Of a stretch of DNA of 64,000 bases, positions 1 to 64,000 are shown piece by piece. The notes under the pieces are model-generated. The model searched no databases. It worked only from the letters and a program-made list of their open reading frames with translations, and was not told where the DNA came from. Origin of the DNA: Pseudobythopirellula maris (GTDB taxonomy: Bacteria > Planctomycetota > Planctomycetia > Pirellulales > Lacipirellulaceae); NCBI RefSeq assembly GCF_007859945.1, contig NZ_SJPQ01000001.1, positions 868,001-932,000 on the forward strand. Direction: 5' to 3'. Position 1 is the first letter of the stretch, and every line of letters begins with the position of its first letter. A program made the translations under genes and the position numbers.

Positions 1-360
1 GAACACGAACAGCGCAGCGGCCGCCAGCGCCGAGAAGGGGTGACGCGTCTCCCACCAGCGTGCTTTGCGGGCCGGCTTGCCGCCGCCGGTCGAGCCACGA
101 TCAACGCGTCGCTCCTGGCGGGCGTCGGAGGCTTGTTGCAAGACCTCGAGAGCGACGGTAGCGCGGCGGCTAGCCGCCGCCGCACGGATCTCAAAGTACA
201 ACGCGGCGTCAAGCTGGCAGTACTTCACGAACAGGTCGATCGCCCGGTCGTCCTCCCGCATCCAGGCGTCGAGCTCTTCACGCTCGGGATCCGAGAGCCG
301 GTCGACCAGGGCGGCGTCTAGCAGGCGACGCAAGCGTGCGTTGGGGCGGTTGGTGTTCAA
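1..360 (-). CDS. FecR-like anti-sigma factor, N-terminal part (cut by window edge)
   Basis: The first 120 codons are visible and the gene continues past base 1. The reading frame begins with a TTG at 360-358 that overlaps the TGA stop of the sigma-factor gene (TTGA), the usual coupled sigma/anti-sigma arrangement. The visible part has an acidic, helical N-terminus (LSDPEREELDAWMREDDRAI) that is typical of the cytoplasmic anti-sigma segment of FecR-like proteins in planctomycetes. A basic Lys/Arg linker follows, and then the start of a membrane span (FSALAAAALFVF) exactly at the window edge. By family knowledge the missing part would carry a FecR domain and often a LamG domain outside the membrane. 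It probably holds the neighbouring sigma factor inactive at the membrane. The frame and the membrane segment are seen; the function is inferred from context. Confidence 0.72.
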   Translation of the reverse strand, partial: MNTNRPNARLRRLLDAALVDRLSDPEREELDAWMREDDRAIDLFVKYCQLDAALYFEIRAAAASRRATVALEVLQQASDARQERRVDRGSTGGGKPARKARWWETRHPFSALAAAALFVF

Positions 361-908
361 GAAGAAGCCTCGGCCTTGAGGGTCCGTTCAATACAAGCGA
401 GCAGGACACGTCGGATCCGACTCAACGCGGTGTACAGCGCGCCGGCGGTCCGCCCCTCGGCGCGGGCGATGTCCTTGATCCGCGACTCCGCTCCGTAACA
501 TTTTTCCAGCAGCTTGAAATCCGTAGCTTGAAGTTTCTTCAAGCATCCCCTGAGCGCATCGGCCCGTTGCGCCACCTGCCCCTCCGGCGCCACGGTCTGG
601 TGATCGACGATCCGTTGCACGACTTCGTCGCTGAAATAGACCTTGCTGCGACGCCTGCCTCGCATGAAGTTCTTGATCGTGAAGTCGGCCACTCGCATCG
701 CCCAGCTGCCGAATTCCGTGCCCCTCTCGAACTGGTCGAACTTGGTCCATAGGACCATGGCCACCTGCTGGAACAGGTCTTCCGCGTCCGCCAAGTTGAG
801 GACGTGCGTGTAGATGAAGCCGAACAGTCGGCTGTGGTTCTCATTGAGCAACTCGACAAAAAGCTGCCGATCGTCCGCGTCGCTGCTATTGGGCTTGTCG
901 ATCGCCAT
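357..908 (-). CDS. ECF-type RNA polymerase sigma factor, planctomycete (Rhodopirellula/Verrucomicrobium) family
   Basis: A 183-residue protein of normal length for this family. Region 2 lies at about residues 18-95 (LNENHSRLFGFIYTHVLNLA, then DAEDLFQQVAMVLWTKFDQF, then FGSWAMRVA). Region 4 is a helix-turn-helix at about 125-175 (FKLLEKCYGAESRIKDIA, then GALYTALSRIRR). The DAEDLFQQ segment is the -10-recognition and core-binding signature of ECF factors. The start is the ATG at 906-908. The gene overlaps the downstream anti-sigma gene by 3 bases at its stop, so the two are translationally coupled and probably act as a membrane-controlled switch. The regulon is not visible. The GH106 glycosidase upstream is on the same strand but separated by 215 bp, so a shared function is only a guess. 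Confidence 0.9.
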   Translation of the reverse strand: MAIDKPNSSDADDRQLFVELLNENHSRLFGFIYTHVLNLADAEDLFQQVAMVLWTKFDQFERGTEFGSWAMRVADFTIKNFMRGRRRSKVYFSDEVVQRIVDHQTVAPEGQVAQRADALRGCLKKLQATDFKLLEKCYGAESRIKDIARAEGRTAGALYTALSRIRRVLLACIERTLKAEASS

Positions 909-1123
909 GCCGCTTACCGCCTCGACCGAGGACTCTTTGGGTCTGCCGCGCTTCGGTATCGTTGCTTCGATGTCGTTGCTCCGGGATCATTGCTGCTCCG
1001 GGAACGTACAAAAAACGCTCGCCAGTCATTGCAGATGGCGGCACAACTAGGGATATGTCCTGGTTGGGTGACGTCTGAGGCGAAATCGTTGCAGAATCCT
1101 CAAAATAAAGGATGCGCCCCCTG

Positions 1124-4100
1124 CTAGTGGGCGGCGGCCTCGGTCAGCACCCGCACTGGCCCCAGCAGACCCGACGGCAGCAGCGGCGAGTCGGCCCTGA
1201 ATTTCACGACGTTCGTGCGGGTAATCCGCTTATCGGGCGGCGCCGCTAGGTCGCCGATCAAACGATTCGGCCAGAGATTAGCCACCTCCACCTCGATGAC
1301 GTTGTGCTCTTGAAGGACCCCGGTCATCTCGACACGGTAGGGCGGCGTCCAGGCGACCCCGAGACCGACGCCGTTGACCCTCACCCGGGCCAAGTTCTGC
1401 ACGCTCCCGAGGTCGAGCCAGACGCGACCCCCGTCGAGCCGCTTCAGGGCGCTGTCGTCCAAAGACCACTCACAGCGGTAAACCGCTTTGCCGCTGTAGT
1501 GCTTGATCGCCGGGTCGTCGTGTTCGCTCCAATCGGTGAGCCGGTCCATCTCGATCGGCTGGGCGGGCCCCCCCAAAGCGGGGTCGAACCGCACGCTCCA
1601 ACGGAGATCGAGTTCCTCCAGCGGCGCCGGGCGGGGCAGGTTCGGACCTTCGTCACGCCGCGACCGCTCGGCGTCCGCCCCGCGGAAGATGACAAAGACT
1701 GACCCGTTGGCCGGCAGCACAATCGGCAGCCGGGTTGAGACGGCGTCGATCTGGTAGGAGCTAGCCTCGGGGGTGCCCCCGGTTACCGGGTCCCATAGCT
1801 CCGGCCTTGGCCCCGCGACACGGAACGAGCACTCGGTTTCGATCTCTTCTTCCGTGCGATTGACAACGAAATAGATCTCGGCCTCGTCGGTCGTGCGGTG
1901 GATGTAATCGAGCAACGGCGCCGCGGCTTGCCCTTGCCCGTTGTAAGCGAAATCGGCCTCGATCGCCGCCGCAGCGAGGGCGTCGTCCGTCGGCGCGTCG
2001 ATGATCGGGCCCGTCGCCCCTCCCGCGCCCCACAACCGTGTGACCAGCCGGTCGAACTCTCGCCGTTCGTCGTTCGTCAGCAGGCCGAAGGGACCCGGCG
2101 GCCTGGGGCCGATCACACGGGCGCCCTGTTCGACGAGTTCGGCGACGCGTCGGAGCGCCTCCAGCCCGTAACTCGGGCCGGGCGGCAAAACGAGCAACTC
2201 GTAGCTGGTCCCTTCCGGCAAGGCCAGCTTGCCGTTGCGTACCTCGATCCGGCCAATCAACACCTCCGTGTTGAGCACGTCGTAGTCGTAGCCCGGCGGC
2301 GCCCCCGCGGGATTATCGTTTTTGAGCCGCACAAAACTGGGGACGTTTTCACCGTAGTAGTACAGCACGTCCGAGACTGGCAAACCTTGCTGCAACATGA
2401 ATTGGCAGCGGTTGAGATAGGAGAAGAATCCGTCAGACAGGTCCCACCAAGTCACGTTGGGATTGATGTGCGTGCCGGCAAAGTAGGCCTGGCCCGGGAG
2501 CCCCATCTCTGGCGGCGAGCTGTCGAAGGTGTGCAGCATCACTAGGTTCAGCCCCTCGCACGCCACGCGGTCGAAGACTGGCTTGAGCATCGCCGGGTCG
2601 CGTTCCCACTGCGGACCGATTGACGTAAAGGCCTCAGCCATCACAACGCGGCGACCGTAGGTGTGGGCTGCCGAGGCGGGCTGCTTAGTGAAGAGCCTCT
2701 CATAGTCGTTCACGCGGTGCGTGGCGGAGCGAGCCCAAAACTCGCCCATCATGATGTCGCTTCGCCCCATACACTTCAGAGCGTCGATCGGCGCGGCGTG
2801 TGGCCCGCCCGATTCGGGGTGAATCGCTAATCCGCGTGCGTGGGCGCTGTCTCGGAACGTGGCGTACTTTCCATCGGCGATCATGTCCGCCAGCGTTCGC
2901 CGGAAGTCATTCAGGAACCGGTTTGAGACCTCAGGGCTTCCAACGACGTAGCCCGCAAGCACCGGCAGGTAGGGCTCCATGTCGTAGCCACGGAGTTGGC
3001 GAAACCGCTCGGGGAGACCCGGCGTCCAGTTGACCGGGCCAAGCTCCCAGCTATCGGTGTGCAGGTAGCGAAGCGAGCGACCGATGCTAGGCCCCGCGGC
3101 CGCAAGGATCGGTTCGACGACGTCTTCCCAATACCGCTCGAAGGCGCCCGGATCGAGGTAGTCGATCGCCCACCCCGACCAGCCCTCGCTGGAGGTCGAG
3201 ACCCGAGAGCCGGAAAGGGTGCAGCCGATGCGGAGCAACTTCCACACGCCCGGCGGGGGGCTCGGCCAGGTCAAGCGTCCGTGGGCGTCGACCCGGCCCG
3301 TCAAGTCAATCGCGTCGCCCAGCTTAAGTGTTGGTTCGTCGGCGTGACTGGCGTCGAAGTCGAGCAGGTGCTCGGCCTTGGCGGCGGTGAACCCGCCCGG
3401 GTAAGAGTAATAGGCCTTCTCCTCAAAACGGTCGACGCGGGCCATGTTGGCGCCGCCACCAATCGCCTCGTCACGATCGAACAGTTTCACCTCGGCCACT
3501 TGCGCGTTGCGTGGCGCAGCCGGGCTGAAAGGGTCGAAAGCGTCGACGATCACTAGCCTGAAACGCTTCGCCTCCGTACGGTCAAAGTCGATCGTGAACG
3601 GTTCGTCAGGGAGCTTGGCGTCCCAACGGGCGATCACGCTCCAGCTCAACGGGCCCTTAGAGACCTGCAGCCAGCCCCGTCGTGGGCCGTAACCAGGGCG
3701 CGGTGTGACGACGATGCGCGACAGCGCCGTCGGCCGAGAGAATTCGAATTCGAGCCTCTGCGGTTTACTCGGGTTCGGTCCCTCACCCCTTTCATGGGTG
3801 CCCGAGACCCAGAAGGTGGATGGGTCGCCGTCGATCGCCATGAGCGGCGGGTGGGCGCCCTGCGCCGAGGAGGCCGTTACTTCAACCGCAACCGCCCCCC
3901 TCTCGCCGGCGACGGGCAAGGCAAGCACCGCGACGTCTTGGTAATAGTCGCCGATGGTCTCGGGCTGCGGCAGGTCGAGTTCGAGTCGCTGCCCGCCGCT
4001 GACCAGCAGCTCGGACCACGTCAGCTTCTTAGCGGCCTGCTCGGCGGTGACGGTCGGGCCGCCAAGGTTCCAGCCGCTCTGGATGTTGAGCCCCAGTTCC

Positions 4101-4480
4101 AGGCCCAGCCGATCGGCCTCACGCAGCGCGTGCTGGAACAGCCCGAGCCACTCGGGAGAACCAAAATCGGGGCCGTGAGGAACCTGGCGGTGGCCGCGCT
4201 GATTGGCGCCGCCGGCGTCGATGATGTTGGCGCCCCCGATGCCCTTGGACTTGAGCTCCTCAAGATCGCGCGTGATTCCCTCTTTCGTGACATTCCCATT
4301 GAGCCACCACCACCAGCACCGGGTACGCGCCATCTGCGGTGGGTCGCGCCACCCGGCCTTGAGCTCCACCGAGGGCTCGGCCGACGCCGCCAACTCGGCG
4401 CGGAGCGGATCGCGAAACTCAACGCCTTCCGACGCGGCGATTGGCATGAACAGAGCAAGCAGGAACAGCGTTTTGGTCAT
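1124..4480 (-). CDS. secreted glycoside hydrolase, GH106 (alpha-L-rhamnosidase)-like, with discoidin-type domain
   Basis: A 1118-residue protein with a clear signal peptide (MTKTLFLLALFMPIAASEG). The catalytic family signature follows at residues about 56-95: WWWWLNGNVTKEGITRDLEE and KGIGGANIIDAGG. These match the GH106 opening, where the strand-1 WxWLNGN(V/I)TKEGI segment is very conserved. A discoidin/F5-8C-like carbohydrate-binding insert lies at about 195-335 (AIDGDPSTFWVSG, RFRLVIVDAFDP). The C-terminus at about 985-1085 is a GH2-type jelly-roll (VWLDLGSVQNLARVRVNG, then VANLWPNRLIGD), as expected for GH106. The enzyme should remove alpha-L-rhamnose from pectic or sulfated algal polysaccharides outside the cytoplasm. 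The exact linkage cannot be read from sequence. No SusCD or sulfatase neighbours are present, so this is an isolated CAZyme gene. Confidence 0.85.
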   Translation of the reverse strand: MTKTLFLLALFMPIAASEGVEFRDPLRAELAASAEPSVELKAGWRDPPQMARTRCWWWWLNGNVTKEGITRDLEELKSKGIGGANIIDAGGANQRGHRQVPHGPDFGSPEWLGLFQHALREADRLGLELGLNIQSGWNLGGPTVTAEQAAKKLTWSELLVSGGQRLELDLPQPETIGDYYQDVAVLALPVAGERGAVAVEVTASSAQGAHPPLMAIDGDPSTFWVSGTHERGEGPNPSKPQRLEFEFSRPTALSRIVVTPRPGYGPRRGWLQVSKGPLSWSVIARWDAKLPDEPFTIDFDRTEAKRFRLVIVDAFDPFSPAAPRNAQVAEVKLFDRDEAIGGGANMARVDRFEEKAYYSYPGGFTAAKAEHLLDFDASHADEPTLKLGDAIDLTGRVDAHGRLTWPSPPPGVWKLLRIGCTLSGSRVSTSSEGWSGWAIDYLDPGAFERYWEDVVEPILAAAGPSIGRSLRYLHTDSWELGPVNWTPGLPERFRQLRGYDMEPYLPVLAGYVVGSPEVSNRFLNDFRRTLADMIADGKYATFRDSAHARGLAIHPESGGPHAAPIDALKCMGRSDIMMGEFWARSATHRVNDYERLFTKQPASAAHTYGRRVVMAEAFTSIGPQWERDPAMLKPVFDRVACEGLNLVMLHTFDSSPPEMGLPGQAYFAGTHINPNVTWWDLSDGFFSYLNRCQFMLQQGLPVSDVLYYYGENVPSFVRLKNDNPAGAPPGYDYDVLNTEVLIGRIEVRNGKLALPEGTSYELLVLPPGPSYGLEALRRVAELVEQGARVIGPRPPGPFGLLTNDERREFDRLVTRLWGAGGATGPIIDAPTDDALAAAAIEADFAYNGQGQAAAPLLDYIHRTTDEAEIYFVVNRTEEEIETECSFRVAGPRPELWDPVTGGTPEASSYQIDAVSTRLPIVLPANGSVFVIFRGADAERSRRDEGPNLPRPAPLEELDLRWSVRFDPALGGPAQPIEMDRLTDWSEHDDPAIKHYSGKAVYRCEWSLDDSALKRLDGGRVWLDLGSVQNLARVRVNGVGLGVAWTPPYRVEMTGVLQEHNVIEVEVANLWPNRLIGDLAAPPDKRITRTNVVKFRADSPLLPSGLLGPVRVLTEAAAH

Positions 4481-4968
4481 CGAGAATCCGGTTCGCGGCT
4501 ATTCTTCTTGGAAACGACGGCGAGCGACGACTTTCGCAGGCGCCGTTGCGTAGGCTGCGGGGGCGATGGTGACCGGGGCGTGGCGCCCCTACGGTTTTGA
4601 CGAGAAAACTTCCCCCGGCCCCAGGTGAATATGTCCCCACCGAGGAAAAACTCAGGGCAGATTGCGACAGGTTGTCCCCGCAGCGGCCCCGAATCGGCAT
4701 CTACACGATGCCCATAAAGTACAGAGAAAACCAGCCCGCGCACGCTGACACACCGCTCAGTAGCGAAGGGCTACTCGACTGGCATATCGCTCGTCCCGCT
4801 CGGCAAGGTTGTCACTTGATACCGACCGACAATCGTCGGTCGGTATCGGTCGTCGAGCAGCGAACGAAGTCACCCGATTGTCACGAATCACGCACGGCTT
4901 ATCAACGGCGCAATGCTGAGAAGAGCGAAGACACGCAACGACTCGATAACAGTTGTCTCCTCCGATCG
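4481..4968. other. intergenic strip upstream of the GH106 gene
   Basis: No convincing gene is seen on either strand. The plus-strand open frame running through this strip is antisense to a transposase remnant and has no recognisable protein signature. The promoter of the GH106 gene should lie at the low-coordinate end. The only strong structural feature is the hairpin at 4818-4847, listed separately. Confidence 0.6.
4818..4847. repeat. perfect 13-bp inverted repeat with 4-base loop
   Basis: The arms GATACCGACCGAC and GTCGGTCGGTATC are perfect complements separated by AATC, which gives a 30-base hairpin. No T-tract follows on either strand, so it is not a textbook terminator. It lies about 120 bp beyond the end of the transposase remnant. 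It could be a transposon-end relic, a REP-like element or a protein-binding palindrome. Confidence 0.75.
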
Positions 4969-5196
4969 TCAGGCCGCTTCGCGTTCGTAGTGCTTCAGCA
5001 CGCCGCCGAGCCATTGGCGGCAGACAATCTTCTCTCCTTCGTTCGGCGGGTCATCGACTTCGGGCCAGACGCCGAGCAAGGGTTTGTTCTCTTTGCGCTG
5101 ATGCGGCCGCGCCTGGTGATAGTAATCACAGTAGCAAGAGACAAGATGGTCGAAGTGCCCGAGCTCAAAGACGACAGAACGGTTGAGGCACTCGCC
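4969..5196 (-). pseudogene. C-terminal stump of an integrase-core (rve-type) transposase
   Basis: About 75 residues read as the end of a DDE integrase-type transposase. The signs are ECLNRSVVFELGHFDHLVS (equivalent to ECLDRFVVFGERHFDYLV in related transposases), YYHQARPHQRKENKPL (the conserved YHxxRPHQ segment after the catalytic Glu), and the closing CRQWLGGVLKHYEREAA. The frame stays open further upstream but has no transposase similarity there, so everything N-terminal, including the first two catalytic Asp residues, is gone. The RPHQ motif is seen; assignment to an exact IS family is not possible from this stump. Confidence 0.75.
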
Positions 5197-5347
5197 GCGG
5201 ATCCAGTAGAATGGACAAGCCATGCCAAGTCGCAAAAAGCGGATACGAGCCCGCCGTCGAGCGGAGGCGACCGCGAACAAGTTTGAGTCCCCCGATCTCC
5301 AGGGGGGTTGAGGGGCACGTCGCGATCTCACTCGCGGCGACATCGCC

Positions 5348-5596
5348 TTGGCCAAGCACGCCGTGCGTGAACGCCGGCCGACGCCAGTCGAGCGCTCGGC
5401 GGCCATCTCACGGCACATCTGCCGCGCCGGCTTGGCTTCGACCGCCGACGTGCGCGCCACGCTGGCTGTGGCGTCGTTCTGCGTGGAAGTCGCCAAGCTC
5501 GAGAGCGAGCAGTTTCCGCTGCTCCTGCATCAGCTCCCCGACGGCGCTGTCGTGCTCGATCTATTCGAAGACACGACGCGAGATTCGGCCTCTTAA
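5348..5596 (+). CDS. unrecognised small ORF, possibly a fragment
   Basis: An 82-codon frame that starts only with TTG. The same frame is open from 5312 but has no ATG or GTG. The product is helical and charged (VAKLESEQFPLLLHQLPDG, then VVLDLFEDTTRDSAS) and reads like the C-terminal part of a protein rather than random sequence, but I recognise no family. It lies directly beside the transposase stump, so it may be a leftover of the same mobile element. It could also be non-coding. Confidence 0.22.
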   Translation: MAKHAVRERRPTPVERSAAISRHICRAGLASTADVRATLAVASFCVEVAKLESEQFPLLLHQLPDGAVVLDLFEDTTRDSAS

Positions 5597-5772
5597 CGGC
5601 TACCGTTCACTACCGTTTTGCGCCGCGCCGTACCGCCAATCACTGCTAACGCCCGCTAAAGAATGCTGCTTTCTGCGAAGGGCTCATCAGGCTAAAATAG
5701 CGGCAGAAACGCTTGTAACCTAGGCGTAGAGCCTGGTTGGAAAAGCGCCTCACACCTCAATGTCGTCGACGA
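5597..5772. other. short intergenic region ahead of the LuxR-type gene
   Basis: A TAAAAT hexamer at 5693-5698 could serve as a -10 box for the downstream regulator, but the -35 region (TTTCTG) is poor. Nothing else is recognisable. Confidence 0.3.
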
Positions 5773-6615
5773 ATGCCATTCACAACCGAAGAGACGACGC
5801 TGACCGACGCCGATCTAGAAAGAGTATTCTCACTCTGGGATGAGTTGGGGCGGTATCCGGCTCACCGCCAGCGGGAGGCGAACGCTTTCCTCATGCAATC
5901 GCTCTCCGAGTGGCTCGACGCCGATTACGCCTATTGGGTCAGTCTCGCGAGGCTCCGCGAGGAGCAAGTCGCTGCGGAAGACGCGGTGTTCGGCTGGCGC
6001 AACATCGCCGTGCAGCCGCACGTGTTTCCGGAGATCTACCGTGATCAGGCGGAGCAAATCTTAGAGAACCAGCACTCGTTGGAGGCGGTAGGGTTGGCGT
6101 CGGCGGCGATTATGAGCGAGGCCGGGGAGTTTCGGGTGCGGCTGCTGCGGGATTTGGTCGACATGGAGGAATACGAGGCGACCGACTACTTCAAGAAGTT
6201 TCAGGCGCCCTATGGCCTGAACGACCGGCTCTACGTCATGACGCCGGTGGGCGAGGCGTTTGAGTCCAGCTATGTCTTCGAACGTGTTGGCGATGGCCGT
6301 CAAATCGATCGCCATACGGCTTCACTTGCGGGCGTGGCATTGCGCGGGTTGCGGTTGTTTCAAGACCGGCTCGCGATGGCGACCGGTATGGTCATCGGCG
6401 GCAAGCCGCTCAGCCCGATCGAGACCGACATCCTCTACCTGCTGCTGACCGACAAGCCGGAGAAGGAGATCGCCGCGGCAATCGATCGCGCGCACTCGAC
6501 GACACACAATTATGTAACAGGCATTTTCCGCAGTTTCGGCGTCAAGAACCGCGCCGGCCTGCTCTCGCTTTGGTTGGCCAACCACGCCGTCGTTTCCGAT
6601 TCCAAGAGTAAATGA
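5773..6615 (+). CDS. LuxR/GerE-type helix-turn-helix transcriptional regulator
   Basis: About 280 residues from the ATG at 5773. The frame opens earlier with a TTG at 5737, but that stretch is Arg-rich and unlike a real N-terminus. The C-terminal 65 residues form a GerE-type HTH: LSPIETDILYLLLTDKPEKE, IAAAIDRAHSTTHNYVTGIF, then FGVKNRAGLLSLWL. These match the LuxR pattern of a lysine/glutamate turn, a recognition helix and a closing (G)VxNRxxL segment. The N-terminal 210 residues look like a ligand- or signal-binding domain of no clear family (MQSLSEWLDADYAYWVSLAR). No phosphorylatable receiver domain is visible. The gene converges tail-to-tail on the giant extracellular protein gene with 57 bp between stops. 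Its target is unknown. Confidence 0.8.
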   Translation: MPFTTEETTLTDADLERVFSLWDELGRYPAHRQREANAFLMQSLSEWLDADYAYWVSLARLREEQVAAEDAVFGWRNIAVQPHVFPEIYRDQAEQILENQHSLEAVGLASAAIMSEAGEFRVRLLRDLVDMEEYEATDYFKKFQAPYGLNDRLYVMTPVGEAFESSYVFERVGDGRQIDRHTASLAGVALRGLRLFQDRLAMATGMVIGGKPLSPIETDILYLLLTDKPEKEIAAAIDRAHSTTHNYVTGIFRSFGVKNRAGLLSLWLANHAVVSDSKSK

Positions 6616-6617
6616 CA

Positions 6618-6646
6618 CGGCCGTCAGCCCCCGCTGGGGTTGGCCG
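6618..6646. terminator. GC-rich hairpin between two convergent genes
   Basis: An outer stem CGGCC/GGCCG and an inner stem CCCC/GGGG around a 3-base loop lie between the stop of the LuxR-type gene and the stop of the giant gene. The position suits a bidirectional terminator. There is no U-tract on either strand, so this is tentative. Confidence 0.35.
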
Positions 6647-6672
6647 CGTACACTACCGGGCCGCTACCGGTT

Positions 6673-9600
6673 CTAGGTCGAGAGGCGGAAGCCTGCCTCT
6701 TGCGTATCAACGGAATCGGGCGGCGTCTCTTCGGCGAAGGCCTCGTCGTGGGCGTCACGGATCGTGGTGTCGTCTCTCTCGCGGGCTTGCATCTGCGCGG
6801 ATCCCTCCAGGGCGATGAGCAAGTAAGCTTGATCGATCGGGTCCGGGTGGCGTGTCTCCACGGGGAGTTGGTCGGTTTCTTGGGAGCGATGATGCGTGAT
6901 TTGCTTGTAGGCTGAGGTCCACGCCGCAGCAAAGCCGACAGCCTGCGGCTCAACCGGCGCGGGGCCCTTGTTCAGCGGGGCGTCGCCGACTGATTCGGCC
7001 TCAAAGGGCTGAGGCGCGACCGACTGGGGCTCCAAGAGCGTCGTCGTGGAAGGAGTGGTTGTTGCCGTGGCAAACGATTCTTGGGAGGCCAGGGCGGGGG
7101 CGGCCGGCGAGGGTTCGGATAGGAGGCCGGCGCCCGGTGCGGCGGCTTGGGCGAACGGCAGGCCCGGTTCGGGCTCGGGGAGCGTCTCGCCAAAGTGGTC
7201 GACCCACACATGGTAGTCGTCCGGGCCAACGAAGCCGTCGCCGTCGCCGTCGGCGCCCGTGTACGGGTCGACGTTGGTGTTCAGAGCATCGCGCCAAACG
7301 GTGAAGTCGGCGCCGTCCACCACGCCGTTGCCGTTGTAGTCGCCCAAGAGCGGCGGCGGGCTGAGGGCGCCCTCGATCGTGATGGTCAAGGTCCCGGCGC
7401 CACCGGCGCCGTTCTCGTCGGTCATCGTGTAGTTGATCTCGAGGTCGACCGACTCGCCGGGGGCGAGGTGGTCAAAACGCGAGCCGGGATCGAAGGCGAT
7501 CCCGCCTTCGACGATCTCCACCGTGGCGTCGCCCAGCGTCGCTGAGCGGCCGTTGTTCGAGATATCGGCGAACAACTGCAAGTTGGGCACAAAGACGCCG
7601 CCGAGCGTCGTGAGCGTGAGTTGCGCCCCAAGGTTGGCGTCGGTGTCGTTGGTCAGCACGTCGACCGTGATCGGCGTGTTCTCGTTGGTGGTCGCGTTGT
7701 CGCTCACCCCGACCGGCGCGTGGTTGACGCCCGTGACCACGACCGTCACGTGGCCGGTCGCCATCAGGCCGCTCTCGAGCGACGTGAACGTGTAGCTGAA
7801 CGTGTCGGTGAGCGTCTCGCCCGGCGCGAGCGCGTTGAGCGTGGCCGAGGCGGTGGGGTCGTAGGTCAGGGCGCCAGAGAGCGGGCTGATGTCGACCGCC
7901 GCCCCCATCTGCGAGACGCTGTCCCACACGATCTGTTGGACGAAAGAGTCGCTGTCGTTCGCCAGCAGGCTCTCGGCGGAGACAAACACCTCGCCAGACA
8001 AGGCCTCGAAGGAGTCGCTGCCGGCGAACGGCGGCGTGATCACGCTGACCGTGGCCTGCTCGCTCGACGTGGCGCCGGCCGGGTCGGTGACCGTGAGCGT
8101 GACCTCATAAGAGCCGCCCGCCGCCGGCGTGAACTGCAACTCGGGGCCGGCGCCGAGGGCGAAGACCGCTCCGTCGTGCTCCACGACCCACTCGTACGAG
8201 AGCGAGTCGAGCGGTCCGGGGTCGGTCGAGCCGGCGCCGCTGATCACCAGGGGCTGGCCCGCCACGCCGCTCGTGGGGCCCGCCAGGTCGGCGGTCGGGG
8301 CTAGGTTGTTTACCGTGAGCAGGGCCGTCTCGGTCGCGACGCCGCCGAAGCCGTCGTCCACGGTGAAGGTGACGGTCCACTCGCCCTCGTCCTCGGCGAG
8401 GAACACGGGCGGCGCAGTCCACACCGGCTGCGAGCCGTTCACCCCGCCGCCCAGCGAGCCGTGGTAGCCGTTGCCCGAGGTGTCGTGCGCCACCGAGCCG
8501 GCGCCCTCGTCGAGCTTCCAGTGGCCCACCAGGCCCGTGCGGTCGGTTGGCTCGGCGCCGTCGGCGGCTTGCTGCGCCTCGACCGCGTCCCACGCCCGAC
8601 CCCAGATCTGGGCGTCATCGATCACGGCGTCGAGGAACTGCCCGTCGCTCCGCCCGCCGAGATACAGCGGTTCGTTGCCAAAACCGACCGAGCCAATCTG
8701 CGAGTTCGTGCTGGCCACGAGGACGCCGTCGATGTAGATGCGCGTCTCGCCGCCCTCTTCGTAGGTGCCGGTGACGTGGCTCCACTGGCCGATCGTCAGC
8801 TGCCCGCCGCGCGCCGCGACGTGGCTGAAGCTGTTGGTCTGCCACAGGGCGATGCCCGCCGTCAGGTCGTCGTAGACGTAGAGCGCGAACTCCCACTCGC
8901 CGGAGGCGCCCTTGGCGATAATCGGCTGACGCTCCTGGCCGTTGCCGTCCGAGTCAATGCTCTGCACGTTGACCCAAGCCGAGAGGGTGAGCGCCCCCTC
9001 GACGCGAGCGACCGACGGCACGCCGTCGACGCGCACCCGGTCCTCGACCCCGTCGAAGTCGAGCGCCCGGTCGCCGAGGTCGACCTTGTCGCCCGCCGCG
9101 TTGGTGAGCACCACGGTCGGCTGCAACGGGGCGCCGGCATCGATGGCCGTCACGCCGGCCAGCGCGATCAGCTCGTCGGCGGTGAGTGTCTGGCCCTCGT
9201 CGACTTGCACCTCGATCGGGTCGAGCGACGAATCGATCGTCGGCGCCGAGTTTCGCACCAGCACGTAGAACCGGCCGGCCAAGTCGTGGTCGACGAGGTA
9301 CGCCCCCGGCTGGCTGGCGACGAAGCCGATATCGCCCGTCGAAGACAGCACGCCGCTGGGGGTCGACACCGTCCAGCCGTGCGACGCGTCGGCGCCCGCC
9401 ACGGCGGCGACGAACGACGCGCCCTCGGCAACCACGTAATTGAGAGCAGAGTCGACGCCCGGCACGGTCATGTAGAGCTCATCGAGCCCGACCAGATTTA
9501 CCAAATCGGCCGAGTCGGCCGGCACGCTCGAGCCGCGCAGGTCGAGCTGGCGCAGCGTGTCGACGCCCGCCAGCGCCGCGACGCTCGTCGCCGCGGGCGT

Positions 9601-12600
9601 GTCGCTCAGGTCGAGCCGCTCGAGCCGGCCGAGCCCCAACGGCTCGGCGCCGTCGCCGAGCCGCGGCGCGAGCGGCGCCAGCAGGTCGGGCAGCGGGTCG
9701 GTGACGCCCTCACGACTCAACACATGCAGGGTGTCGCCCTGGGTCGCCGTATAAACGTGCCGCCCGTCGGCCGACGAGGCGACTGTGATACCGCGCAACG
9801 TCACGGGGTCAGAAGTGGTGTACGACGCCAAGGAGGGAGTCAACAGGCCAGTCAGGCTGTCTCGGTTGTAAACCAATAGGTCTGCGCTGTCGCTCACATA
9901 CACGTGACTGCCCTCCGTGCTGATCGCGACGCTAGCAGACGTATTCGGTTGGTCCAACTCGGCCGGAGGCGTGACGACCTGCAACTCGGAGAGCGTGCCA
10001 TTGACCGCGTTGATGCCGAGAACGAACAACTTGCGAGCCTCGCCCTCGATCAACGAGAAGGCGTAGAGACGCAGCCCCTCGGCGTCGATCGCGATCTGCG
10101 CCACCCCGTCGTCGGCGGCGGCAGCCTGCGGGTCGAGCACGTAAACTTCCACGGGGTTCAGGTCGGCGTCGTAAACATAGACCTGAGGGTTGTGGATGTC
10201 AGCGACGTACACACGCTCGCCGTCGGGGCTCAGCACAAGCGACGCGAATTCGACGGTAATGCCTAGTTCGTGGCGGACGTCGATCGGAGCGGACAGCGCA
10301 CCGGTCGTCACGTCGCGGTCGTATCGCAGCAAGCTATCGCCGCTGGTTACGTACAAGCGATCGCCGTTGCCGTTAAGCGTCAGGTTGTCGATGCTGCGAT
10401 CAGTGCCGGTCAGGCCGAACGCCCCCATCGACGAGACCTCGGTCAGCACTCCGGTGAGCAAGTCGCGGGAGTACACGTACAACCGGTGCTGCGCCCCGGC
10501 GTAGACGTAGCGTCCGTCCGCGCTGACCGCGACCCCGCCATCGCTCGCCGGGATGAGCTGGAGGGTCTGCGAGGGCGTCAGGGCGCCCGTGAATTGGTTC
10601 CGCTCGTAGACGTGCAGCGCCGCATTGGGGTTGTCGTGGCCGCCGCGACCGAACAGCAGCACGTGGCGCCCGTCCGGGCTGACCACGATGTCGTTGGGTC
10701 GGTCCGCCACCCCCTCGGCTTGGCCGGAGAGGAATTGAGACTCGCTCAGCCCCGGGCCGGTCAGCTCAAACCCGGGCGGGGTCGCTGCGACGCCGCCGTC
10801 CGACAGGTCGAGGTCGCGCAGGTTGACCAGCCGGTCGACGCCTTCAAGGCTGCCCAGGCCGAGGCCCGTGGCGTCGAGCGTGTTGAGCGTCGCCAGCACC
10901 GTCGCGCGCAGCTCGTCGTGCGTGAGCGGCAGGCCGTCGTGCCCCGTGGTGACGGGCAACCCCAGCGCCGCCGCGATCGCCGCCGCCACGCGGCGGTCTT
11001 CGATCTCGACAACCGGGTCGAGAACCACCGGCGTAGAGATCGACGCGACCTCGACGTTGAGCAATTCGGACGCCTCGCGGTCGCGGACCTCGATGTCGCC
11101 GCCGAAGAACGTGTCGAAGCCGCTCTCGCCGAGCAGGACGTCGAGGTCGTTGTCGCCCGCGAGCGTGTCGTCGCCGTCGCCGCCGCGCAGCAGGTCGCGG
11201 TCGGGCAGGTCGCCCTCGTGCGTCCAGCCGCGGGTCGGCGCGAACGCCTCGATCTCAAACCCGCGCGGGGAGCCCGGCGTGATGACGCCCGTGCCGTAGA
11301 CGCGCAGGTAGTACTCGCCAGCCGGCAGCGCCCGCAGGTCGAAGTCCAAGACGCCCGAGAACAGCTCCCGCCCGTCGGCGCCCAGCAGGTCGGCGGCGAC
11401 CGGCGCCCCCAGCTCGGTGAGCACGTGGAGCGCGTCGCCCGCCCGGCCGTCGCCCAACGTGGTCAGCCTCATCCAGCGCTCCGGCGAGTCGCTGCTGAGC
11501 TCGTACGGCTGGTCGCCGCCGGGGAATCGGAGCGGTTGGCCGGTCCCGTCGTTGGCGAGGAACTCGCCGCTGCCCGGCACGGAGACGTTGGCCAGCGTTT
11601 CGGCGATCGGCGGGCTGAACACCCGCAGCTCGGCGAAGCCGCCTTGGCCGGCGTCTTGATGCCCCTCGAGCTCGATCTCGAGGCGGTCGCCGAAGACCGA
11701 CCCGGGGAACTCGAAGTCGAGGTCGACCCGCTGGCCCTCGAGCTCGATCGCTTCCGACTCGTAGACCGGCGCGCCGGGCGCCGACGAGTCGAACACCCGC
11801 AGCCGCACCGTGCGGAAACCAAGGCCGCCCGTCGCCTCCGGTTCGAGCCTGACCGAGCCGAAGCGGATCGTCTCGCCCGCGGTCCAGGTCACCAGCTCGG
11901 TGTCGTCGCCCGCGTCGGCGCCGTCGGAGAGCCAGCCGCTCGACTGCTCGCGGTCGATCAGGTTGTCCGCCGGCGAAGTGGAGGAGGAGACCGAGACCGT
12001 CCCGAGCGCGGTCACGTCGAAGCGGTTCGCCCGCCCGCCGTAAACGGCGTAGACGACGCCGAGTTGGGCCGGCGAGGCGCCGAGCGTCCCCGCCTCGGGC
12101 TGGGCGACGATCAGGTCGTCGACCAGGTCGTTGTTCAGGTCGACGCCGTGCGGCCCGAGCGCGATGGCGCCCGCCGGGGCGTCGAGCGTCACGTCGGCCG
12201 AGCCGAGCGCGAGCACGCCGCTGGCCGAGCCGATCGACCAGAAGACGTGGACCGCGCCAGCCGTGGCGTCGGCCACGGCCAGGTCCGCGGCGCCGTCGCC
12301 GTTGTAGTCGCCGGCGCTGATCGCCAGGCCCGCTTCGGAGAGCGTGAACCGCGGGGCTCCCGCCAGGCTGAAATCGGCGGCGCCGAAGTAGACGCGTGTC
12401 CCTGTCGCGCCGGAGAGAGCGAAGTCGTCGTAGCCATCGCCATCGAGGTCGCCCAACGGCGTGACACGACCCTCGGCCGCCGCGCCGCTGAGCGCCAGCT
12501 CGGCCGAGGTTCCGATCAGCACGTCGGACGCCGCCACGTCGCCGAGCAAGACGCGCAGGTAGTCGTCGCCGGCCGACACGCCGTCGTGGCCGCCGTCGGC

Positions 12601-15600
12601 GACCGCCAGGTCGGCCAGCCCGTCGCCGTTCACGTCGCCCAGGGCCGTCACGCGGAGGTCCATCGTGCGGTCGTCGCCGGCGGAGCTGGGCGCCACCTCG
12701 GCGAGCGTTTGCTCTGAGCCCGCGGCGAGCGACTCGCCGGAGAAGATTGTCGCGTAGGCCCGCGGCCCCTCGAACCGCCACAGCGACTGCTCGGCGGGCG
12801 AGTAGAGGTAGAGCGCGTCGTCGAACACCGCCAGCGGAACGAGCCCGTCGACGGCGGCGCCCGCGCCGTCGACGATGCGTGTGCGGATGGCGTTCACGCC
12901 GTCGTACCGCCAGACGAAGCCCTCGTGCTCGACGGTGAAGTAAACCGAGCCGTCGAACTCGATGAAATCGGCGGGCGAAGAGCCGGCGCCGCCCGGGGCG
13001 ATCTCGAACATCGCCTCGAACTGCCCCGCCGCGTCGAGCACCCACAGCTCGCGCCCGCCCCCGTTGGTCAGGCCCGCGAAGAAGACCTGGCCCGCCTCGC
13101 TGACAAACACGTTCTGCGGGTCGGGCGCCGGGGCGAAGTCGACCGTCAGCGCCGTCGCGTCGGTGAAGTCAAACAGGTCGCCGTTGGCGGGCGCCGTGGC
13201 GTAGAGGTGGCGGTCGCCCGAGCCGTTCTCCGCGGTGAAGTAGAGCAAGCCGGTCGCCGGGGCCCAGGTCAGGTCTTCCGGGTCGCTGACTCCCGCGGGG
13301 AGGTTGACCCCGATCGAATCGGGGTCGTCGGGGTCAAAGTCTGACAACAGCCGCAGTCGCGAGCCGCCGCCGAAGTCCTCGACGTAGTAGAGCGCCTCGT
13401 CGTCGACGCCGTTGGGCAGCTGGAACTCGACCCGGGTCAAATCGCGGGCCGCCCGCGCCACGCCGTCGACCGACCGCGCGACGGCCGACGAGTCGCCTGG
13501 CAGGTGGCCCACAATCAGGTCGCTGCTGGTGGAGTAGACATCGCTCCCCTCAATACGCTGGTACTCGAGCGCGTTGAGCTTGGGGTAAGCCTCGCCCGAA
13601 GCGGGGCCCTGGGGGCGGGGCGTGACGGGGCTGCCGCTGAAGACCACCTCGCTCACGCCGACCGGGCCCTCGCCGGCAAAGTTCTCCAGCACGTCGAACC
13701 GCACGAACCGCGCGCTGAGGTCGGCCAGCTCGACGCCCGGCGGCAGGTTGGCCGACAACGCGGTCGAGTTGAACGACTGGCCCGTGTAAAACTCCGTGCC
13801 CGACGCCTCGCTGAACTCGAACTCGCCGATCGAGGTGTAAACGCCGTCGCCGCCGGCGATCGAGATGATCGCCCGCTTCACGCCGTGCTGGGTCGCGTCG
13901 CCGGCGAAGTAGGTCGAGTCGGCGTCGTCGTTGTAGTTGTAGAACCGCAACCCGTCGAGCGCGTACTCGTCGCCCAGATCGAGTGTGAGCGTGGGGGTCG
14001 TGTCCGCCTCGTCGCTGAGCCACATCGTGTCGTGGTCGATGCTGTGCCGCGGCGGGTTGGACGAGAAATTGAGCCCGTGGCCATTGCCCGCCAGCAGGGC
14101 GTTCTGCAGCGGCTGCGAGCTGCTGGCCGTCGCCCCCAGGTTGTCGATGTCGATCGAGTTGTCGTCGGTCAGCGTGAACACGCCCATGGACGTGTGGGGG
14201 AAGGCGCCGAAGAACGCCGGCTCGCCGTTGACCAGCTGGAAACCGACCGGGTTGCGCACAAAGCCGTCGGTATCGTCGCTGACGACCCGTTGCAGGCGCC
14301 CGTGGCGGTCGATCTTGTGCAACACGTATCCAGCCGATGAGCCCGAATCGGCTGAGAAGTAGAGCGTGCCGGCGTGCTCCGGGAAGTCGCCGAACACGTG
14401 CGTGTCGTGGCTCAGCGAGATGTCGACCTCCGAGGCAAGCCGCTGGGCCACGCCCGCCGCCGCGCTCGCCCCGGTCGAAAGCACGAGGTCGTCGAACCCG
14501 TCGCCGTCGATGTCGACCAGTGCGACCGCCGCCCCGCTGGGCGAGAGCCGGTCGGCGCCCACCACGAGCGACAGGCTGTTGTTGATGGTTAGGTCGTTGG
14601 CCAAGAACTCGGCGCCCCACTCGCGGCGCCACGCGTCGGCGCCGCCGAGCACCACGGTCACCAGCGTCTCGTCCGTGCCGGGACGGACGAACGCCATGTC
14701 GGCGCGGCCGTCGCCGTTCACGTCGCCGAACTCGGTCGCCGGGGCGCCCAACGCGGCGTGGTCGATCACGATGTCGGCGACCTCCGTGATGCGGTGCGTG
14801 TCGTCGAGCGTCGGGGGGCGGAGCATGACGAAACTGCGCGACGCGCCGACCAGCAGGTAGTCGTCGAAGCCGTCGCCGTCGAAGTCGCCGATGCGTCGCA
14901 CGTCGCTGAGCCGTTCGCCCGCCGCGGCGCCCTCGACGCTCGCGGCGCCCCCGAGCAGCGTCTGGCGGTAGGCGGTCAGGTCGAAGCCGGCCGCGTTGTC
15001 CTCGGCCGACTCGCCGAACTGCGGGGTCGCCAGCTCGAAGGCGTACGCCTCCGCGTCGCCCGCCACGCCGGTGAACTGGCTGACGAAGGGGTAGGCGTCG
15101 TCGGCCGCGGTCGGCGCGCCGCCGTGGAGCGAGTCGGCCCCGCCGCCGCCGAGCAGCTCGTCGTCGCCCAGGCCGCCGAAGATCACGTCGTCGCCCGCGC
15201 CGCCGTCGATGCGGTCGGCGAGCGCCCCGCCGAACAACAGGTCGTCTCCCTCGCCGCCGCGCAGGTCGAGCGCCGCGATCGTGGCGCCCTGCTCCGCGTC
15301 GCCCAGGTCGACGCCCCAGCTCGCGAACAGCTCGGCGTCGAACGCGCCCGACAGGGGCAGGAACTGGAACCCGCTGTCGGCGTGGAACGTGTCGTCGCCA
15401 CGCTGCAGGTCGACGACCGTCCGCTCGACGTCGCGTGTCTGGTAGAAGTAATGTTGCTGCTCGTAGGCGGTCTCGTCCGCCGTCTTGCGGAAGTCTTGCG
15501 CGCCGATGTCCCACACCAGGCTGGTGAACTCGTAGCGGTGCAGCAGCGTGTTGTAGCGCAGCGCCGCGTAGTCGGGAACCTCGTTGCCGAGCCGGTCGAG

Positions 15601-18600
15601 GTCGCCGCCGAGGAACAGCACGCGGTCGTCGCCGGCGCCGCCGAGCAGTTGATCGCTGTAGGTCGGGATGTACGTCTCGCTGCCCGCCTGGAAGAGCGTG
15701 TTGGTCTGGCTGCCGAGCTCGGGCAGCGCGTCGGGGATGATCTGGAAGGTGTCGTCCCCTTCGCCGCCGAACAGCAGGTCGCTCGCCTGACGGTCGAGCC
15801 CGCCCGTGAGCACGTCCTGGCCGGGGCCACCGAAGATCCAGTCCTCGCCGGCGCCGCCGGAGAGGATGTCGTCGCCGCGGCCGCCGAGGATCACGTCGCG
15901 CCGCACCGGGTCGTCGCGCAGCGCCATGTCGACCAGCCGTTCGGCACCCGCGCCGAGCGCGAGTCGCAGGTCGTACACGGTCGGCAGCCCGGCGTCGTTG
16001 ACGACGCGCAGCAGGTAGCGGTTGCCGGCAGTCCAGCCGGCGAGTTCGAGCGCCTCGGTCCCGCTGCCAGTGAGCGGCAGCAGGGTCGGCTCGCCATCGC
16101 CGACGACCTCGTACAGCTCGAGGCTCATGCCGTCGGCGGTCGACACGCTGGCGGCGTCGATGACGAGCGGGCCGCCGGCGTCGGGCAACTCGATCTCGAA
16201 CCAGTCGGCGTCGGTCGGGCTGTCGATCGTCAGGCCTTGGTAGACCACCGCCTGCGGGTCGGTGGCGAGCGGGAACGCCCGCCCCGGGCTGTCGTTCCTG
16301 CCGCGCAGGCCGTCGGCCGACACGCCCGACTCGGCACGGTCGGTGAGGATGGCGACTCCCGACTCGATCACGACGCGGTCGTCGCCGTCGCCGGCGTCGA
16401 TCCACACGGTCTTCTGCACCGTCGGGCCGACCTGGATCTCGTCGGATCCGCCGAGCGCGTCGATGATGATCGCCAGGAAGTCGCCCTCGGGCGGCAGCAG
16501 GCCGTCGACCAGCTGGGTCTCGGCCATCGCCAACGCGGAGGGGTCGGCCCCGTCGCCGGCCCCGTCGTTTGCTTTGACCGCGTCGATGAACTGCTGGGCG
16601 CGGAACACCGTGTCGGCGGCGTTCCAGACCGGGTCGCCGTTCTCGTCGGTCGCCGCGAAGTCGAGCCGCACCTGCGCGGCGAAGCTGAAGAAACCATCGT
16701 TCTCCGTCAGCCGGGTGATCAGGTGGTGGTCCGACAGCAGGCCGGGCTCGGTGACAAAGTCGACCGTGATCCGGTCGTTGCTGTTCGTGCCGCCCAGGTA
16801 CCAGACCTGGCCCGTCTGCTTGGCGTACTCCTTCCAGGCGTCGCCGGCCAAGCCGCCGTCGAGCGACTCGAGCGTCGTGCCGTCGGCGCGGTACAGCGCG
16901 TCGGCGCCGCCGTTGCCGTAGAGGAAGTCGAGGCCCGTGCCGCCGTACAGCTCGTCGCCGCGCGCCATACCGAGCATGCGGTTCAGGCCGGTCGACTCCT
17001 GCACGCGGGGCGGCTCGGCCGGGTTGGAGCCGTCGAGCTCGCCGTCGTCGTCGAACAGGGCGCCGAGTGGGTCGACGAACACGCCGAACTGCGAGCCGCC
17101 TTGCCGCGGGTCGTACGACCAGGCGTAGAGGGCGTTGGTCCCGGCGCCGCCTATCAGGTCGTCGTTGCCGGCGCCGGCGAACAGCGTGTCGTGGTCGCCG
17201 GGGTTGGCCACGCCGGTGTCGCCCCACAGGCGGTCGTCGCCCGCGAAGCCGTACGCCGTGTCGCTCCCGACGCCGCCGTCGAGCCGGTCGCGTCCCTCGG
17301 CCCCGATCAGCACGTCGTCGTCGCCGCCCCCGTCGAAGACGCCGACAAAATCGCTGCTGCGGGCGGCCAGGGGCGCCAGGTCGAGCTGCCGCGTGCCGAC
17401 GGGCAAGCCGGCGTCGAGCCCGGCGATCGGGTTCGCCTGGGCGAAGCCGATCGTGTCGGCGCCCGCCAGGCCGGCGACCTGAATCTGCTCGAGGAGGAAA
17501 TCGCCCGTCGTGGCGTCGCGCCAATCGACCCGGATCGCCTGCCCGTTGTAGTCGATGTGCAACTGGCCAACGCCGCCGGGGGCGGCGGGGATCGTCTCGG
17601 CAAACAAGATGCGGTCGTCGTTCTGCGTGCCGCCGACCACCAGGATGTCGGTCGCGTTGTCGTCGGCCGTGTCGCCCACGGTGCTGTTGCCGAAGTGGCC
17701 GTCGATCACGTCGACGCCCACGTTGTGGCCCGTCGCCGTGGGGGCAACGAACAAGTCGATGCCGCCGCCGCCGTACTGCGTGTCGGAGCCTGATTGGCCG
17801 TCTAACAGGTCGGAGTCGGCGCCGCCCCACAGCTCGTCGTCGCCGCCGCCGCCAGAGAGCTGGTCCTCGCCGCCGCCGCCCAGCAGCCGGTCGTCGCCGC
17901 CGGCCGTGGCGGCCGTCGGGTTGACGTTGTAACCGGGCCCGGCCGCGTAGTCGCCGCGCAGCACGTCGTTGCCCCCCTCGCCCACGAGCAGGTCATCGCC
18001 GAGGTTGCCCAGCAGCAGGTCGCCCCCCGCGCCGCCGAACAGCTGGTCGCCGATGAGCCCCGGCGCCGCGACCGCCGAGTGAGAGTAGGCGTACAGCGTG
18101 TCTCGGCCGTCGCCGCCGAAGAGCCGCTGGCCCGCGCGGTGCGTGGCGTCGCCGTCGCCCAACAGGGTGTCGGCGCCCGCCTCGCCGAGGATCTGGTCGA
18201 CGCCCCCGCCGCCGCGCAAGCTGTCGTCGCCCAGGCCGCCACGCACCACGTCGTCGTCATTGCCGCCCGTGGCCGTGTCGGCCCCTTGGCCGCCGTCGAC
18301 GTAGTCGGCGCCCGCGCCGCCGTCGAGTATGTCGTTATCGAAGCCGCCAAACAGCAGGTCGTTGCCGTCGTCGCCGAGCAGCGTGTCGCGTCCGCCGCGC
18401 GAGAACCCGGCGAGCGACTGGCCCCCCACAGCGGCCGGGGTGACGAGCACCGCCGGGAAGTAGCCGGTCGGGTAGGCCGCTTCCGCCTGCAAGTAGCCCG
18501 GCGGCAGCGTGAACGCGCCGGGGGTCGAACGGTCGAACGACGCGGCAGGCAAGAGCGCGTCGCCGCCCCACAAGAGGTCATCGCCGTCGCCGCCGCTCAG

Positions 18601-21600
18601 CTCGTCGTCTCCCATGCCGCCGATGAGCAGGTCGTCGCCGCCGAGGCCCTCGAGCGTGTCGTCGCCGAAGCCGCCGACGAGCTCGTTGTCGGCGTCGTCG
18701 CCCGCAAGGATGTCGGCCCCGCGGCCGCCCACCACGTGCTCGACGCCCACGATGCCGCCGAGCGCCGTGGCCGACTGCGACGCGAGCCCGACCGTGACCG
18801 GCAGCAGCCAGGCGGCGTAGTCGATGCGGTCCTCGGTCCCGGCGCCGCCGTCGAGCTGGCCCAGCAGCCCGGCGTAGGGCGAGACGACAAACAGGTCGTC
18901 CGCGGCGCCGCCCACGAGGCTCTCGACCTCGCTGAAGCTGGCCAGCGTGCGGCCGTCGCTCACCAGCCCGGCGCCGTAGGTCAAGATCGAGAAGTCGAGC
19001 GCCGCCACGGCCGCGGAAAAGTCGACCGTGTCGTTGTCGAACACGCCGTCGCCGAGCGAGCCGGTCAACTGGCCCGACAGCACGGCGCCGGTGGCGAAGA
19101 CGAACTCGTCGTTGCCGTCGTTGCCCGCCAAATCTTCGACGCCCGAGAACGAGAACGCCTCGGCCGAGCCGACAAAGCCGGCGTCGTCGCTCGTGACGTG
19201 GACCGACTCGCCCGCCGAGTGGGTGATCAGCAAGTCGTTGGCCGAAGCCCCGCCGAGGAACGCCTCGACTTGCGAGTAGAGGAAGCCCCCGCCGTCGCCG
19301 CGGTGCGCGACGCGGGTCGCGTCGCGGTCGACCTGGACGGCGACCGACGCGTTGTAACCGCTGAAGTCGAGCGTGTCGGCGCCGCCGGCGCCGTCGACCT
19401 CGCCACTAACGAGGGCGGAACCCGTGAACCGGAAGTTGTCGTCACCGTCGTGCCCCACGAGCCGCTCGGCGCCGCTGAAGAAGAACCGCCCGCCGGCGTC
19501 GCCCGCGTTCGAGCCGGTTATGCGCCAGTCGTTGGGCGTGCCGGGCGCCAGCGCGAACGGCAGCTCGAACGTGTCGAGGTTTGTGCCGCCGACAAACCCA
19601 CTCACGTAGGCGCCGCGCACGGTGTTCGAGCCGTCGGTGGCGAAGGCGCCGCTGTAGGTCCGCTCGCCCGTCTCCGGGTCGACGCTCAGCGGCGCGAGCG
19701 TGTGCTGGGCGCTGAAGGTGATCGGCGCGGTGGTGGGGCCGAAGTCGGCCGTGTTGCGGTCGGCGGAGTCGTCCTCGACGATCTCGTCGGCGCCCCAACC
19801 GTTGGCGAACACGTAGGTGTCGTCGCCCCGGTGGCCAAACAACCGGTCGTCGCCCAAGCCGCCGTCGATCAGGTCGTCGCCGGCGCCGCCGATGAGTGTG
19901 TCGTTGCCCGCCCCGCCGCGCAGCACGGCGGGCAGGGTCACGCTGTCGAGCAGCGTGATCTCGTCGTCGCCCGCGCCGCCGTCGAAGTAGATCCGCTCGA
20001 CGCCCGAGTAGCGCTTGATCACCTCGGTCTCTTCGTCCAGCTGGAACGTGACGATCACCGCGTCGGGCTCGACCTGGTCGATCGTGAACTTCTCGGCGCC
20101 GTCGGCGACGAAGGCGCCCGGGTCACGGTCGTCGGCCAGATCGCCGGCGTGCAGCACCAGCGTGCCCGCCTCGAAGCCGCCAGCGCCGTCGGAGACGTGC
20201 GCCAGCTCGAGCGGCGGTGGGTCGACGCAGACGTGCTCGAACGTGAACAACTCAACGTCGATGATGTCGACCGAGCCCGACAGGATCAGTACCTCGTAGT
20301 TGAGCCTCAGCAGCGCGCCGATGCTGCCGTGCACGTCGAACACGCAGAGCCCCGGCACGGCGGGGTCGGGCGTCGGGAAGGGGTGCAGGTCGACCAGGTC
20401 GGCGATCTCGTCGAGGTAGAGCTTGCCGTCGCCGTCGGTGTCGTTCCAGTTGAACTCGACGTCGGCCGTCACGCCCCCTTCGACGCTGACCGAGGCGCCC
20501 TCCAGGTCGAGCGACAGGCCCACCGTCACCTCGAGCCCGAAGCCGAACTCCGGCGTGTCGGCTCCCGTGGTGATGTTCTCCAGGTCGCCGAAGTAGAGCC
20601 CGTCGAGGAAGTTGCCTGTTTTGGCGATGCCGCGCGTGTCGAACCCGAGCGACAGGTCGGCGAACGCGTCGAGCACCACGCCGAGCGTGGCGTAGATCGG
20701 GATCGGCGGCACGAGCGGGCCGAAGCGGGCGCTCACGGGCACCTCGAGCTCGAGCCGCGGCAGGTCGAGCTGCAAGATGTCGGCCGTCTCGCCGGTGAAC
20801 AGCTTGAACAGGTTCGAGGGGTCGGTCAGCAGCGGGATCTTCACCCCCAGCCCGCCGGCGCCCTCGCTGTTGGGCGTGCGCACCATCTTGCGGATCGAAG
20901 CGCTCGCCGAGCGCGAGCCCGAGTGCCCCGACGAGGAGGCCTGGCCGAACACGTCCTCCAGGCCGGTCACGGGCGAAGACTGCCCCGTGCCGGCGGCGAT
21001 CTTCGAGGCGTCGATGCCGACCGACACGTCGCCGCTAGTCAGGTCGAGCGGGTTGCCGACGCCGCCGAAGGTGTAGCTGCCGAAGTTGATCTCGAGGCCG
21101 TCGCTCTCGTCGGCCGTGTCGCGCAGCGTCTCGACCGTGTCGTAGATGCTGCTGATCAGCCCGAGCACGCGGTTGGCCTTCTGGGCCTGCGCGAGGTCGC
21201 CCCCGCCGAAGAGCACGCCGAGCGTGAGGAACGTGACCGGCCCCTCGCCGGCCAGCTCCGCGACCTCCGAGACGCCCGGCACCTCTTCGCCGAGGAAATC
21301 GAGCAGCGGCTTGAGCGGCTCGACGTACTCGGTGAAGAAGTCGAACGCCGGAGCAGCCACGTTGTCGAAGAAGCTCCCCAGGTCGAGCGTGGCGTCGTGG
21401 ATCGTCGCCACCGGCGCACCCCCCCCCACGAGCCCGTCGCGCGTCGTGTAGCCGATGTTCCAATCGACCGTAAAGCCGGCCGTGATCTCCGGCAGCGAGT
21501 CGGACACGTCGGCCCCGAGCGCCAGGTCGATGGTCGCCAGGGTCGACACGCCGGCGTTGAAGGTCTCGTCGAGGCCGGCGCTGGCGATCTCGCCGAGCGT

Positions 21601-24600
21601 GAGCCGCCCGTCGTCGTTCGGGTCGTCGAAGTCGACGAAGATGTCGCCCCGCAGGCCGGTCCCCTTCGACAGCCGCCCGTCGCCGTTCAGGTCGACCTCG
21701 ATCACCGCGGGGTTGTCGATCAGCCCGTCGCCGTTGTAGTCCACGCCGTCGGCGATCTCGTCGAGCGCCGGCCCGTGGCCCTCCTCGGCCGAGCCGTCGT
21801 TGACGACGCCGTCGCGGTTGAGGTCTTCGAGCGGGTTGGTCTCGGCCATCACGTCGAGGAAGAAGAGCGACGCGGCGAGCGAGGTCCCCTCCTTCAGCTT
21901 GATCTCGGCCCCGAGGTTGATCTCGGGCGCGCCGCCGCCGGTGGGCAGGCCGAAGTCGGCGTTTTCTTCGTCCTCGCCGTATTCGACGTTGTCGTTCACT
22001 TGGAAGAAGAACCCACGCTGCAAGCTCACACCGAAGCCGAGCGAGAAGTCGTAGTCCCAGGTGAGCTCGACCCCGCCGTTGGTCTCGAACTCGAAGACGA
22101 ACGCGTCGAGGCCGACGTCGAAGTCGGCGTCGAACGTGTCCGCGCCCGCCAGCGGCAAGTTGATCGCCACTTGCAGCTCGTCGGCCGGCGTGGTGAACGG
22201 GTCGGAGATGACGAACTCGACGTCGCGGAAGTCGGCCGTTTCCGAGCCGTCGCCCACCTCGGGGTCGTTGTGGAACAACGGGTCGAGTTGCAGGATGCCC
22301 GCCCCGCCGGGGCCGAGCGCGTCGAACAGAATCTGCTGGATGCTCGCCTGGGCCGCGCTCAGTGAGCCGCTGCCCGCCTCGAGCAGGGCGTCGATCCGGT
22401 CGACCGCCCCCTCGAGCTGGCCGACGAACGTGGCGCCGAGCTGGGCGCCCTCGACCAGCGGCAGGCTCTCAAGCAAATCGCCCTCGAGCCCCGACCGCAG
22501 GTTGCCCAGCAGCGTCCGCAGGCCCTTGACGATCTGACCCAGGTTGATGTTGGAAATGTCTGTCAGGCCGCCCAGCAGGTCGTCGAGACCGGCCAGCTCG
22601 TACTGCGTCACGCCGCTCGCCAGGTCGACCGCCACCGAGATCGCGTTCTCGTGCTCGATGCCGAGCAGCTCGGCGTCGAGCGCGGCGTACGCCATGCCGC
22701 TCGTCTCGACTTCGATCGCGCTGCCAAGGTTGCCCTGCAGGTCGCCCAGCGGGATGCCGCCGATCGTGTTGCCGTCGCTGGGGACGAGCGCCGGGTTGAG
22801 GCCCACGGTGAACGTCGCCGCGTCGTCGCTCACGTCCTCGGGCAGCAAGAAAGGTGAGTCCTCGACAAACGCCTCGGTCGGGTACGTGACGACCACCGGC
22901 GCGGTCTGCGGCGCGTTGAAGACCAGCACCGAGGGGTCTTCCGAATCGAGGTAGTAGTCGGCCTCCGGGTCGCCCTCTTCGCCCTGCGCCAGACGCACGC
23001 CGCCCGATGTGGCGATCACGAAGTTGGCGCCGACCGGCTCGTGGGTGAGCGTGAACTCGTCGAGCGGCGCCCCGGGGCTGGCCGGCGCCTCCTCGCGGAC
23101 GGTCTGCCTCAGCTCCAGCTTGCCCGACAGGCCCGCGGTGACGCCGCCCAACGCCGCCTCCACGCCGATCGACGAGTCGGACGAGGCGAACACCTCGAAC
23201 CGAGTCGAGTCGAGCAGGTAGGGCGTGCCGGTCGAGAAATTGAAGCCGACGTCGAGGTCGATCCGCCCGCCGAGCACCACCCCGATCTGGGCGCCCGAGT
23301 CGACCGTGATCGGCCCCAGGTCGGGCAGCCCGAAGTCGAAGTCGGCCGTCGCCTCCAGGTGCTTCGTGGCGCCCAACCGCAGCACGCCGGCCGGCTGGAA
23401 CCCGTCCTGCATCGCGTCGGCGTCGACGAACCCGAAGCTCAGCTCGAACAGCCCGTCGAATTCCTCCTGCGTCAGGCCGAGCGCCTGCTGCAGGTAAAAC
23501 TTCAGCAGCCGGTCGAGGTTGGCCGCCGAGGCGCTCTGCATCTCGGCCTCGTCCACCAAGTCGGCGAGGCGGTCCATGATTGGGCCGTTGTTGAGCCCCT
23601 CGACCGCCTGACGCATCGCGACCAGCGCGCTGGAGAGCCGGCCGGCTGTCTCGAACCGAACGACCTGCACCTCCGACTCGGTGTTGACCACGCCCTCGGT
23701 CTCGACCTCGGTGCGGACGCTCAATCCCGTGGCGCTCGAGCCGCGCACGGCGTCGACGTCGCCGATCGACTCGGTGAACGTGATCGTGTACGGCCCGCCG
23801 CGCCGGCCGGTGACCGACAGCACGTCGGTCGAGATCTCGGCGAGCGCCGCGTGCACGTCGGTCGCCGGCGAGTCGAGCGGGATCGGCGCCGTCTGCTGGC
23901 CGTCGACCGTGAGCGTGAAGTTGTGGTCCGGCTCGATTGCCGAGCGGAAGCGGCCGAAGGCCGCGATCACCTTTTCGAGCTGCGCCGGGTCGCCGTCGGC
24001 CAGCGAGATGGCGCCCGCCATCTGGTCGCGCAGCTCGCGCAGCACGTCGAGGTCGGGCCCGGCGAGCAGGCTGTCGGCCACCGCCAGCACGCCGTCCGTC
24101 ACGTCGAGGATGTCGTTAGGCGTCTGATTGATCAGCGGCAGCGGCGTGTTGAGCGCCTCGATGTCGCCGCTCCGCAGCAACTCGACCACCTGCTGCAGCA
24201 TCACCGCGATGTCGCGGGCCGAGAGGTTCTGGAACTTGCCGAACAGCTGCTCGAAGTCGGCCGCGTCGATCTCCAACTCGGGCCGCTGCGTGCCCTCGGC
24301 CTTGGTCAGGAGCACGTTGAGCGCGGGCGGGTCCTCCGGCTGGTCGGCCGGCGGCAGGATGGCGAGCAGCGAGCTGTCGACGGGCAGCGTGGCCGAGCCG
24401 AAGTAGTCGAACGTTGTGTCGACCACCCCGCCCACGCCGAACGACCGCAGGTCGCTCAGCCGGATCTTGTTGTCGCCCAGGTCCTGGAATCCGAGCCCCG
24501 CCAACACGCCGAAGCCGATCTCGCCGCCCGACAGACCCACGTCCAAGATGCCGAGCGACGCGGCGAGCGACACGCTGTCGGCCTCGATCGTGGCGTTGGC

Positions 24601-27600
24601 GAACGCCTCGCTCTGGTCGGCGATCAGGTACACGCGGTCCAGGAGCGAATCGCCCGAGAGCGGGTCGCCGGTGATCGTGCGCCACGCCTCGCGGTGGTCG
24701 ACCGGGCCGGCGTCGTCGGAGAGCGACAGCGTGACGGTCTGCACCTCGGCGGTCGAGGCGTCGCCCTGCGTCGTGGTGGCGACCGCGACGCTCAGGTCGA
24801 GGTCGGTCTTGCCGATGAGCGGGTCGACGTTGCGCAGTTCGGGGCGGAACTCGACCGTGTACGGCCCGCCCGCGTCGCCGGCGACCGAAGCGACAACCGG
24901 CAGCGTGAAAGCCGCGTTGAGGGCTTGCAGCACCTCGTCGGCCGTGGCGTCGGCGCGGATCGGCTCGGTGACGCGCGGGCCGTCGCCCACGTCAAGCTGC
25001 AAGCGAAAGGTTTCGCCCCGCGCTTCGGCGGCGAGGCCCAAGCCCGCGGCGGCGGCCGAGGGGCCGCGCGCGTCGGTGAACGCCGAAACACGCAGCACGC
25101 CGCCCGGCAGGTACGCCGACCGGTCGACATGGCTTACCAGCCGGATCGACGGGCCGAAGTATTCGACCGTGACCAGGCCGCCGGTCGCCGACTCGATCGC
25201 CGCACGCACGTCGCCCAGCGTGCCAGCGCCGTCGAGCGCGACATCGAACCGGGAGCCGTCGGGCAGATCGATCGTCAGGTCGGGCCGGTCGCTCGACTGG
25301 CCCTCGGCGAAGCCGATCTCCGAGCCGCCCAGCACACGCAGCCGTGACAGCTTGGGATCGTTGCCCACCAGACGCAGCGCGCCGCCCGAGGCGATCATCT
25401 CGATCGGCGAGATCTGGCCGCCAAACTCGTCGGTCGTGATCGTCAGGTCGCCGAAGCCGTTGCCGCCGTCCGCGAGATAGGCGAGCAACGCGTCGCCGAT
25501 CGTGTAGGCCAGGTCGATCGCGTCGACGCCGTCGGCGAACGCGGCCGCGGGGAGCTGGATCGGGATCGAACGCAGCTCGACGCCGCTGGGGTCGGCCGGG
25601 TCGAACGTCTCGACCTCGATCACCAAGTCGAGCCCCGCGGGCAGCTGCCCGTCGGCCGGGGCGGGCGAGTCGGCCACGGCCTCGACCTTCAGCCGCACGC
25701 CGTCGTTGCCATTGAGCGTGGCGAGCCGTGTGCTGTCCGAGAGCGCCACCGTGGCGGACGACTCCAGGTCGATGCCCACGCCCAGCCCGACGCCCGCCTC
25801 CACGCGGAACGTCGCCTCGGCCGAGCCGCCGAGCTGCAAGTCGGCAAACCCCAGGTCGAGCGCCGTAGCGAAGTCGAGCTCGGTCGTCTGGGTGAACAAG
25901 GCGGTCAGGTCGAGATGGAACTCGATCGCCTTGGCGGGCGAGTCGACAAACGTCAGCTGGGCGTCGAACGGCTGGCCGTCGATCTGCTCCTGCAGCAGGC
26001 CGTTGAGCGTGTGGACCAAGTCCTGGATCGTGTCGAACCGGAACCGGGCGGCGGCGGTGGCGCTCGGGCCGAAGCCGAGCAGGTCGTCCGCCGGGTTGTC
26101 GCCGTCGGTCTGGTCCGTGGCGAAGCCGAGCCGCTCGCCCCCCTCGACCAGCAGCGAGCCAACCCGGGCGTCGGTCGCGGCGACGGCGAGCCGGTCGCCG
26201 TCGACGAGAAAGACCACCTGGTCGCCAATCCCCCGCGCGGCGGCCGCCGCGTTCAGGTCGGCCGCCAGGTCCGCTAGGCGGCTGTTGTTGGCGGTCGCGT
26301 CGGCGGCGAGCGCGATCCTGTGCCGCGCGCCGCCCACCGTGAGGTCGAAGCCGAACTCCTCGCCGAGCTGGCCGTAAGCCGGCCCCGCCTCCGGAGCCGC
26401 GACGCGCACCGTGCTGAGCGACAGCGAGACGCCGTGCTCGGGGTTCGTCGTGCGGAGCGACAGCTTGTTTTGATCCGCCAGGTCGAACAGCGACAAGGCG
26501 CGGCCGGCGCCAGCCTCGGGCGCGGCGTGCTGCGTCTCGTCGTACTGCACGGTGAGCGTGCGCAGCGTCAATTGTGTGACTACCCCGCGGGCCTCGTCGC
26601 CAGCCTCGTCGAGGAAGCCGACCGCCTGGCCCACCTTGAAACCGAGGTCGAACAGGTTGGTCCCCTCGGCAAACTCGGCGTCGTACGTCCGGAAGGGCGA
26701 ACCGGGCGAGACCAGGGCGCCAACCGTCACCGTATCGATCGCGTCCGAACCGAACGGCGCCAGCCGCTCGGCCACGATCACCCCCTCGAGCCCCGCGGCG
26801 ACGAGCGCCTCGTTCACGTCGTCAACCAAGTCGGCGAGCGTGAGGTTGTCGGCCGTCGCGTCGGCCGGCACGGTCACGGCGACCGGCACGCCCGACTCCA
26901 CGCGCAGCACGAAGTGGGCGTCGTCGGCGAGCACGCCGCCCGGCGCCGCCATGTCGGCCGCCGCGACGAGCCGCGGGTTGAAATAGAGCTGGCGGGCAAA
27001 GTCTTGCAGCACGTCGACGAAGCTCGCCACCTCGCTGATCGCGTCATCGAGGAAAGGCAGACCATCGGGCACATCGAGCTCGCCCGCCGCCTGCTGCAGC
27101 GAGCTGCCGAGCTGCGTGAGGATCGTGACGATGTCGCCCGGCGTTAGGTCGCCGAGGCTGTCGAAGTCGAAGTCCGCGCTCTGGCGGACGTGCAGCTTGC
27201 CGAGCAGTTCGCCCAGCTCGGCGGCCGAGGCGAACGCGGCGGCATCCCGCGGATCGTCCGGGTCGGTCGAGTCGGTCGTGTAAACCGACAGCCGGCCGAG
27301 GCTCAGCCCCACGTCGCCCACCTGCGGCGTGATCTCCAGCCCGTCGATGTCGAGCTCCCCCGACAGGTCCGCCGCGAAGATCTCCGAAGCCTCCAGCTGG
27401 GCGTCGCCCAGGTCGGCGTAGCTCAGCCGGCCGTCGTCGGCGGTCGGCTCCTTGACGTTCACGTTGAGCGTGGCCGAGAAACCGATGCCGTTGTTCGGCG
27501 CGACGGCCGGGTCTTCTTGCAGAGTCGCCCCCAGCAGGCCGAGCTTGGCCGAGACAAACGGGTTGTCGAGCGCAGCGTCGATTCGCAACGTCACTTCGGG

Positions 27601-29445
27601 CTGCGGGGCGGCCTCGCCCGTGTCGTCGTACACGAACAGCCGGTCTGCCAGCGCGTCGTCGGAGGCAGGGTTGAGCAAGATGCCGAGCGGCAGCCGCACC
27701 TCGGGCGTGAGCAGCACGTCGAGCTCGCCGCTGGCGTCGAGGCTCAGCCCCGCGTACGCCTCGCCCAGGTCGAGCGCCGTGCGGATCAGCAGCGGGTCGG
27801 GCAAGAACTTGGGCGTCACCCGCAGGATCTTCGCCAGCGGGTCGGCGTCGTTGGGGTCTTGCACGAGATCGATCTCGACCACGTCGTCGATATCGCTGAG
27901 GTTAACGCCGAACACCTGGCCGAGCAGCACGACCAGCTCTTGCAGCGTGCCAGCGTTCTCACGCACGTATTCGGGGTCGCTCAGCGGCCCGAGCGACGCC
28001 GACACCCGCCCCGACAGCGACGCCCGCGGGTGGAAGTCGAACCGCGGCGCCGAGAGGCTGGGCAGATTGGGCAGCGCGGCGTCGTAGCGGATCGTCAGCA
28101 CCGGCAGCGCGGCTCCCTCCGAGGCGAAGCCGATCGCCTCGACCACGCCGTTGATCAGGTCGCCCGTGTCAGAGAGAAACGACACGGCGTCGCCGATCTG
28201 CACCCCCGCGCGGAACACGCTGACATCGGGGAAGGTGACGTCAAACGTCTTGAAGCCGCCAAGGCTCACCACCTGCGAGATCGCCGAGACGCCCAGGCCG
28301 CCGAATCGCACCGGCTCGGGGTCGGCGCTGAGCAAGTCGGCCACACTCTTGTCGACCAGCGGGATGCCGACGTTCATCGCCTCCAGGTCGAGCGACTTCT
28401 CGAGCCGTTCGCCCGCCTGCTGGATCAGCGTCGTGAGGTTCTCCGTGCCGAAGTCGAGCAGCTCGATCAGCAGTTGCGAGGGAGGGTCGGCCGACACCGC
28501 CTGCACGTCGACCTGCGTGAAGTCGGCCACCTCTTGCCACTCGACGCTCACCGTGGCGTCGAGCACGAACGGGTGCGCGCCATTGGGGAGCGCCGTGACG
28601 GCAAATTCGCCCTCCAGCCGCAGGTCGGGGGTCGACGGGTTGCCCGCCTCGACCCTCGGGCTGAAGTGGTCGAAGTCGCCGAGGAAATCGAGCCCCCGCA
28701 GCCGGCCGTCGGAGGCGGGGTCATCGGCGTGGGGGTCGACCACGTCAAGCGACAGGCCGATCTGCGAGTCGATCGCCACCGTGGCGCCGGTCATGTCGAC
28801 CTGGACGAAGCCGAAGTCGCCCACGCCGGCGATCTCGCCCTCGACGCGCAGGTTGCTGAGCGTCAGCTCGGCGTCGGCCGCCGCGGCGTCGAGGTAGAAA
28901 CCCGCCGCGTCGACGCCCAACACGAAGTGCGCCTCGAGCGTCGCGCCGAACACGACCTCCGACTCGATGTCGATCCGCCCGCCGAGCCCCCGGAACCCGA
29001 CGAGCGCGCCGGTCTCGAACTCACGCTCAAATCGGATGTCGTACTCTACGCCCTCGTCGGTCTCGGTGAGCACGACGTTTCCGTCGGTCGCGTCGAGGTT
29101 GTCGAGCGCCTGGGCGAGCGTCTGCGGGTTGGAGAGCGTCGCGCCGATCTGGGCCAGGTTCGCGCTGTTGATCTCCACGCCGAACAACTCGGCAAACGTG
29201 TCGGTCAAGGCGAAGCCGAGGCTCTCGTCGGACGCCAGCTCCCCCTCGGTGTCGGCGCTGAACACCAACTCGGGGCGCTCTTCCGGCGGCGCCGAGGGGT
29301 CGAAGAATGCGAAGCGGAAGCCATCGACGCCGTCGGCCGCCAGCATCGCCCGCTCTTCGAGTTGCTCGGGCTTCTGAAGCCGTCGCGTCGTGCGTTCCTT
29401 CCGACGACGCTCACGGCGCCATTTCTTTTTGCCTTGGCGATTCAA
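6673..29445 (-). CDS. giant 7590-residue secreted mosaic protein (LEPR-XLL-like N-terminus, RTX, FG-GAP, discoidin, LRR, propeller, LamG, PKD, dockerin)
   Basis: The frame is open for 7590 codons. It starts with TTG at 29443-29445 behind a good ribosome site (AAGGGA, 6-nt spacer); no ATG or GTG lies between it and the upstream stop. The basic N-terminus leads to QLEERAMLAAD (about 28-38), a variant of the planctomycete LEPR-XLL motif. Residues 40-2500 are beta-rich modules alternating with helical segments. EF-hand-like loops (DLNGDGRLSKG, DPNDDGRLTLGEI) lie near 2540-2625. RTX nonapeptide blocks lie near 3150-3215, 3570-3895, 4035-4190, 4515-4570, 4725-4780 and 6085-6115. PPC-like parts are near 4410-4500 and 6000-6055, and FG-GAP repeats near 4850-4980 and 5600-5780. 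A discoidin-like domain is near 5100-5270, LRR halves around a beta-propeller near 6130-6665, LamG near 6790-7010, PKD near 7045-7135, VCBS/cadherin-like parts to 7360, and a dockerin-like domain near 7365-7420. It is probably a calcium-stabilised cell-surface or secreted protein. Confidence 0.9.
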   Translation of the reverse strand: MNRQGKKKWRRERRRKERTTRRLQKPEQLEERAMLAADGVDGFRFAFFDPSAPPEERPELVFSADTEGELASDESLGFALTDTFAELFGVEINSANLAQIGATLSNPQTLAQALDNLDATDGNVVLTETDEGVEYDIRFEREFETGALVGFRGLGGRIDIESEVVFGATLEAHFVLGVDAAGFYLDAAAADAELTLSNLRVEGEIAGVGDFGFVQVDMTGATVAIDSQIGLSLDVVDPHADDPASDGRLRGLDFLGDFDHFSPRVEAGNPSTPDLRLEGEFAVTALPNGAHPFVLDATVSVEWQEVADFTQVDVQAVSADPPSQLLIELLDFGTENLTTLIQQAGERLEKSLDLEAMNVGIPLVDKSVADLLSADPEPVRFGGLGVSAISQVVSLGGFKTFDVTFPDVSVFRAGVQIGDAVSFLSDTGDLINGVVEAIGFASEGAALPVLTIRYDAALPNLPSLSAPRFDFHPRASLSGRVSASLGPLSDPEYVRENAGTLQELVVLLGQVFGVNLSDIDDVVEIDLVQDPNDADPLAKILRVTPKFLPDPLLIRTALDLGEAYAGLSLDASGELDVLLTPEVRLPLGILLNPASDDALADRLFVYDDTGEAAPQPEVTLRIDAALDNPFVSAKLGLLGATLQEDPAVAPNNGIGFSATLNVNVKEPTADDGRLSYADLGDAQLEASEIFAADLSGELDIDGLEITPQVGDVGLSLGRLSVYTTDSTDPDDPRDAAAFASAAELGELLGKLHVRQSADFDFDSLGDLTPGDIVTILTQLGSSLQQAAGELDVPDGLPFLDDAISEVASFVDVLQDFARQLYFNPRLVAAADMAAPGGVLADDAHFVLRVESGVPVAVTVPADATADNLTLADLVDDVNEALVAAGLEGVIVAERLAPFGSDAIDTVTVGALVSPGSPFRTYDAEFAEGTNLFDLGFKVGQAVGFLDEAGDEARGVVTQLTLRTLTVQYDETQHAAPEAGAGRALSLFDLADQNKLSLRTTNPEHGVSLSLSTVRVAAPEAGPAYGQLGEEFGFDLTVGGARHRIALAADATANNSRLADLAADLNAAAAARGIGDQVVFLVDGDRLAVAATDARVGSLLVEGGERLGFATDQTDGDNPADDLLGFGPSATAAARFRFDTIQDLVHTLNGLLQEQIDGQPFDAQLTFVDSPAKAIEFHLDLTALFTQTTELDFATALDLGFADLQLGGSAEATFRVEAGVGLGVGIDLESSATVALSDSTRLATLNGNDGVRLKVEAVADSPAPADGQLPAGLDLVIEVETFDPADPSGVELRSIPIQLPAAAFADGVDAIDLAYTIGDALLAYLADGGNGFGDLTITTDEFGGQISPIEMIASGGALRLVGNDPKLSRLRVLGGSEIGFAEGQSSDRPDLTIDLPDGSRFDVALDGAGTLGDVRAAIESATGGLVTVEYFGPSIRLVSHVDRSAYLPGGVLRVSAFTDARGPSAAAAGLGLAAEARGETFRLQLDVGDGPRVTEPIRADATADEVLQALNAAFTLPVVASVAGDAGGPYTVEFRPELRNVDPLIGKTDLDLSVAVATTTQGDASTAEVQTVTLSLSDDAGPVDHREAWRTITGDPLSGDSLLDRVYLIADQSEAFANATIEADSVSLAASLGILDVGLSGGEIGFGVLAGLGFQDLGDNKIRLSDLRSFGVGGVVDTTFDYFGSATLPVDSSLLAILPPADQPEDPPALNVLLTKAEGTQRPELEIDAADFEQLFGKFQNLSARDIAVMLQQVVELLRSGDIEALNTPLPLINQTPNDILDVTDGVLAVADSLLAGPDLDVLRELRDQMAGAISLADGDPAQLEKVIAAFGRFRSAIEPDHNFTLTVDGQQTAPIPLDSPATDVHAALAEISTDVLSVTGRRGGPYTITFTESIGDVDAVRGSSATGLSVRTEVETEGVVNTESEVQVVRFETAGRLSSALVAMRQAVEGLNNGPIMDRLADLVDEAEMQSASAANLDRLLKFYLQQALGLTQEEFDGLFELSFGFVDADAMQDGFQPAGVLRLGATKHLEATADFDFGLPDLGPITVDSGAQIGVVLGGRIDLDVGFNFSTGTPYLLDSTRFEVFASSDSSIGVEAALGGVTAGLSGKLELRQTVREEAPASPGAPLDEFTLTHEPVGANFVIATSGGVRLAQGEEGDPEADYYLDSEDPSVLVFNAPQTAPVVVTYPTEAFVEDSPFLLPEDVSDDAATFTVGLNPALVPSDGNTIGGIPLGDLQGNLGSAIEVETSGMAYAALDAELLGIEHENAISVAVDLASGVTQYELAGLDDLLGGLTDISNINLGQIVKGLRTLLGNLRSGLEGDLLESLPLVEGAQLGATFVGQLEGAVDRIDALLEAGSGSLSAAQASIQQILFDALGPGGAGILQLDPLFHNDPEVGDGSETADFRDVEFVISDPFTTPADELQVAINLPLAGADTFDADFDVGLDAFVFEFETNGGVELTWDYDFSLGFGVSLQRGFFFQVNDNVEYGEDEENADFGLPTGGGAPEINLGAEIKLKEGTSLAASLFFLDVMAETNPLEDLNRDGVVNDGSAEEGHGPALDEIADGVDYNGDGLIDNPAVIEVDLNGDGRLSKGTGLRGDIFVDFDDPNDDGRLTLGEIASAGLDETFNAGVSTLATIDLALGADVSDSLPEITAGFTVDWNIGYTTRDGLVGGGAPVATIHDATLDLGSFFDNVAAPAFDFFTEYVEPLKPLLDFLGEEVPGVSEVAELAGEGPVTFLTLGVLFGGGDLAQAQKANRVLGLISSIYDTVETLRDTADESDGLEINFGSYTFGGVGNPLDLTSGDVSVGIDASKIAAGTGQSSPVTGLEDVFGQASSSGHSGSRSASASIRKMVRTPNSEGAGGLGVKIPLLTDPSNLFKLFTGETADILQLDLPRLELEVPVSARFGPLVPPIPIYATLGVVLDAFADLSLGFDTRGIAKTGNFLDGLYFGDLENITTGADTPEFGFGLEVTVGLSLDLEGASVSVEGGVTADVEFNWNDTDGDGKLYLDEIADLVDLHPFPTPDPAVPGLCVFDVHGSIGALLRLNYEVLILSGSVDIIDVELFTFEHVCVDPPPLELAHVSDGAGGFEAGTLVLHAGDLADDRDPGAFVADGAEKFTIDQVEPDAVIVTFQLDEETEVIKRYSGVERIYFDGGAGDDEITLLDSVTLPAVLRGGAGNDTLIGGAGDDLIDGGLGDDRLFGHRGDDTYVFANGWGADEIVEDDSADRNTADFGPTTAPITFSAQHTLAPLSVDPETGERTYSGAFATDGSNTVRGAYVSGFVGGTNLDTFELPFALAPGTPNDWRITGSNAGDAGGRFFFSGAERLVGHDGDDNFRFTGSALVSGEVDGAGGADTLDFSGYNASVAVQVDRDATRVAHRGDGGGFLYSQVEAFLGGASANDLLITHSAGESVHVTSDDAGFVGSAEAFSFSGVEDLAGNDGNDEFVFATGAVLSGQLTGSLGDGVFDNDTVDFSAAVAALDFSILTYGAGLVSDGRTLASFSEVESLVGGAADDLFVVSPYAGLLGQLDGGAGTEDRIDYAAWLLPVTVGLASQSATALGGIVGVEHVVGGRGADILAGDDADNELVGGFGDDTLEGLGGDDLLIGGMGDDELSGGDGDDLLWGGDALLPAASFDRSTPGAFTLPPGYLQAEAAYPTGYFPAVLVTPAAVGGQSLAGFSRGGRDTLLGDDGNDLLFGGFDNDILDGGAGADYVDGGQGADTATGGNDDDVVRGGLGDDSLRGGGGVDQILGEAGADTLLGDGDATHRAGQRLFGGDGRDTLYAYSHSAVAAPGLIGDQLFGGAGGDLLLGNLGDDLLVGEGGNDVLRGDYAAGPGYNVNPTAATAGGDDRLLGGGGEDQLSGGGGDDELWGGADSDLLDGQSGSDTQYGGGGIDLFVAPTATGHNVGVDVIDGHFGNSTVGDTADDNATDILVVGGTQNDDRILFAETIPAAPGGVGQLHIDYNGQAIRVDWRDATTGDFLLEQIQVAGLAGADTIGFAQANPIAGLDAGLPVGTRQLDLAPLAARSSDFVGVFDGGGDDDVLIGAEGRDRLDGGVGSDTAYGFAGDDRLWGDTGVANPGDHDTLFAGAGNDDLIGGAGTNALYAWSYDPRQGGSQFGVFVDPLGALFDDDGELDGSNPAEPPRVQESTGLNRMLGMARGDELYGGTGLDFLYGNGGADALYRADGTTLESLDGGLAGDAWKEYAKQTGQVWYLGGTNSNDRITVDFVTEPGLLSDHHLITRLTENDGFFSFAAQVRLDFAATDENGDPVWNAADTVFRAQQFIDAVKANDGAGDGADPSALAMAETQLVDGLLPPEGDFLAIIIDALGGSDEIQVGPTVQKTVWIDAGDGDDRVVIESGVAILTDRAESGVSADGLRGRNDSPGRAFPLATDPQAVVYQGLTIDSPTDADWFEIELPDAGGPLVIDAASVSTADGMSLELYEVVGDGEPTLLPLTGSGTEALELAGWTAGNRYLLRVVNDAGLPTVYDLRLALGAGAERLVDMALRDDPVRRDVILGGRGDDILSGGAGEDWIFGGPGQDVLTGGLDRQASDLLFGGEGDDTFQIIPDALPELGSQTNTLFQAGSETYIPTYSDQLLGGAGDDRVLFLGGDLDRLGNEVPDYAALRYNTLLHRYEFTSLVWDIGAQDFRKTADETAYEQQHYFYQTRDVERTVVDLQRGDDTFHADSGFQFLPLSGAFDAELFASWGVDLGDAEQGATIAALDLRGGEGDDLLFGGALADRIDGGAGDDVIFGGLGDDELLGGGGADSLHGGAPTAADDAYPFVSQFTGVAGDAEAYAFELATPQFGESAEDNAAGFDLTAYRQTLLGGAASVEGAAAGERLSDVRRIGDFDGDGFDDYLLVGASRSFVMLRPPTLDDTHRITEVADIVIDHAALGAPATEFGDVNGDGRADMAFVRPGTDETLVTVVLGGADAWRREWGAEFLANDLTINNSLSLVVGADRLSPSGAAVALVDIDGDGFDDLVLSTGASAAAGVAQRLASEVDISLSHDTHVFGDFPEHAGTLYFSADSGSSAGYVLHKIDRHGRLQRVVSDDTDGFVRNPVGFQLVNGEPAFFGAFPHTSMGVFTLTDDNSIDIDNLGATASSSQPLQNALLAGNGHGLNFSSNPPRHSIDHDTMWLSDEADTTPTLTLDLGDEYALDGLRFYNYNDDADSTYFAGDATQHGVKRAIISIAGGDGVYTSIGEFEFSEASGTEFYTGQSFNSTALSANLPPGVELADLSARFVRFDVLENFAGEGPVGVSEVVFSGSPVTPRPQGPASGEAYPKLNALEYQRIEGSDVYSTSSDLIVGHLPGDSSAVARSVDGVARAARDLTRVEFQLPNGVDDEALYYVEDFGGGSRLRLLSDFDPDDPDSIGVNLPAGVSDPEDLTWAPATGLLYFTAENGSGDRHLYATAPANGDLFDFTDATALTVDFAPAPDPQNVFVSEAGQVFFAGLTNGGGRELWVLDAAGQFEAMFEIAPGGAGSSPADFIEFDGSVYFTVEHEGFVWRYDGVNAIRTRIVDGAGAAVDGLVPLAVFDDALYLYSPAEQSLWRFEGPRAYATIFSGESLAAGSEQTLAEVAPSSAGDDRTMDLRVTALGDVNGDGLADLAVADGGHDGVSAGDDYLRVLLGDVAASDVLIGTSAELALSGAAAEGRVTPLGDLDGDGYDDFALSGATGTRVYFGAADFSLAGAPRFTLSEAGLAISAGDYNGDGAADLAVADATAGAVHVFWSIGSASGVLALGSADVTLDAPAGAIALGPHGVDLNNDLVDDLIVAQPEAGTLGASPAQLGVVYAVYGGRANRFDVTALGTVSVSSSTSPADNLIDREQSSGWLSDGADAGDDTELVTWTAGETIRFGSVRLEPEATGGLGFRTVRLRVFDSSAPGAPVYESEAIELEGQRVDLDFEFPGSVFGDRLEIELEGHQDAGQGGFAELRVFSPPIAETLANVSVPGSGEFLANDGTGQPLRFPGGDQPYELSSDSPERWMRLTTLGDGRAGDALHVLTELGAPVAADLLGADGRELFSGVLDFDLRALPAGEYYLRVYGTGVITPGSPRGFEIEAFAPTRGWTHEGDLPDRDLLRGGDGDDTLAGDNDLDVLLGESGFDTFFGGDIEVRDREASELLNVEVASISTPVVLDPVVEIEDRRVAAAIAAALGLPVTTGHDGLPLTHDELRATVLATLNTLDATGLGLGSLEGVDRLVNLRDLDLSDGGVAATPPGFELTGPGLSESQFLSGQAEGVADRPNDIVVSPDGRHVLLFGRGGHDNPNAALHVYERNQFTGALTPSQTLQLIPASDGGVAVSADGRYVYAGAQHRLYVYSRDLLTGVLTEVSSMGAFGLTGTDRSIDNLTLNGNGDRLYVTSGDSLLRYDRDVTTGALSAPIDVRHELGITVEFASLVLSPDGERVYVADIHNPQVYVYDADLNPVEVYVLDPQAAAADDGVAQIAIDAEGLRLYAFSLIEGEARKLFVLGINAVNGTLSELQVVTPPAELDQPNTSASVAISTEGSHVYVSDSADLLVYNRDSLTGLLTPSLASYTTSDPVTLRGITVASSADGRHVYTATQGDTLHVLSREGVTDPLPDLLAPLAPRLGDGAEPLGLGRLERLDLSDTPAATSVAALAGVDTLRQLDLRGSSVPADSADLVNLVGLDELYMTVPGVDSALNYVVAEGASFVAAVAGADASHGWTVSTPSGVLSSTGDIGFVASQPGAYLVDHDLAGRFYVLVRNSAPTIDSSLDPIEVQVDEGQTLTADELIALAGVTAIDAGAPLQPTVVLTNAAGDKVDLGDRALDFDGVEDRVRVDGVPSVARVEGALTLSAWVNVQSIDSDGNGQERQPIIAKGASGEWEFALYVYDDLTAGIALWQTNSFSHVAARGGQLTIGQWSHVTGTYEEGGETRIYIDGVLVASTNSQIGSVGFGNEPLYLGGRSDGQFLDAVIDDAQIWGRAWDAVEAQQAADGAEPTDRTGLVGHWKLDEGAGSVAHDTSGNGYHGSLGGGVNGSQPVWTAPPVFLAEDEGEWTVTFTVDDGFGGVATETALLTVNNLAPTADLAGPTSGVAGQPLVISGAGSTDPGPLDSLSYEWVVEHDGAVFALGAGPELQFTPAAGGSYEVTLTVTDPAGATSSEQATVSVITPPFAGSDSFEALSGEVFVSAESLLANDSDSFVQQIVWDSVSQMGAAVDISPLSGALTYDPTASATLNALAPGETLTDTFSYTFTSLESGLMATGHVTVVVTGVNHAPVGVSDNATTNENTPITVDVLTNDTDANLGAQLTLTTLGGVFVPNLQLFADISNNGRSATLGDATVEIVEGGIAFDPGSRFDHLAPGESVDLEINYTMTDENGAGGAGTLTITIEGALSPPPLLGDYNGNGVVDGADFTVWRDALNTNVDPYTGADGDGDGFVGPDDYHVWVDHFGETLPEPEPGLPFAQAAAPGAGLLSEPSPAAPALASQESFATATTTPSTTTLLEPQSVAPQPFEAESVGDAPLNKGPAPVEPQAVGFAAAWTSAYKQITHHRSQETDQLPVETRHPDPIDQAYLLIALEGSAQMQARERDDTTIRDAHDEAFAEETPPDSVDTQEAGFRLST
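7185..7352 (-). other. dockerin-like domain near the C-terminus of the giant protein
   Basis: Two calcium-loop repeats are visible: GDYNGNGVVDGADFTVWRD and DGDGDGFVGPDDYHVWVDH. The pattern DxNxxGxVDxxDxxxWRD is the planctomycete dockerin-like form. A low-complexity Pro/Ala/Ser-rich tail of about 150 residues follows, without a PEP-CTERM or LPXTG signal. Confidence 0.8.
9450..10850 (-). other. leucine-rich repeat region interrupted by a beta-propeller
   Basis: The first LRR half (LVNLRDLDLSDGG) ends near 10790. Seven-bladed/YVTN-like propeller repeats (VVSPDGRHVLLFGRGGHD, VAVSADGRYVYAGAQHRLYV, VLSPDGERVYVADIHNP) run from about 10710 to 9720. LRRs then resume (LGRLERLDLSDTP, then LRQLDLRGSSVP, near 9640-9500). 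Confidence 0.7.
15115..19990 (-). repeat. RTX (hemolysin-type) nonapeptide repeat blocks within the giant gene
   Basis: Runs of the calcium-binding GGxGxDxLx nonapeptide lie at about 19800-19990 (GGAGNDTLIGGAGDDLIDGG), 17760-18740 (the longest), 17110-17340, 16885-16960, 15740-15895 and 15115-15270. A further short block is near 11095-11195, outside this span. The coding repeats explain the strong periodic GTCGTCGCC-type pattern seen on the plus strand. Confidence 0.92.
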
Positions 29446-29451
29446 TGAAAA

Positions 29452-29457
29452 TCCCTT
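29452..29457 (-). promoter_or_regulatory. ribosome binding site that fixes the TTG start of the giant gene
   Basis: The minus strand reads AAGGGA six bases before the TTG at 29445. The next upstream in-frame codon of note is the TGA at 29469-29467, so the start is confined to a very short interval in which TTG is the only plausible initiator. Confidence 0.6.
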
Positions 29458-29957
29458 GGAGCGATGTCATACGAGGCAAAAAAACGCCGTCGGCGCGATC
29501 GACGTCAGCGGGGCAAGAAAAGAGAAGTCCGGCAAGGAACGAGGCGCCTATCCAGGGCCAACGACCGACCGATCAGATGGACCGTGCGCGGAGAATCCGA
29601 CACGCACCGGCCCGTCGCGCGCTTGCGTGACTGCGGCGAGAAGAAATGGACGGACCCGTTAGGCGGATCGAGCAACGCCTCTGTATCCAGCGCAAAGCAG
29701 CTTCGCGCCGCGGCTTGATCGGGCTGAGGTCGAGGCACGCGGGCTTCTGGGGGTCAAAATCAATGCTGCCGGCGATCACTTTGCAATCGAACTCCAGCCC
29801 GCGGAATGCCACATACTGATTGCCCAAAGGGATCTGCGAAACAGTCTGTTTAGACTGCCATCGAACCGGTCGGATTAGTGCTGCGACCTTTTTGGTTGAG
29901 ACTGGACGCGGAAAGCAATCACTAACATGTTTCTGGAAAAGGACTTAGAAGCTCTAA
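29458..29957. other. intergenic region upstream of the giant gene
   Basis: It should hold the giant gene's promoter, but I see no convincing -35/-10 pair. On the minus strand, 29700-29827 reads QYVAFRGLEFDCKVIAG and then FDPQKPACLDLSPIKPR. This looks protein-like and may be a small coding relic, but the frame decays into Arg-rich sequence afterwards. No tRNA or obvious attachment site is visible beside the recombinase. Confidence 0.45.
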
Positions 29958-31202
29958 CAAACCCCGTGTCAGCAATCACCCAATCAGCTCCGCATCGCTT
30001 GCGATGCGGTAGCAGATGACGGCCAAGCCGTCGTCTCGATCCACGGCCGCGTCATCCAGCTCGGCCCGTTCGGCTCCCATAAGAGCCACGCGAGGTACCA
30101 GGAGGAGATCGCCAACTGGCGAGCCGTCCGCCTGAAGCAGGAGGTCGAAGAGGCGGCCGAGCCCGAGCCGGAAGTCACACTCAAGGAGCTGCAGGCCCGC
30201 CGGATGCGTGGCTACCCCGTTACGATCGACGAGCTCGCCCTGGCGTACCTCGACTTCGCCCGCGGCTACTACGTCAAGAACGGCCGCGTCACGCGTGAGG
30301 CGGAGATCATCGGAGACATGCTCCGCGTCCTGGTCCGCCACCACAGCGGCCAGGCGGCCGAAGAATTCGGGCCGGTGAAGCTCAAAGAACTCCGCGAGCG
30401 GATGATCGACGAAGCCGATTGGTGCCGCAAGCACGTCAACCGGCAGGTCTCGCGGGTGACACGGTTGTTCAAATGGGCGGTCGCCAACGAGCTGATTGGG
30501 CCCTCGGTCTACCAGGCGCTCACCACGGTCCCCGGCCTCAAACGGGGACGCACCGAAGCCCGCGAGACCGGGCCCGTGCTGCCGGTCGACGACGCGGTGG
30601 TCGCGAAGACCCTCCCCCATCTGCCGCGGATCGTCGCCGACATGGTCCGCCTGCAGCGGCTCACCGGCATGCGGCCCGGTGAGGTCTGTGCAGTTCGCCC
30701 CCGCGACCTTGATCAATCAGCCGAGGTGTGGGTCTACGAGCCGGGCGAGCACAAGATGGAGCACCACGGCACGAGCCGGCTGGTGATGATCGGGCCCAAG
30801 GCCCAGAAACTGCTCGCCCTCTACCTCAATCGCCACCCAAGCTGCCCCTGCTTCCTGGGCGACGAGACGGTCAGGCTCTCCCGACGGTGAGGTGAAGAAG
30901 CTGAGATTTCGCTGAACGCCGACCTGATCCAGCGGGCCCACCGCTTCGCCATCAGCCGCGGCAAGCTGGAGCCTTACAACGTCAACGCCTACCGGATCGC
31001 GATCCACCGGGCCTGTGAGAAAGCGGGGCACGCGAAGTGGTCGCCGAACCAGCTCCGGCACTCGGCGGCCACGGAGGTCCGGAAGCAGTTCGGCCTCGAA
31101 GCGGCCCAGGTTATCTGCGGCCATCAATCGGCCGACGTGACCCAGATCTACGCCGAACGCGACGTGAGCCTTGCGAAAGAAGTCGCCAGGAAGGTGGGCT
31201 GA
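29958..31202 (+). pseudogene. tyrosine recombinase/phage integrase, one in-frame TGA and no start codon
   Basis: One frame carries the whole planctomycete-type integrase. An N-terminal strand region (ADDGQAVVSIHGRVIQLGPF, then GSHKSHARYQEEIANW) comes first. A core-binding helical domain follows at about 30200-30560 (VNRQVSRVTRLFKWAVANEL). The catalytic domain contains the Arg motif LTGMRPGEV (about 30658), the Lys hairpin HKMEHHGTSRLVMIGPKAQ, box II SPNQLRHSAATEV, GHQSADVTQ and the nucleophile tyrosine in QIYAERDVSLA. The frame is broken only by TGA at 30888-30890, between the Lys hairpin and box II, and resumes in the same frame at 30891. No ATG, GTG or TTG exists in frame from the stop at 29955 to the conserved N-terminus. 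The linker after the stop is short compared with relatives. Most likely inactive. Confidence 0.85.
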
Positions 31203-31309
31203 CCGCGATCAGGCCTCTTCGGCATCGCGAGAGTGAAAGTTCTTGACTCGGGCTACCGGTATGCGCTAGGCCAAGGAGATCGAAAACAGCAAACAGAAGG
31301 AGTAACTCG

Positions 31310-31585
31310 ATGAGCAACACGAGCAACAAGCCGGTCCAAGAGGTCCGCGACGGCGGCCTGCGGGTCGCGATCTTCCGAAACGTACCGAAGCAGGAAGGCG
31401 ACCGCCCCCGCTACTCGGGCAAGCTCACGCGGAGCTACCGCGACGCCCAAGGCGAGTGGCGTGACACGGAGTACTTGTCGGGGACGGAGTTTCTCCGAGC
31501 GGCCCGCCTGATGGAGAAGGCCTACGACGCCGAACTGGACCAGAGAGCGGCGGACAAGGGCGAAGCTCCCGAGCCGACCGTTTAG
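31310..31585 (+). CDS. small conserved partner protein of planctomycete integrases
   Basis: A 91-residue acidic/basic mixed protein with an ATG start and a purine-rich leader (GAAGGAGTAACTCG) that contains a perfect AGGAG site. The body has the form KPVQEVRDGGLRVAIFRNV, YSGKLTRSYRDAQGEW, then SGTEFLRAARLMEKAYDAEL. I recall small proteins of this pattern (an RxGxxxAxIxxN strand, a YxVTxxRxYKDxxGxW strand, then a single helix) next to recombinases in planctomycetes. The role is unknown; the context suggests an accessory of the mobile element. It lies 107 bp after the recombinase and is intact while the recombinase is not. Confidence 0.7.
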   Translation: MSNTSNKPVQEVRDGGLRVAIFRNVPKQEGDRPRYSGKLTRSYRDAQGEWRDTEYLSGTEFLRAARLMEKAYDAELDQRAADKGEAPEPTV

Positions 31586-32355
31586 GCGCCACCTGAGGGG
31601 ATGGCGGCGTTGTACCGGCAACGCCCCCTCCCTCAAACACGCATCGGTGAAGACGACCCCGGCGAATTCGGGCTTGCTCTTCGGCGCCGCGGATGAGGCA
31701 ACCTCACTCAGTTCGCGTCACAGTAAATTGTTGTTGGTGGCCCCTTCGCTTCCCTGCAATTGGCTGTACTGCTCGGCCAGAGACGGGTGGACGTATCGCT
31801 TATTCAGCGGGCAGTTGTAAGAGCCTCCGTATGCCTCGCTCTCGATGTCGCATTTTCCTGTTGGCCGAGGCAGTGAAATCCGATGAACTTCATCGAGTCT
31901 GGCGAGAAAAATGTGGCAATACCGACTTTATCTGTCGGTTTCATTAGAAAGAGCGCAGGAGATCGGGTGAACTCGCGATTAATAGACTAACCTCCACCGT
32001 GGAAGGAACTGAAACGCCCTAGTCAAGGATGGTTAGAAGAAAAATGCTGTAAAATGGTTGCGAAAGCAGGCCCTACGGATTTTGGGAACTGTCCGCAGTC
32101 GGAGCAAGGGCCTTCGGTCAAGGGTCGAGACAGAAAGAAGCACGGGTTCATTCGCGTAAGACGAACGAACCCGTGCTGAAGAATTGGCGGAGTACTTTGC
32201 ACCGTCTGGTGATTGTCCTGGAACTAGCGTGTCCTTAGTAGATAGTCGTTGTAGCTATGCTGGCACACTCGCAACTTCTCAATAGAACGTCCCGGCGCAA
32301 AACATCACTTCCATCATGCAGGGGGAGTTTGGGGCAGGTGTGAGCGGCGAGACAG
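31586..32355. other. intergenic region, AT-richer
   Basis: No convincing gene. Short frames on both strands have no recognisable features. It contains a terminator-like hairpin (32140-32176) for the minus-strand gene to its right. By eye the base composition shifts to lower GC here. Confidence 0.5.
32140..32176 (-). terminator. rho-independent-type terminator
   Basis: Fifteen-base arms with one mismatch (GCACGGGTTCGTTCG and its partner) enclose a 7-base loop. On the minus strand they are followed by TTCTTTCT. It lies about 180 bp past the stop of the PEP-CTERM gene ending at 32356. Confidence 0.6.
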
Positions 32356-33075
32356 CTACGACCGCAGACGCTTCGTGCCGGACAAGCAAACAATGCTCGC
32401 CAGCGCGAGTAGCGCGGTGGAGGGCTCAGGAACACCAAACGTGTGGGTGCCTGGAGTTGTCTGAGCTTGGATTAGTGGAAGTTCAGTAGCGTCGTCTCCC
32501 GTTTCTAGGCCATTTACTCCGGAGTGGTACCATTCACTGATATCGAAAACACCCCCGTTGCCATCAGTTACCGTTGGAAGTCGGTAGGCGAAGCCATCGG
32601 TATATTCCCAGGGCTCACCCGATCCATCTGTATCGAGGACGCCATGAATGTCGGCAATCACTGTTGCAAGAGGAGTCCCGGCTCCATCGTCGGCAGTGGC
32701 GAGAATATAACGGTCGTCGCCATTACTAAAGAATCCTGGTGAATAGAGGTCGGCCGGGAATCCGTATGTGTTTTCGAAAATATTCTGCCCGTCATTGGAG
32801 GTGGTTTGAATGACGAAAGAGTCCCCGGCCGTGATTGTGACTCCGGTCAGATCGACATCGATTACGAGATCGATGTTTGCGTTCGACTGGATGGCAATAC
32901 CGCCACCCGTGAAGGTATAGTCGGTGTTCGCGGAATTCGTGATTTCGACAAACTTAGGATTGCCGCCTGGAAGTGTCGCGTCGACGACTTCAGAAATAAA
33001 AAGGCCCGCATTGGCGTAAGTTCCAATCGCCAACATAAAAATGCTTGTGTAGCTCAGTAAACTAACCTTCTTCAT
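32356..33075 (-). CDS. secreted PEP-CTERM protein with lamin-tail-like domain
   Basis: From the ATG at 33075 (GAGGATCTA upstream is a good ribosome site) it encodes 239 residues. An earlier in-frame start at 33270 would add a non-hydrophobic leader and is rejected. A signal peptide (MKKVSLLSYTSIFMLAIGTY) is followed by a lamin-tail-domain-like beta fold: LFISEVVDATLPGGNPKFVE, then VEITNSANTDYTFTGG, then ADDGAGTPLATVIADIHGVL. The C-terminus VPEPSTALLALASIVCLSG plus a basic tail is a PEP-CTERM sorting signal, which an exosortase/archaeosortase-like enzyme would process. The protein should be exported and released or attached to the envelope or extracellular matrix. It lies 133 bp downstream of another PEP-CTERM gene on the same strand. 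Confidence 0.82.
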   Translation of the reverse strand: MKKVSLLSYTSIFMLAIGTYANAGLFISEVVDATLPGGNPKFVEITNSANTDYTFTGGGIAIQSNANIDLVIDVDLTGVTITAGDSFVIQTTSNDGQNIFENTYGFPADLYSPGFFSNGDDRYILATADDGAGTPLATVIADIHGVLDTDGSGEPWEYTDGFAYRLPTVTDGNGGVFDISEWYHSGVNGLETGDDATELPLIQAQTTPGTHTFGVPEPSTALLALASIVCLSGTKRLRS

Positions 33076-33208
33076 TAGATCCTCGCCAGTTGTAGGCCGC
33101 GAATTGTTGCGGCAAGGTAGTGAAGGAATGTCACGTAAAACGTGGCTTCCGATACAGAAATATGCGGCATACTGCCACAGTAGACTCGGTGAGCCTGAAA
33201 AACGTTTT

Positions 33209-34564
33209 TTATGCGAAATCTGGATGCCTGTTGTTAGCTGGTTTGCTCTTCCGACCCAGCCTTTGGCCAAGGACTAGGGAGCTGAATGCAGAGAGTAAGA
33301 GCAACCCAGAAGCGGGCTCTGGGACAGGGTTAAGCAGCACAGTGTGCGATTGGCCAAGAGGGTCTAATGCCTGAGCGACCAGCTGATGATTGTCGTTCAT
33401 CCAAAAGGCCTCTGTTATCGTCCAGCCAGACCAGGTCGAACTGAGAAGCGACTGAACAGGTACGTAGCCAGTCGAATCGGTCCAGAGAATGTTCTCCGTT
33501 TCGTATCCCGACGGAGTGCTCGTGCCAGTTTCGCCGAGAAGTACCTCCGAGTCTGTCATGTCATGAAAGAAGTGGTCGGAGGCGAGGTATCCGGAACGCA
33601 ATGGTATTTCCGTGCGAAACGCAACGCCATTGGTCGAGGGGTCAAAATCGACTAGGACGTAGTCGGTCGTGCCACCGGTCGTCCTCATTAGCACCGTGTT
33701 GTTGTCGTTAAGCGCGATTGATTGTCCATTGCTCTCTCCCGGCCCAGGAACAATGCCCGTACCGTCGGGCAGTTGCACGATCTCCATGTCGGCGTAGTCC
33801 GCGTTGGCCGCGTTCCAGACGACTACATCAAGACCAGTGTTGCTACGTAGTTCTTCGTCACCTAACGCGACATTGTTGTTGTTGATCGCGTGATTGCCGT
33901 CTATATCGGGATAAGCTTGACGGGAACCTGAGTCGCCTACCGGGACCGTTCGCTTGAAGGGGTAGTATTCGCCCGAATTGATGTCGTAAGAGAACGGCTG
34001 CCATCGGGGATCTTCGCCATTCTTGGTGCGGCCTACCGCGATGCCAAGATCGTTGACGCCATAGAACTTCGTTTCGACGTCATCATCGTATTGGTCAATC
34101 GATCCCGCATTCGGGATCAAATCTGGCCGGTCGTCGAGCCACGTTGGCACTTCGATCAATGTATCGGTGTAGATGTTATAAACGGCCGCAACCGCGTTGT
34201 CTTTGATGCCCTGGTCGACAATCGTCTGCGGGCCATGGCCAACGACCCAGCCGTGGTTGTTTATTGCATCGGCCGTATTCACCGGCAGTGGATAAACAAC
34301 ACCGCTCGGGTCCCATACGCCTTTTACACCGCTTTTTTCGCCGAAAAGCACTTGGCCGGCATTATTGATTCCCTTGGGGATTTGTGGATTCCCAGCCGGA
34401 GGATTCAACACACTGATGTCGATGATCTGAATATCGTAAGCGGATGGAATCTGGGCTATAGCGGAAGAAGAAGTCGAGACAATCGCCATGCAGAAGACAA
34501 ACAGCACGTACGCAACGTGCCACGAATTGCCAGCATTTGCTGACAGCATGTGTGTTATTCTCAT
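33209..34564 (-). CDS. secreted PEP-CTERM protein with HAF-like repeats
   Basis: A 451-residue protein. An N-terminal hydrophobic segment (HVAYVLFVFCMAIVSTSSSA) serves as signal peptide. The body carries repeated INNxGxVVG/VNDLGIAVG-type strands (KGINNAGQVLFGE, INNHGWVVGHGP, YGVNDLGIAVGRTKNG, INNNNVALGD, WMNDNHQLVAQALDPLGQ). These are the pattern of HAF-type extracellular repeats, which build a beta-propeller-like domain. The C-terminus VPEPASGLLLLSAFSSLVLG with a basic tail is a PEP-CTERM signal. The ATG at 34562-34564 is used here; an ATG five codons in is equally possible. Its composition is AT-richer than most of the window, as in its neighbour. The ligand or role is unknown. Confidence 0.8.
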   Translation of the reverse strand: MRITHMLSANAGNSWHVAYVLFVFCMAIVSTSSSAIAQIPSAYDIQIIDISVLNPPAGNPQIPKGINNAGQVLFGEKSGVKGVWDPSGVVYPLPVNTADAINNHGWVVGHGPQTIVDQGIKDNAVAAVYNIYTDTLIEVPTWLDDRPDLIPNAGSIDQYDDDVETKFYGVNDLGIAVGRTKNGEDPRWQPFSYDINSGEYYPFKRTVPVGDSGSRQAYPDIDGNHAINNNNVALGDEELRSNTGLDVVVWNAANADYADMEIVQLPDGTGIVPGPGESNGQSIALNDNNTVLMRTTGGTTDYVLVDFDPSTNGVAFRTEIPLRSGYLASDHFFHDMTDSEVLLGETGTSTPSGYETENILWTDSTGYVPVQSLLSSTWSGWTITEAFWMNDNHQLVAQALDPLGQSHTVLLNPVPEPASGLLLLSAFSSLVLGQRLGRKSKPANNRHPDFA

Positions 34565-35235
34565 TAGTCACATTCATCTGCCGCAGTAGTTTCGAGTCGT
34601 GAAATCTGAGGCGGCGACGCTCGATTTCTCTATGGTTGTTCGATCTAGGTTGCCTCGAATCGGTAGCTCATACCTCAAGAGAGTGCGTCACACTAGATGC
34701 AACTTGTGAATACCTGCCTAAGGCACAATGAAGTTTCGATGAATACCTGACGACGTATCAAATCAACCCAACGATGCTTCGAACAAACGGATGCCCGTGC
34801 TGGGAGCAATTGAGTGTGGAGATGACACGATACGGTCTGCCTTAGAGCCTCAGCGGTCAATCTACCGCCGAGACTTTGGGCTTGTCGGACATGCAGGCGG
34901 GTGGACCAACTGACCGCTTGAAGAGTCTCCCACTAACTGCGGAGGTCTCGTCTGGCCTTGGGCACCTCAGCGAGTTCGCTGAGTCAGCAACCGGCCGCGG
35001 GTGAGGCAAACGCAGCATATTCTGCGAGCCACAACCCGCTGACGGTCGACCGGTCTGAACTTGGAATTCCGACCCTCGCCCGGCGCCATGTTGCCATGGG
35101 TTCCTTCGGCCAACCCCATCGCCCTTGTTTGCCCAATCGGAACTCCGGGCGGTCCGGGGATGGTAGTAGCAGGGGTTGTGCCGATGATAGCGAGGAGGTC
35201 TCCCTCTTTACCTCCCCTGCTGGCAAGGACGCTCC
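34565..35235. other. divergent intergenic region, PEP-CTERM gene versus efflux operon
   Basis: A 671-bp gap that should hold promoters for both sides. The open frames seen here overlap each other on both strands and lack protein-like features. I find no CueR/CsoR/ArsR-type dyad that I would defend. The first half is AT-richer and the second half returns to the composition of the efflux genes. Confidence 0.5.
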
Positions 35236-36561
35236 ATGCGCCTGGTTTCTCGACACGCACGACTTCTTTGCCAACTGATCGGCGTCGGGTTGCTATCAGC
35301 GACGCTTGCGTGGGGTCAGGGGGTCGAGCAACTCCTGCTCACGGGCCGGGCTCCAGATGCACATGCTTTGCCACAAGTAGAGCCGCTTAGCCATCGAGCG
35401 TTGACACTCGCCAGGCTTGAAGAGCTTGCTCTGTCCAACAACCCCACCCTGGCTCAGGTTTCCGCGCGTGTGCAAGCGGCCCGCGGTGAGTACTTGCAGG
35501 TCGGTTTGAAGCCGAACCCGGTCGTCGGCTACGTCGCCAACGAGATCGGCAACGAGGGGGCGGCTGGCCAGCAGGGGGCCTTCGTCAGCCAACAGTTCAT
35601 CACGGCGAACAAGCTCGGGCTGAACCGGCGGGTCGCGGCGAAGGACGTCCAGCGCGATCAGCAGCTCTGGGCGGCGCAGCAGCAGCGGGTGCTGACCGAC
35701 GTGCGGATCGCCTTTTTTCGTGCGCTCGTCGCACAGCAGAGGCTCGAAACCACACGCCAACTGGTGGAACTGAGCGACGAGCTGGTGAAGCGTTCTGATA
35801 TGTTGCTGGAGAGCCGCGAGGGGAGCCGCATCAACCTGCTGCAGGCGAAGACCGAAGCGCAGACGATCCGGCTCAACCAGATCAACGCCGAGAACCAGCT
35901 CGATGTCGCTTGGCGGCAGCTGATGACGTTTGTGGGCGTGGCGAACCTGCAACGAGCGCCGCTTGCCGGCGACCCGGCCGCCGCGATCCCCAGTCTCACC
36001 TGGGAAGGGGCGGTTGCGCGTCTGCGTGCGGAGAGTCCCGAGGTCGCGGTCGCCGCGATCGGAGTAGAACGCGCCCGGTGGGCGGTCGATCGGGCCTGCG
36101 CGGGGCGGGCGCCCGACATCACCGGTCAGGTGGCGATCCAGTACGACGACGCGACCGACGACACCGTGACCTCGGTGCAGGTGGGCGTGCCCCTGCAGCT
36201 GTTCAACCGGAACCAAGGCAACATCGCGAAAGCCAAGGCCGAGCTGCGTGTAGCGCGGCGCAACCTGCAGCGGGTCGAATTGGATCTCGCGAACCGCCTG
36301 GCGGCCGTGTTTGGCGCGTACGAAGTCGCTCGTAAACAGGCCGAAGTATATCAGACCAGCGTTCTGCCGAGCGCGACGGAAGCACTGGAGCTGGTCGATG
36401 CTGGCTTCCGGGAGGGGGAGGTCGACTACCTGACCGTGCTGACAACGCAGCGGACCTACTTCCAAACGAGTTTGGCGTACCTAGACACGCTTCAGGCGGT
36501 CCGCGAGACATCTGCCGAGATCGAGGGACTCCTGCTAACCGGCAGCCTGAAACTGCCGTAG
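35236..36561 (+). CDS. TolC/CzcC-type outer-membrane efflux protein
   Basis: A 441-residue protein of usual length, with a signal peptide (LIGVGLLSATLAWGQG) and an AAGGA ribosome site before the ATG. Two OEP repeats are visible. The first is ARLEELALSNNPTLAQVSAR, VGLKPNPVVGYVANEIG and then long coiled-coil helices. The second repeats the pattern with LRAESPEVAVAAIGVERARW, VQVGVPLQLFNRNQGNIAKA and KAELRVARRNLQRVELDLAN. The PLQLFNRNQGNI segment is characteristic of CzcC/CusC-like members. It forms the outer-membrane channel of the RND pump encoded downstream and is the first gene of the presumed operon. Confidence 0.9.
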   Translation: MRLVSRHARLLCQLIGVGLLSATLAWGQGVEQLLLTGRAPDAHALPQVEPLSHRALTLARLEELALSNNPTLAQVSARVQAARGEYLQVGLKPNPVVGYVANEIGNEGAAGQQGAFVSQQFITANKLGLNRRVAAKDVQRDQQLWAAQQQRVLTDVRIAFFRALVAQQRLETTRQLVELSDELVKRSDMLLESREGSRINLLQAKTEAQTIRLNQINAENQLDVAWRQLMTFVGVANLQRAPLAGDPAAAIPSLTWEGAVARLRAESPEVAVAAIGVERARWAVDRACAGRAPDITGQVAIQYDDATDDTVTSVQVGVPLQLFNRNQGNIAKAKAELRVARRNLQRVELDLANRLAAVFGAYEVARKQAEVYQTSVLPSATEALELVDAGFREGEVDYLTVLTTQRTYFQTSLAYLDTLQAVRETSAEIEGLLLTGSLKLP

Positions 36562-36626
36562 CCGAGAGATGTGTCTATGGATAGCATAAATAGAGTTTCC
36601 CATCTCCTTCGTTCACAGCACAAGCT

Positions 36627-37163
36627 TTGCTCCCACTCCCGGCCGACAGAACGATCCGTGTGCTGATAGCAATCGCCGTGCTATCGAGCGGAGTGGCTGC
36701 GCATGGTTATAGCCACGCCCACGCCGGCGGGGACGACGCCCACACGCATCCTGCGGTGACCGATACCGCGGGCCACGCCGAACAGGGCCATCATCACGAC
36801 CACGGACCACAGCCGCTTCATCGAGCCGCTGAGGCGCGGATTGCCCCCGGCGCAGTAAGCCACTCCCACATCAGTCTGTATGGGTTGGAGTTTACAGTGC
36901 CGGCTCCGGACGAGCACGACGGTGACGACCGCCTGCCAGAGCCACCGATCTTGCTGAGCGAGGCGAGAGCCGCCACGCCGGTCGTTCTCGGTCAGCTCGG
37001 GCCAAACGACCTGCTGCTCCTGCTTCGCGGCGACGTTGACTCATTCCGCTGCGCAGCAGCGGAAACGTCCATGCCGTCCATGCCGTCGCTCCGCCCGCAA
37101 GTCGACACGCCCCTTCTGTGTGAATGCGCGCGCTGTGAGCGCACCGGCGTGCTGCTGATTTAG
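36627..37163 (+). CDS. small His-rich secreted protein of the metal-efflux operon
   Basis: The frame opens at a TTG (36627); a GTG at 36660 (VLIAIAVLSSGVAAHGYSH) gives a cleaner signal peptide and may be the true start. There is no in-frame ATG. The mature N-terminus is packed with histidines (GYSHAHAGGDDAHTHP, HAEQGHHHDHGPQ), an obvious metal-binding stretch, and there are Met/Cys-containing segments near the C-terminus (TSMPSMPS, LLCECARCERTG). It sits between tolC-like and lipoprotein genes in the efflux operon. A periplasmic metal-buffering role is inferred from composition and context. No named family is recognised. Confidence 0.62.
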   Translation: MLPLPADRTIRVLIAIAVLSSGVAAHGYSHAHAGGDDAHTHPAVTDTAGHAEQGHHHDHGPQPLHRAAEARIAPGAVSHSHISLYGLEFTVPAPDEHDGDDRLPEPPILLSEARAATPVVLGQLGPNDLLLLLRGDVDSFRCAAAETSMPSMPSLRPQVDTPLLCECARCERTGVLLI

Positions 37164-37275
37164 TCTCGCGCGGCCCTCTGCCGCCCCGCTCTACGAACCC
37201 GTCCGCTGTCGAGTGCTGCGCATTCGATGCGGCGATCCTAGCTGCCTGCCTCCGTACCTGGAAAGGATTTCTCCG

Positions 37276-37788
37276 ATGAAGTTTTCTTACGCGTTTGTTG
37301 TCGTCCTCGCTCTGCCCGTCACGCCGCTGCTGGTCGGCTGCAGCCAAGAGCCATCCCCCCCCGCCACCGCGGAGCCTGCCCCTGCTGACGAAGGGGGCGC
37401 TGAAGAGTTCGACCCGCACGATGCCCCGATGACCGAAGCGGAGATCGAGTCCCTCAAGGGCGGGCTGACTAGCTACAGCGAAGCGATTGCGAAGGTGAAG
37501 AGCCTGCGTGACTCGATCCGCGACGCCATCGCGGCCGGCAACCCGCCCGGGGCGCACCGCCCTCTCGACGAGCTGGACATCGTGCTGGGCCACCTGACGA
37601 CGGTGGCGCGTGAGAACGATGTCCCCAAGTCGGAGTGGGAGACGATCAACATGTCGGCCCAGCGCGTCCGCGAGCTGTTGGGCGAGGTCCACGCCAGGAT
37701 CGACGGGGGCGAGGCCGCCGAGTACGAGACGGTCGCCGACGACATCCAGACCGCCATCGAGCAGCTCGAAGGCGTGCAGACGAATTAA
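37276..37788 (+). CDS. small lipoprotein of the metal-efflux operon
   Basis: From the ATG at 37276 (GAAAGGA nine bases upstream) it encodes 170 residues. MKFSYAFVVVLALPVTPLL followed by the lipobox LVGC gives a type II signal peptide with Cys22 as the lipidated residue. The mature protein is acidic with a Pro/Ala linker, then three or four helices (GLTSYSEAIAKVKSLRDSIR, ELDIVLGHLTTVARENDVP, VADDIQTAIEQLEG) that suggest a small four-helix bundle. I recognise no named family. The position between the His-rich protein and the adaptor suggests a periplasmic accessory, perhaps a sensor or chaperone for metal efflux. Confidence 0.72.
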   Translation: MKFSYAFVVVLALPVTPLLVGCSQEPSPPATAEPAPADEGGAEEFDPHDAPMTEAEIESLKGGLTSYSEAIAKVKSLRDSIRDAIAAGNPPGAHRPLDELDIVLGHLTTVARENDVPKSEWETINMSAQRVRELLGEVHARIDGGEAAEYETVADDIQTAIEQLEGVQTN

Positions 37789-37830
37789 CACCGGACGCCA
37801 CGGACTCCTTTGTTTCCCCAGAATGTCAGA

Positions 37831-39906
37831 ATGTGTGAGCACGTCCGAATTTGTTTCTGGCCGTGGCGCTGCGTCGCGCTATTGGCCTTCGTGGTTTTGA
37901 GCGACTTGTCGCTCGGCGTGCGCGCATCAAACGCCCACGAGGGGCACGCCGCGCTGCCAACGAAGGGGCTCACCGTTTCCGGAGACCAGCTCTTGCTCTC
38001 TGAGGGAGCGCGGAAGGCGATCGACCTGCAGACCGGCAAGGTCACGCTGGCCGACATGACGCGTCGCGTGGAGTGCAACGCCCACGTCGAGGCGCCGTGG
38101 CGGATGCAGGCGATGGTCACGACCCAAGTGCCGGGACGGATCGCTCGGCTGTTCGTCCGCCCCGGCGACCGGGTCGAAGCGGGGCAGGAACTGGCGAGCG
38201 TCGAAAGCCTGGAACTGGAGGCGTTGCAGCTGGCGATGCTGCAAGCCGACGCGGAGCTGCGTCTGGAAGAAGAGAAGCTCGCGCGGCAACGCCCCCTGGC
38301 GGAGCGTGGCGTGATCACCGGCAGCGCGGCCCTGGAAACCGAAGCATCGGTTCGACAGCGGACGACCGAGTTGGAAGTCGTGCAGTGCAAGCTGCGGGCG
38401 CTCGGGCTCTCGCAAGGGTTGCTTGCGAGGGTGCGACAGAGCCAGCAGCCGGTAACGGAGTTCGCCCTCGTCAGCCCGTTGTCGGGTGTGGTTGCAGAGG
38501 CCGACGTGCGGGTCGGGCAGGTCGTCAAGACGACCGAGCACCTGTTTCACGTTGTCGATCCATCACGGGTCTGGGTGGTCGGCGACGTGCTCGAAGGGGA
38601 GTCCGCCGCCGTCCTACCGGGGCAGCCCGCGGTCGTGCGGTTCAAGGAGCTGCCCGATCAGCAGTTCACCGGCGTTGTCGATCACCTGCACCTCAAGATG
38701 GACGAGACCCGCCGCACCCGCCACGTGGCGGTTTTGATCAGCAACACGGACGGGCTGCTCAGTCCTGGGATGTTCGGGCAGATGTGGGTTGAGACCGCAC
38801 GGTCCGAGGAGGCGATCGTCTGCCCGACCGACGGGATCATCCGCTACCTTGGCTCGGAGTACGTGCTGGTCAACCGCGGCGAGGGCAAGTACGTGCGGAA
38901 GCCGGTCGAGATCGGCCTGCGGCGGGAAGACCAAGTGGAAATCCTGGACGGGTTGTTCCCGGGCGACCGGGTCGTTGTGAACGGCAACCACGTGCTCTTC
39001 TCGCTCTTCGCCAACGAGACGCCCACCTCAAGCGGCTCGCGGACGCCGCCCAAGATGGAAGCCCATCCGGAGGTCCCGGCGAGCGGAGGCGCCGCGCCGA
39101 AGCCGGTCGTTATCCAAGGCACGGTCGAGTTGCCAACCGACCGCAAGGCGCTGGCCAGCGCCCGCCTGGAAGGACGCGTCGGCCGCATCCTCGTCAACCA
39201 CAGCCAGCCAGTGAAAGCGGGTCAGGTCTTGGCCGAGGTAGAAAGCCTCCAACTGCGAAACCTGCAAGGCGAGCTGCTGGAGAGCCAATCGAAGCTCGCA
39301 TGGACCCGCGAGCGTGCCGGGCGTCTGGAGCGGCTCGCGTCCCAGAACTTGCTCTCCAAGAAAGAACTCTGGCAGCTGCAAACCGACCAGCGGGTGCTTG
39401 AGAACCGGGTCGCGAGCCTCGCCAGGCGCCTCGGAATGCTGGGCGTCGGGCAAGACGAAGTGGACCGGGTGCTGTCGGTCGACCTTTCGTCCCAGGACTG
39501 TGACGTGGCGCTCGTACGCAGCGTCTCGATCCGCGCCGCGATCGATGGCGAGGTCGCGGCGTTCGGCATCGTACCGGGGCAGATCGTCGACGCCGACACG
39601 CCGCTCTTCGAGATCCACGACCGCTCGACGTTGTGGGTGAAGGGCTACGTCTTCCAACGCGACGCCGCCGGCGTCACGACCGGTCAGCCCGTTTCGGTCA
39701 CCTTCCACGCCTTGCCGGGGGTCCGGGTCGAGGGGCGAGTGGTCCGAGTCTCGCCGGTGCTCGATGCGAGCGAGCGCGTGCTGCCGGTCTGGGTGGAAGT
39801 CGACAACTCCGATGGCCGCCTGATCGAGGGCATGCTCGCGCGGATCGAGATCAACCGGGTCGAAGTCGCCGAGGCGCGTCGCCACCGGCTGGACAATGCA
39901 CGCTAG
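37831..39906 (+). CDS. double-module RND periplasmic adaptor (membrane fusion protein), CusB/CzcB-like
   Basis: About 690 residues, nearly twice the normal adaptor length. The start is the ATG at 37831; a TTG at 37810 is possible. A signal segment (CVALLAFVVLSDLSLGVRAS) precedes two complete HlyD-like units; residue numbers count from 37810. Unit 1 (about 75-400) has a lipoyl half-motif VPGRIARLFVRPGDRVEAGQ, a coiled-coil hairpin, SPLSGVVAEADVRVGQVV, a barrel and a membrane-proximal part. After a Pro/Ser linker (about 405-433), unit 2 (about 434-690) repeats this with LEGRVGRILVNHSQPVKAGQ, another hairpin, IDGEVAAFGIVPGQIVDA and a barrel. The adaptor couples the inner-membrane pump to the TolC-like channel. 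It lies 24 bp before the pump gene. Confidence 0.88.
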   Translation: MCEHVRICFWPWRCVALLAFVVLSDLSLGVRASNAHEGHAALPTKGLTVSGDQLLLSEGARKAIDLQTGKVTLADMTRRVECNAHVEAPWRMQAMVTTQVPGRIARLFVRPGDRVEAGQELASVESLELEALQLAMLQADAELRLEEEKLARQRPLAERGVITGSAALETEASVRQRTTELEVVQCKLRALGLSQGLLARVRQSQQPVTEFALVSPLSGVVAEADVRVGQVVKTTEHLFHVVDPSRVWVVGDVLEGESAAVLPGQPAVVRFKELPDQQFTGVVDHLHLKMDETRRTRHVAVLISNTDGLLSPGMFGQMWVETARSEEAIVCPTDGIIRYLGSEYVLVNRGEGKYVRKPVEIGLRREDQVEILDGLFPGDRVVVNGNHVLFSLFANETPTSSGSRTPPKMEAHPEVPASGGAAPKPVVIQGTVELPTDRKALASARLEGRVGRILVNHSQPVKAGQVLAEVESLQLRNLQGELLESQSKLAWTRERAGRLERLASQNLLSKKELWQLQTDQRVLENRVASLARRLGMLGVGQDEVDRVLSVDLSSQDCDVALVRSVSIRAAIDGEVAAFGIVPGQIVDADTPLFEIHDRSTLWVKGYVFQRDAAGVTTGQPVSVTFHALPGVRVEGRVVRVSPVLDASERVLPVWVEVDNSDGRLIEGMLARIEINRVEVAEARRHRLDNAR

Positions 39907-39930
39907 ACCACACCGACCGGACCCCCATCG

Positions 39931-42900
39931 ATGCTGAACCGAATCATAGCCTTCTCGCTGAACAACCGCCTGCTGGTGATGGCGGCGGTCGTGCTGCTGG
40001 TCGCCATCGGCGGCTACCGCGCCTTGCGGCTGCCGATCGATGTCTTCCCAGACCTGAACCGTCCCACGGTCACGATCATGACCGAGGCGCACGGCCTCGC
40101 GCCCGAGGAGGTGGAGGCCCTTGTGACCTTCCCGCTCGAATCGGCGATGAACGGCGCCACGGGCGTCCGCCGCGTCCGGTCGGCGTCGGGCATCGGCATC
40201 TCGATCGTCTGGGTCGAATTCGACTGGGGCACCGACATCTACGTCGATCGGCAGGTCGTCTCAGAGAAGCTGCAGCTCGTGCGCACGCGGCTGCCGGAGG
40301 GCATGAACCCGACCATGGCCCCGATCACTTCCATCATGGGCGAGATCATGCTCGTCGGCATGCACTCCACCGGCGAAACCAGCAACATGGAGGTCCGCAC
40401 GCTCGCCGACTGGGTCGTCCGGCGGCGATTGCTCGGCATCGGCGGCGTCTCGCAGGTCACCGTCATGGGGGGCGAGATGAAGCAGTACCAGGTGCTTACC
40501 TCGCCCGAGCGTCTCGCCGAGTTCGACGTCACCATCGACCAGCTCACCGACGCGGTGCGGCAGTCGAACACGGTGATGGGGGGCGGCTTCCTGCTCGGCA
40601 AGGACCAGGAGTCGCTGATCCGGATCATCGGTCGGGCGACAACACTCGACCAGATCGAACAGACCGTGGTGCGGACCGGAGAACCCGTCCCAATCACCGT
40701 GGGCCAGGTCGCCGAAGTCGTCTTCGCGGGACCGGTCAAACGCGGTGAAGGGAGCGTCAACGGCGAACCGGCCGTCATCATGTCGGTGCAAAAGCAACCA
40801 GGAGCGGACACGCTCGCCCTGACCGAGACCATCGGCGGCACGCTCGACGGGATCCAGGCGACACTGCCTTCGGACGTCGTCATCGACAAGGACGTCTTCA
40901 AGCAGGCGACCTTCATCAACGTGGCGATCGGCAACGTCGTCGAAGCGATCCGCGACGGCGCCATCTGGGTCATCGTCATCTTGTTCGTGTTCTTGTGGAA
41001 CCTCCGCACGAGCGCCATCACGATCACCGCGATCCCGCTGTCGGTCATCGTCACCGCGCTCGCGTTCGACTACTTCGGCATCTCGATCAACACGATGACG
41101 CTCGGCGGCGTGGCGGTCGCCATCGGCGAACTGGTCGACGACTCGATCGTCGACATCGAGAACATCTACCGGCGGCTGAAGGAGAATCGCGCGAAGGCGA
41201 GCCCGGACAACCCGCTGAAGGTGATCTTCCTCGCCTCGGCCGAGGTGCGCAACAGCATCGTCTACGCGACGCTGATCGTCGTGCTGGTGGTGTTCCCGCT
41301 CTTCTCGCTGGCCGGCCTCGAAGGCCGCATGTTCGCGCCGCTTGGGCTGGCCTACCTGATGACGCTCGTTTCGTCGCTAGTCGTCTCGCTGACCGTCACG
41401 CCGGTGCTCTCGTCGTACCTGCTCCCGCGAGCCAAGTTCCTGGAGCGGGAGGGCGACCCGCTGCTGCTCCACGTGCTCAAGGCGATCGACACGCGTCTGC
41501 TCCGGTTCACGCTCAAGCACACGACCGCGGTGCTGAGCGTCGTTCTCGTTTGCGTGCTAGTCTCCTGCTCGGCCATTCTCTGGATGGGGGGCGAATTCCT
41601 GCCGGAGTTTAACGAGGGGACGCTGACGATCGGCGCGACCGCCCCACCGGGAACCAACCTGCAGGAGTCGAACCGTATCGGCCAGCGGGTCGAGATGATG
41701 TTGCTGGCGATCCCCGAGGTCACGCACGTCGCCCGGCGGACCGGCCGGGCGGAATTGGACGAGCACGCGGAGAACGTGAACTTCTCGGAAATCGACGCCA
41801 CGCTCGCCGAGCACAGCCTCCCCAAGCCGGGCTGGCACAACGCGGTGCTGCGCGCCGTCCCCGGGCTCAAGTGGCTCGGAGAGGCGGAGCAAGGGCGGCC
41901 ACGCGAGGAGGTGCTGGCCGAAATCCGCGACACGCTCTCGGAGATGCCGGGCGTCGTGTTCAACATCGGCCAGCCGATCTCGCACCGACTCGACCACATC
42001 ATGTCCGGCATCCGCGCCCAGATCGCCGTGAAACTCTACGGACCCGACTTGCAGGTCCTCCGCGACAAGGCCTACGAGGTTGCGCTGGCGGTCTCTGAGG
42101 TGGAGGGGGCGGTCGACCTGCAAATCGAACCGCAGGTCGAGATCCCGCAGGTGCAGGTGACGATCCGCCGCGAGGAAGCGACCCGGTACGGACTCACCCC
42201 CGACGAGGTCGCCGAAGCGATGGAAACCGCCCTGCAGGGGCGTGTCGTCTCGCAGGTCTTGCAAGGACAGCGGACTTTCGACTTGGTCGTCTGGTTCGAC
42301 GAGTCGGCCCGCAACAACGTCGACGCGATCCGCTCGACGCTGATCAGCCCCCCTTCGGGAGCGCAAGTGTCTCTCGGCAGTGTCGCGGACGTTGTCCAAA
42401 CCACCGGCCCGAACACCATCAATCGCGAGAACGTGACGCGCCGCATCGTCGTGCAAGCCAACACGGCCGGCCGCGACTTGGCGGGCGTCGTCGGGGACAT
42501 CAAGCGACGCGTCGCGGAGTCGGTCACGCTCGAAGAAGGCTACTTCATCGACTACGGCGGTCAGTTCGAGGCCCAGATGCAGGCCAACCGTCAGTTGATG
42601 TTCTGGGGTTCGATGTCGGTGCTGAGCGTTTTCCTGTTGCTCTACAAGTGCCTGCAGTCGTGGCGCGCCGCACTGCAGGTGATGGTCAACATCCCGCTCG
42701 CCGCGATCGGTGCGGTGGCGGCGCTGCTGTTGACGAGTTGGCCAACGCCCGAGGCGGTCCAAGCCGCCGCCTGGTGGGAGCTGCCGCGTGTGTGGGTCGA
42801 GGCTTCGACGCTCTCGGTCGCCCACTGGGTTGGATTCATCACCCTGGTCGGCATCGTCAGCCGGAACGGCATCATGATGATCTCGCACTACCTCCACCTG

Positions 42901-43239
42901 ATGCGGTTCGAGGGGGAAGAGTTTGGCGAACCGATGATTATTCGCGGCAGCCTGGAGCGGCTCGCGCCGGTGCTGATGACCGCGCTCACAACAACGATCG
43001 GCCTCGTGCCATTGGCGCTCGGCGCCGGTGAAACCGGCAAAGAAATCCTCCACCCGCTCGCGATCGTCGTGATCGGCGGACTCATCAGCTCGACCCTACT
43101 CGACCAGATCGTAACCCCCGCACTCTTCTTCAAATTCGGACGGAAGGCCTACGCAGGCCGGTTCGCGGCCGGGCAGGAGGGGCCCGACGAACCGGAGGTG
43201 CTGCGGATCGCCGAGCAGTTCGACAAGCAAAAAGAGTAA
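39931..43239 (+). CDS. heavy-metal RND efflux pump, CusA/CzcA family
   Basis: A 1102-residue protein, about the usual length. TM1 opens as LNNRLLVMAAVVLLVAIGG and is followed by RLPIDVFPDLNRPTVTIMTE, the family-typical start of the porter domain. The proton-relay segment in TM4 is VAIGELVDDSIVDIEN (D403, D404, D408, E410). Porter-domain and second-half features (ERLAPVLMTALTTTIGLVPL, VVIGGLISSTLLDQIVTPAL) are intact. The pump exports metal cations from periplasm or cytoplasm by proton antiport. Cu/Ag versus Co/Zn/Cd cannot be decided from what I can see. It is the last gene of the efflux operon. Its TAA stop (43237-43239) abuts an insertion element and is also that element's target duplication. 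Confidence 0.9.
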   Translation: MLNRIIAFSLNNRLLVMAAVVLLVAIGGYRALRLPIDVFPDLNRPTVTIMTEAHGLAPEEVEALVTFPLESAMNGATGVRRVRSASGIGISIVWVEFDWGTDIYVDRQVVSEKLQLVRTRLPEGMNPTMAPITSIMGEIMLVGMHSTGETSNMEVRTLADWVVRRRLLGIGGVSQVTVMGGEMKQYQVLTSPERLAEFDVTIDQLTDAVRQSNTVMGGGFLLGKDQESLIRIIGRATTLDQIEQTVVRTGEPVPITVGQVAEVVFAGPVKRGEGSVNGEPAVIMSVQKQPGADTLALTETIGGTLDGIQATLPSDVVIDKDVFKQATFINVAIGNVVEAIRDGAIWVIVILFVFLWNLRTSAITITAIPLSVIVTALAFDYFGISINTMTLGGVAVAIGELVDDSIVDIENIYRRLKENRAKASPDNPLKVIFLASAEVRNSIVYATLIVVLVVFPLFSLAGLEGRMFAPLGLAYLMTLVSSLVVSLTVTPVLSSYLLPRAKFLEREGDPLLLHVLKAIDTRLLRFTLKHTTAVLSVVLVCVLVSCSAILWMGGEFLPEFNEGTLTIGATAPPGTNLQESNRIGQRVEMMLLAIPEVTHVARRTGRAELDEHAENVNFSEIDATLAEHSLPKPGWHNAVLRAVPGLKWLGEAEQGRPREEVLAEIRDTLSEMPGVVFNIGQPISHRLDHIMSGIRAQIAVKLYGPDLQVLRDKAYEVALAVSEVEGAVDLQIEPQVEIPQVQVTIRREEATRYGLTPDEVAEAMETALQGRVVSQVLQGQRTFDLVVWFDESARNNVDAIRSTLISPPSGAQVSLGSVADVVQTTGPNTINRENVTRRIVVQANTAGRDLAGVVGDIKRRVAESVTLEEGYFIDYGGQFEAQMQANRQLMFWGSMSVLSVFLLLYKCLQSWRAALQVMVNIPLAAIGAVAALLLTSWPTPEAVQAAAWWELPRVWVEASTLSVAHWVGFITLVGIVSRNGIMMISHYLHLMRFEGEEFGEPMIIRGSLERLAPVLMTALTTTIGLVPLALGAGETGKEILHPLAIVVIGGLISSTLLDQIVTPALFFKFGRKAYAGRFAAGQEGPDEPEVLRIAEQFDKQKE

Positions 43240-44143
43240 GAACGCGTCCCGAGTGTGAACTAATTACCGCGAGCGAGGCGTCGTGACATGAGGTTGATCA
43301 TGGCGATGTAGGCGAACGCCTCGCTGCTGGCGGCGGTCTTCTCGTAGTCCTTGCTGTAACGCCGGCAGCGGCCGAGCCAGGCGAACGTACGCTCGACGAT
43401 CCACCGCTTCGGCAACACCACGAAGCCCTTGACCCCCACCGGCCGCAAGACCGTTTGCAGCACCCAGCCGAAGGCCTATTGGGTCCAATCGGGCAGCCCG
43501 CTGCGGCCGTAGGCGCTGTCGGCGAACACCACTTTCAGCCGCTTGAATCGCCCTCTCATCCGGGCGAGCACGAAGCACGCCCCGTCCTGATCCTGCATGC
43601 TGGCCGGGTGGACCACCATCGACAGCAGCAGCCCCAACGTGTCGACCGCGATGTGCCGCTTGCGGCCGGTGATCTTCTACCCCGCGTCGTAGCCCCGCAA
43701 CTCGCCCCCTTCCGCCGTGCGGACCGACTGGCTGCGACGACCGCGGCGGTCGGCGTGGGCTTCTTGCCGGCCGCCTTGCGGGCTTTCTCCCGCAAGGCGT
43801 CATGAAGGCGCCGCCACGTCCCGTCGTTCCGCCAGTTCCAAAAGGTGTTGTAGACGGTTTTCCAGTTCGGTAAGTCGCTCGGCAGCTGCCGCCACTGGTC
43901 CGCCTCAGGCGGAGTGCGAGCGACGTACAGGATCGCGTCGATCACCCACCGCCGGCACATCGGCTCGGGTCCGCAGCCGCTCCACTCGGGCAGCAGCCGC
44001 TTGATCAAACGTCATTGTGCGTCGGTCTGGTCGCTGGGATACTTCTTCTCCTTGAGCACGCTGCGGTTCCTCCGTCATTGGATGGCAGTCCAAAGGGGGA
44101 ACCGTAGCGGCTTTTCTCATCCGGCGCTACCCGGGACACGTTC
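43240..44143 (-). mobile_element. degraded IS5-family insertion sequence, 904 bp, with terminal inverted repeats and TAA duplication
   Basis: Left end GAACGCGTCCCGAGT (43240-43254) and right end, read inward on the minus strand, GAACGTGTCCCGGGT (44143-44129) match at 13 of 15 bases. TAA directly flanks both ends (43237-43239 and 44144-44146), a TNA duplication as made by IS5-family elements. The size fits an IS427/IS1031-like member. The encoded transposase is dead (see the pseudogene entry). Confidence 0.85.
43263..44070 (-). pseudogene. IS5-family transposase, three nonsense codons and one frameshift
   Basis: Reading on the minus strand from about 44070: KEKKYPSDQTDAQ then TGA in place of Trp, RLIKRLLPEWSGCG, PMCRRWVIDAILYVARTPP, QWRQLPSDLPNWKTVYNTFW, a one-base shift after PTPTAAVVA, then SQSVRTAEGGELRGYDAG followed by TAG in place of Lys, KITGRKRHIAVDTLGLLLSM, FADSAYGRSGLPDWTQ followed by [42 protein letters not shown] and [18 protein letters not shown]. 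The DSQSVRT, VDTLGL, FADSAY and ERTFAWL blocks are the DDE signature of this family. IS427-group transposases often use a programmed frameshift, so that lesion alone would be ambiguous, but the stops are decisive. Confidence 0.88.
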
Positions 44144-44315
44144 TAAGAGATCGAGCAGGTCGACTCCTCCGACGTGCAGTCGTCGCTACAGCCGCTAGGC
44201 TGACCGGGCTTGCGAGCTATTCGAGTCGACAATGGAGCACGTGGCGCGCGTTTTGCATACAGAGGGCGATCTGGATAGACAGCTCCGCCCCCTAGCGGCT
44301 CGCCCCGAGGCACAC

Positions 44316-45344
44316 ATGAATCGTCAAGAACGCCCTTCCGGGAATGGCATCCTCTCGGCAATAGGCTGGACGCCTCTTGTGGAATTGACCCGCCACATCG
44401 AGCTCAGTGGTGGTCACCTCCATGCCAAACTGGAAGCCTTCAACCCAGGGGGCAGTGCTAAAGATCGACCCGCAAAACAGATGATCGAGACGGCGATGGC
44501 GGCGGGATTGGTGCATGAGGGGACGACGGTGATCGAGTCCACCTCAGGAAATATGGGAATCGGGCTGGCGCAGGCGTGCCGTTATTACAAGCTGCCTTTG
44601 ATCTGTGTCGTCGACCCGAGGACGCAACCGCAGAATTTGGCGATGCTGAAGGCTTTCGGCGCCCAGGTCGACATGGTAACGACACCCCTGCAAGGCGATT
44701 TCCTCCGTGCGCGACTAGCACGCTTGTGCCACCTCCTTGAAACGACCCCCAACAGCTTCTGGCCGAACCAATATGCCAACCTAGAGAATCCTCGAGCCCA
44801 TCAGACCGGGACTATTGCCGAGATCGATGAACAATTGGGCGGCGCCTATGATTACATTTTTGTGGCGGTGAGCAGCACGGGCACGCTGCAAGGCTGCCAG
44901 GAGTTTCTGCAAGCACATGGGCGACAAGCACGGCTTATTGCGGTGGACGCCGCGGGCAGCGTGCTGTTCGGCGGGAGCCCAGGACCGCGGTTAATCCCCG
45001 GGCTCGGCGCGGGACGGGTCCCGCCCCTCGCCCGAGACAATATGCAAACGCAGGTGCAACGGGTATCGGACCTCGACTGCGTGGTTGAATGCCGCCGGCT
45101 GGCTTACCGTGAAGCGATTCTGGCAGGCGGTTCCGGCGGCGGGGTGCTTTCGGCCATCAGAAGGATGCGAGAGCAACTAGCTGGCCAAACGGTGGTCGCC
45201 GTGCTGCACGATTCTGGGACACGCTACCTAGATACGGTTTACGATGACGTGTGGGTCGAAGCGAACTTGGGCCTCGCTGCGGATGAGCTGGCTTCACTTG
45301 TTCACGCCGACGACCAGATTCCGGTTGAAGCGAGGCAAGCATGA
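44316..45344 (+). CDS. SbnA/cysteine-synthase-like PLP enzyme, possible 2,3-diaminopropionate-type synthase
   Basis: 342 residues from the ATG at 44316 (GAGG six bases upstream). An earlier ATG at 44232 would add 28 residues before the family's usual start and is not preferred. Fold-type II PLP motifs are clear: GILSAIGWTPLVELTRHI at the N-terminus, the Schiff-base lysine K49 in FNPGGSAKDRPA, the phosphate/substrate loop ESTSGNMGIGLA, and the cofactor-binding AGGSGGGVLSAI. The partner sequence YANLENPRAHQTGT and the final HDSGTRYLDTVYDD are shared with SbnA-like and cysteine synthase enzymes. SbnA itself joins O-phosphoserine and glutamate. Here the substrate is unknown. The gene heads a four-gene chain and overlaps the next by ATGA. 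Confidence 0.82.
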   Translation: MNRQERPSGNGILSAIGWTPLVELTRHIELSGGHLHAKLEAFNPGGSAKDRPAKQMIETAMAAGLVHEGTTVIESTSGNMGIGLAQACRYYKLPLICVVDPRTQPQNLAMLKAFGAQVDMVTTPLQGDFLRARLARLCHLLETTPNSFWPNQYANLENPRAHQTGTIAEIDEQLGGAYDYIFVAVSSTGTLQGCQEFLQAHGRQARLIAVDAAGSVLFGGSPGPRLIPGLGAGRVPPLARDNMQTQVQRVSDLDCVVECRRLAYREAILAGGSGGGVLSAIRRMREQLAGQTVVAVLHDSGTRYLDTVYDDVWVEANLGLAADELASLVHADDQIPVEARQA

Positions 45345-47038
45345 CCGTGCTCGATCGAGTCGTACCTCACGCCGCATGCAACCCCCACTACCCTGCAGCG
45401 CCGTTGCGAATCGCCGTGGTCGGCTGCGGTCCTAAGGGGTTGTTTTGCCTCGAGCGTTTAGCCTATGAGCTCGACAAGCGAAACACCGGTAGGTCGATGC
45501 ACATCTCGGTCTTCGAACCCGCCGAATACCCCGGCGCCGGTCTCGTCTACAACCCACGGCAGCCGCACTACTTGCGGATGAACTTCGCTGCTAAGCACAT
45601 CAATATGTGGCGGAGCGAGGATGACGGCCCTACTCTTCTGCAGTGGCTGCAACGGCATCACCCGAAGCTCGCCAGTGCTGAACAGTTCGTGCCACGCGCG
45701 ATTGTTGGCGAGTACTTGCACGCCTGCTATCAGACGGTAATCGCCCGTCTATCGCAGCACGCAACCGTTGCTCTGCTGAAACAGTCGGTTACTGGACTGA
45801 TCGAAGTCAAATCGGGATGGGACATTATCACCAAAGGCGGCCGAAGAGTTGAATGCATCGACGAAGTCTTGCTCGCGGTGGGGCACGAAGGGTGGCGTGC
45901 CGGGGGGGCTGCGTCTAATCGAGACACTCCCTTTGATATACCCCATGTCTACCCAACATTGCAGCAGCTCTCCCCCACAGCGGCGCTGGCCGGAAGCCGT
46001 GTAGCCCTCCGTGGAATCGGCCTGACGGCCATCGACGCGATCCTTGCCCTTACCGAGGGTCGGGGAGGAACGTTTCGGCAAGACAGCAAAGTTTGGCGAT
46101 ACCAGCCTTCCATGGGTGAGCCAGCAGTCATCTACCCTTACTCTCGCAGCGGCCGGCCGATGCTGGCCAAGCCGATCTCTCAAAAGATGTCTGTACCCCC
46201 TCTTGCGAACTTGTGGCGGCAATACGCCAGCCAACTTGTGAAGCTCGCAGAGGAAAACCGCCCCATCCACTTCGCGGAAGAGATTTGGCCGGTGGTAGTC
46301 TTGGCCGCCGAGGACGCCTTACAAGCGAGCGGTGGTATCGGTGCTGGGCGGTGGTTCGAGTCGCGGCTTCACAACCGGCCTACAGCGAAAGAATTCCGGG
46401 AACAGCTCGTTAGCTCGGTCGAGGTCGCCACCGGAGTGCGGAGTCCCGATGCCGCCTGGGCTGTTGGCGAAGCATGGCGCAGGCTTTATCCATCGCTAGT
46501 GAAAATCATCAGCCATGACGGCCTGGACGCTGAATCTTGGCCTCGCTTCCGCATCGTAGCCAGTGAGATGGAGCGTGTCGCGTTCGGACCACCTGTAGAG
46601 AACTGCTGCAAGCTCTTGTCGCTGATCGATTGCGGACTCGTCGATCTTGCCTACCTGCAAGGACACGTAGGCCCCCACGGAGCCAACTCAATAGCTATAG
46701 GCGCCAACCACGGTGACGCTCCCAAGTCGATCGATCACCACGTGAATGCAGTCCTGCCCAACCCGGCAGCCTCACATCCTTGTGGCCCGCTCAGCTCGCT
46801 CGCAAAGGCGGGAGCCCTGACACCCCATGCCAGCGGCTGCGGCTATCGTGTCGACCGGTCGGGCCGCCCCATCACCACGGCGGGCACGACCCTGCATGGA
46901 TTGACGCTTGTCGGTCGGCCTACGGAGGGGTCCGTCTTGGGCAACGACACACTGAACCCTCGGCTGCACGACCAATCGTCCCGGTGGGCTCGGTGCATTT
47001 TTCAGAAGTCAAGGCAACCCGAAGGGAGCGCGTCGTGA
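45341..47038 (+). CDS. FAD/NAD(P)-binding oxidoreductase-like protein
   Basis: A 565-residue protein. An N-terminal Rossmann motif (RIAVVGCGPKGLFCLERLAY, a GxGxxG variant) is followed by the features of the FAD-NAD(P)-binding domain of single-protein monooxygenase-like enzymes: FEPAEYPGAGLVYNPRQPHY, LRMNFAAKHINMW, a second nucleotide segment LAGSRVALRGIGLTAIDAIL, and a C-terminal GLTLVGRPTEGSVLGNDTLN active-site-like loop. Its start overlaps the SbnA-like gene's stop (ATGA) and its stop overlaps the next gene's GTG start (GTGA), so it is tightly coupled to both. It could take the oxidising step that SbnB performs in staphyloferrin B synthesis, although it is not homologous to SbnB. The specific reaction is unknown. 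Confidence 0.75.
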   Translation: MTVLDRVVPHAACNPHYPAAPLRIAVVGCGPKGLFCLERLAYELDKRNTGRSMHISVFEPAEYPGAGLVYNPRQPHYLRMNFAAKHINMWRSEDDGPTLLQWLQRHHPKLASAEQFVPRAIVGEYLHACYQTVIARLSQHATVALLKQSVTGLIEVKSGWDIITKGGRRVECIDEVLLAVGHEGWRAGGAASNRDTPFDIPHVYPTLQQLSPTAALAGSRVALRGIGLTAIDAILALTEGRGGTFRQDSKVWRYQPSMGEPAVIYPYSRSGRPMLAKPISQKMSVPPLANLWRQYASQLVKLAEENRPIHFAEEIWPVVVLAAEDALQASGGIGAGRWFESRLHNRPTAKEFREQLVSSVEVATGVRSPDAAWAVGEAWRRLYPSLVKIISHDGLDAESWPRFRIVASEMERVAFGPPVENCCKLLSLIDCGLVDLAYLQGHVGPHGANSIAIGANHGDAPKSIDHHVNAVLPNPAASHPCGPLSSLAKAGALTPHASGCGYRVDRSGRPITTAGTTLHGLTLVGRPTEGSVLGNDTLNPRLHDQSSRWARCIFQKSRQPEGSAS

Positions 47039-48555
47039 GCGTCATCGGTACCTATGATCTTGAGCGGGCATCCAACGACATGATCGACGGAATGCGTGAT
47101 GGGTGTCATGGTGCGGCGCCGCTTCCTGGACGCGTCTCCGATTGGATGGTGGACTTGCTGCGGGACGCCCGACTCCACCAATGGATTGCTCAACACGGTT
47201 CTCCGCTGAACGTCGTCAATCCCGAGCATTTCATTCGAAATGCATCGGAAATGATCAGGATCACGCAGGAGCGGGGCGTACAGTTCCGTCCGTTTTTTGC
47301 TAGAAAAGCCAACAAGTGCCTCGCTTTCGTCGACGCCGCGATTGACGCTCATCTGGGGCTCGACTGCGCGAGCGAGGAGGAACTGCTTCAGTCGCTCGAT
47401 CGCGGCGCTAAGCCGTCGAACATCATCTGCACGGCGGCCGTCAAGAATCGCGGACTGCTAGAACGGTGCGTCTCTGTTGGTGCAACGATTGCCGTCGACA
47501 ACTTCCAGGAGTTGTCGGCCATTGAGAACATACAGCGGGGAGAAAGTAGTACTGCCCGACTAGCACTCCGCATGAGCGGTTTCCTCCATGGCGGGAACAA
47601 ACTTCGCTCGCGGTTTGGATTCGATATGGACCAGATCCCCGAGCTGCTGCGCCGCCTCGACGACCATCCCGAGAGCCTGCGCAGCATCACAGGCCTGCAT
47701 TTTCACCTCGACGGATACTCGGGTTCTCAACGCGTATCGGCCATCCAGCAACTGATCCCTTTTGTCGACTCGTTGCGCGAAGCCGGCGCACCTATCTCAT
47801 TTATTGACATCGGCGGCGGCCTACCGGTCTGCTACCTAAATAACGAAGCCGATTGGTCGCGATTCTGGCGTGAGCACCAACGCGCCCTTACCGAGCAACG
47901 CGGTGAGATCACCTACCGCAACGATCCGCTGGGGCGAACGGTAGACGCCAACCGTGTGCTGGGCGAACCCAAGGCGTATCCTTTCTTCCAGCAGCCCGCT
48001 TGGGACGCGTGGCTTGCCGCAGTCCTCGATGCGGAGATCGATGGCGAGCCGATCGCCCAAGCTTTGGCCACGCGACAGCTCGAACTCCGATGCGAACCAG
48101 GACGGAGTCTACTGGACAACGCGGGACTCACGATCGCCAGGGTCGAGGGCGTCAAAGCTTTGAACGACGGAGCGGGCGCGATCTTGCTATCGATGAACGG
48201 CACGCAGTGCCGAACGTCGAGCGCTGACTTTTTTGTAGATCCGCTACTGGTCAGGGCGCGCGCCACGGAGGCTCGAGTCGCTCTGCCTGCAAACCAGTCA
48301 GGCTACCTGTTCGGCGCTTACTGCACCGAGTCGGATCTGATCGTGAAACGGAAATTGGTCTTTCCGGAAGGGATCGGCGTTGGAGACCTAGTCGTGCTGC
48401 CGAACACTGCTGGCTACTTCATGCACTTCCTCGAGAGCAGATCGCATCAGTTTCCGCTCGCCAAGAACGCAGTATACGACCGATCCACGCCTTCGCTTCT
48501 TAGTCTCGATGGAATCGACGAGAACGACAGGGCAAAGAGAAAGACGGCGCCATGA
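47035..48555 (+). CDS. fold-type III PLP decarboxylase, Y4yA/SbnH-like
   Basis: 506 residues from the GTG at 47035, which overlaps the previous stop. The open frame extends upstream through the previous gene, but that part is antisense-like Pro/His-rich sequence. The alanine-racemase-like barrel is intact: PLP lysine in FRPFFARKANKCLAFVDAA, LGLDCASEEELLQSLDRGA, substrate-face GLHFHLDGYSGSQ, phosphate loop SFIDIGGGLPVCYL, EPGRSLLDNAGLTI, and the second-subunit cysteine segment GAYCTESDLIVKRK. These correspond to the ornithine/diaminopimelate decarboxylase family. An insertion around 275-320 (DPLGRTVDANRVLGEPKAYP) distinguishes it from DAP decarboxylase and resembles Y4yA-type enzymes. It probably decarboxylates an amino-acid-derived intermediate of this cluster. 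Its stop overlaps the next start (ATGA). Confidence 0.82.
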   Translation: MSVIGTYDLERASNDMIDGMRDGCHGAAPLPGRVSDWMVDLLRDARLHQWIAQHGSPLNVVNPEHFIRNASEMIRITQERGVQFRPFFARKANKCLAFVDAAIDAHLGLDCASEEELLQSLDRGAKPSNIICTAAVKNRGLLERCVSVGATIAVDNFQELSAIENIQRGESSTARLALRMSGFLHGGNKLRSRFGFDMDQIPELLRRLDDHPESLRSITGLHFHLDGYSGSQRVSAIQQLIPFVDSLREAGAPISFIDIGGGLPVCYLNNEADWSRFWREHQRALTEQRGEITYRNDPLGRTVDANRVLGEPKAYPFFQQPAWDAWLAAVLDAEIDGEPIAQALATRQLELRCEPGRSLLDNAGLTIARVEGVKALNDGAGAILLSMNGTQCRTSSADFFVDPLLVRARATEARVALPANQSGYLFGAYCTESDLIVKRKLVFPEGIGVGDLVVLPNTAGYFMHFLESRSHQFPLAKNAVYDRSTPSLLSLDGIDENDRAKRKTAP

Positions 48556-49310
48556 TCGTCAACCCAACAGACGAGGGTTGGGACATAGTTTTCCAGCCAG
48601 CGCACGGTTTGTTGGCAGCCAAGCTTGCAAGCGAGTTTGCAGAGGACCGTCGATGCCCTTTCTGGTTGGAAACCGTCACTGCAATCGCCACGCATGACGA
48701 CGGACAAGTCGCGTTTCAACCCGGAGACCGCCGCTACCTCACTCAGGCCGGGGCTCCGAAGGACTTCACGGCGGTCGAACTATCGGCCGAGCAGCGTTAC
48801 GAAAAAACCCGCGATTGTCTTGAAAATGCGTACCGCAAGCACAGGTGGACCGGTCTGCTGGAGTCTCAGCACGCGGAGTTTCTCTATGGCGAAAAGGATG
48901 CGGCGTCGGATTCTTTGAAAGAGTTGTTGGCGAACGAGCGACAACATCGCGAACACGTTCTCGATGAGTTGGAGCTCGACCGAGACGACTTACAGATCGC
49001 TTACGACATCATGCGTTGGTGCGATCGGTGCTCGCTGATTCTCTGCCAGGACCGCATTCCCTCCATAGGACGGAACTTGGAAGTCATCACTTTCGCAAAC
49101 GGCACGCGCGTTGACCTAAGCCAGGATGACTCCGGCAATCTGAGGATTAACCCTTGGTTGTTCGGTACGGCCAAGTTTGAGGCGACGGTCGAAGTGCATC
49201 GACTGACGCGGCTTGCCTTTGAAGACGATGAGCAATTGGAGCAAGCATTGCGTGACTGCACCACACATGTACGCAGGTACGAGTTTGAGCGATCTGTTGA
49301 AATGCCGTGA
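48552..49310 (+). CDS. DUF3891 family protein
   Basis: A 252-residue soluble protein. It shows the DUF3891 pattern: QPAHGLLAAKLASEFAED near the N-terminus, ETVTAIATHDDGQ (a His-Asp pair), LLESQHAEFLYG in the middle, and a conserved YDIMRWCDRCSLILCQDRIP segment followed by beta strands to the end. Family knowledge gives no firm reaction. The paired His/Asp positions (H in AHGLL, HDD, SQHAEF, MRWCD) resemble an all-helical metal-dependent (HD-like) core, which is an inference. The ATG overlaps the decarboxylase stop (ATGA), making it the fourth and last gene of a fully coupled operon. Confidence 0.75.
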   Translation: MIVNPTDEGWDIVFQPAHGLLAAKLASEFAEDRRCPFWLETVTAIATHDDGQVAFQPGDRRYLTQAGAPKDFTAVELSAEQRYEKTRDCLENAYRKHRWTGLLESQHAEFLYGEKDAASDSLKELLANERQHREHVLDELELDRDDLQIAYDIMRWCDRCSLILCQDRIPSIGRNLEVITFANGTRVDLSQDDSGNLRINPWLFGTAKFEATVEVHRLTRLAFEDDEQLEQALRDCTTHVRRYEFERSVEMP

Positions 49311-49450
49311 TTCGCCTCGAAGTCACGAGACCACCACGCCGAACTCTCGTCATGCTTGAGCGCCCCACCTAGCCGCTCACGGCAAACGATCTCTTCGACC
49401 TTGGTGGTCCTTGCGCCTCGGCCTCTTCGATCGAGTGCGCATTATTGCGT

Positions 49451-49607
49451 TAGAGCGGTTTGCTCATAGGTGTAGACGCTCGGCTCGCGATCGGCGTCAT
49501 GGCTTCGTCAGCCTGCATCGACAATGCACCGCATTGCCTGCTTCGGCTTCCTCGCCACGCCGCCAATCGCTTCCCCGCTCGTCTACACCAATTCGAAAAC
49601 CGCTCTA
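49451..49607. repeat. MITE-like 157-bp element, copy 1
   Basis: It runs from TAGAGCGGTTTG to AAAACCGCTCTA. The terminal 28 bp of each end are inverted repeats with 24 matches, in two blocks: GAGCGGTTT at the tips and GGTGTAGACG inside. TA at both tips suits a TA target duplication of IS630/Tc1-type transposases. Copy 2 (58406-58562) differs at only two of 157 positions. The interior has no transposase and no convincing gene. It lies between the DUF3891 gene and the BlaI promoter. Confidence 0.88.
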
Positions 49608-49648
49608 GCGGCATCCATGAGCCGCTAAAATTTCTTGCCGAAATTAGA

Positions 49649-49677
49649 TTGACGCGGTATGTCTACGCAAGTAGATT
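49649..49677 (+). promoter_or_regulatory. sigma-70-type promoter for blaI-like gene
   Basis: TTGACG (49649-49654), a 17-base spacer and TAGATT (49672-49677). It lies 45 bp before the BlaI-like ATG, outside the MITE. Confidence 0.6.
49662..49675. promoter_or_regulatory. BlaI-type operator-like dyad over the -10 box
   Basis: TCTAC GCAA GTAGA is an inverted repeat with 4-base spacer that overlaps the -10 hexamer. It resembles BlaI/MecI operators (ACTACA-n-TGTAGT type). A second weaker dyad TTTAGTCTAGTAAA follows directly. The position suggests autorepression. Confidence 0.5.
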
Positions 49678-49721
49678 TAGTCTAGTAAACGATTGCCACC
49701 GACTTACGAGGCTCTTTTCCT

Positions 49722-50096
49722 ATGTCATCGACGCAACTCGGGCGAGTCCAGCTCCTCATCATGCAGGTCTTGTGGGCAAAGCGACGAGCAACCGCCCGGC
49801 AAATCACCGACGCGATCAACGAGATCGAGCCCATCGCTCACAGCACCGTGCAAACGCTTTTGCGCGGCCTGGAGGAGAAGGGTTCGGTTTCACACGAAAC
49901 CGAGGGGCGGACGTTCGTGTTCCTGCCCTTGGTTGTGGAAGACGAGTTCAAGCAGAACGCTACACGGGACCTGCTCGATCGCGTCTTCAGCGGCAACGTC
50001 GGAAAGCTCGTCACGCACCTCCTTAAGAACGAGAACGTGCCCAAGGAAGAGATTGACGAGATCCGTAAGTTCATCAACCGCCGCAGCAAGAAGTAA
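49722..50096 (+). CDS. BlaI/MecI/CopY-family transcriptional repressor
   Basis: A 124-residue protein of standard length. An N-terminal winged helix (LGRVQLLIMQVLWAKRRATA, RQITDAINEIEPIAHSTVQT, LLRGLEEKGSVSHETEGRTF) is followed by a C-terminal dimerisation region (HLLKNENVPKEEIDEIRKFI). Members dimerise on short dyads and are released when their partner membrane protease cleaves them. Here the partner gene starts 13 bp downstream behind AAGGAGAG, the classic blaI-blaR1 arrangement. A promoter and operator-like dyad are visible upstream. Beta-lactam response is not implied: no beta-lactamase is adjacent, and in planctomycetes this pair is used widely for other signals. Confidence 0.9.
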   Translation: MSSTQLGRVQLLIMQVLWAKRRATARQITDAINEIEPIAHSTVQTLLRGLEEKGSVSHETEGRTFVFLPLVVEDEFKQNATRDLLDRVFSGNVGKLVTHLLKNENVPKEEIDEIRKFINRRSKK

Positions 50097-50109
50097 AAGG
50101 AGAGTCGCG

Positions 50110-53100
50110 ATGAGCTGGTTATCGACGCATGCGGTTGGGATCGATGTTCTGGTATCTGTGATCGGCTTTGCCGCCAACTGGATGCTGCAATCAACGCTGC
50201 TGGTGAGCATCGGCCTGCTGGTGGGCGCTTTGCTCCGTAAAAGCGGCTCCGCGGCTCAGTCCTTGGTATACCGAACAACCCTGGCTGCGGCGCTCGTTTG
50301 TCCTGTTGCTACGTTCGCTCTGTCCCAAGCCGGATATTCGGGCTGGGCGATTGGTATGCCGCAGGCATGGGTAGCTACAGCGATCGAGGCCCCCGCTGGC
50401 GAAGCCGCCATCCAATCCCCGGAATTCAACGAACGCGGCTCTTCTGATATGACCGTAGCCTCTGCCGGCGATGATCGTCTCATTAACGCGAAAGTGCCTT
50501 TCAATAAGTCGGGGGCGATTACGGCGCCAATCGACTTTGAGTCGCTGCAATCGCAGCCGGTGTCGCCGGGGCCATTTACGGCGGAGGCGCCCGCCACGCT
50601 TCAACCAGTCCAAGAAGCAATCGCCGTCGATCTTGCCCCGACAGTTACGCTGTTTGGTAAGGCCGTGGCTGTGGCCGCATTAGCTTGGTTGGCCGCTGCG
50701 GGGCTGCTGGCGATGCGGTTGTTGATGGCGTGGTGGCGGCTTGCCAGCCTCCGCAAGTCTGCCATTCACGCCGACAGCGTAACAAGAGACACCTGTCGGT
50801 TATTATCCGACGAGATGGATGTCGCCGCGCCCGAAGTGCGGTGCAGCCCCTACTTGCCGAGCCCGTGCCTTTCAGGCATCAGAAAACCTGCTGTCTTGCT
50901 GCCCGAGGCAGAGCTCTGCCTGCCGGTGCGTGACGTGCTGATCCACGAACTCGCCCACCTGCGTCGCCACGATTGCTTTTGGAATCTGCTGCGTCAGCTG
51001 GCGACTGCTCTCTTCTTCTTCCACCCGCTGCTATGGGTTCTGTCACGGCGGATTGAAACCACGGCCGAGGAAGTGTGCGACGACTTTGTCGTACAGTTTG
51101 GCGGTAATCGAGAAGAGTATGCCCACCGGCTCGTCAACATTGCCGAGCTGTCGTCGGCGCCGTTCGCAGCGGCGGGCGTGGGGATTGTTTCGTTGCGGTC
51201 GATGCTCGCCAGGAGAGTTACGCGGATCATGGACACGTCGCGGTCGCTCTCGACGCGTGTCGGCAACCTGCTGCTGCTAACGGTCCTCATGAGTGGGCTT
51301 GCCGGAGTGACAATGACCGGTTTGATAGGCTTAGCGCCGGCTGCTACGCAAGCAAATACGACTACCGAGATCGGAGACCAGACTGAACTAGCTGAACTCA
51401 TCACACAAGATGCGGCGCCGGATGACTTGATCACTGTCCGAGGACAGGTGGTCAAACCAAACGGTCAGCCCATGAGTGACGCCGATGTCTACGTTCTACG
51501 TTACTTCTGGGACTACGGAGACAAGAAGCCGCTTAGCTCTACCAAAGCGGACCAAGACGGTCGATTCGAGATCTCTTACCGCAAGTCACAATTCGCCGAA
51601 ACCGCGGGCAGGCCCAACCAATGGCGCGAGACCTGCATCGCGGCGTTCGCAAGAGGCTACGGTATCGGTTGGGCCGAGTACGACCGCTTGAAACCGGGCG
51701 AGGGTGCAATCATCCGCCTCGCGGTTGACGACGTGCTGATCGAAGGGCGGGTGATCGACCTTGAGGGGAAGCCTGTCGTCGGCGCCACGGTCGAGGTTGG
51801 TTCGATTGACGAGCCCAAGGCGGACACGCTCGACGAATACCTCAACGCGATCAAAGCGTCGCAGGCGATCTCGACTGCGTATCGGCTCATGGATGGGGGT
51901 CCGCCACATCACAAAGCGGGCCACTGGCCGGCGATCACCACCGATTCCAAAGGCGTGTTCCGCGTGTCGGGTGTCGGTCGTGAGCGTATCGTTAAGCTGC
52001 ACGTGAGCGGTCCGACGATTGTGAGCAGTACGCTCCGCGTCGCGACTCGGCGTATGGAGCCGATCGTTCACCCGGCCTACGCGTCTCGCGATGCCGACAG
52101 CGAGACCCAATACGGCTCGGAGTTCCATTACACGGCGGCGCCGTCACGCGCGATTACCGGTGTTGTCCGCGACGCCGATTCGGGCGAACCAATCAGCGGC
52201 GCCGAAGTCTGGAGTTGGCGTTTTGCCGGCGAGAATATCAGCGGGATCACGACGATCAAAACAAAGTCGGACAACGAGGGGCGGTATCGGCTGAACGGCA
52301 TGCCTAAGGGCAAAGGCAACGAAGTCGTCGTTGTGCCCACCGATCTACCCTATTTTACCGCGGAGTTCGAGGCGCCCGATCCGCCAGGTATCGAACCGGT
52401 TCTGCTCGATATCGAACTTCACCGCGGCAAGTGGGTAACAGGTCGCGTGACCGACAAAGCAACCGGCTCGCCAGTCGCGGCCCGAATGCACTACATGGCT
52501 TTTCCGGACAACAAGCTCGCGTACGAGTTGCCCGAATTCGAATACGGCACGCATTGCTCGTTGATTCAAAATCGATACCGCACCGATGCCGACGGGCGGT
52601 ACCGTGTTGTCGCGCTGCCGGGCCACGGCATCATAGGGGTGAGGGCGATCCTCGATCCCTATCCCGTTGGGCAGGGCTTTGGCGACATCGAGAGCGCCGG
52701 CGACCGTAATGCTTTTGTGCGAATCAACGGCCCTATCAGCCCTTCACCAAGATCGCCGACCGCCATGAAGGAAGTGCGGATCGTCCCCGAAGCTGAGGAA
52801 ACCGTCCTAGACTTTGCGCTCGATTCGGGCAGCAGCGTGGCGCTCCGAGCGGTGGACCCCCGTGGGAGACCGATGAAAGAAGTCGATGTGGTTGGCGTCA
52901 CCGAGATCTACGGGTCCCACATGAAGATGGACTCGGCCGAGTTCGAACTCACCTGCTTCCGCCCCGACGAAGAACGCACCGTGCTGCTCAGTCACCCCGA
53001 GCGGCGACTCGGCAAGGCGCTCCGCATTGCCGTCGACAAGAACCGGGACGGCCCACTGGAGGTGACGCTCGAACCGATGGCAATCGTCACGGGACGGCTA

Positions 53101-55557
53101 ACACGTGACGGCGCCCCGGTCCCTGGCTTATCGATACGCATCGATGTGAAAGGCGACTCTGGCTATGGCCGCAGTCTTAGTCGCACGGCCACGGATAAAG
53201 AAGGCGTATTCCACCACGAGGAGCTCCTTCCTGGTCTCGATTACTCCATCTACGCCGAAGGGCGAGGGCTTGAGCCAACCCCCCTTGCCGATGGGCTCAC
53301 CGTAATGCCTGGCGAGACGATCGATCTGGGAACGATCGACGTAAATAGTAAAGAACGCCCCGAGCCGAAGCGATCGATCGCGAGTCAAGACGTCGAACCG
53401 CTTCCGAAGAGCGAAGCCGACAAGTTCGCCGGCAAGGTGGTCGATCCCGACGGCAACCCCGCCGCCGGCGCGGAGTTGTTCTTGGTGTTTCACATCCCCG
53501 AGGCGAGCGGGCGGTTGACGCCGAATTGGAAACCACTGGCGACGACTAACGCCGAGGGCGGGTTCCGCTTCACGGTGAAGCCCAGCGACTTCGGATCCAA
53601 CGCTACGGCCCGCGAGTTCGGCTACGGCCAGATCGTCGCGACGCACCCTGACTTTGGCTTTGCCTCGGCGGCGGCAAGCCTGTTTGAGACCAGTGGCGAG
53701 GCATTACGCAAAGTCAAAGAGCGTCTGAAGACGGTTCCGCCGGCTTATGCGGGAGCCATCAAAAAGATGCTCGCGGCCAAAGGGCAGCCGCTCAAGCTGC
53801 AGGCGGAGAGCCAGCCGATCCGCGGCCGCATTGTCGACATCAACGGTCAGCCGGTCGCCGGCGCCAAGCTAACGCTACTGGAAACGTGGACGGGCGTCGA
53901 CGGTACGCTCGACGGCTGGACCAGGGCGGCTGGTGAGCCCAAGGCGGACTATTACTCAGCGCGGATGCAAACGCCGCAAAGCATGAATGGTCCTCAACTG
54001 CGTTCGGTTATCTCGCCAGCGACAACCGACGCTGACGGACGCTTTCGAATCAATGGCATCGGGGATGGCAAGATCGCATGGCTGCTCCTAGAAGGCCCCG
54101 GCATTGAGTCGGCCAAGGTCTGGACCCGCACCGAGGCCGGAGAAGCGATCAAGCTGATGCGTGAGCGGCGTTCGCCCGACCTAGGATTTTATACCTACCA
54201 CTCGTCTGAGTTCACACACGTCGCGGGCCCTTCGGTCCCAATCACCGGCGTCGTACGCGACGCCGAAACGAAGGATCCTCTGGCTGGGATCACCGTTAAA
54301 AGCCAGAGGCGGCACGGTGAGCAGATCGGCGGTTGGGGGCAAGACTTCGTCCGCGCAGTGACCGACAAAGAGGGCCGCTATCGCCTCGAAGGGATGCCGA
54401 TCGGCAAGGAAAACTCCATCGCCGCGATAGCACCGAGTGGTGATACAGCCTACTTCTCGGCCGAGAGAGCGGCTCCTACCAAGACGGGCGAGCCCACACG
54501 CGTCGACTTTGATCTTCGACGCGGTATTTGGGTCGAAGGCCACGTCACCGACAAGCAATCCGGCAAGGGCCTACCGGGCAGGCTGAAGTACTACTTTGAC
54601 GGTAAGAACCCCAACTTTAGCGAAGCACGCTCGCTAGGCGTAGACGAGCGAGATCGCTTGCGAGCCCGCGATGACGGCGGCTTCCGGATTGCAGCTTTAC
54701 CCGGCGTTGGGTACGTCGCGTTCTTAGCCGACGATCACGAAACGTATCCAAGTGCCGAGGGCGTGCTCAAGGCGAATGGTCGGATCGAAAAGCCCAACGA
54801 ATCAATGATCCGGACCCGCCCCTCCTACTTGATGACGACCAACTATCACGTTGTCGCCGAGATCGATCCCGCCGAGGGCGCTCAGCAGGTGAGGCTGGAT
54901 CTCGAAATCGACGGGGGCTCGCTCGTTGTTGGCCGCGTTACGGATCCAGCTGGTAAACCAGTAGCTGGCTACCGCTATGCGGGCCGTCAGGCGCGGATGA
55001 TTGGGTCGTGGCGCCCGGCGAAAGAAGACCGATTCGAATTGCTCGGATACGATCGCGAGAAGCCGCGCCATTTCTACTTTGTCCATCAAGAACGTCAGCT
55101 GGCAGGGCATGCGGTAATCGAGAGCGATCTTCCTGCCGACCTTGTCGTCCAACTCCAACCCGCTGGGAGAGTGACTGGGCGTCTTGTTGACCAAGATGGC
55201 GTTCCGCTGCCCGATTGCCAGTTGGTTCCATATCATCCGCCAATCGCGACTCCCTCTCTCCTAGACAACGTACATCAGGCGGCGCCGCTGCCGCACAACA
55301 CCCCTCATTCATTGAGCGCACAGCACGAGACCGATGCCGAGGGTCGGTTCGAGATTGCTGGCCTCGCTCCGGGCGTCGAGTACCAACTGCGGGCGTTCGA
55401 TCGTAACAGCATGATGGCCAAACGCCGCCGAGCGCCGAAGTTCTCCGGTCCGCTGGACACGGTAATCAAGGTTGAACCCGGAGAATCGAAAGACCTGGGC
55501 GACGTGAGGTTGTTAGACGAGAAAGAGTTCGCCAAACGTGCAGAGGCGGGCAAGTGA
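50110..55557 (+). CDS. BlaR1-like M56 membrane protease with duplicated carboxypeptidase-regulatory-like ectodomain
   Basis: 1815 residues from the ATG at 50110. The N-terminal half is a BlaR1-type M56 peptidase: TM segments (MLQSTLLVSIGLLVGALL, VAVAALAWLAAAGLLAMRLL), the zinc motif HELAH at about 279-283 in LIHELAHLRRHDCFWN, the EEVCDDFVV segment, and a last TM (LLLLTVLMSGLAGVTMTGLI). After residue 440 follow at least eleven carboxypeptidase-regulatory-like beta sandwiches of the form xGRVxDxxGKPVxGAxV (for example IEGRVIDLEGKPVVGATVEV, IRGRIVDINGQPVAGAKLTL, VVGRVTDPAGKPVAGYR), each with a (D)xxGRFxI/YRxxGMPxG strand. Modules 1-5 and 6-11 correspond one to one, so the ectodomain is a tandem duplication. 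It probably senses an extracytoplasmic ligand and cleaves the BlaI-like repressor. Confidence 0.88.
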   Translation: MSWLSTHAVGIDVLVSVIGFAANWMLQSTLLVSIGLLVGALLRKSGSAAQSLVYRTTLAAALVCPVATFALSQAGYSGWAIGMPQAWVATAIEAPAGEAAIQSPEFNERGSSDMTVASAGDDRLINAKVPFNKSGAITAPIDFESLQSQPVSPGPFTAEAPATLQPVQEAIAVDLAPTVTLFGKAVAVAALAWLAAAGLLAMRLLMAWWRLASLRKSAIHADSVTRDTCRLLSDEMDVAAPEVRCSPYLPSPCLSGIRKPAVLLPEAELCLPVRDVLIHELAHLRRHDCFWNLLRQLATALFFFHPLLWVLSRRIETTAEEVCDDFVVQFGGNREEYAHRLVNIAELSSAPFAAAGVGIVSLRSMLARRVTRIMDTSRSLSTRVGNLLLLTVLMSGLAGVTMTGLIGLAPAATQANTTTEIGDQTELAELITQDAAPDDLITVRGQVVKPNGQPMSDADVYVLRYFWDYGDKKPLSSTKADQDGRFEISYRKSQFAETAGRPNQWRETCIAAFARGYGIGWAEYDRLKPGEGAIIRLAVDDVLIEGRVIDLEGKPVVGATVEVGSIDEPKADTLDEYLNAIKASQAISTAYRLMDGGPPHHKAGHWPAITTDSKGVFRVSGVGRERIVKLHVSGPTIVSSTLRVATRRMEPIVHPAYASRDADSETQYGSEFHYTAAPSRAITGVVRDADSGEPISGAEVWSWRFAGENISGITTIKTKSDNEGRYRLNGMPKGKGNEVVVVPTDLPYFTAEFEAPDPPGIEPVLLDIELHRGKWVTGRVTDKATGSPVAARMHYMAFPDNKLAYELPEFEYGTHCSLIQNRYRTDADGRYRVVALPGHGIIGVRAILDPYPVGQGFGDIESAGDRNAFVRINGPISPSPRSPTAMKEVRIVPEAEETVLDFALDSGSSVALRAVDPRGRPMKEVDVVGVTEIYGSHMKMDSAEFELTCFRPDEERTVLLSHPERRLGKALRIAVDKNRDGPLEVTLEPMAIVTGRLTRDGAPVPGLSIRIDVKGDSGYGRSLSRTATDKEGVFHHEELLPGLDYSIYAEGRGLEPTPLADGLTVMPGETIDLGTIDVNSKERPEPKRSIASQDVEPLPKSEADKFAGKVVDPDGNPAAGAELFLVFHIPEASGRLTPNWKPLATTNAEGGFRFTVKPSDFGSNATAREFGYGQIVATHPDFGFASAAASLFETSGEALRKVKERLKTVPPAYAGAIKKMLAAKGQPLKLQAESQPIRGRIVDINGQPVAGAKLTLLETWTGVDGTLDGWTRAAGEPKADYYSARMQTPQSMNGPQLRSVISPATTDADGRFRINGIGDGKIAWLLLEGPGIESAKVWTRTEAGEAIKLMRERRSPDLGFYTYHSSEFTHVAGPSVPITGVVRDAETKDPLAGITVKSQRRHGEQIGGWGQDFVRAVTDKEGRYRLEGMPIGKENSIAAIAPSGDTAYFSAERAAPTKTGEPTRVDFDLRRGIWVEGHVTDKQSGKGLPGRLKYYFDGKNPNFSEARSLGVDERDRLRARDDGGFRIAALPGVGYVAFLADDHETYPSAEGVLKANGRIEKPNESMIRTRPSYLMTTNYHVVAEIDPAEGAQQVRLDLEIDGGSLVVGRVTDPAGKPVAGYRYAGRQARMIGSWRPAKEDRFELLGYDREKPRHFYFVHQERQLAGHAVIESDLPADLVVQLQPAGRVTGRLVDQDGVPLPDCQLVPYHPPIATPSLLDNVHQAAPLPHNTPHSLSAQHETDAEGRFEIAGLAPGVEYQLRAFDRNSMMAKRRRAPKFSGPLDTVIKVEPGESKDLGDVRLLDEKEFAKRAEAGK

Positions 55558-55678
55558 TGAGAAAGCCGCCAAAGGATCGGTTGCACTACCCAATCCACAG
55601 CACGAGTGGTTCTTGCTTCTCGACCATCAAGGCTTTAGCGAGCCATGCACCAGCAGAATGGGTAAGTGAGGTTCCAGG

Positions 55679-57028
55679 ATGCTGAATCCGCAAACGAGCA
55701 TCTGGGCGCCGTACCGGCCGAGCGAATCTGCGCCTTGGAACCTGAAACGCGTGGTGCACCTCCACCGCCGCGCGGCCTTCGCCGCGCCATGGGATGTGTT
55801 GCAGCGAGATCTAGTGGACGGGCCCCGAGCGGCGGTCGATCGCTTACTGAAAGGCGACGAATCTCCCGCCTTCGAGTCGATGGCACAAACCATCGGCGAG
55901 GCCGCCATGGTTTCGGGCAGCCCGGGGCGGCTCAAGGCGTGGTGGGTCTATCGCATGCTGATGTCACCCGACCCGCTGGGCGAGCGGCTCACGCTGATGT
56001 GGCACAACCACTTCGCCACCAGCAACCGCAAGGTGCAAGACCTCGTGCTGATGCGTGAGCAAAACGATCTGCTCCGCAAGCAAGCACGGGCGCCGTTTGG
56101 CGAGCTCCTCACCGCCGTGGTGAAGCACCCCGCGATGCTCGCCTGGCTCGACGCCGATTCGAATCGCAAGGGCCATCCCAATGAGAATCTTGCCCGCGAG
56201 CTATTGGAACTGTTCACGCTCGGCGTGGGCAATTACTCCGAAACGGACGTGAAGGGGGCGGCGCGTGCGTTGACCGGCTGGACCATCGTGGGAGGTCGGT
56301 TCGCCTATCGCGAAGCCAGGCACGACATTGGCGAGATTGACCTGTTTGGCACGCAGGGCCCGCTCACCGGCGACGGTCTCCTTGAACAACTTCTCAATCA
56401 TCCCGGAACTTCCAAGCGGCTCGCGTGGCGTATCTGCCAGACATTCCTGGGCGAGGATGTCGTCACCAGAGCGGCATTGGACGAACTCGCTGACGGGCTT
56501 GCCGAACGCGAATTGAACATTGGTTGGGCGGTCGAGACCGTGCTGCGATCGCGACTTTTCTTTTCGATCGAGAATATGCGGTCGCGTGTGTTGGGGCCAA
56601 CCGAGTATGTCGTCGGCGTGCTGCGGGCCCTTGAACTCCGTGAACCGCCGCCGAGCACACTGGTGCTGGCCGAGTGGGCGTCGCGGATGGGGCAGGACCT
56701 GTTTTATCCACCAAACGTCGGGGGCTGGAACGAAGGAAGAGCGTGGCTCGCCACGCGGACAGTCGTCGCCCGGGCCAACTTTGCCGACGCACTCGTTTCT
56801 GGCCGGCTCTGGCGACCGGCTCGCGAACCAGAACCTGACGCCCTGGTCCACAGACACAGCCAGTTAGACAAACTCGCAGAACACGTCAACTGGCTCGCCA
56901 AGTTGTTATGGGGCGAGTGCCCGGAAGAGGCGACTGCACCGATTGTCAAAGCTGCCAGATCAGCAGAAGCGCCGCTGCCGAAGGCTCTGGCCTTACTGCT
57001 GACGCGCCCGGAACATTCTCTAGCCTGA
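55679..57028 (+). CDS. DUF1800 family protein
   Basis: A 449-residue protein that matches the DUF1800 pattern: WNLKRVVHLHRRAAFAAPW near the start, RLKAWWVYRMLMSPDPLGER, LTLMWHNHFATSNRKVQDL, HPAMLAWLDADSNRKGHPNE, NLARELLELFTLGVGNYSET, VKGAARALTGWTI, then NHPGTSKRLAWRICQTFL and YPPNVGGWNEGRAWL. The family is conserved in Planctomycetes and other secreting bacteria, almost always next to a DUF1501 gene, as here (18 bp downstream). Its reaction is not established. No signal peptide is visible, although relatives are often exported together with DUF1501 proteins. The ATG at 55679 is used; the upstream sequence has only a weak ribosome site. Confidence 0.9.
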   Translation: MLNPQTSIWAPYRPSESAPWNLKRVVHLHRRAAFAAPWDVLQRDLVDGPRAAVDRLLKGDESPAFESMAQTIGEAAMVSGSPGRLKAWWVYRMLMSPDPLGERLTLMWHNHFATSNRKVQDLVLMREQNDLLRKQARAPFGELLTAVVKHPAMLAWLDADSNRKGHPNENLARELLELFTLGVGNYSETDVKGAARALTGWTIVGGRFAYREARHDIGEIDLFGTQGPLTGDGLLEQLLNHPGTSKRLAWRICQTFLGEDVVTRAALDELADGLAERELNIGWAVETVLRSRLFFSIENMRSRVLGPTEYVVGVLRALELREPPPSTLVLAEWASRMGQDLFYPPNVGGWNEGRAWLATRTVVARANFADALVSGRLWRPAREPEPDALVHRHSQLDKLAEHVNWLAKLLWGECPEEATAPIVKAARSAEAPLPKALALLLTRPEHSLA

Positions 57029-57046
57029 ACAATTAAAGGGTTTGCG

Positions 57047-58252
57047 ATGCTCTCTCGCCGCCGATTCTTGCGGACAAGTTCGGTCGTCTCGCTTTCGCCC
57101 CTATTGCCGTCTGTCTTCACCAAGACAGCCTACGCAGCGGGCAACGAGAGTGACGCCAAAACGCTCGTAGTCATCCAGCTCGATGGTGGCAACGACGGCC
57201 TGAACACCGTCGTCCCGTTCGGCGACGACGAATACGCCCGTGCCCGGAATAAACTCCGCCTTCCAGCCGATAAGCTGCACAAGCTCGACGACTACGTCGG
57301 CTTGCACCCAAGCATGCGGGCCGCCAAAGAACTCTTTGACGACGGTCGACTTTCGATCGTGCAGGGAGTGGGCTACCCCAACCCTGACCGCTCGCACTTC
57401 CGCAGCATGAAGATCTGGCAAACCGCCAGTTTTGAGAACGCCGACCACGACGGCTACGGATGGCTGGGCCGCGCACTCGACGCGAAGCCCAAAGTAAGCA
57501 GCCCAGCAGTGGCGCCAGGCGCGATCTATGTGGGTGACCAAGAAACGCCGGTGGCGTTATGGGGGCGTCGATCTCAAGCAACGGCTCTGTCACGAGAGGA
57601 GGACCTCCGCCTGTTGCTAAACCCCGCGTTTCACAGCGAACCGTCGTCAGCGCAAGATGACTCACTCAACGATTTTGTCTCGCGGCAGACGCTCTCAGCG
57701 GTAGCTGCTTCCGAAGAATTCAATCGGCAACAAAAGCAGACCGCGGGATCAGTCAGTAGCTACCCCAACACAGGGCTTGGGAGACGGCTCAGACTCATCT
57801 CGCAAGTGCTGAAAGGAAAATCGCAAGCACGGGTCTACTACACCGCGCAGTCGGGATACGACACGCACCAGGCACAGCTCTACACGCACTCGCGTTTGCT
57901 GCAAGAGTTCTCCGACGCGGTCAAGGCGTTTCTGGACGACATCAAGTCCGCAAAGCTCGACGACCGCGTGGTGGTTCTCGCCTTCAGCGAATTCGGACGG
58001 CGAGTCAAAGAGAATAACTCTCTCGGAACAGACCACGGCACAGCCGGCCCCGTCTTCTTGGCGGGCGCCCCCGTTGCAGGCGGCCTCTTAGGAACGGCGC
58101 CTGATTTAGCAAACCTTGATGACGGCGACCTCAGAACGCAGGTCGATTTCAGGCGGATCTATTCCACGCTCCTATCGGACTGGCTCGACATCGATGCCGC
58201 GAGCGTGCTAGCCGGCACGCATAAAAAACTGCCGCTGCTATGCCGAGGTTAA
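57047..58252 (+). CDS. DUF1501 family protein with Tat signal
   Basis: A 401-residue protein. It opens with a twin-arginine signal (MLSRRRFLRTSSVVSLSPLL, RRxFL), so it is exported folded. DUF1501 hallmarks follow: VVIQLDGGNDGLNTVVPFGD, GLHPSMRAAKELFDDGRLSI, VQGVGYPNPDRSHFRSMKIW, YDTHQAQLYTHSRLLQEFSD, VVVLAFSEFGRRVKENNS and GTDHGTAGPVFLAG. The fold is sulfatase/alkaline-phosphatase-like, with metal-ligand-like residues in QLDGGND and GTDHG, but no catalytic activity is known. It is paired with the DUF1800 gene in a two-gene operon. Confidence 0.92.
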   Translation: MLSRRRFLRTSSVVSLSPLLPSVFTKTAYAAGNESDAKTLVVIQLDGGNDGLNTVVPFGDDEYARARNKLRLPADKLHKLDDYVGLHPSMRAAKELFDDGRLSIVQGVGYPNPDRSHFRSMKIWQTASFENADHDGYGWLGRALDAKPKVSSPAVAPGAIYVGDQETPVALWGRRSQATALSREEDLRLLLNPAFHSEPSSAQDDSLNDFVSRQTLSAVAASEEFNRQQKQTAGSVSSYPNTGLGRRLRLISQVLKGKSQARVYYTAQSGYDTHQAQLYTHSRLLQEFSDAVKAFLDDIKSAKLDDRVVVLAFSEFGRRVKENNSLGTDHGTAGPVFLAGAPVAGGLLGTAPDLANLDDGDLRTQVDFRRIYSTLLSDWLDIDAASVLAGTHKKLPLLCRG

Positions 58253-58655
58253 ACGGATCTTGATCATGATTCGTCCATGCAGGGCACAGTGACCTAACAC
58301 GTACTCTGAGGCTGCTCGGCAGGAGGCGCCTCTTAAATTTCGTCCGCGTGTGATGCCCCGACAACGCGAGCAGTTTTCGTAGGTTTGCCAACGGAAAGAT
58401 GGTATTAGAGCGGTTTGCTCATAGGTGTAGACGCTCGGCTCGCGATCGGCGTCATGGCTTCGTCAGCCTGCATCGACAATGCACCGCATTGCCTGCTTCG
58501 GCTTCCTCGCCACGCCACCAATCGCTTCCCCGCTCGTCCACACCAATTCGAAAACCGCTCTAAGATTCCGCAGACATGGCCCCAGCATGGAAGTGGTAAC
58601 TTAAAAAAATACGCTCTCTATCTCGGGGTCGGCAGAAGTCGTCGCACAATGCTAG
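58253..58655. other. intergenic region with MITE copy 2
   Basis: Two convergent genes end here (DUF1501 at 58252, a PEP-CTERM gene at 58656). The MITE-like element occupies 58406-58562. No gene is seen in the remainder, and no clear terminator hairpin. Confidence 0.6.
58406..58562. repeat. MITE-like 157-bp element, copy 2
   Basis: Same element as at 49451-49607 with two substitutions: A for G in the CACGCC-CCAATCGC segment, and C for T in GTCTACACC. TA lies at each tip. Both copies sit in intergenic DNA in the same orientation. Confidence 0.88.
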
Positions 58656-60032
58656 TCAGCGGCGCCGCTGCTGGCATCGGCGGCCGGCTACCGCGGCGAA
58701 CAGGGCGATGGCCAGGCCGATCGCAGCCGGTTCCGGCACACCCACAGCGGCTGTCTCGAGGGTCTCGCCGAACTGGGAGACCCAGAAGTCGTAGTCTTCT
58801 TGATCGACAACACCGGGAGTGAGGGCCGCGGGGTTTTCGTTGGCGAGAGTGGCGTTCATACCTAATTGGTCACGCCAAACGGTGAAGTCGGCGGCGTCGA
58901 CCACGCCGTTGGTGTTGTAGTCGCCGGGCAGGCTAACCGAGACAACCTCGATCAGGCCCTTGGCGACCACCCCATCCGACGTTCGGCGGTACTCGAAGGT
59001 CAACGATTCGGTGTCTCCGCCCGGCTTGAATGCGAGACCGAGGCTCTCGGTACGCCCCTCGTCGAACAGCGAGGACCCTAGCAGGAACGCCTCGCTCAGC
59101 GCGCTGTCGCTGGCGCCGCCCGCCTCATCCCAAGTCTCACCGATTCCATTGCCGACGGTCGAGTCGCCGTCGAGACCGTCGACCGCGTCGAGACCCTGGT
59201 TGCTGAAGCTGCTCCATTCGGCGTAATTGAGATCGTCGGTAGAGCTCACGATGCGGTAGGAGTCGAACTGGAAATCGGTAGGCGAATCATTGAAGATCTC
59301 GACGGCGCCGGTGGCGGTATTCACGCGGAGCTTCAGCGCGTCGAAATCCGAGTAGCGGACATCGTCGAACGAGTTGAACGCCGAGAAGCCAGTGCCAACC
59401 GTGGGGTCACCCGTGAAAGAGAACGAAGAGATCACGGCGTTGGGGTCGGTATCGAGCACGCCGAAGAAGCCGTTGACAGTCGAATCAAACGACCCAACGA
59501 TCTGGCCGTTCGTCCCCTCGAAGCTGAGGAACGCGCCATCGCCGGCCGAGTCGTAGTTGTTGTACTCGAAGGCGAAGGCCTCGACGCCAGGCGGCAAAGA
59601 AACGGTGACCGTCTCCTGGGCATTGGCGCCGTGGCCGGCATCGAGGAACCGCATGTTGACCACCACGTCGCCGTTGATGTCGGCGCCCGAACTCACATAG
59701 GGGGAAACATCGACGACGGCGTTGTCGCCAAAGTTGGCGTTGGCCGACAGACCGAGAAAGCCGTTCGGGCTGGTGGTCGCGTTCCCGGCGAGGCCGAAGT
59801 AGTCATCGACGGTGGCGCCCTCGAAGTCTTCGAGAAAGGTCACATCGGCGACAGCCGCTTGCCAGGAAGCCAGGTCGGTAAAGGTTTGAACCTCGGCACG
59901 CGCGGTTTGCTCCATCATGGCTATCCACGCCAAGGCAAACGAGACGGCGAGTCTGGCGCAAGTAATTGCTGCAGCCCACGGATCGGCCGAGGGAACGGCG
60001 CCCGCTTCGTGATGCTCATTGAGGTGCGTCAT
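58656..60032 (-). CDS. secreted PEP-CTERM protein with dockerin-like repeats
   Basis: A 458-residue protein with ATG at 60032 and AAGGAT seven bases upstream. A long N-region ends in a hydrophobic signal (LAVSFALAWIAMM). The body begins FTDLASWQAAVADVTFLEDF, EGATVDDYF, and is a beta-rich domain like those of plant-type or sugar-binding PEP-CTERM proteins. A dockerin-like pair follows: GDYNTNGVVDAADFTVWRDQ and VVDQEDYDFWVSQFGETLE. The tail VPEPAAIGLAIALFAAVAG plus Arg residues is the PEP-CTERM sorting signal. It is the last gene of a three-gene minus-strand PEP-CTERM cluster with short spacers (71 and 21 bp). It is exported and probably processed by an exosortase. The ligand is unknown. Confidence 0.85.
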   Translation of the reverse strand: MTHLNEHHEAGAVPSADPWAAAITCARLAVSFALAWIAMMEQTARAEVQTFTDLASWQAAVADVTFLEDFEGATVDDYFGLAGNATTSPNGFLGLSANANFGDNAVVDVSPYVSSGADINGDVVVNMRFLDAGHGANAQETVTVSLPPGVEAFAFEYNNYDSAGDGAFLSFEGTNGQIVGSFDSTVNGFFGVLDTDPNAVISSFSFTGDPTVGTGFSAFNSFDDVRYSDFDALKLRVNTATGAVEIFNDSPTDFQFDSYRIVSSTDDLNYAEWSSFSNQGLDAVDGLDGDSTVGNGIGETWDEAGGASDSALSEAFLLGSSLFDEGRTESLGLAFKPGGDTESLTFEYRRTSDGVVAKGLIEVVSVSLPGDYNTNGVVDAADFTVWRDQLGMNATLANENPAALTPGVVDQEDYDFWVSQFGETLETAAVGVPEPAAIGLAIALFAAVAGRRCQQRRR

Positions 60033-60103
60033 GAGTTTATCCTTACTAAGTACTAGACTACGCTGTGCGTGGGATGGTTGAGGGGAACCAATAGGTCAGG
60101 GTC

Positions 60104-61591
60104 TCATGACAAGCGTGAGCGGCGTCTGAGCAGCGCCGGTGCGGAGAGGGCTAACGCCAAGATCGTGGCGGACCCCGGCTCGGGGACTCCGGCTACCATC
60201 TGGGCGAACGACCCGGCGCCGTTGGCCGCCTCGAACGCCTCTTTGAACAGGGTGAAGTCGACGAAGCTGTTGACCCCGCCGTAGTTCAAGTCGCCGAGCT
60301 GATAAGCCTGGGCGGGTGAGAACGCGGAGAGGTCTGCCTCGTACCCAGCGATGAAAGCGGTCCAATCGTCGGCGGTGATCTCACCGTCGAAGTTGAGATC
60401 GCCCACCTCGAACCGCTCTCCGCCGTTGCCGACGAATTCGACGGTCGCGTTACGAACGACGCCGCCTGCGAACATCAGCTGCGCCCGAAGGTCTTCGATG
60501 GGGCTCTTGATCCATGAGCCGCCCGTGTCGCTGAGCACGACCTCTTGGCCGAGACCCAAGGCCCCGCCATCGCCGCTCACCAAGGACTCGCTCAGCTCAG
60601 AGGTTGTTGCCTCGTCGATCGACCAGGGATCGTCGGCGTCGACCGTCCCATCTCCCGGGCCTGCGGCGGCGTCGTAGTTGCCGGCGATCGGCATCCAGCC
60701 TTCGGTGTCGAGCGCCCCGATCGAGGAGGTCAGCGAGTACGATTCCAAGCCGGTGAGCTCTTCGCCGGTGGTGTTAATCAGCTTCACGACGCCCGTGTCG
60801 CGGTCCACTTCGAGCGTGACCAGGTCGGTGAGCGGGTTCGAGTCCGTTAGAGCGATGCGATCGATCGCAAAGAATTCCTCGAGGTCGCTGCCGAAGTTGT
60901 TGTTGGCGACGAACCGGATCGAGTTGCCGTCACGACTCGGGGCCACCTGTCCAGAGCCAAGTGACTGCGAGGGGCCCGAACCGTTCTTGTAGAACACCTC
61001 GTAGGTGTCGGTCGTTTTGTCGAGCTCAAGCACCATGGTGAAGGGCTGGGACTGCACCGTTTCGAGTTGCGCCACGTTGCCGAGGCTCGTCGAGCCGCCG
61101 CCCAGCGCGCTGCCCTCCAACTGGATCCCCTCGGTGGCGATATCGCGTGTGATTTGCATCTGGGCGGTGACCGCCGCGCCGTCGACGCCCGTGTCGTCGT
61201 TGAGGAATCCGAAGCGGATCTGCTCGGGGTTGGCGGTCTCACCCGAGACGTCGGGGCCGCGGAAGTCCCAGCCGGCCATCTCGACGACGATATAGCGAGG
61301 CGCGCCCGTCGTCGCGGTGATGTTGTCGATCTGCAAGTAGCTAGGAGCGAAAACGTCGCTGTACTTGTAGACCGTGAAGGAGTCATCCAGCACAAAAGAG
61401 TCGGTCAGCAGGTTGATGTCGGTCGACCATTGGTTCCCGGAGTTCGTCGAATTCTCGGCGTCTCCGAGCTCGGTGAAGTCCGAGTCATTGAACTCGAAAG
61501 ACTCGAAGTCGATCGCCGCCGCAACGGCCCCGGGCAGCACGAGCGCCAGGGCGGTCAGCAGCGTTGCCGACGTTGATTTCCAGTGGGTCAT
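60104..61591 (-). CDS. secreted PEP-CTERM protein with dockerin-like repeat
   Basis: A 495-residue protein with a clear signal peptide (MTHWKSTSATLLTALALVLP). The first domain (AIDFESFEFNDSDFTELGD to about 270) is a concanavalin-like beta sandwich, judged from its spacing of beta strands. A second strand-rich part (LVTLEVDRDTGVVKLINTTG) leads to a single dockerin-like pair: GDLNFDGEITADDWTAFIAG and GDLNYGGVNSFVDFTLFKEA. The tail VPEPGSATILALALSAPALL followed by RRRSRLS is a PEP-CTERM signal. It lies 21 bp downstream of the metzincin-like gene and 71 bp upstream of the next PEP-CTERM gene, so an operon is likely. No specific function is recognised. Confidence 0.83.
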   Translation of the reverse strand: MTHWKSTSATLLTALALVLPGAVAAAIDFESFEFNDSDFTELGDAENSTNSGNQWSTDINLLTDSFVLDDSFTVYKYSDVFAPSYLQIDNITATTGAPRYIVVEMAGWDFRGPDVSGETANPEQIRFGFLNDDTGVDGAAVTAQMQITRDIATEGIQLEGSALGGGSTSLGNVAQLETVQSQPFTMVLELDKTTDTYEVFYKNGSGPSQSLGSGQVAPSRDGNSIRFVANNNFGSDLEEFFAIDRIALTDSNPLTDLVTLEVDRDTGVVKLINTTGEELTGLESYSLTSSIGALDTEGWMPIAGNYDAAAGPGDGTVDADDPWSIDEATTSELSESLVSGDGGALGLGQEVVLSDTGGSWIKSPIEDLRAQLMFAGGVVRNATVEFVGNGGERFEVGDLNFDGEITADDWTAFIAGYEADLSAFSPAQAYQLGDLNYGGVNSFVDFTLFKEAFEAANGAGSFAQMVAGVPEPGSATILALALSAPALLRRRSRLS

Positions 61592-61612
61592 GGGTGGCTT
61601 CCCGGTGGGTCG

Positions 61613-63112
61613 TCAGTTTGTGCGGACGCCGCAGCGGACGTATCCCGCAAGCATTAATACCATCGCCGTTGCTAAACCGAGCCCAGCGGGCTCGGGCGCA
61701 AGCAGCGCAGCAAACTCGGCCGCACCGTGGGCCGACGTGAACGCGTCTTTGAAGAGTCCGAAATCGTAGATGTCGTTCAGGCCGTCGCCGTTGAGGTCGC
61801 CCGCCAGAAACGCCTCCTCGGCCGAGAGCCCGCTCAGATCGGTCTCCGCGCCGGCGACCAGCAACAGCCAGTCGTCGGTATCGACGAAGCCGTCAGAGTT
61901 CAGGTCGCCGGCGATCGGCAAGCCGATCTGGATGTCGTAGAAACCGAGGCTCCCGTAATCGGAGTACCGTCCGGGATTGTCCACCCCGTCGACGAAGAAG
62001 GTGTAGTCGCCGGCGGTGAGAAAGAGGTCGTAGTTGATGTTGGGGGTGACGCTAGGATCGAGCTCAACGACGACCTCCCCCAAACTGTCGTAGATCACCA
62101 CCCCGACGTCGATGTTGGGGTCTTGGGCGAAGCCATTGACATCGAAAGAGACCTCGCCGGTCGTGGTGGTGAACCTGAAGTAGTCGCGGTCGTACCGCTC
62201 CTCGATGATCCCCCACTCCGAGATTTCCCCGTCGATCGACTCCAGCAAGTGGGGGTCCGCTAGGCTGTTTAGGTAGTCGTCTTCGCGGAAGCCGAAGCCC
62301 TTGCTGGTGATGAAGCTGTAGTCGTCGAACGTATTGCTCGAGCCGGCGTAGTCGCCGTTGCTCCACTGAGTGATTGAGGCGTCGAAAGGCGCACCCATGA
62401 GCGGGCCCCAACTCGTCCGGCCGTAGCCCCCCGTGCCGGGATGGTACTCTTGGTCGTAATAGCTGTCGTGCGCCAGGCCGAAGGTGTGGCCCACCTCGTG
62501 GCTGGCGGTCAGGCCCCCCTTGCGGGCGCCCTTGTTGAACGTGAAGACCGGGTTGTCCGCAGCGTCGTCGAAACGCGAAGAGCCCGAGTCGCCGCCGATA
62601 CCGACCCCGAATCCAGCGGTCGCTTGCGTCATCACCACCCGCATGCCCCAGTGGGTGTCGCCATCGCCCAACTTCCTCAATGCAGTCGCACCAGGATCGG
62701 CAGTGGTCACGTTGACGTTGAACGGGATGTAGTCCTCGGCCACGTTCTGAAAGATCTGCTGGATCTCGATCAGCTCCTCGTCGCTGAACGACCCCGAGTC
62801 ACCATCGAGGTCGTAGGCCGGGAACACAATGTTGTGCCCCCACGAATTGCCGACGCTGTGGAAGCCCGTGAAGTCGAGGTAGATGGTCTTCGTCGCGTTG
62901 GGATTGCTCGACAAGCTGAAGGTGCTCTCAAGCCCGTACGGAGCCTCGGCGAACTCGTCGCCAAAGGTGAACGAGCCGTCGACGTAGGCGGGGTACTTCG
63001 CCCCCAATGCCGGCGCCGCCAACAGCAGCGTGAACGCCAACGCCGTCAGAATGCTAGGCGACTGGAGTCGGACCGTCCTGGGCGTGTCAATCATTCCAGT
63101 GTCCACGAGCAT
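61613..63112 (-). CDS. secreted metzincin-like zinc metalloprotease with dockerin-like repeats and PEP-CTERM
   Basis: About 499 residues. An ATG at 63112 is used, but a TTG at 63124 and an ATG at 63094 are alternatives; the last places the signal peptide (ILTALAFTLLLAAPALG) closest to the N-terminus. The catalytic motif HEVGHTFGLAHD (HExxHxxGxxHD, about residues 205-216) with a following Met (GPLMGAP) is a metzincin signature. The preceding IYLDFTGFHSVGNSWGHN region is shared by planctomycete secreted peptidases. A PPC-like domain (YFRFTTTTGEVSFDVNGFA) follows, then dockerin-like GDLNSDGFVDTDDWLLLVAG and GDLNGDGLNDIYDFGLFKDA, and the tail APEPAGLGLATAMVLML with basic residues. It is probably an exported protease, first gene of the PEP-CTERM cluster. 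Confidence 0.85.
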   Translation of the reverse strand: MLVDTGMIDTPRTVRLQSPSILTALAFTLLLAAPALGAKYPAYVDGSFTFGDEFAEAPYGLESTFSLSSNPNATKTIYLDFTGFHSVGNSWGHNIVFPAYDLDGDSGSFSDEELIEIQQIFQNVAEDYIPFNVNVTTADPGATALRKLGDGDTHWGMRVVMTQATAGFGVGIGGDSGSSRFDDAADNPVFTFNKGARKGGLTASHEVGHTFGLAHDSYYDQEYHPGTGGYGRTSWGPLMGAPFDASITQWSNGDYAGSSNTFDDYSFITSKGFGFREDDYLNSLADPHLLESIDGEISEWGIIEERYDRDYFRFTTTTGEVSFDVNGFAQDPNIDVGVVIYDSLGEVVVELDPSVTPNINYDLFLTAGDYTFFVDGVDNPGRYSDYGSLGFYDIQIGLPIAGDLNSDGFVDTDDWLLLVAGAETDLSGLSAEEAFLAGDLNGDGLNDIYDFGLFKDAFTSAHGAAEFAALLAPEPAGLGLATAMVLMLAGYVRCGVRTN

Positions 63113-63531
63113 TGCTTCAATCAACGCAGCTAAAAGTGGTGGTCATCGAGCGGAAGCGGGACGCCTTGCAGTTCGTACCGCCTAGCCTCATGTCAGCTTC
63201 CGGCGTCTTAGCGACGACGGCCTGAAGCGTGCCGTGGGCCATCGGCTTGGATGCGCCAGACATGAAGGGAGAGACCGTTAGGAAGGACTGCGTAGTAAAG
63301 GCAAGGTTTGGAATTGACAGCGAAACTAAGCGCCTGCCGAGCAAGGTGCTCTGCATGACAAACGAAAGGGCGCCAGGGATCAGAACCGCCCGCCCTGAGC
63401 AGCCGGGACTGAATCTGGGAGTTTCCCCCCTACTCTTCGCCCACAAAGCCAACCGGTCGCTGCTCTGATTCACGAACGATCTAAAGTGACCCAACTCGAT
63501 CCAGATTAACCAACGAGCGAGGTATTGACAA

Positions 63532-63547
63532 ACCATAATATTATGGT
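63532..63547. promoter_or_regulatory. perfect 16-bp AT-rich palindrome beside a TTGACA box
   Basis: ACCATAATATTATGGT reads the same on both strands. It begins one base after TTGACA (63525-63530), so a protein bound there would cover a promoter spacer. This is an operator candidate. Confidence 0.5.
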
Positions 63548-63558
63548 CACACTGTGTT

Positions 63559-63595
63559 ATGCCGTCTTGGCGGCATTCCCGAGTCTTTTCTCGGG
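63559..63595 (+). promoter_or_regulatory. two tandem hairpins in the leader of the pilin-like gene
   Basis: ATGCCG-TCTTGG-CGGCAT (63559-63576) and CCCGAG-TCTTTT-CTCGGG (63578-63595) are two perfect 6-bp-stem hairpins with 6-base loops, one base apart. TTTCT follows the second, so an attenuator-like or transcript-stabilising role is possible. Confidence 0.55.
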
Positions 63596-63920
63596 TTTCT
63601 GATAAGGAATGAAGTCAGGATCAATAGTAAGAAAACGTGTCCCTCTCTCTGCCATCTTGAGTCTGTACGACCCTTCGACGGCAGCTCAGCAAGTTCTGCT
63701 CTGTGGTTGATAGGTCGTACGCGTGGCCTCTCAGCACGGCGGGTGCGAGGATCGATAAGGATTTTGCTGAGTACTCGGCGCGTGTTGAGTTCCGGCGACC
63801 TATTAGCGAGCGACGAGGCGTCAGCAGGTTTGGCGGCTGAGGTTTGGCTCTTTCATGCTCGTTCACGCGTCTACAACCTTCGTATCGACTCAAGCATCTG
63901 AAGCCCCCGGAAGGTCTTTC

Positions 63921-64000
63921 ATGCGAGTACCTCACGCCAATCGGAACGCGTTCACGCTTGTCGAACTATTGGTCGTTATCGCGATCATCGGGATCCTCGT
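63921..64000 (+). CDS. type IV pilin-like/DUF1559-type protein, N-terminus (cut by window edge)
   Basis: Only 26 full codons are visible. They carry the prepilin N-methylation signature NAFTLVELLVVIAIIGIL after a short basic leader (MRVPHANR). GGAAGG eight bases before the ATG is a good ribosome site. In planctomycetes this N-terminus belongs to the very abundant DUF1559 family of secreted pilin-like proteins, so that is the most probable identity, but the domain itself is outside the window. A prepilin peptidase would cut before the Phe. Confidence 0.85.
   Translation, partial: MRVPHANRNAFTLVELLVVIAIIGIL

Follow-up and report, generated by a model that had tools for sequence, protein, structure and literature searches.

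The closest described relatives of the locus studied here are the staphyloferrin B genes sbnA/sbnB/sbnH of S. aureus, the y4yA-y4xP-y4xO-y4xN-y4xM cluster of plasmid pNGR234a, a cluster on the M. avium plasmid pMAH135, and the flavin monooxygenase FzmM, an L-aspartate N-hydroxylase which converts aspartate to nitrosuccinate by repeated oxidation (PMC10404684). In SbnA, R132, Y152 and S185 have been described as the residues for selectivity toward O-phosphoserine (OPS) (PMC12414870). The locus lies in a 64,000-nucleotide stretch of the Pseudobythopirellula maris genome (contig NZ_SJPQ01000001.1, positions 868,001 to 932,000), hereafter the window. It consists of four genes on the + strand (44316-49310), linked by three 4-bp stop/start overlaps, which were ATGA at 45341, GTGA at 47035 and ATGA at 48552 (Table 1). 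The coupled arrangement given in the original prediction was thus confirmed in both coordinates and junctions. Promoter and terminator scans gave signals at chance level only.

Table 1. Features of the cassette region (positions in the window).
Feature	Coordinates	Strand	Basis
SbnA-like PLP enzyme	44316..45344	+	TIGR03945; PDB 5d84
FAD/NADP-dependent class-B monooxygenase, FzmM type (predicted)	45341..47038	+	PF13454; 8cp2
Y4yA-like fold-III PLP decarboxylase (predicted)	47035..48555	+	PF02784
DUF3891 protein, optional cassette associate	48552..49310	+	PF13030, 186 bits
Apparent transposase remnant	43264..44008	-	Broken frame, transposase-like N-terminus, judged from reading the translation

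Like the staphyloferrin B module, the locus has an SbnA-type first enzyme sharing the phosphoserine-selectivity residues and a later PLP decarboxylase from the same superfamily, but it carries a predicted class-B flavin monooxygenase in place of SbnB, a decarboxylase of the Y4yA branch, and no NIS synthetases. The pNGR234a cluster also contains adjacent Y4yA-like and SbnA-like genes with an oxidoreductase, while it differs in its own gene order, an IucA/IucC synthetase, an MFS exporter, and an opine dehydrogenase, the type that fills the oxidoreductase slot in Rhizobium as well. As neither the opine dehydrogenase nor IucA/IucC is present here, the relation to y4xP/y4yA proposed earlier was loose; the proteins are only 32% identical. 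The pMAH135 cluster resembles the locus in the order of the three-step core and in having no NIS synthetase nearby, but its middle enzyme is of the SbnB (ornithine-cyclodeaminase) type, a MATE exporter is attached, and the shared enzymes are 33-34% identical. FzmM (PDB 8CP2/8CP5) shares whole-length homology, overall fold and the catalytic Asn with the flavoprotein of the locus, in which the flavin-stacking aromatic residue is Tyr; its aspartate-recognition residues are replaced here, and the gene is tied to those for the SbnA-like and Y4yA-like enzymes.

The genome scan was performed with a profile of the flavoprotein alone, as a single sequence used as the query returned no loci, and 78 loci were obtained. 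The SbnA gene was located directly upstream and the Y4yA-like decarboxylase gene directly downstream in 76 of the 78; of the two exceptions, one locus was truncated where its contig stopped, and no Y4yA could be detected at the second. Because the order was kept at this frequency, the arrangement is far beyond chance, and the genes behave as one pathway-like unit. The intact order was present in at least seven bacterial phyla, which did not agree with the possibility, raised in the original prediction, that the families rarely co-occur outside this genome. Fusions of SbnA to the flavoprotein were found at eight loci in Bacteroidota, and fusions of the flavoprotein to Y4yA at three loci in Actinomycetota; Zunongwangia carries a natural fusion of the former type. 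The pairwise distance matrices of the three proteins were correlated with r of 0.87-0.90, when compared to a null maximum of 0.095; the phylogeny was a quick tree only. The cassette was also plasmid-borne in Sulfitobacter (S. pontiacus) and Tsukamurella, and Blastopirellula marina is another host. An apparent one-off cluster therefore became a widespread, nearly invariant three-enzyme unit. The literature search gave no description of this unit, in agreement with the earlier view of an undescribed pathway, and no product assigned to it was found in the literature searched.

The conserved unit comprises the first three genes, and DUF3891 is an optional fourth member. DUF3891 was a frequent but dispensable associate of the cassette. 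In Adhaeretor mobilis and Aeoliella, the two closest relatives, the adjacent DUF3891 gene was decayed beside three intact enzyme genes: in the former it was interrupted by an early in-frame stop and had lost its 3' part, and in the latter only the first ~47 residues remained. DUF3891 as an obligate member was ruled out by this decay, and the proposed four-gene system was retained only as far as its first three genes. H18, H48-D49 and D158 of DUF3891 were invariant among five sequences. Structural matches to HD domains were weak, with Z of only 4.5-5.5 among the longer matches, and Foldseek alone gave no usable match; the protein is possibly a divergent HD-domain metal phosphohydrolase. No description of DUF3891 was found in the literature searched.

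The first enzyme passed the curated SbnA equivalog model TIGR03945 with 372.7 bits (cut-off 349.95). The next best model, cysKM, gave 207 bits, so that the SbnA score was 165 bits over the best cysteine-synthase model. The enzyme matched PDB 5d84 with E=8.5e-74, its PLP lysine was Lys49, and R133, Y153 and S186, the counterparts of the three SbnA residues described above, were kept in 77, 76 and 76 of the 78 sequences, respectively. An ordinary cysteine synthase was rejected on the family score and these phosphoserine residues, and the SbnA-type assignment stood by sequence. The enzyme is predicted to couple O-phospho-L-serine with an amino donor, which is Glu in SbnA. Another homologue in the genome (C1:483447) scored 229.9 bits, under the SbnA cut-off, and may be the housekeeping cysteine synthase.

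The flavoprotein was homologous to FzmM along the whole length (8cp2, E=1.4e-69 with a 47-sequence profile), and its predicted model (pLDDT 92) showed a TM of 0.80 to 8cp2, followed in the structural ranking by the N-hydroxylases SidA, PvdA, DesB, NbtG and DfoA. The class-B flavin monooxygenase fold was found together with the catalytic Asn62 of FzmM/CreE, as N81 and Y70, corresponding to Asn62 and Trp51 of FzmM, were each invariant (47/47), and a basic residue occupied the position equivalent to Arg266 in all 47 sequences. The replacement of SbnB by another enzyme was thus borne out, whereas its description as an unrelated flavoprotein gave way to that of an FzmM-type N-hydroxylase relative. 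R412, N413 and R416 in the aspartate entry chamber of FzmM were replaced by Y383, P384 and V387; since these aspartate-binding residues are not conserved, the substrate cannot be transferred from FzmM, and by this comparison the flavoprotein is a relative and not itself an aspartate N-hydroxylase. The closest relatives and the invariant Asn over the flavin suggest N-oxygenation, although the enzyme could instead act as an oxidase or dehydrogenase.

In the Y4yA-like enzyme, K91 and C430/E432 were intact, and the catalytic residues were kept in 76-77 of the 78 sequences. The proposed participation of a Y4yA decarboxylase was supported. SbnH was not the closest solved decarboxylase, as structure 6knh, which we take to be SbnH although its database entry reads probable diaminopimelate decarboxylase, matched with E=8.6e-8 and ranked below diaminopimelate decarboxylases (4xg1, E=4.1e-12) and others. 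Annotated homologues were labelled as the Y4yA family, which in the literature searched appears in connection with rhizobia or type III effectors.

We infer the following scheme for the substrates used, the order of the steps, the compound made and its role in the cell. The SbnA-like enzyme would join O-phosphoserine and an acidic amino acid to form an opine-like secondary amine. The FzmM-type monooxygenase, taking the slot held by SbnB or opine dehydrogenase in other clusters, would use NADPH and O2 to oxygenate a nitrogen of this product, and may thereby cleave it to (N-hydroxy-)2,3-diaminopropionate. The Y4yA decarboxylase would then strip a carboxylate to give a small ethylenediamine-type molecule, probably N-oxygenated, with DUF3891 as an accessory. 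As there is neither a condensing synthetase nor a conserved exporter, a small product with an intracellular use is probable. We consider it tentative, with a probability of roughly 45%, that the first three genes form a self-contained biosynthetic cassette whose stress-linked product is an N-oxidised metabolite of the ethylenediamine type, derived from phosphoserine.

The flavoprotein might instead be a straight substitute for SbnB, oxidising the C-N bond of ACEGA without placing oxygen on nitrogen, so that plain 2,3-diaminopropionate would be decarboxylated by Y4yA to ethylenediamine; this short diamine would act like a polyamine or serve as a precursor. Other SbnA/Y4yA clusters indeed fill the slot with NAD-dependent SbnB-type or opine-dehydrogenase enzymes, pMAH135 combining an SbnB-type enzyme with this pair and no nearby NIS synthetase, and these alternative oxidoreductases and the FAD gene exclude each other: opine dehydrogenase and ornithine-cyclodeaminase types were absent from all 78 loci. 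We regard this reading as unlikely, because the flavoprotein stands closest to N-hydroxylating monooxygenases, both among characterised enzymes and in structure, and the invariant Asn over the flavin suggests that it oxygenates its substrate and does not dehydrogenate it.

Ethylenediamine skeletons are found in natural chelators, [S,S]-EDDS among them, and rhizobial clusters pair SbnA/Y4yA genes with IucA/IucC synthetases, in line with the earlier idea that the genes provide the amino-acid portion of a metallophore, the condensing enzyme being encoded elsewhere or unrecognised. The [S,S]-EDDS producer and zinc control have been described (PMC9252823). However, no IucA/IucC NIS synthetase (PF04183), NRPS condensation domain (PF00668) or SbnB-type ornithine cyclodeaminase family gene (PF02423) was found in the genome (~97% complete), and the NIS synthetase was absent from all 78 loci searched with y4xN. 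The predicted lack of NIS synthetase and NRPS thus extended to the whole genome, and a siderophore cluster was rejected. The adjoining RND efflux gene was present at none of the 78 and 19 cassette loci (sets partly overlapping). As the operon is not conserved, the metal-binding guess drawn from it was unsupported and this link was rejected, leaving a metallophore role quite improbable.

It is very unlikely that the flavoprotein oxidises the amine made by SbnA all the way to nitrite or a nitro compound, as FzmM/CreE-type enzymes do with aspartate, and that Y4yA removes the carboxylate to leave a nitro compound or nitrite/NO source: although FzmM, which forms nitrosuccinate (PMC10404684), is the closest solved relative, its entry-chamber residues holding partly oxidised intermediates are not conserved here, and no CreD-type lyase was noticed on inspection of the conserved neighbour clusters.

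Returning to the N-oxygenated ethylenediamine-type product, general-stress families, picked post hoc after the neighbourhoods had been seen, were found near 12 of 19 planctomycete cassettes and in 1 of 60 random regions. No stress family was found at the other 7 of the 19 loci, and the window itself held only DUF3891. The neighbourhood suggests a role in general stress. It is possible, though less probable than the cassette reading itself, that a horizontally mobile stress-metabolite pathway has spread over seven or more phyla; the SbnA product would be the direct substrate of a flavin N-monooxygenase, and decarboxylation by Y4yA would then yield an undescribed N-oxygenated ethylenediamine-type molecule. 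If the chemistry holds, an SbnA-type enzyme would be newly used outside siderophore and antibiotic assembly, FzmM-type N-oxygenases would gain a new substrate, and an unknown stress-linked metabolite would be made by many bacteria, a sizeable share of which are marine. As the whole pathway comprises three to four genes, it is directly testable in E. coli. The apparent transposase remnant separates the RND operon from the cassette and is no part of the pathway.

All four genes of the cluster, together with their shared strand and the three junction overlaps (ATGA, GTGA and ATGA in gene order), were found exactly where the original prediction had placed them. The first three constitute a cassette for an SbnA-like enzyme, an FAD protein and a Y4yA-like decarboxylase. 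Among the organisms that share this cassette, the closest relatives are Adhaeretor mobilis and Aeoliella straminimaris, both members of the Lacipirellulaceae. The third-position G+C of the four genes (44316-49310) was 0.64-0.67 versus 0.85-0.89 in the upstream RND genes, compatible with horizontal gain, while some other genes of the window were also low.

Features of the window around the cassette
Feature	Position	Strand	Remarks
Single open frame	6673-29445	-	giant protein, 7590 codons; third-position G+C 0.93
RND-efflux-like membrane-fusion protein and pump	37810-43239	+	two adjacent genes
Transposase-like broken reading frame	43264-44008	-	directly upstream of cassette
SbnA-like	44316-45344	+	PLP-enzyme family PF00291; SbnA equivalog TIGR03945 above cut-off
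FAD protein	45341-47038	+	PF13454
Y4yA-like	47035-48555	+	PF02784
DUF3891	48552-49310	+	PF13030
BlaI-like regulator frame and 1954-codon frame	49693-55557	+	first overlaps start of second

To examine the conservation of the cassette, 84,980 species genomes were scanned using a profile built solely from the FAD protein; neither SbnA nor Y4yA contributed to the query. As the nine sequences of the profile all came from loci with a neighboring SbnA gene, it selects this subfamily; more distant PF13454 proteins (28% identity) were not adjacent to SbnA. In 76 of the 78 named loci, SbnA lay directly upstream and Y4yA directly downstream of the FAD gene on the same strand, the exceptions being L082, which is truncated at the end of its contig, and L103, in which no Y4yA was detected. 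The loci were distributed over Planctomycetota, Bacteroidota, Actinomycetota, Pseudomonadota, Verrucomicrobiota, Gemmatimonadota and Acidobacteriota. The genes were usually coupled, with a median gap of -4 bp at both junctions, a measure biased toward short gaps by choosing the start nearest the upstream stop. Natural fusions were of two kinds, SbnA with the FAD protein (eight loci) and the FAD protein with Y4yA (three loci). Pairwise distances of the three proteins correlated with r of 0.87-0.90 (null maximum, 0.095), and the cassette was therefore inherited as a whole. It is real and widespread, and undescribed in the literature searched. Of the predicted four-gene neighborhood, the SbnA-FAD-Y4yA order held across seven phyla, while DUF3891 was dispensable.

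Matches at E<=0.001 were obtained in 10 of 97 genomes of relatives, seven of them strong, and the cassette was present in 7 of 392 genomes of a phylum-wide sample; it was plasmid-borne in Sulfitobacter and Tsukamurella. The patchy distribution and plasmid location fit horizontal spread, of which a quick tree gave no proof. In one relative (G004), Y4yA was located about 5 kb away on the opposite strand; this locus (contig 1, 19.8 kb) had stress-type genes around the divided cassette, namely PNPOx-like, EcsC, DUF2383, DUF3891, amylase/branching enzyme, topoisomerase IB, photolyase, DUF421 and Na/H exchanger. A second, weaker FAD-protein relative was observed several kb upstream of the Ulvibacterium cassette (L079, 47-1459).

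Arg132, Tyr152 and Ser185 of S. aureus SbnA have been reported to select O-phosphoserine (PMC12414870). They correspond to R133, Y153 and S186 in the window enzyme and were kept in 76-77 of 78 sequences. The catalytic Lys, Cys and Glu were conserved in Y4yA, for which diaminopimelate decarboxylases scored higher than PDB 6knh, presumably SbnH.

The profile search with the FAD protein matched PDB 8cp2 (E=1.4e-69), the structure of the L-aspartate N-hydroxylase FzmM (PMC10404684). The predicted model (pLDDT 92) showed a TM of 0.80 to 8cp2; the matches ranking next were mostly the N-hydroxylases SidA, PvdA, DesB, NbtG and DfoA. Residue correspondences, read from the printed alignment, placed the flavin-contacting Asn of FzmM at N81 and Trp51 at an invariant Y70 (both 47/47 sequences), with Lys/Arg at the Arg266 position in 47/47. 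The aspartate-chamber residues Arg412, Asn413 and Arg416 were not kept, being Y383, P384 and V387, so that by this comparison the protein is not an aspartate N-hydroxylase. With the catalytic-site residues kept, the protein nevertheless probably works like an N-oxygenase, judging from sequence and the model.

As predicted, siderophore assembly genes were missing and SbnB was replaced: neither an IucA/IucC synthetase nor an NRPS condensation domain nor any enzyme of the SbnB family was present in the 5.07-Mb assembly (six contigs, completeness about 97%). In contrast, the SbnA/Y4yA pair on pNGR234a and a Rhizobium plasmid is accompanied by an opine dehydrogenase and an IucA/IucC synthetase, and M. 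avium pMAH135 has an ornithine-cyclodeaminase-type gene between the two; none of these partners occurred at the 78 FAD loci. Different oxidoreductases thus seem to take the middle position in different clusters, and this is the chief reason for supposing that the SbnA product is the substrate of the FAD protein. The cassette is best filed as a variant of the SbnA/decarboxylase pathway type in which the middle enzyme is a relative of the FzmM-type N-oxygenases and siderophore assembly is absent. We give the pathway reading slightly less than even odds (about 0.45). In pMAH135, SbnA-type, ornithine-cyclodeaminase-type, Y4yA and MATE genes stood in a row (L018, 5259-10750), with copper genes close by and no NIS synthetase in the vicinity; this may be a sister pathway.

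The DUF3891/Y4yA 4-bp overlap was also found in Blastopirellula marina; Aeoliella and Adhaeretor show it too, but there the DUF3891 copy is decayed. DUF3891 directly followed Y4yA in Algoriphagus antarcticus and lay within about 10 kb of the cassette in Aquimarina and Ulvibacterium, being the sole copy in each of these Bacteroidota genomes; in five of seven cassette-bearing planctomycete genomes, one paralogue was at or near the cassette. DUF3891 is thus a genuine partner of the cassette, but a dispensable one. It is a putative metal-dependent phosphohydrolase, as suggested by the conserved H18, H48-D49 and D158 and by a weak structural resemblance to HD-domain proteins. Remnants followed intact cassettes at two loci (L022, 7074-7688; L021, 11949-12089), the former continuing into short-chain-dehydrogenase-like sequence.

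The proposed metal link through the adjacent efflux operon was not borne out, as the RND pump gene recurred at none of the cassette loci examined (two partly overlapping sets of 78 and 19); the frame separating it from the cassette looks like a transposase remnant. Recurrent neighbors were instead genes of the general-stress type: KatE (large catalase), DUF421, DUF2383 and DUF892 (both ferritin-like), an AI-2E transporter, a glycogen-branching-type enzyme and short-chain dehydrogenases, with the DUF families counted here as 'stress' genes. Six families (DUF421, DUF2383, KatE, DUF892, DUF3891 and GlgB-type) occurred at 12 of 19 planctomycete cassette loci versus one of 60 regions of 19.5 kb drawn at random from eight planctomycete genomes (p about 1e-8), an enrichment that is strong but not clean, because the families were picked post hoc from neighborhoods already seen, some loci came from close relatives, and the window itself had DUF3891 only. 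Downstream of the four genes, the 1954-codon frame resembles, judged by its sequence alone, a BlaR1/M56-type peptidase in which carboxypeptidase-regulatory-like domains are repeated.
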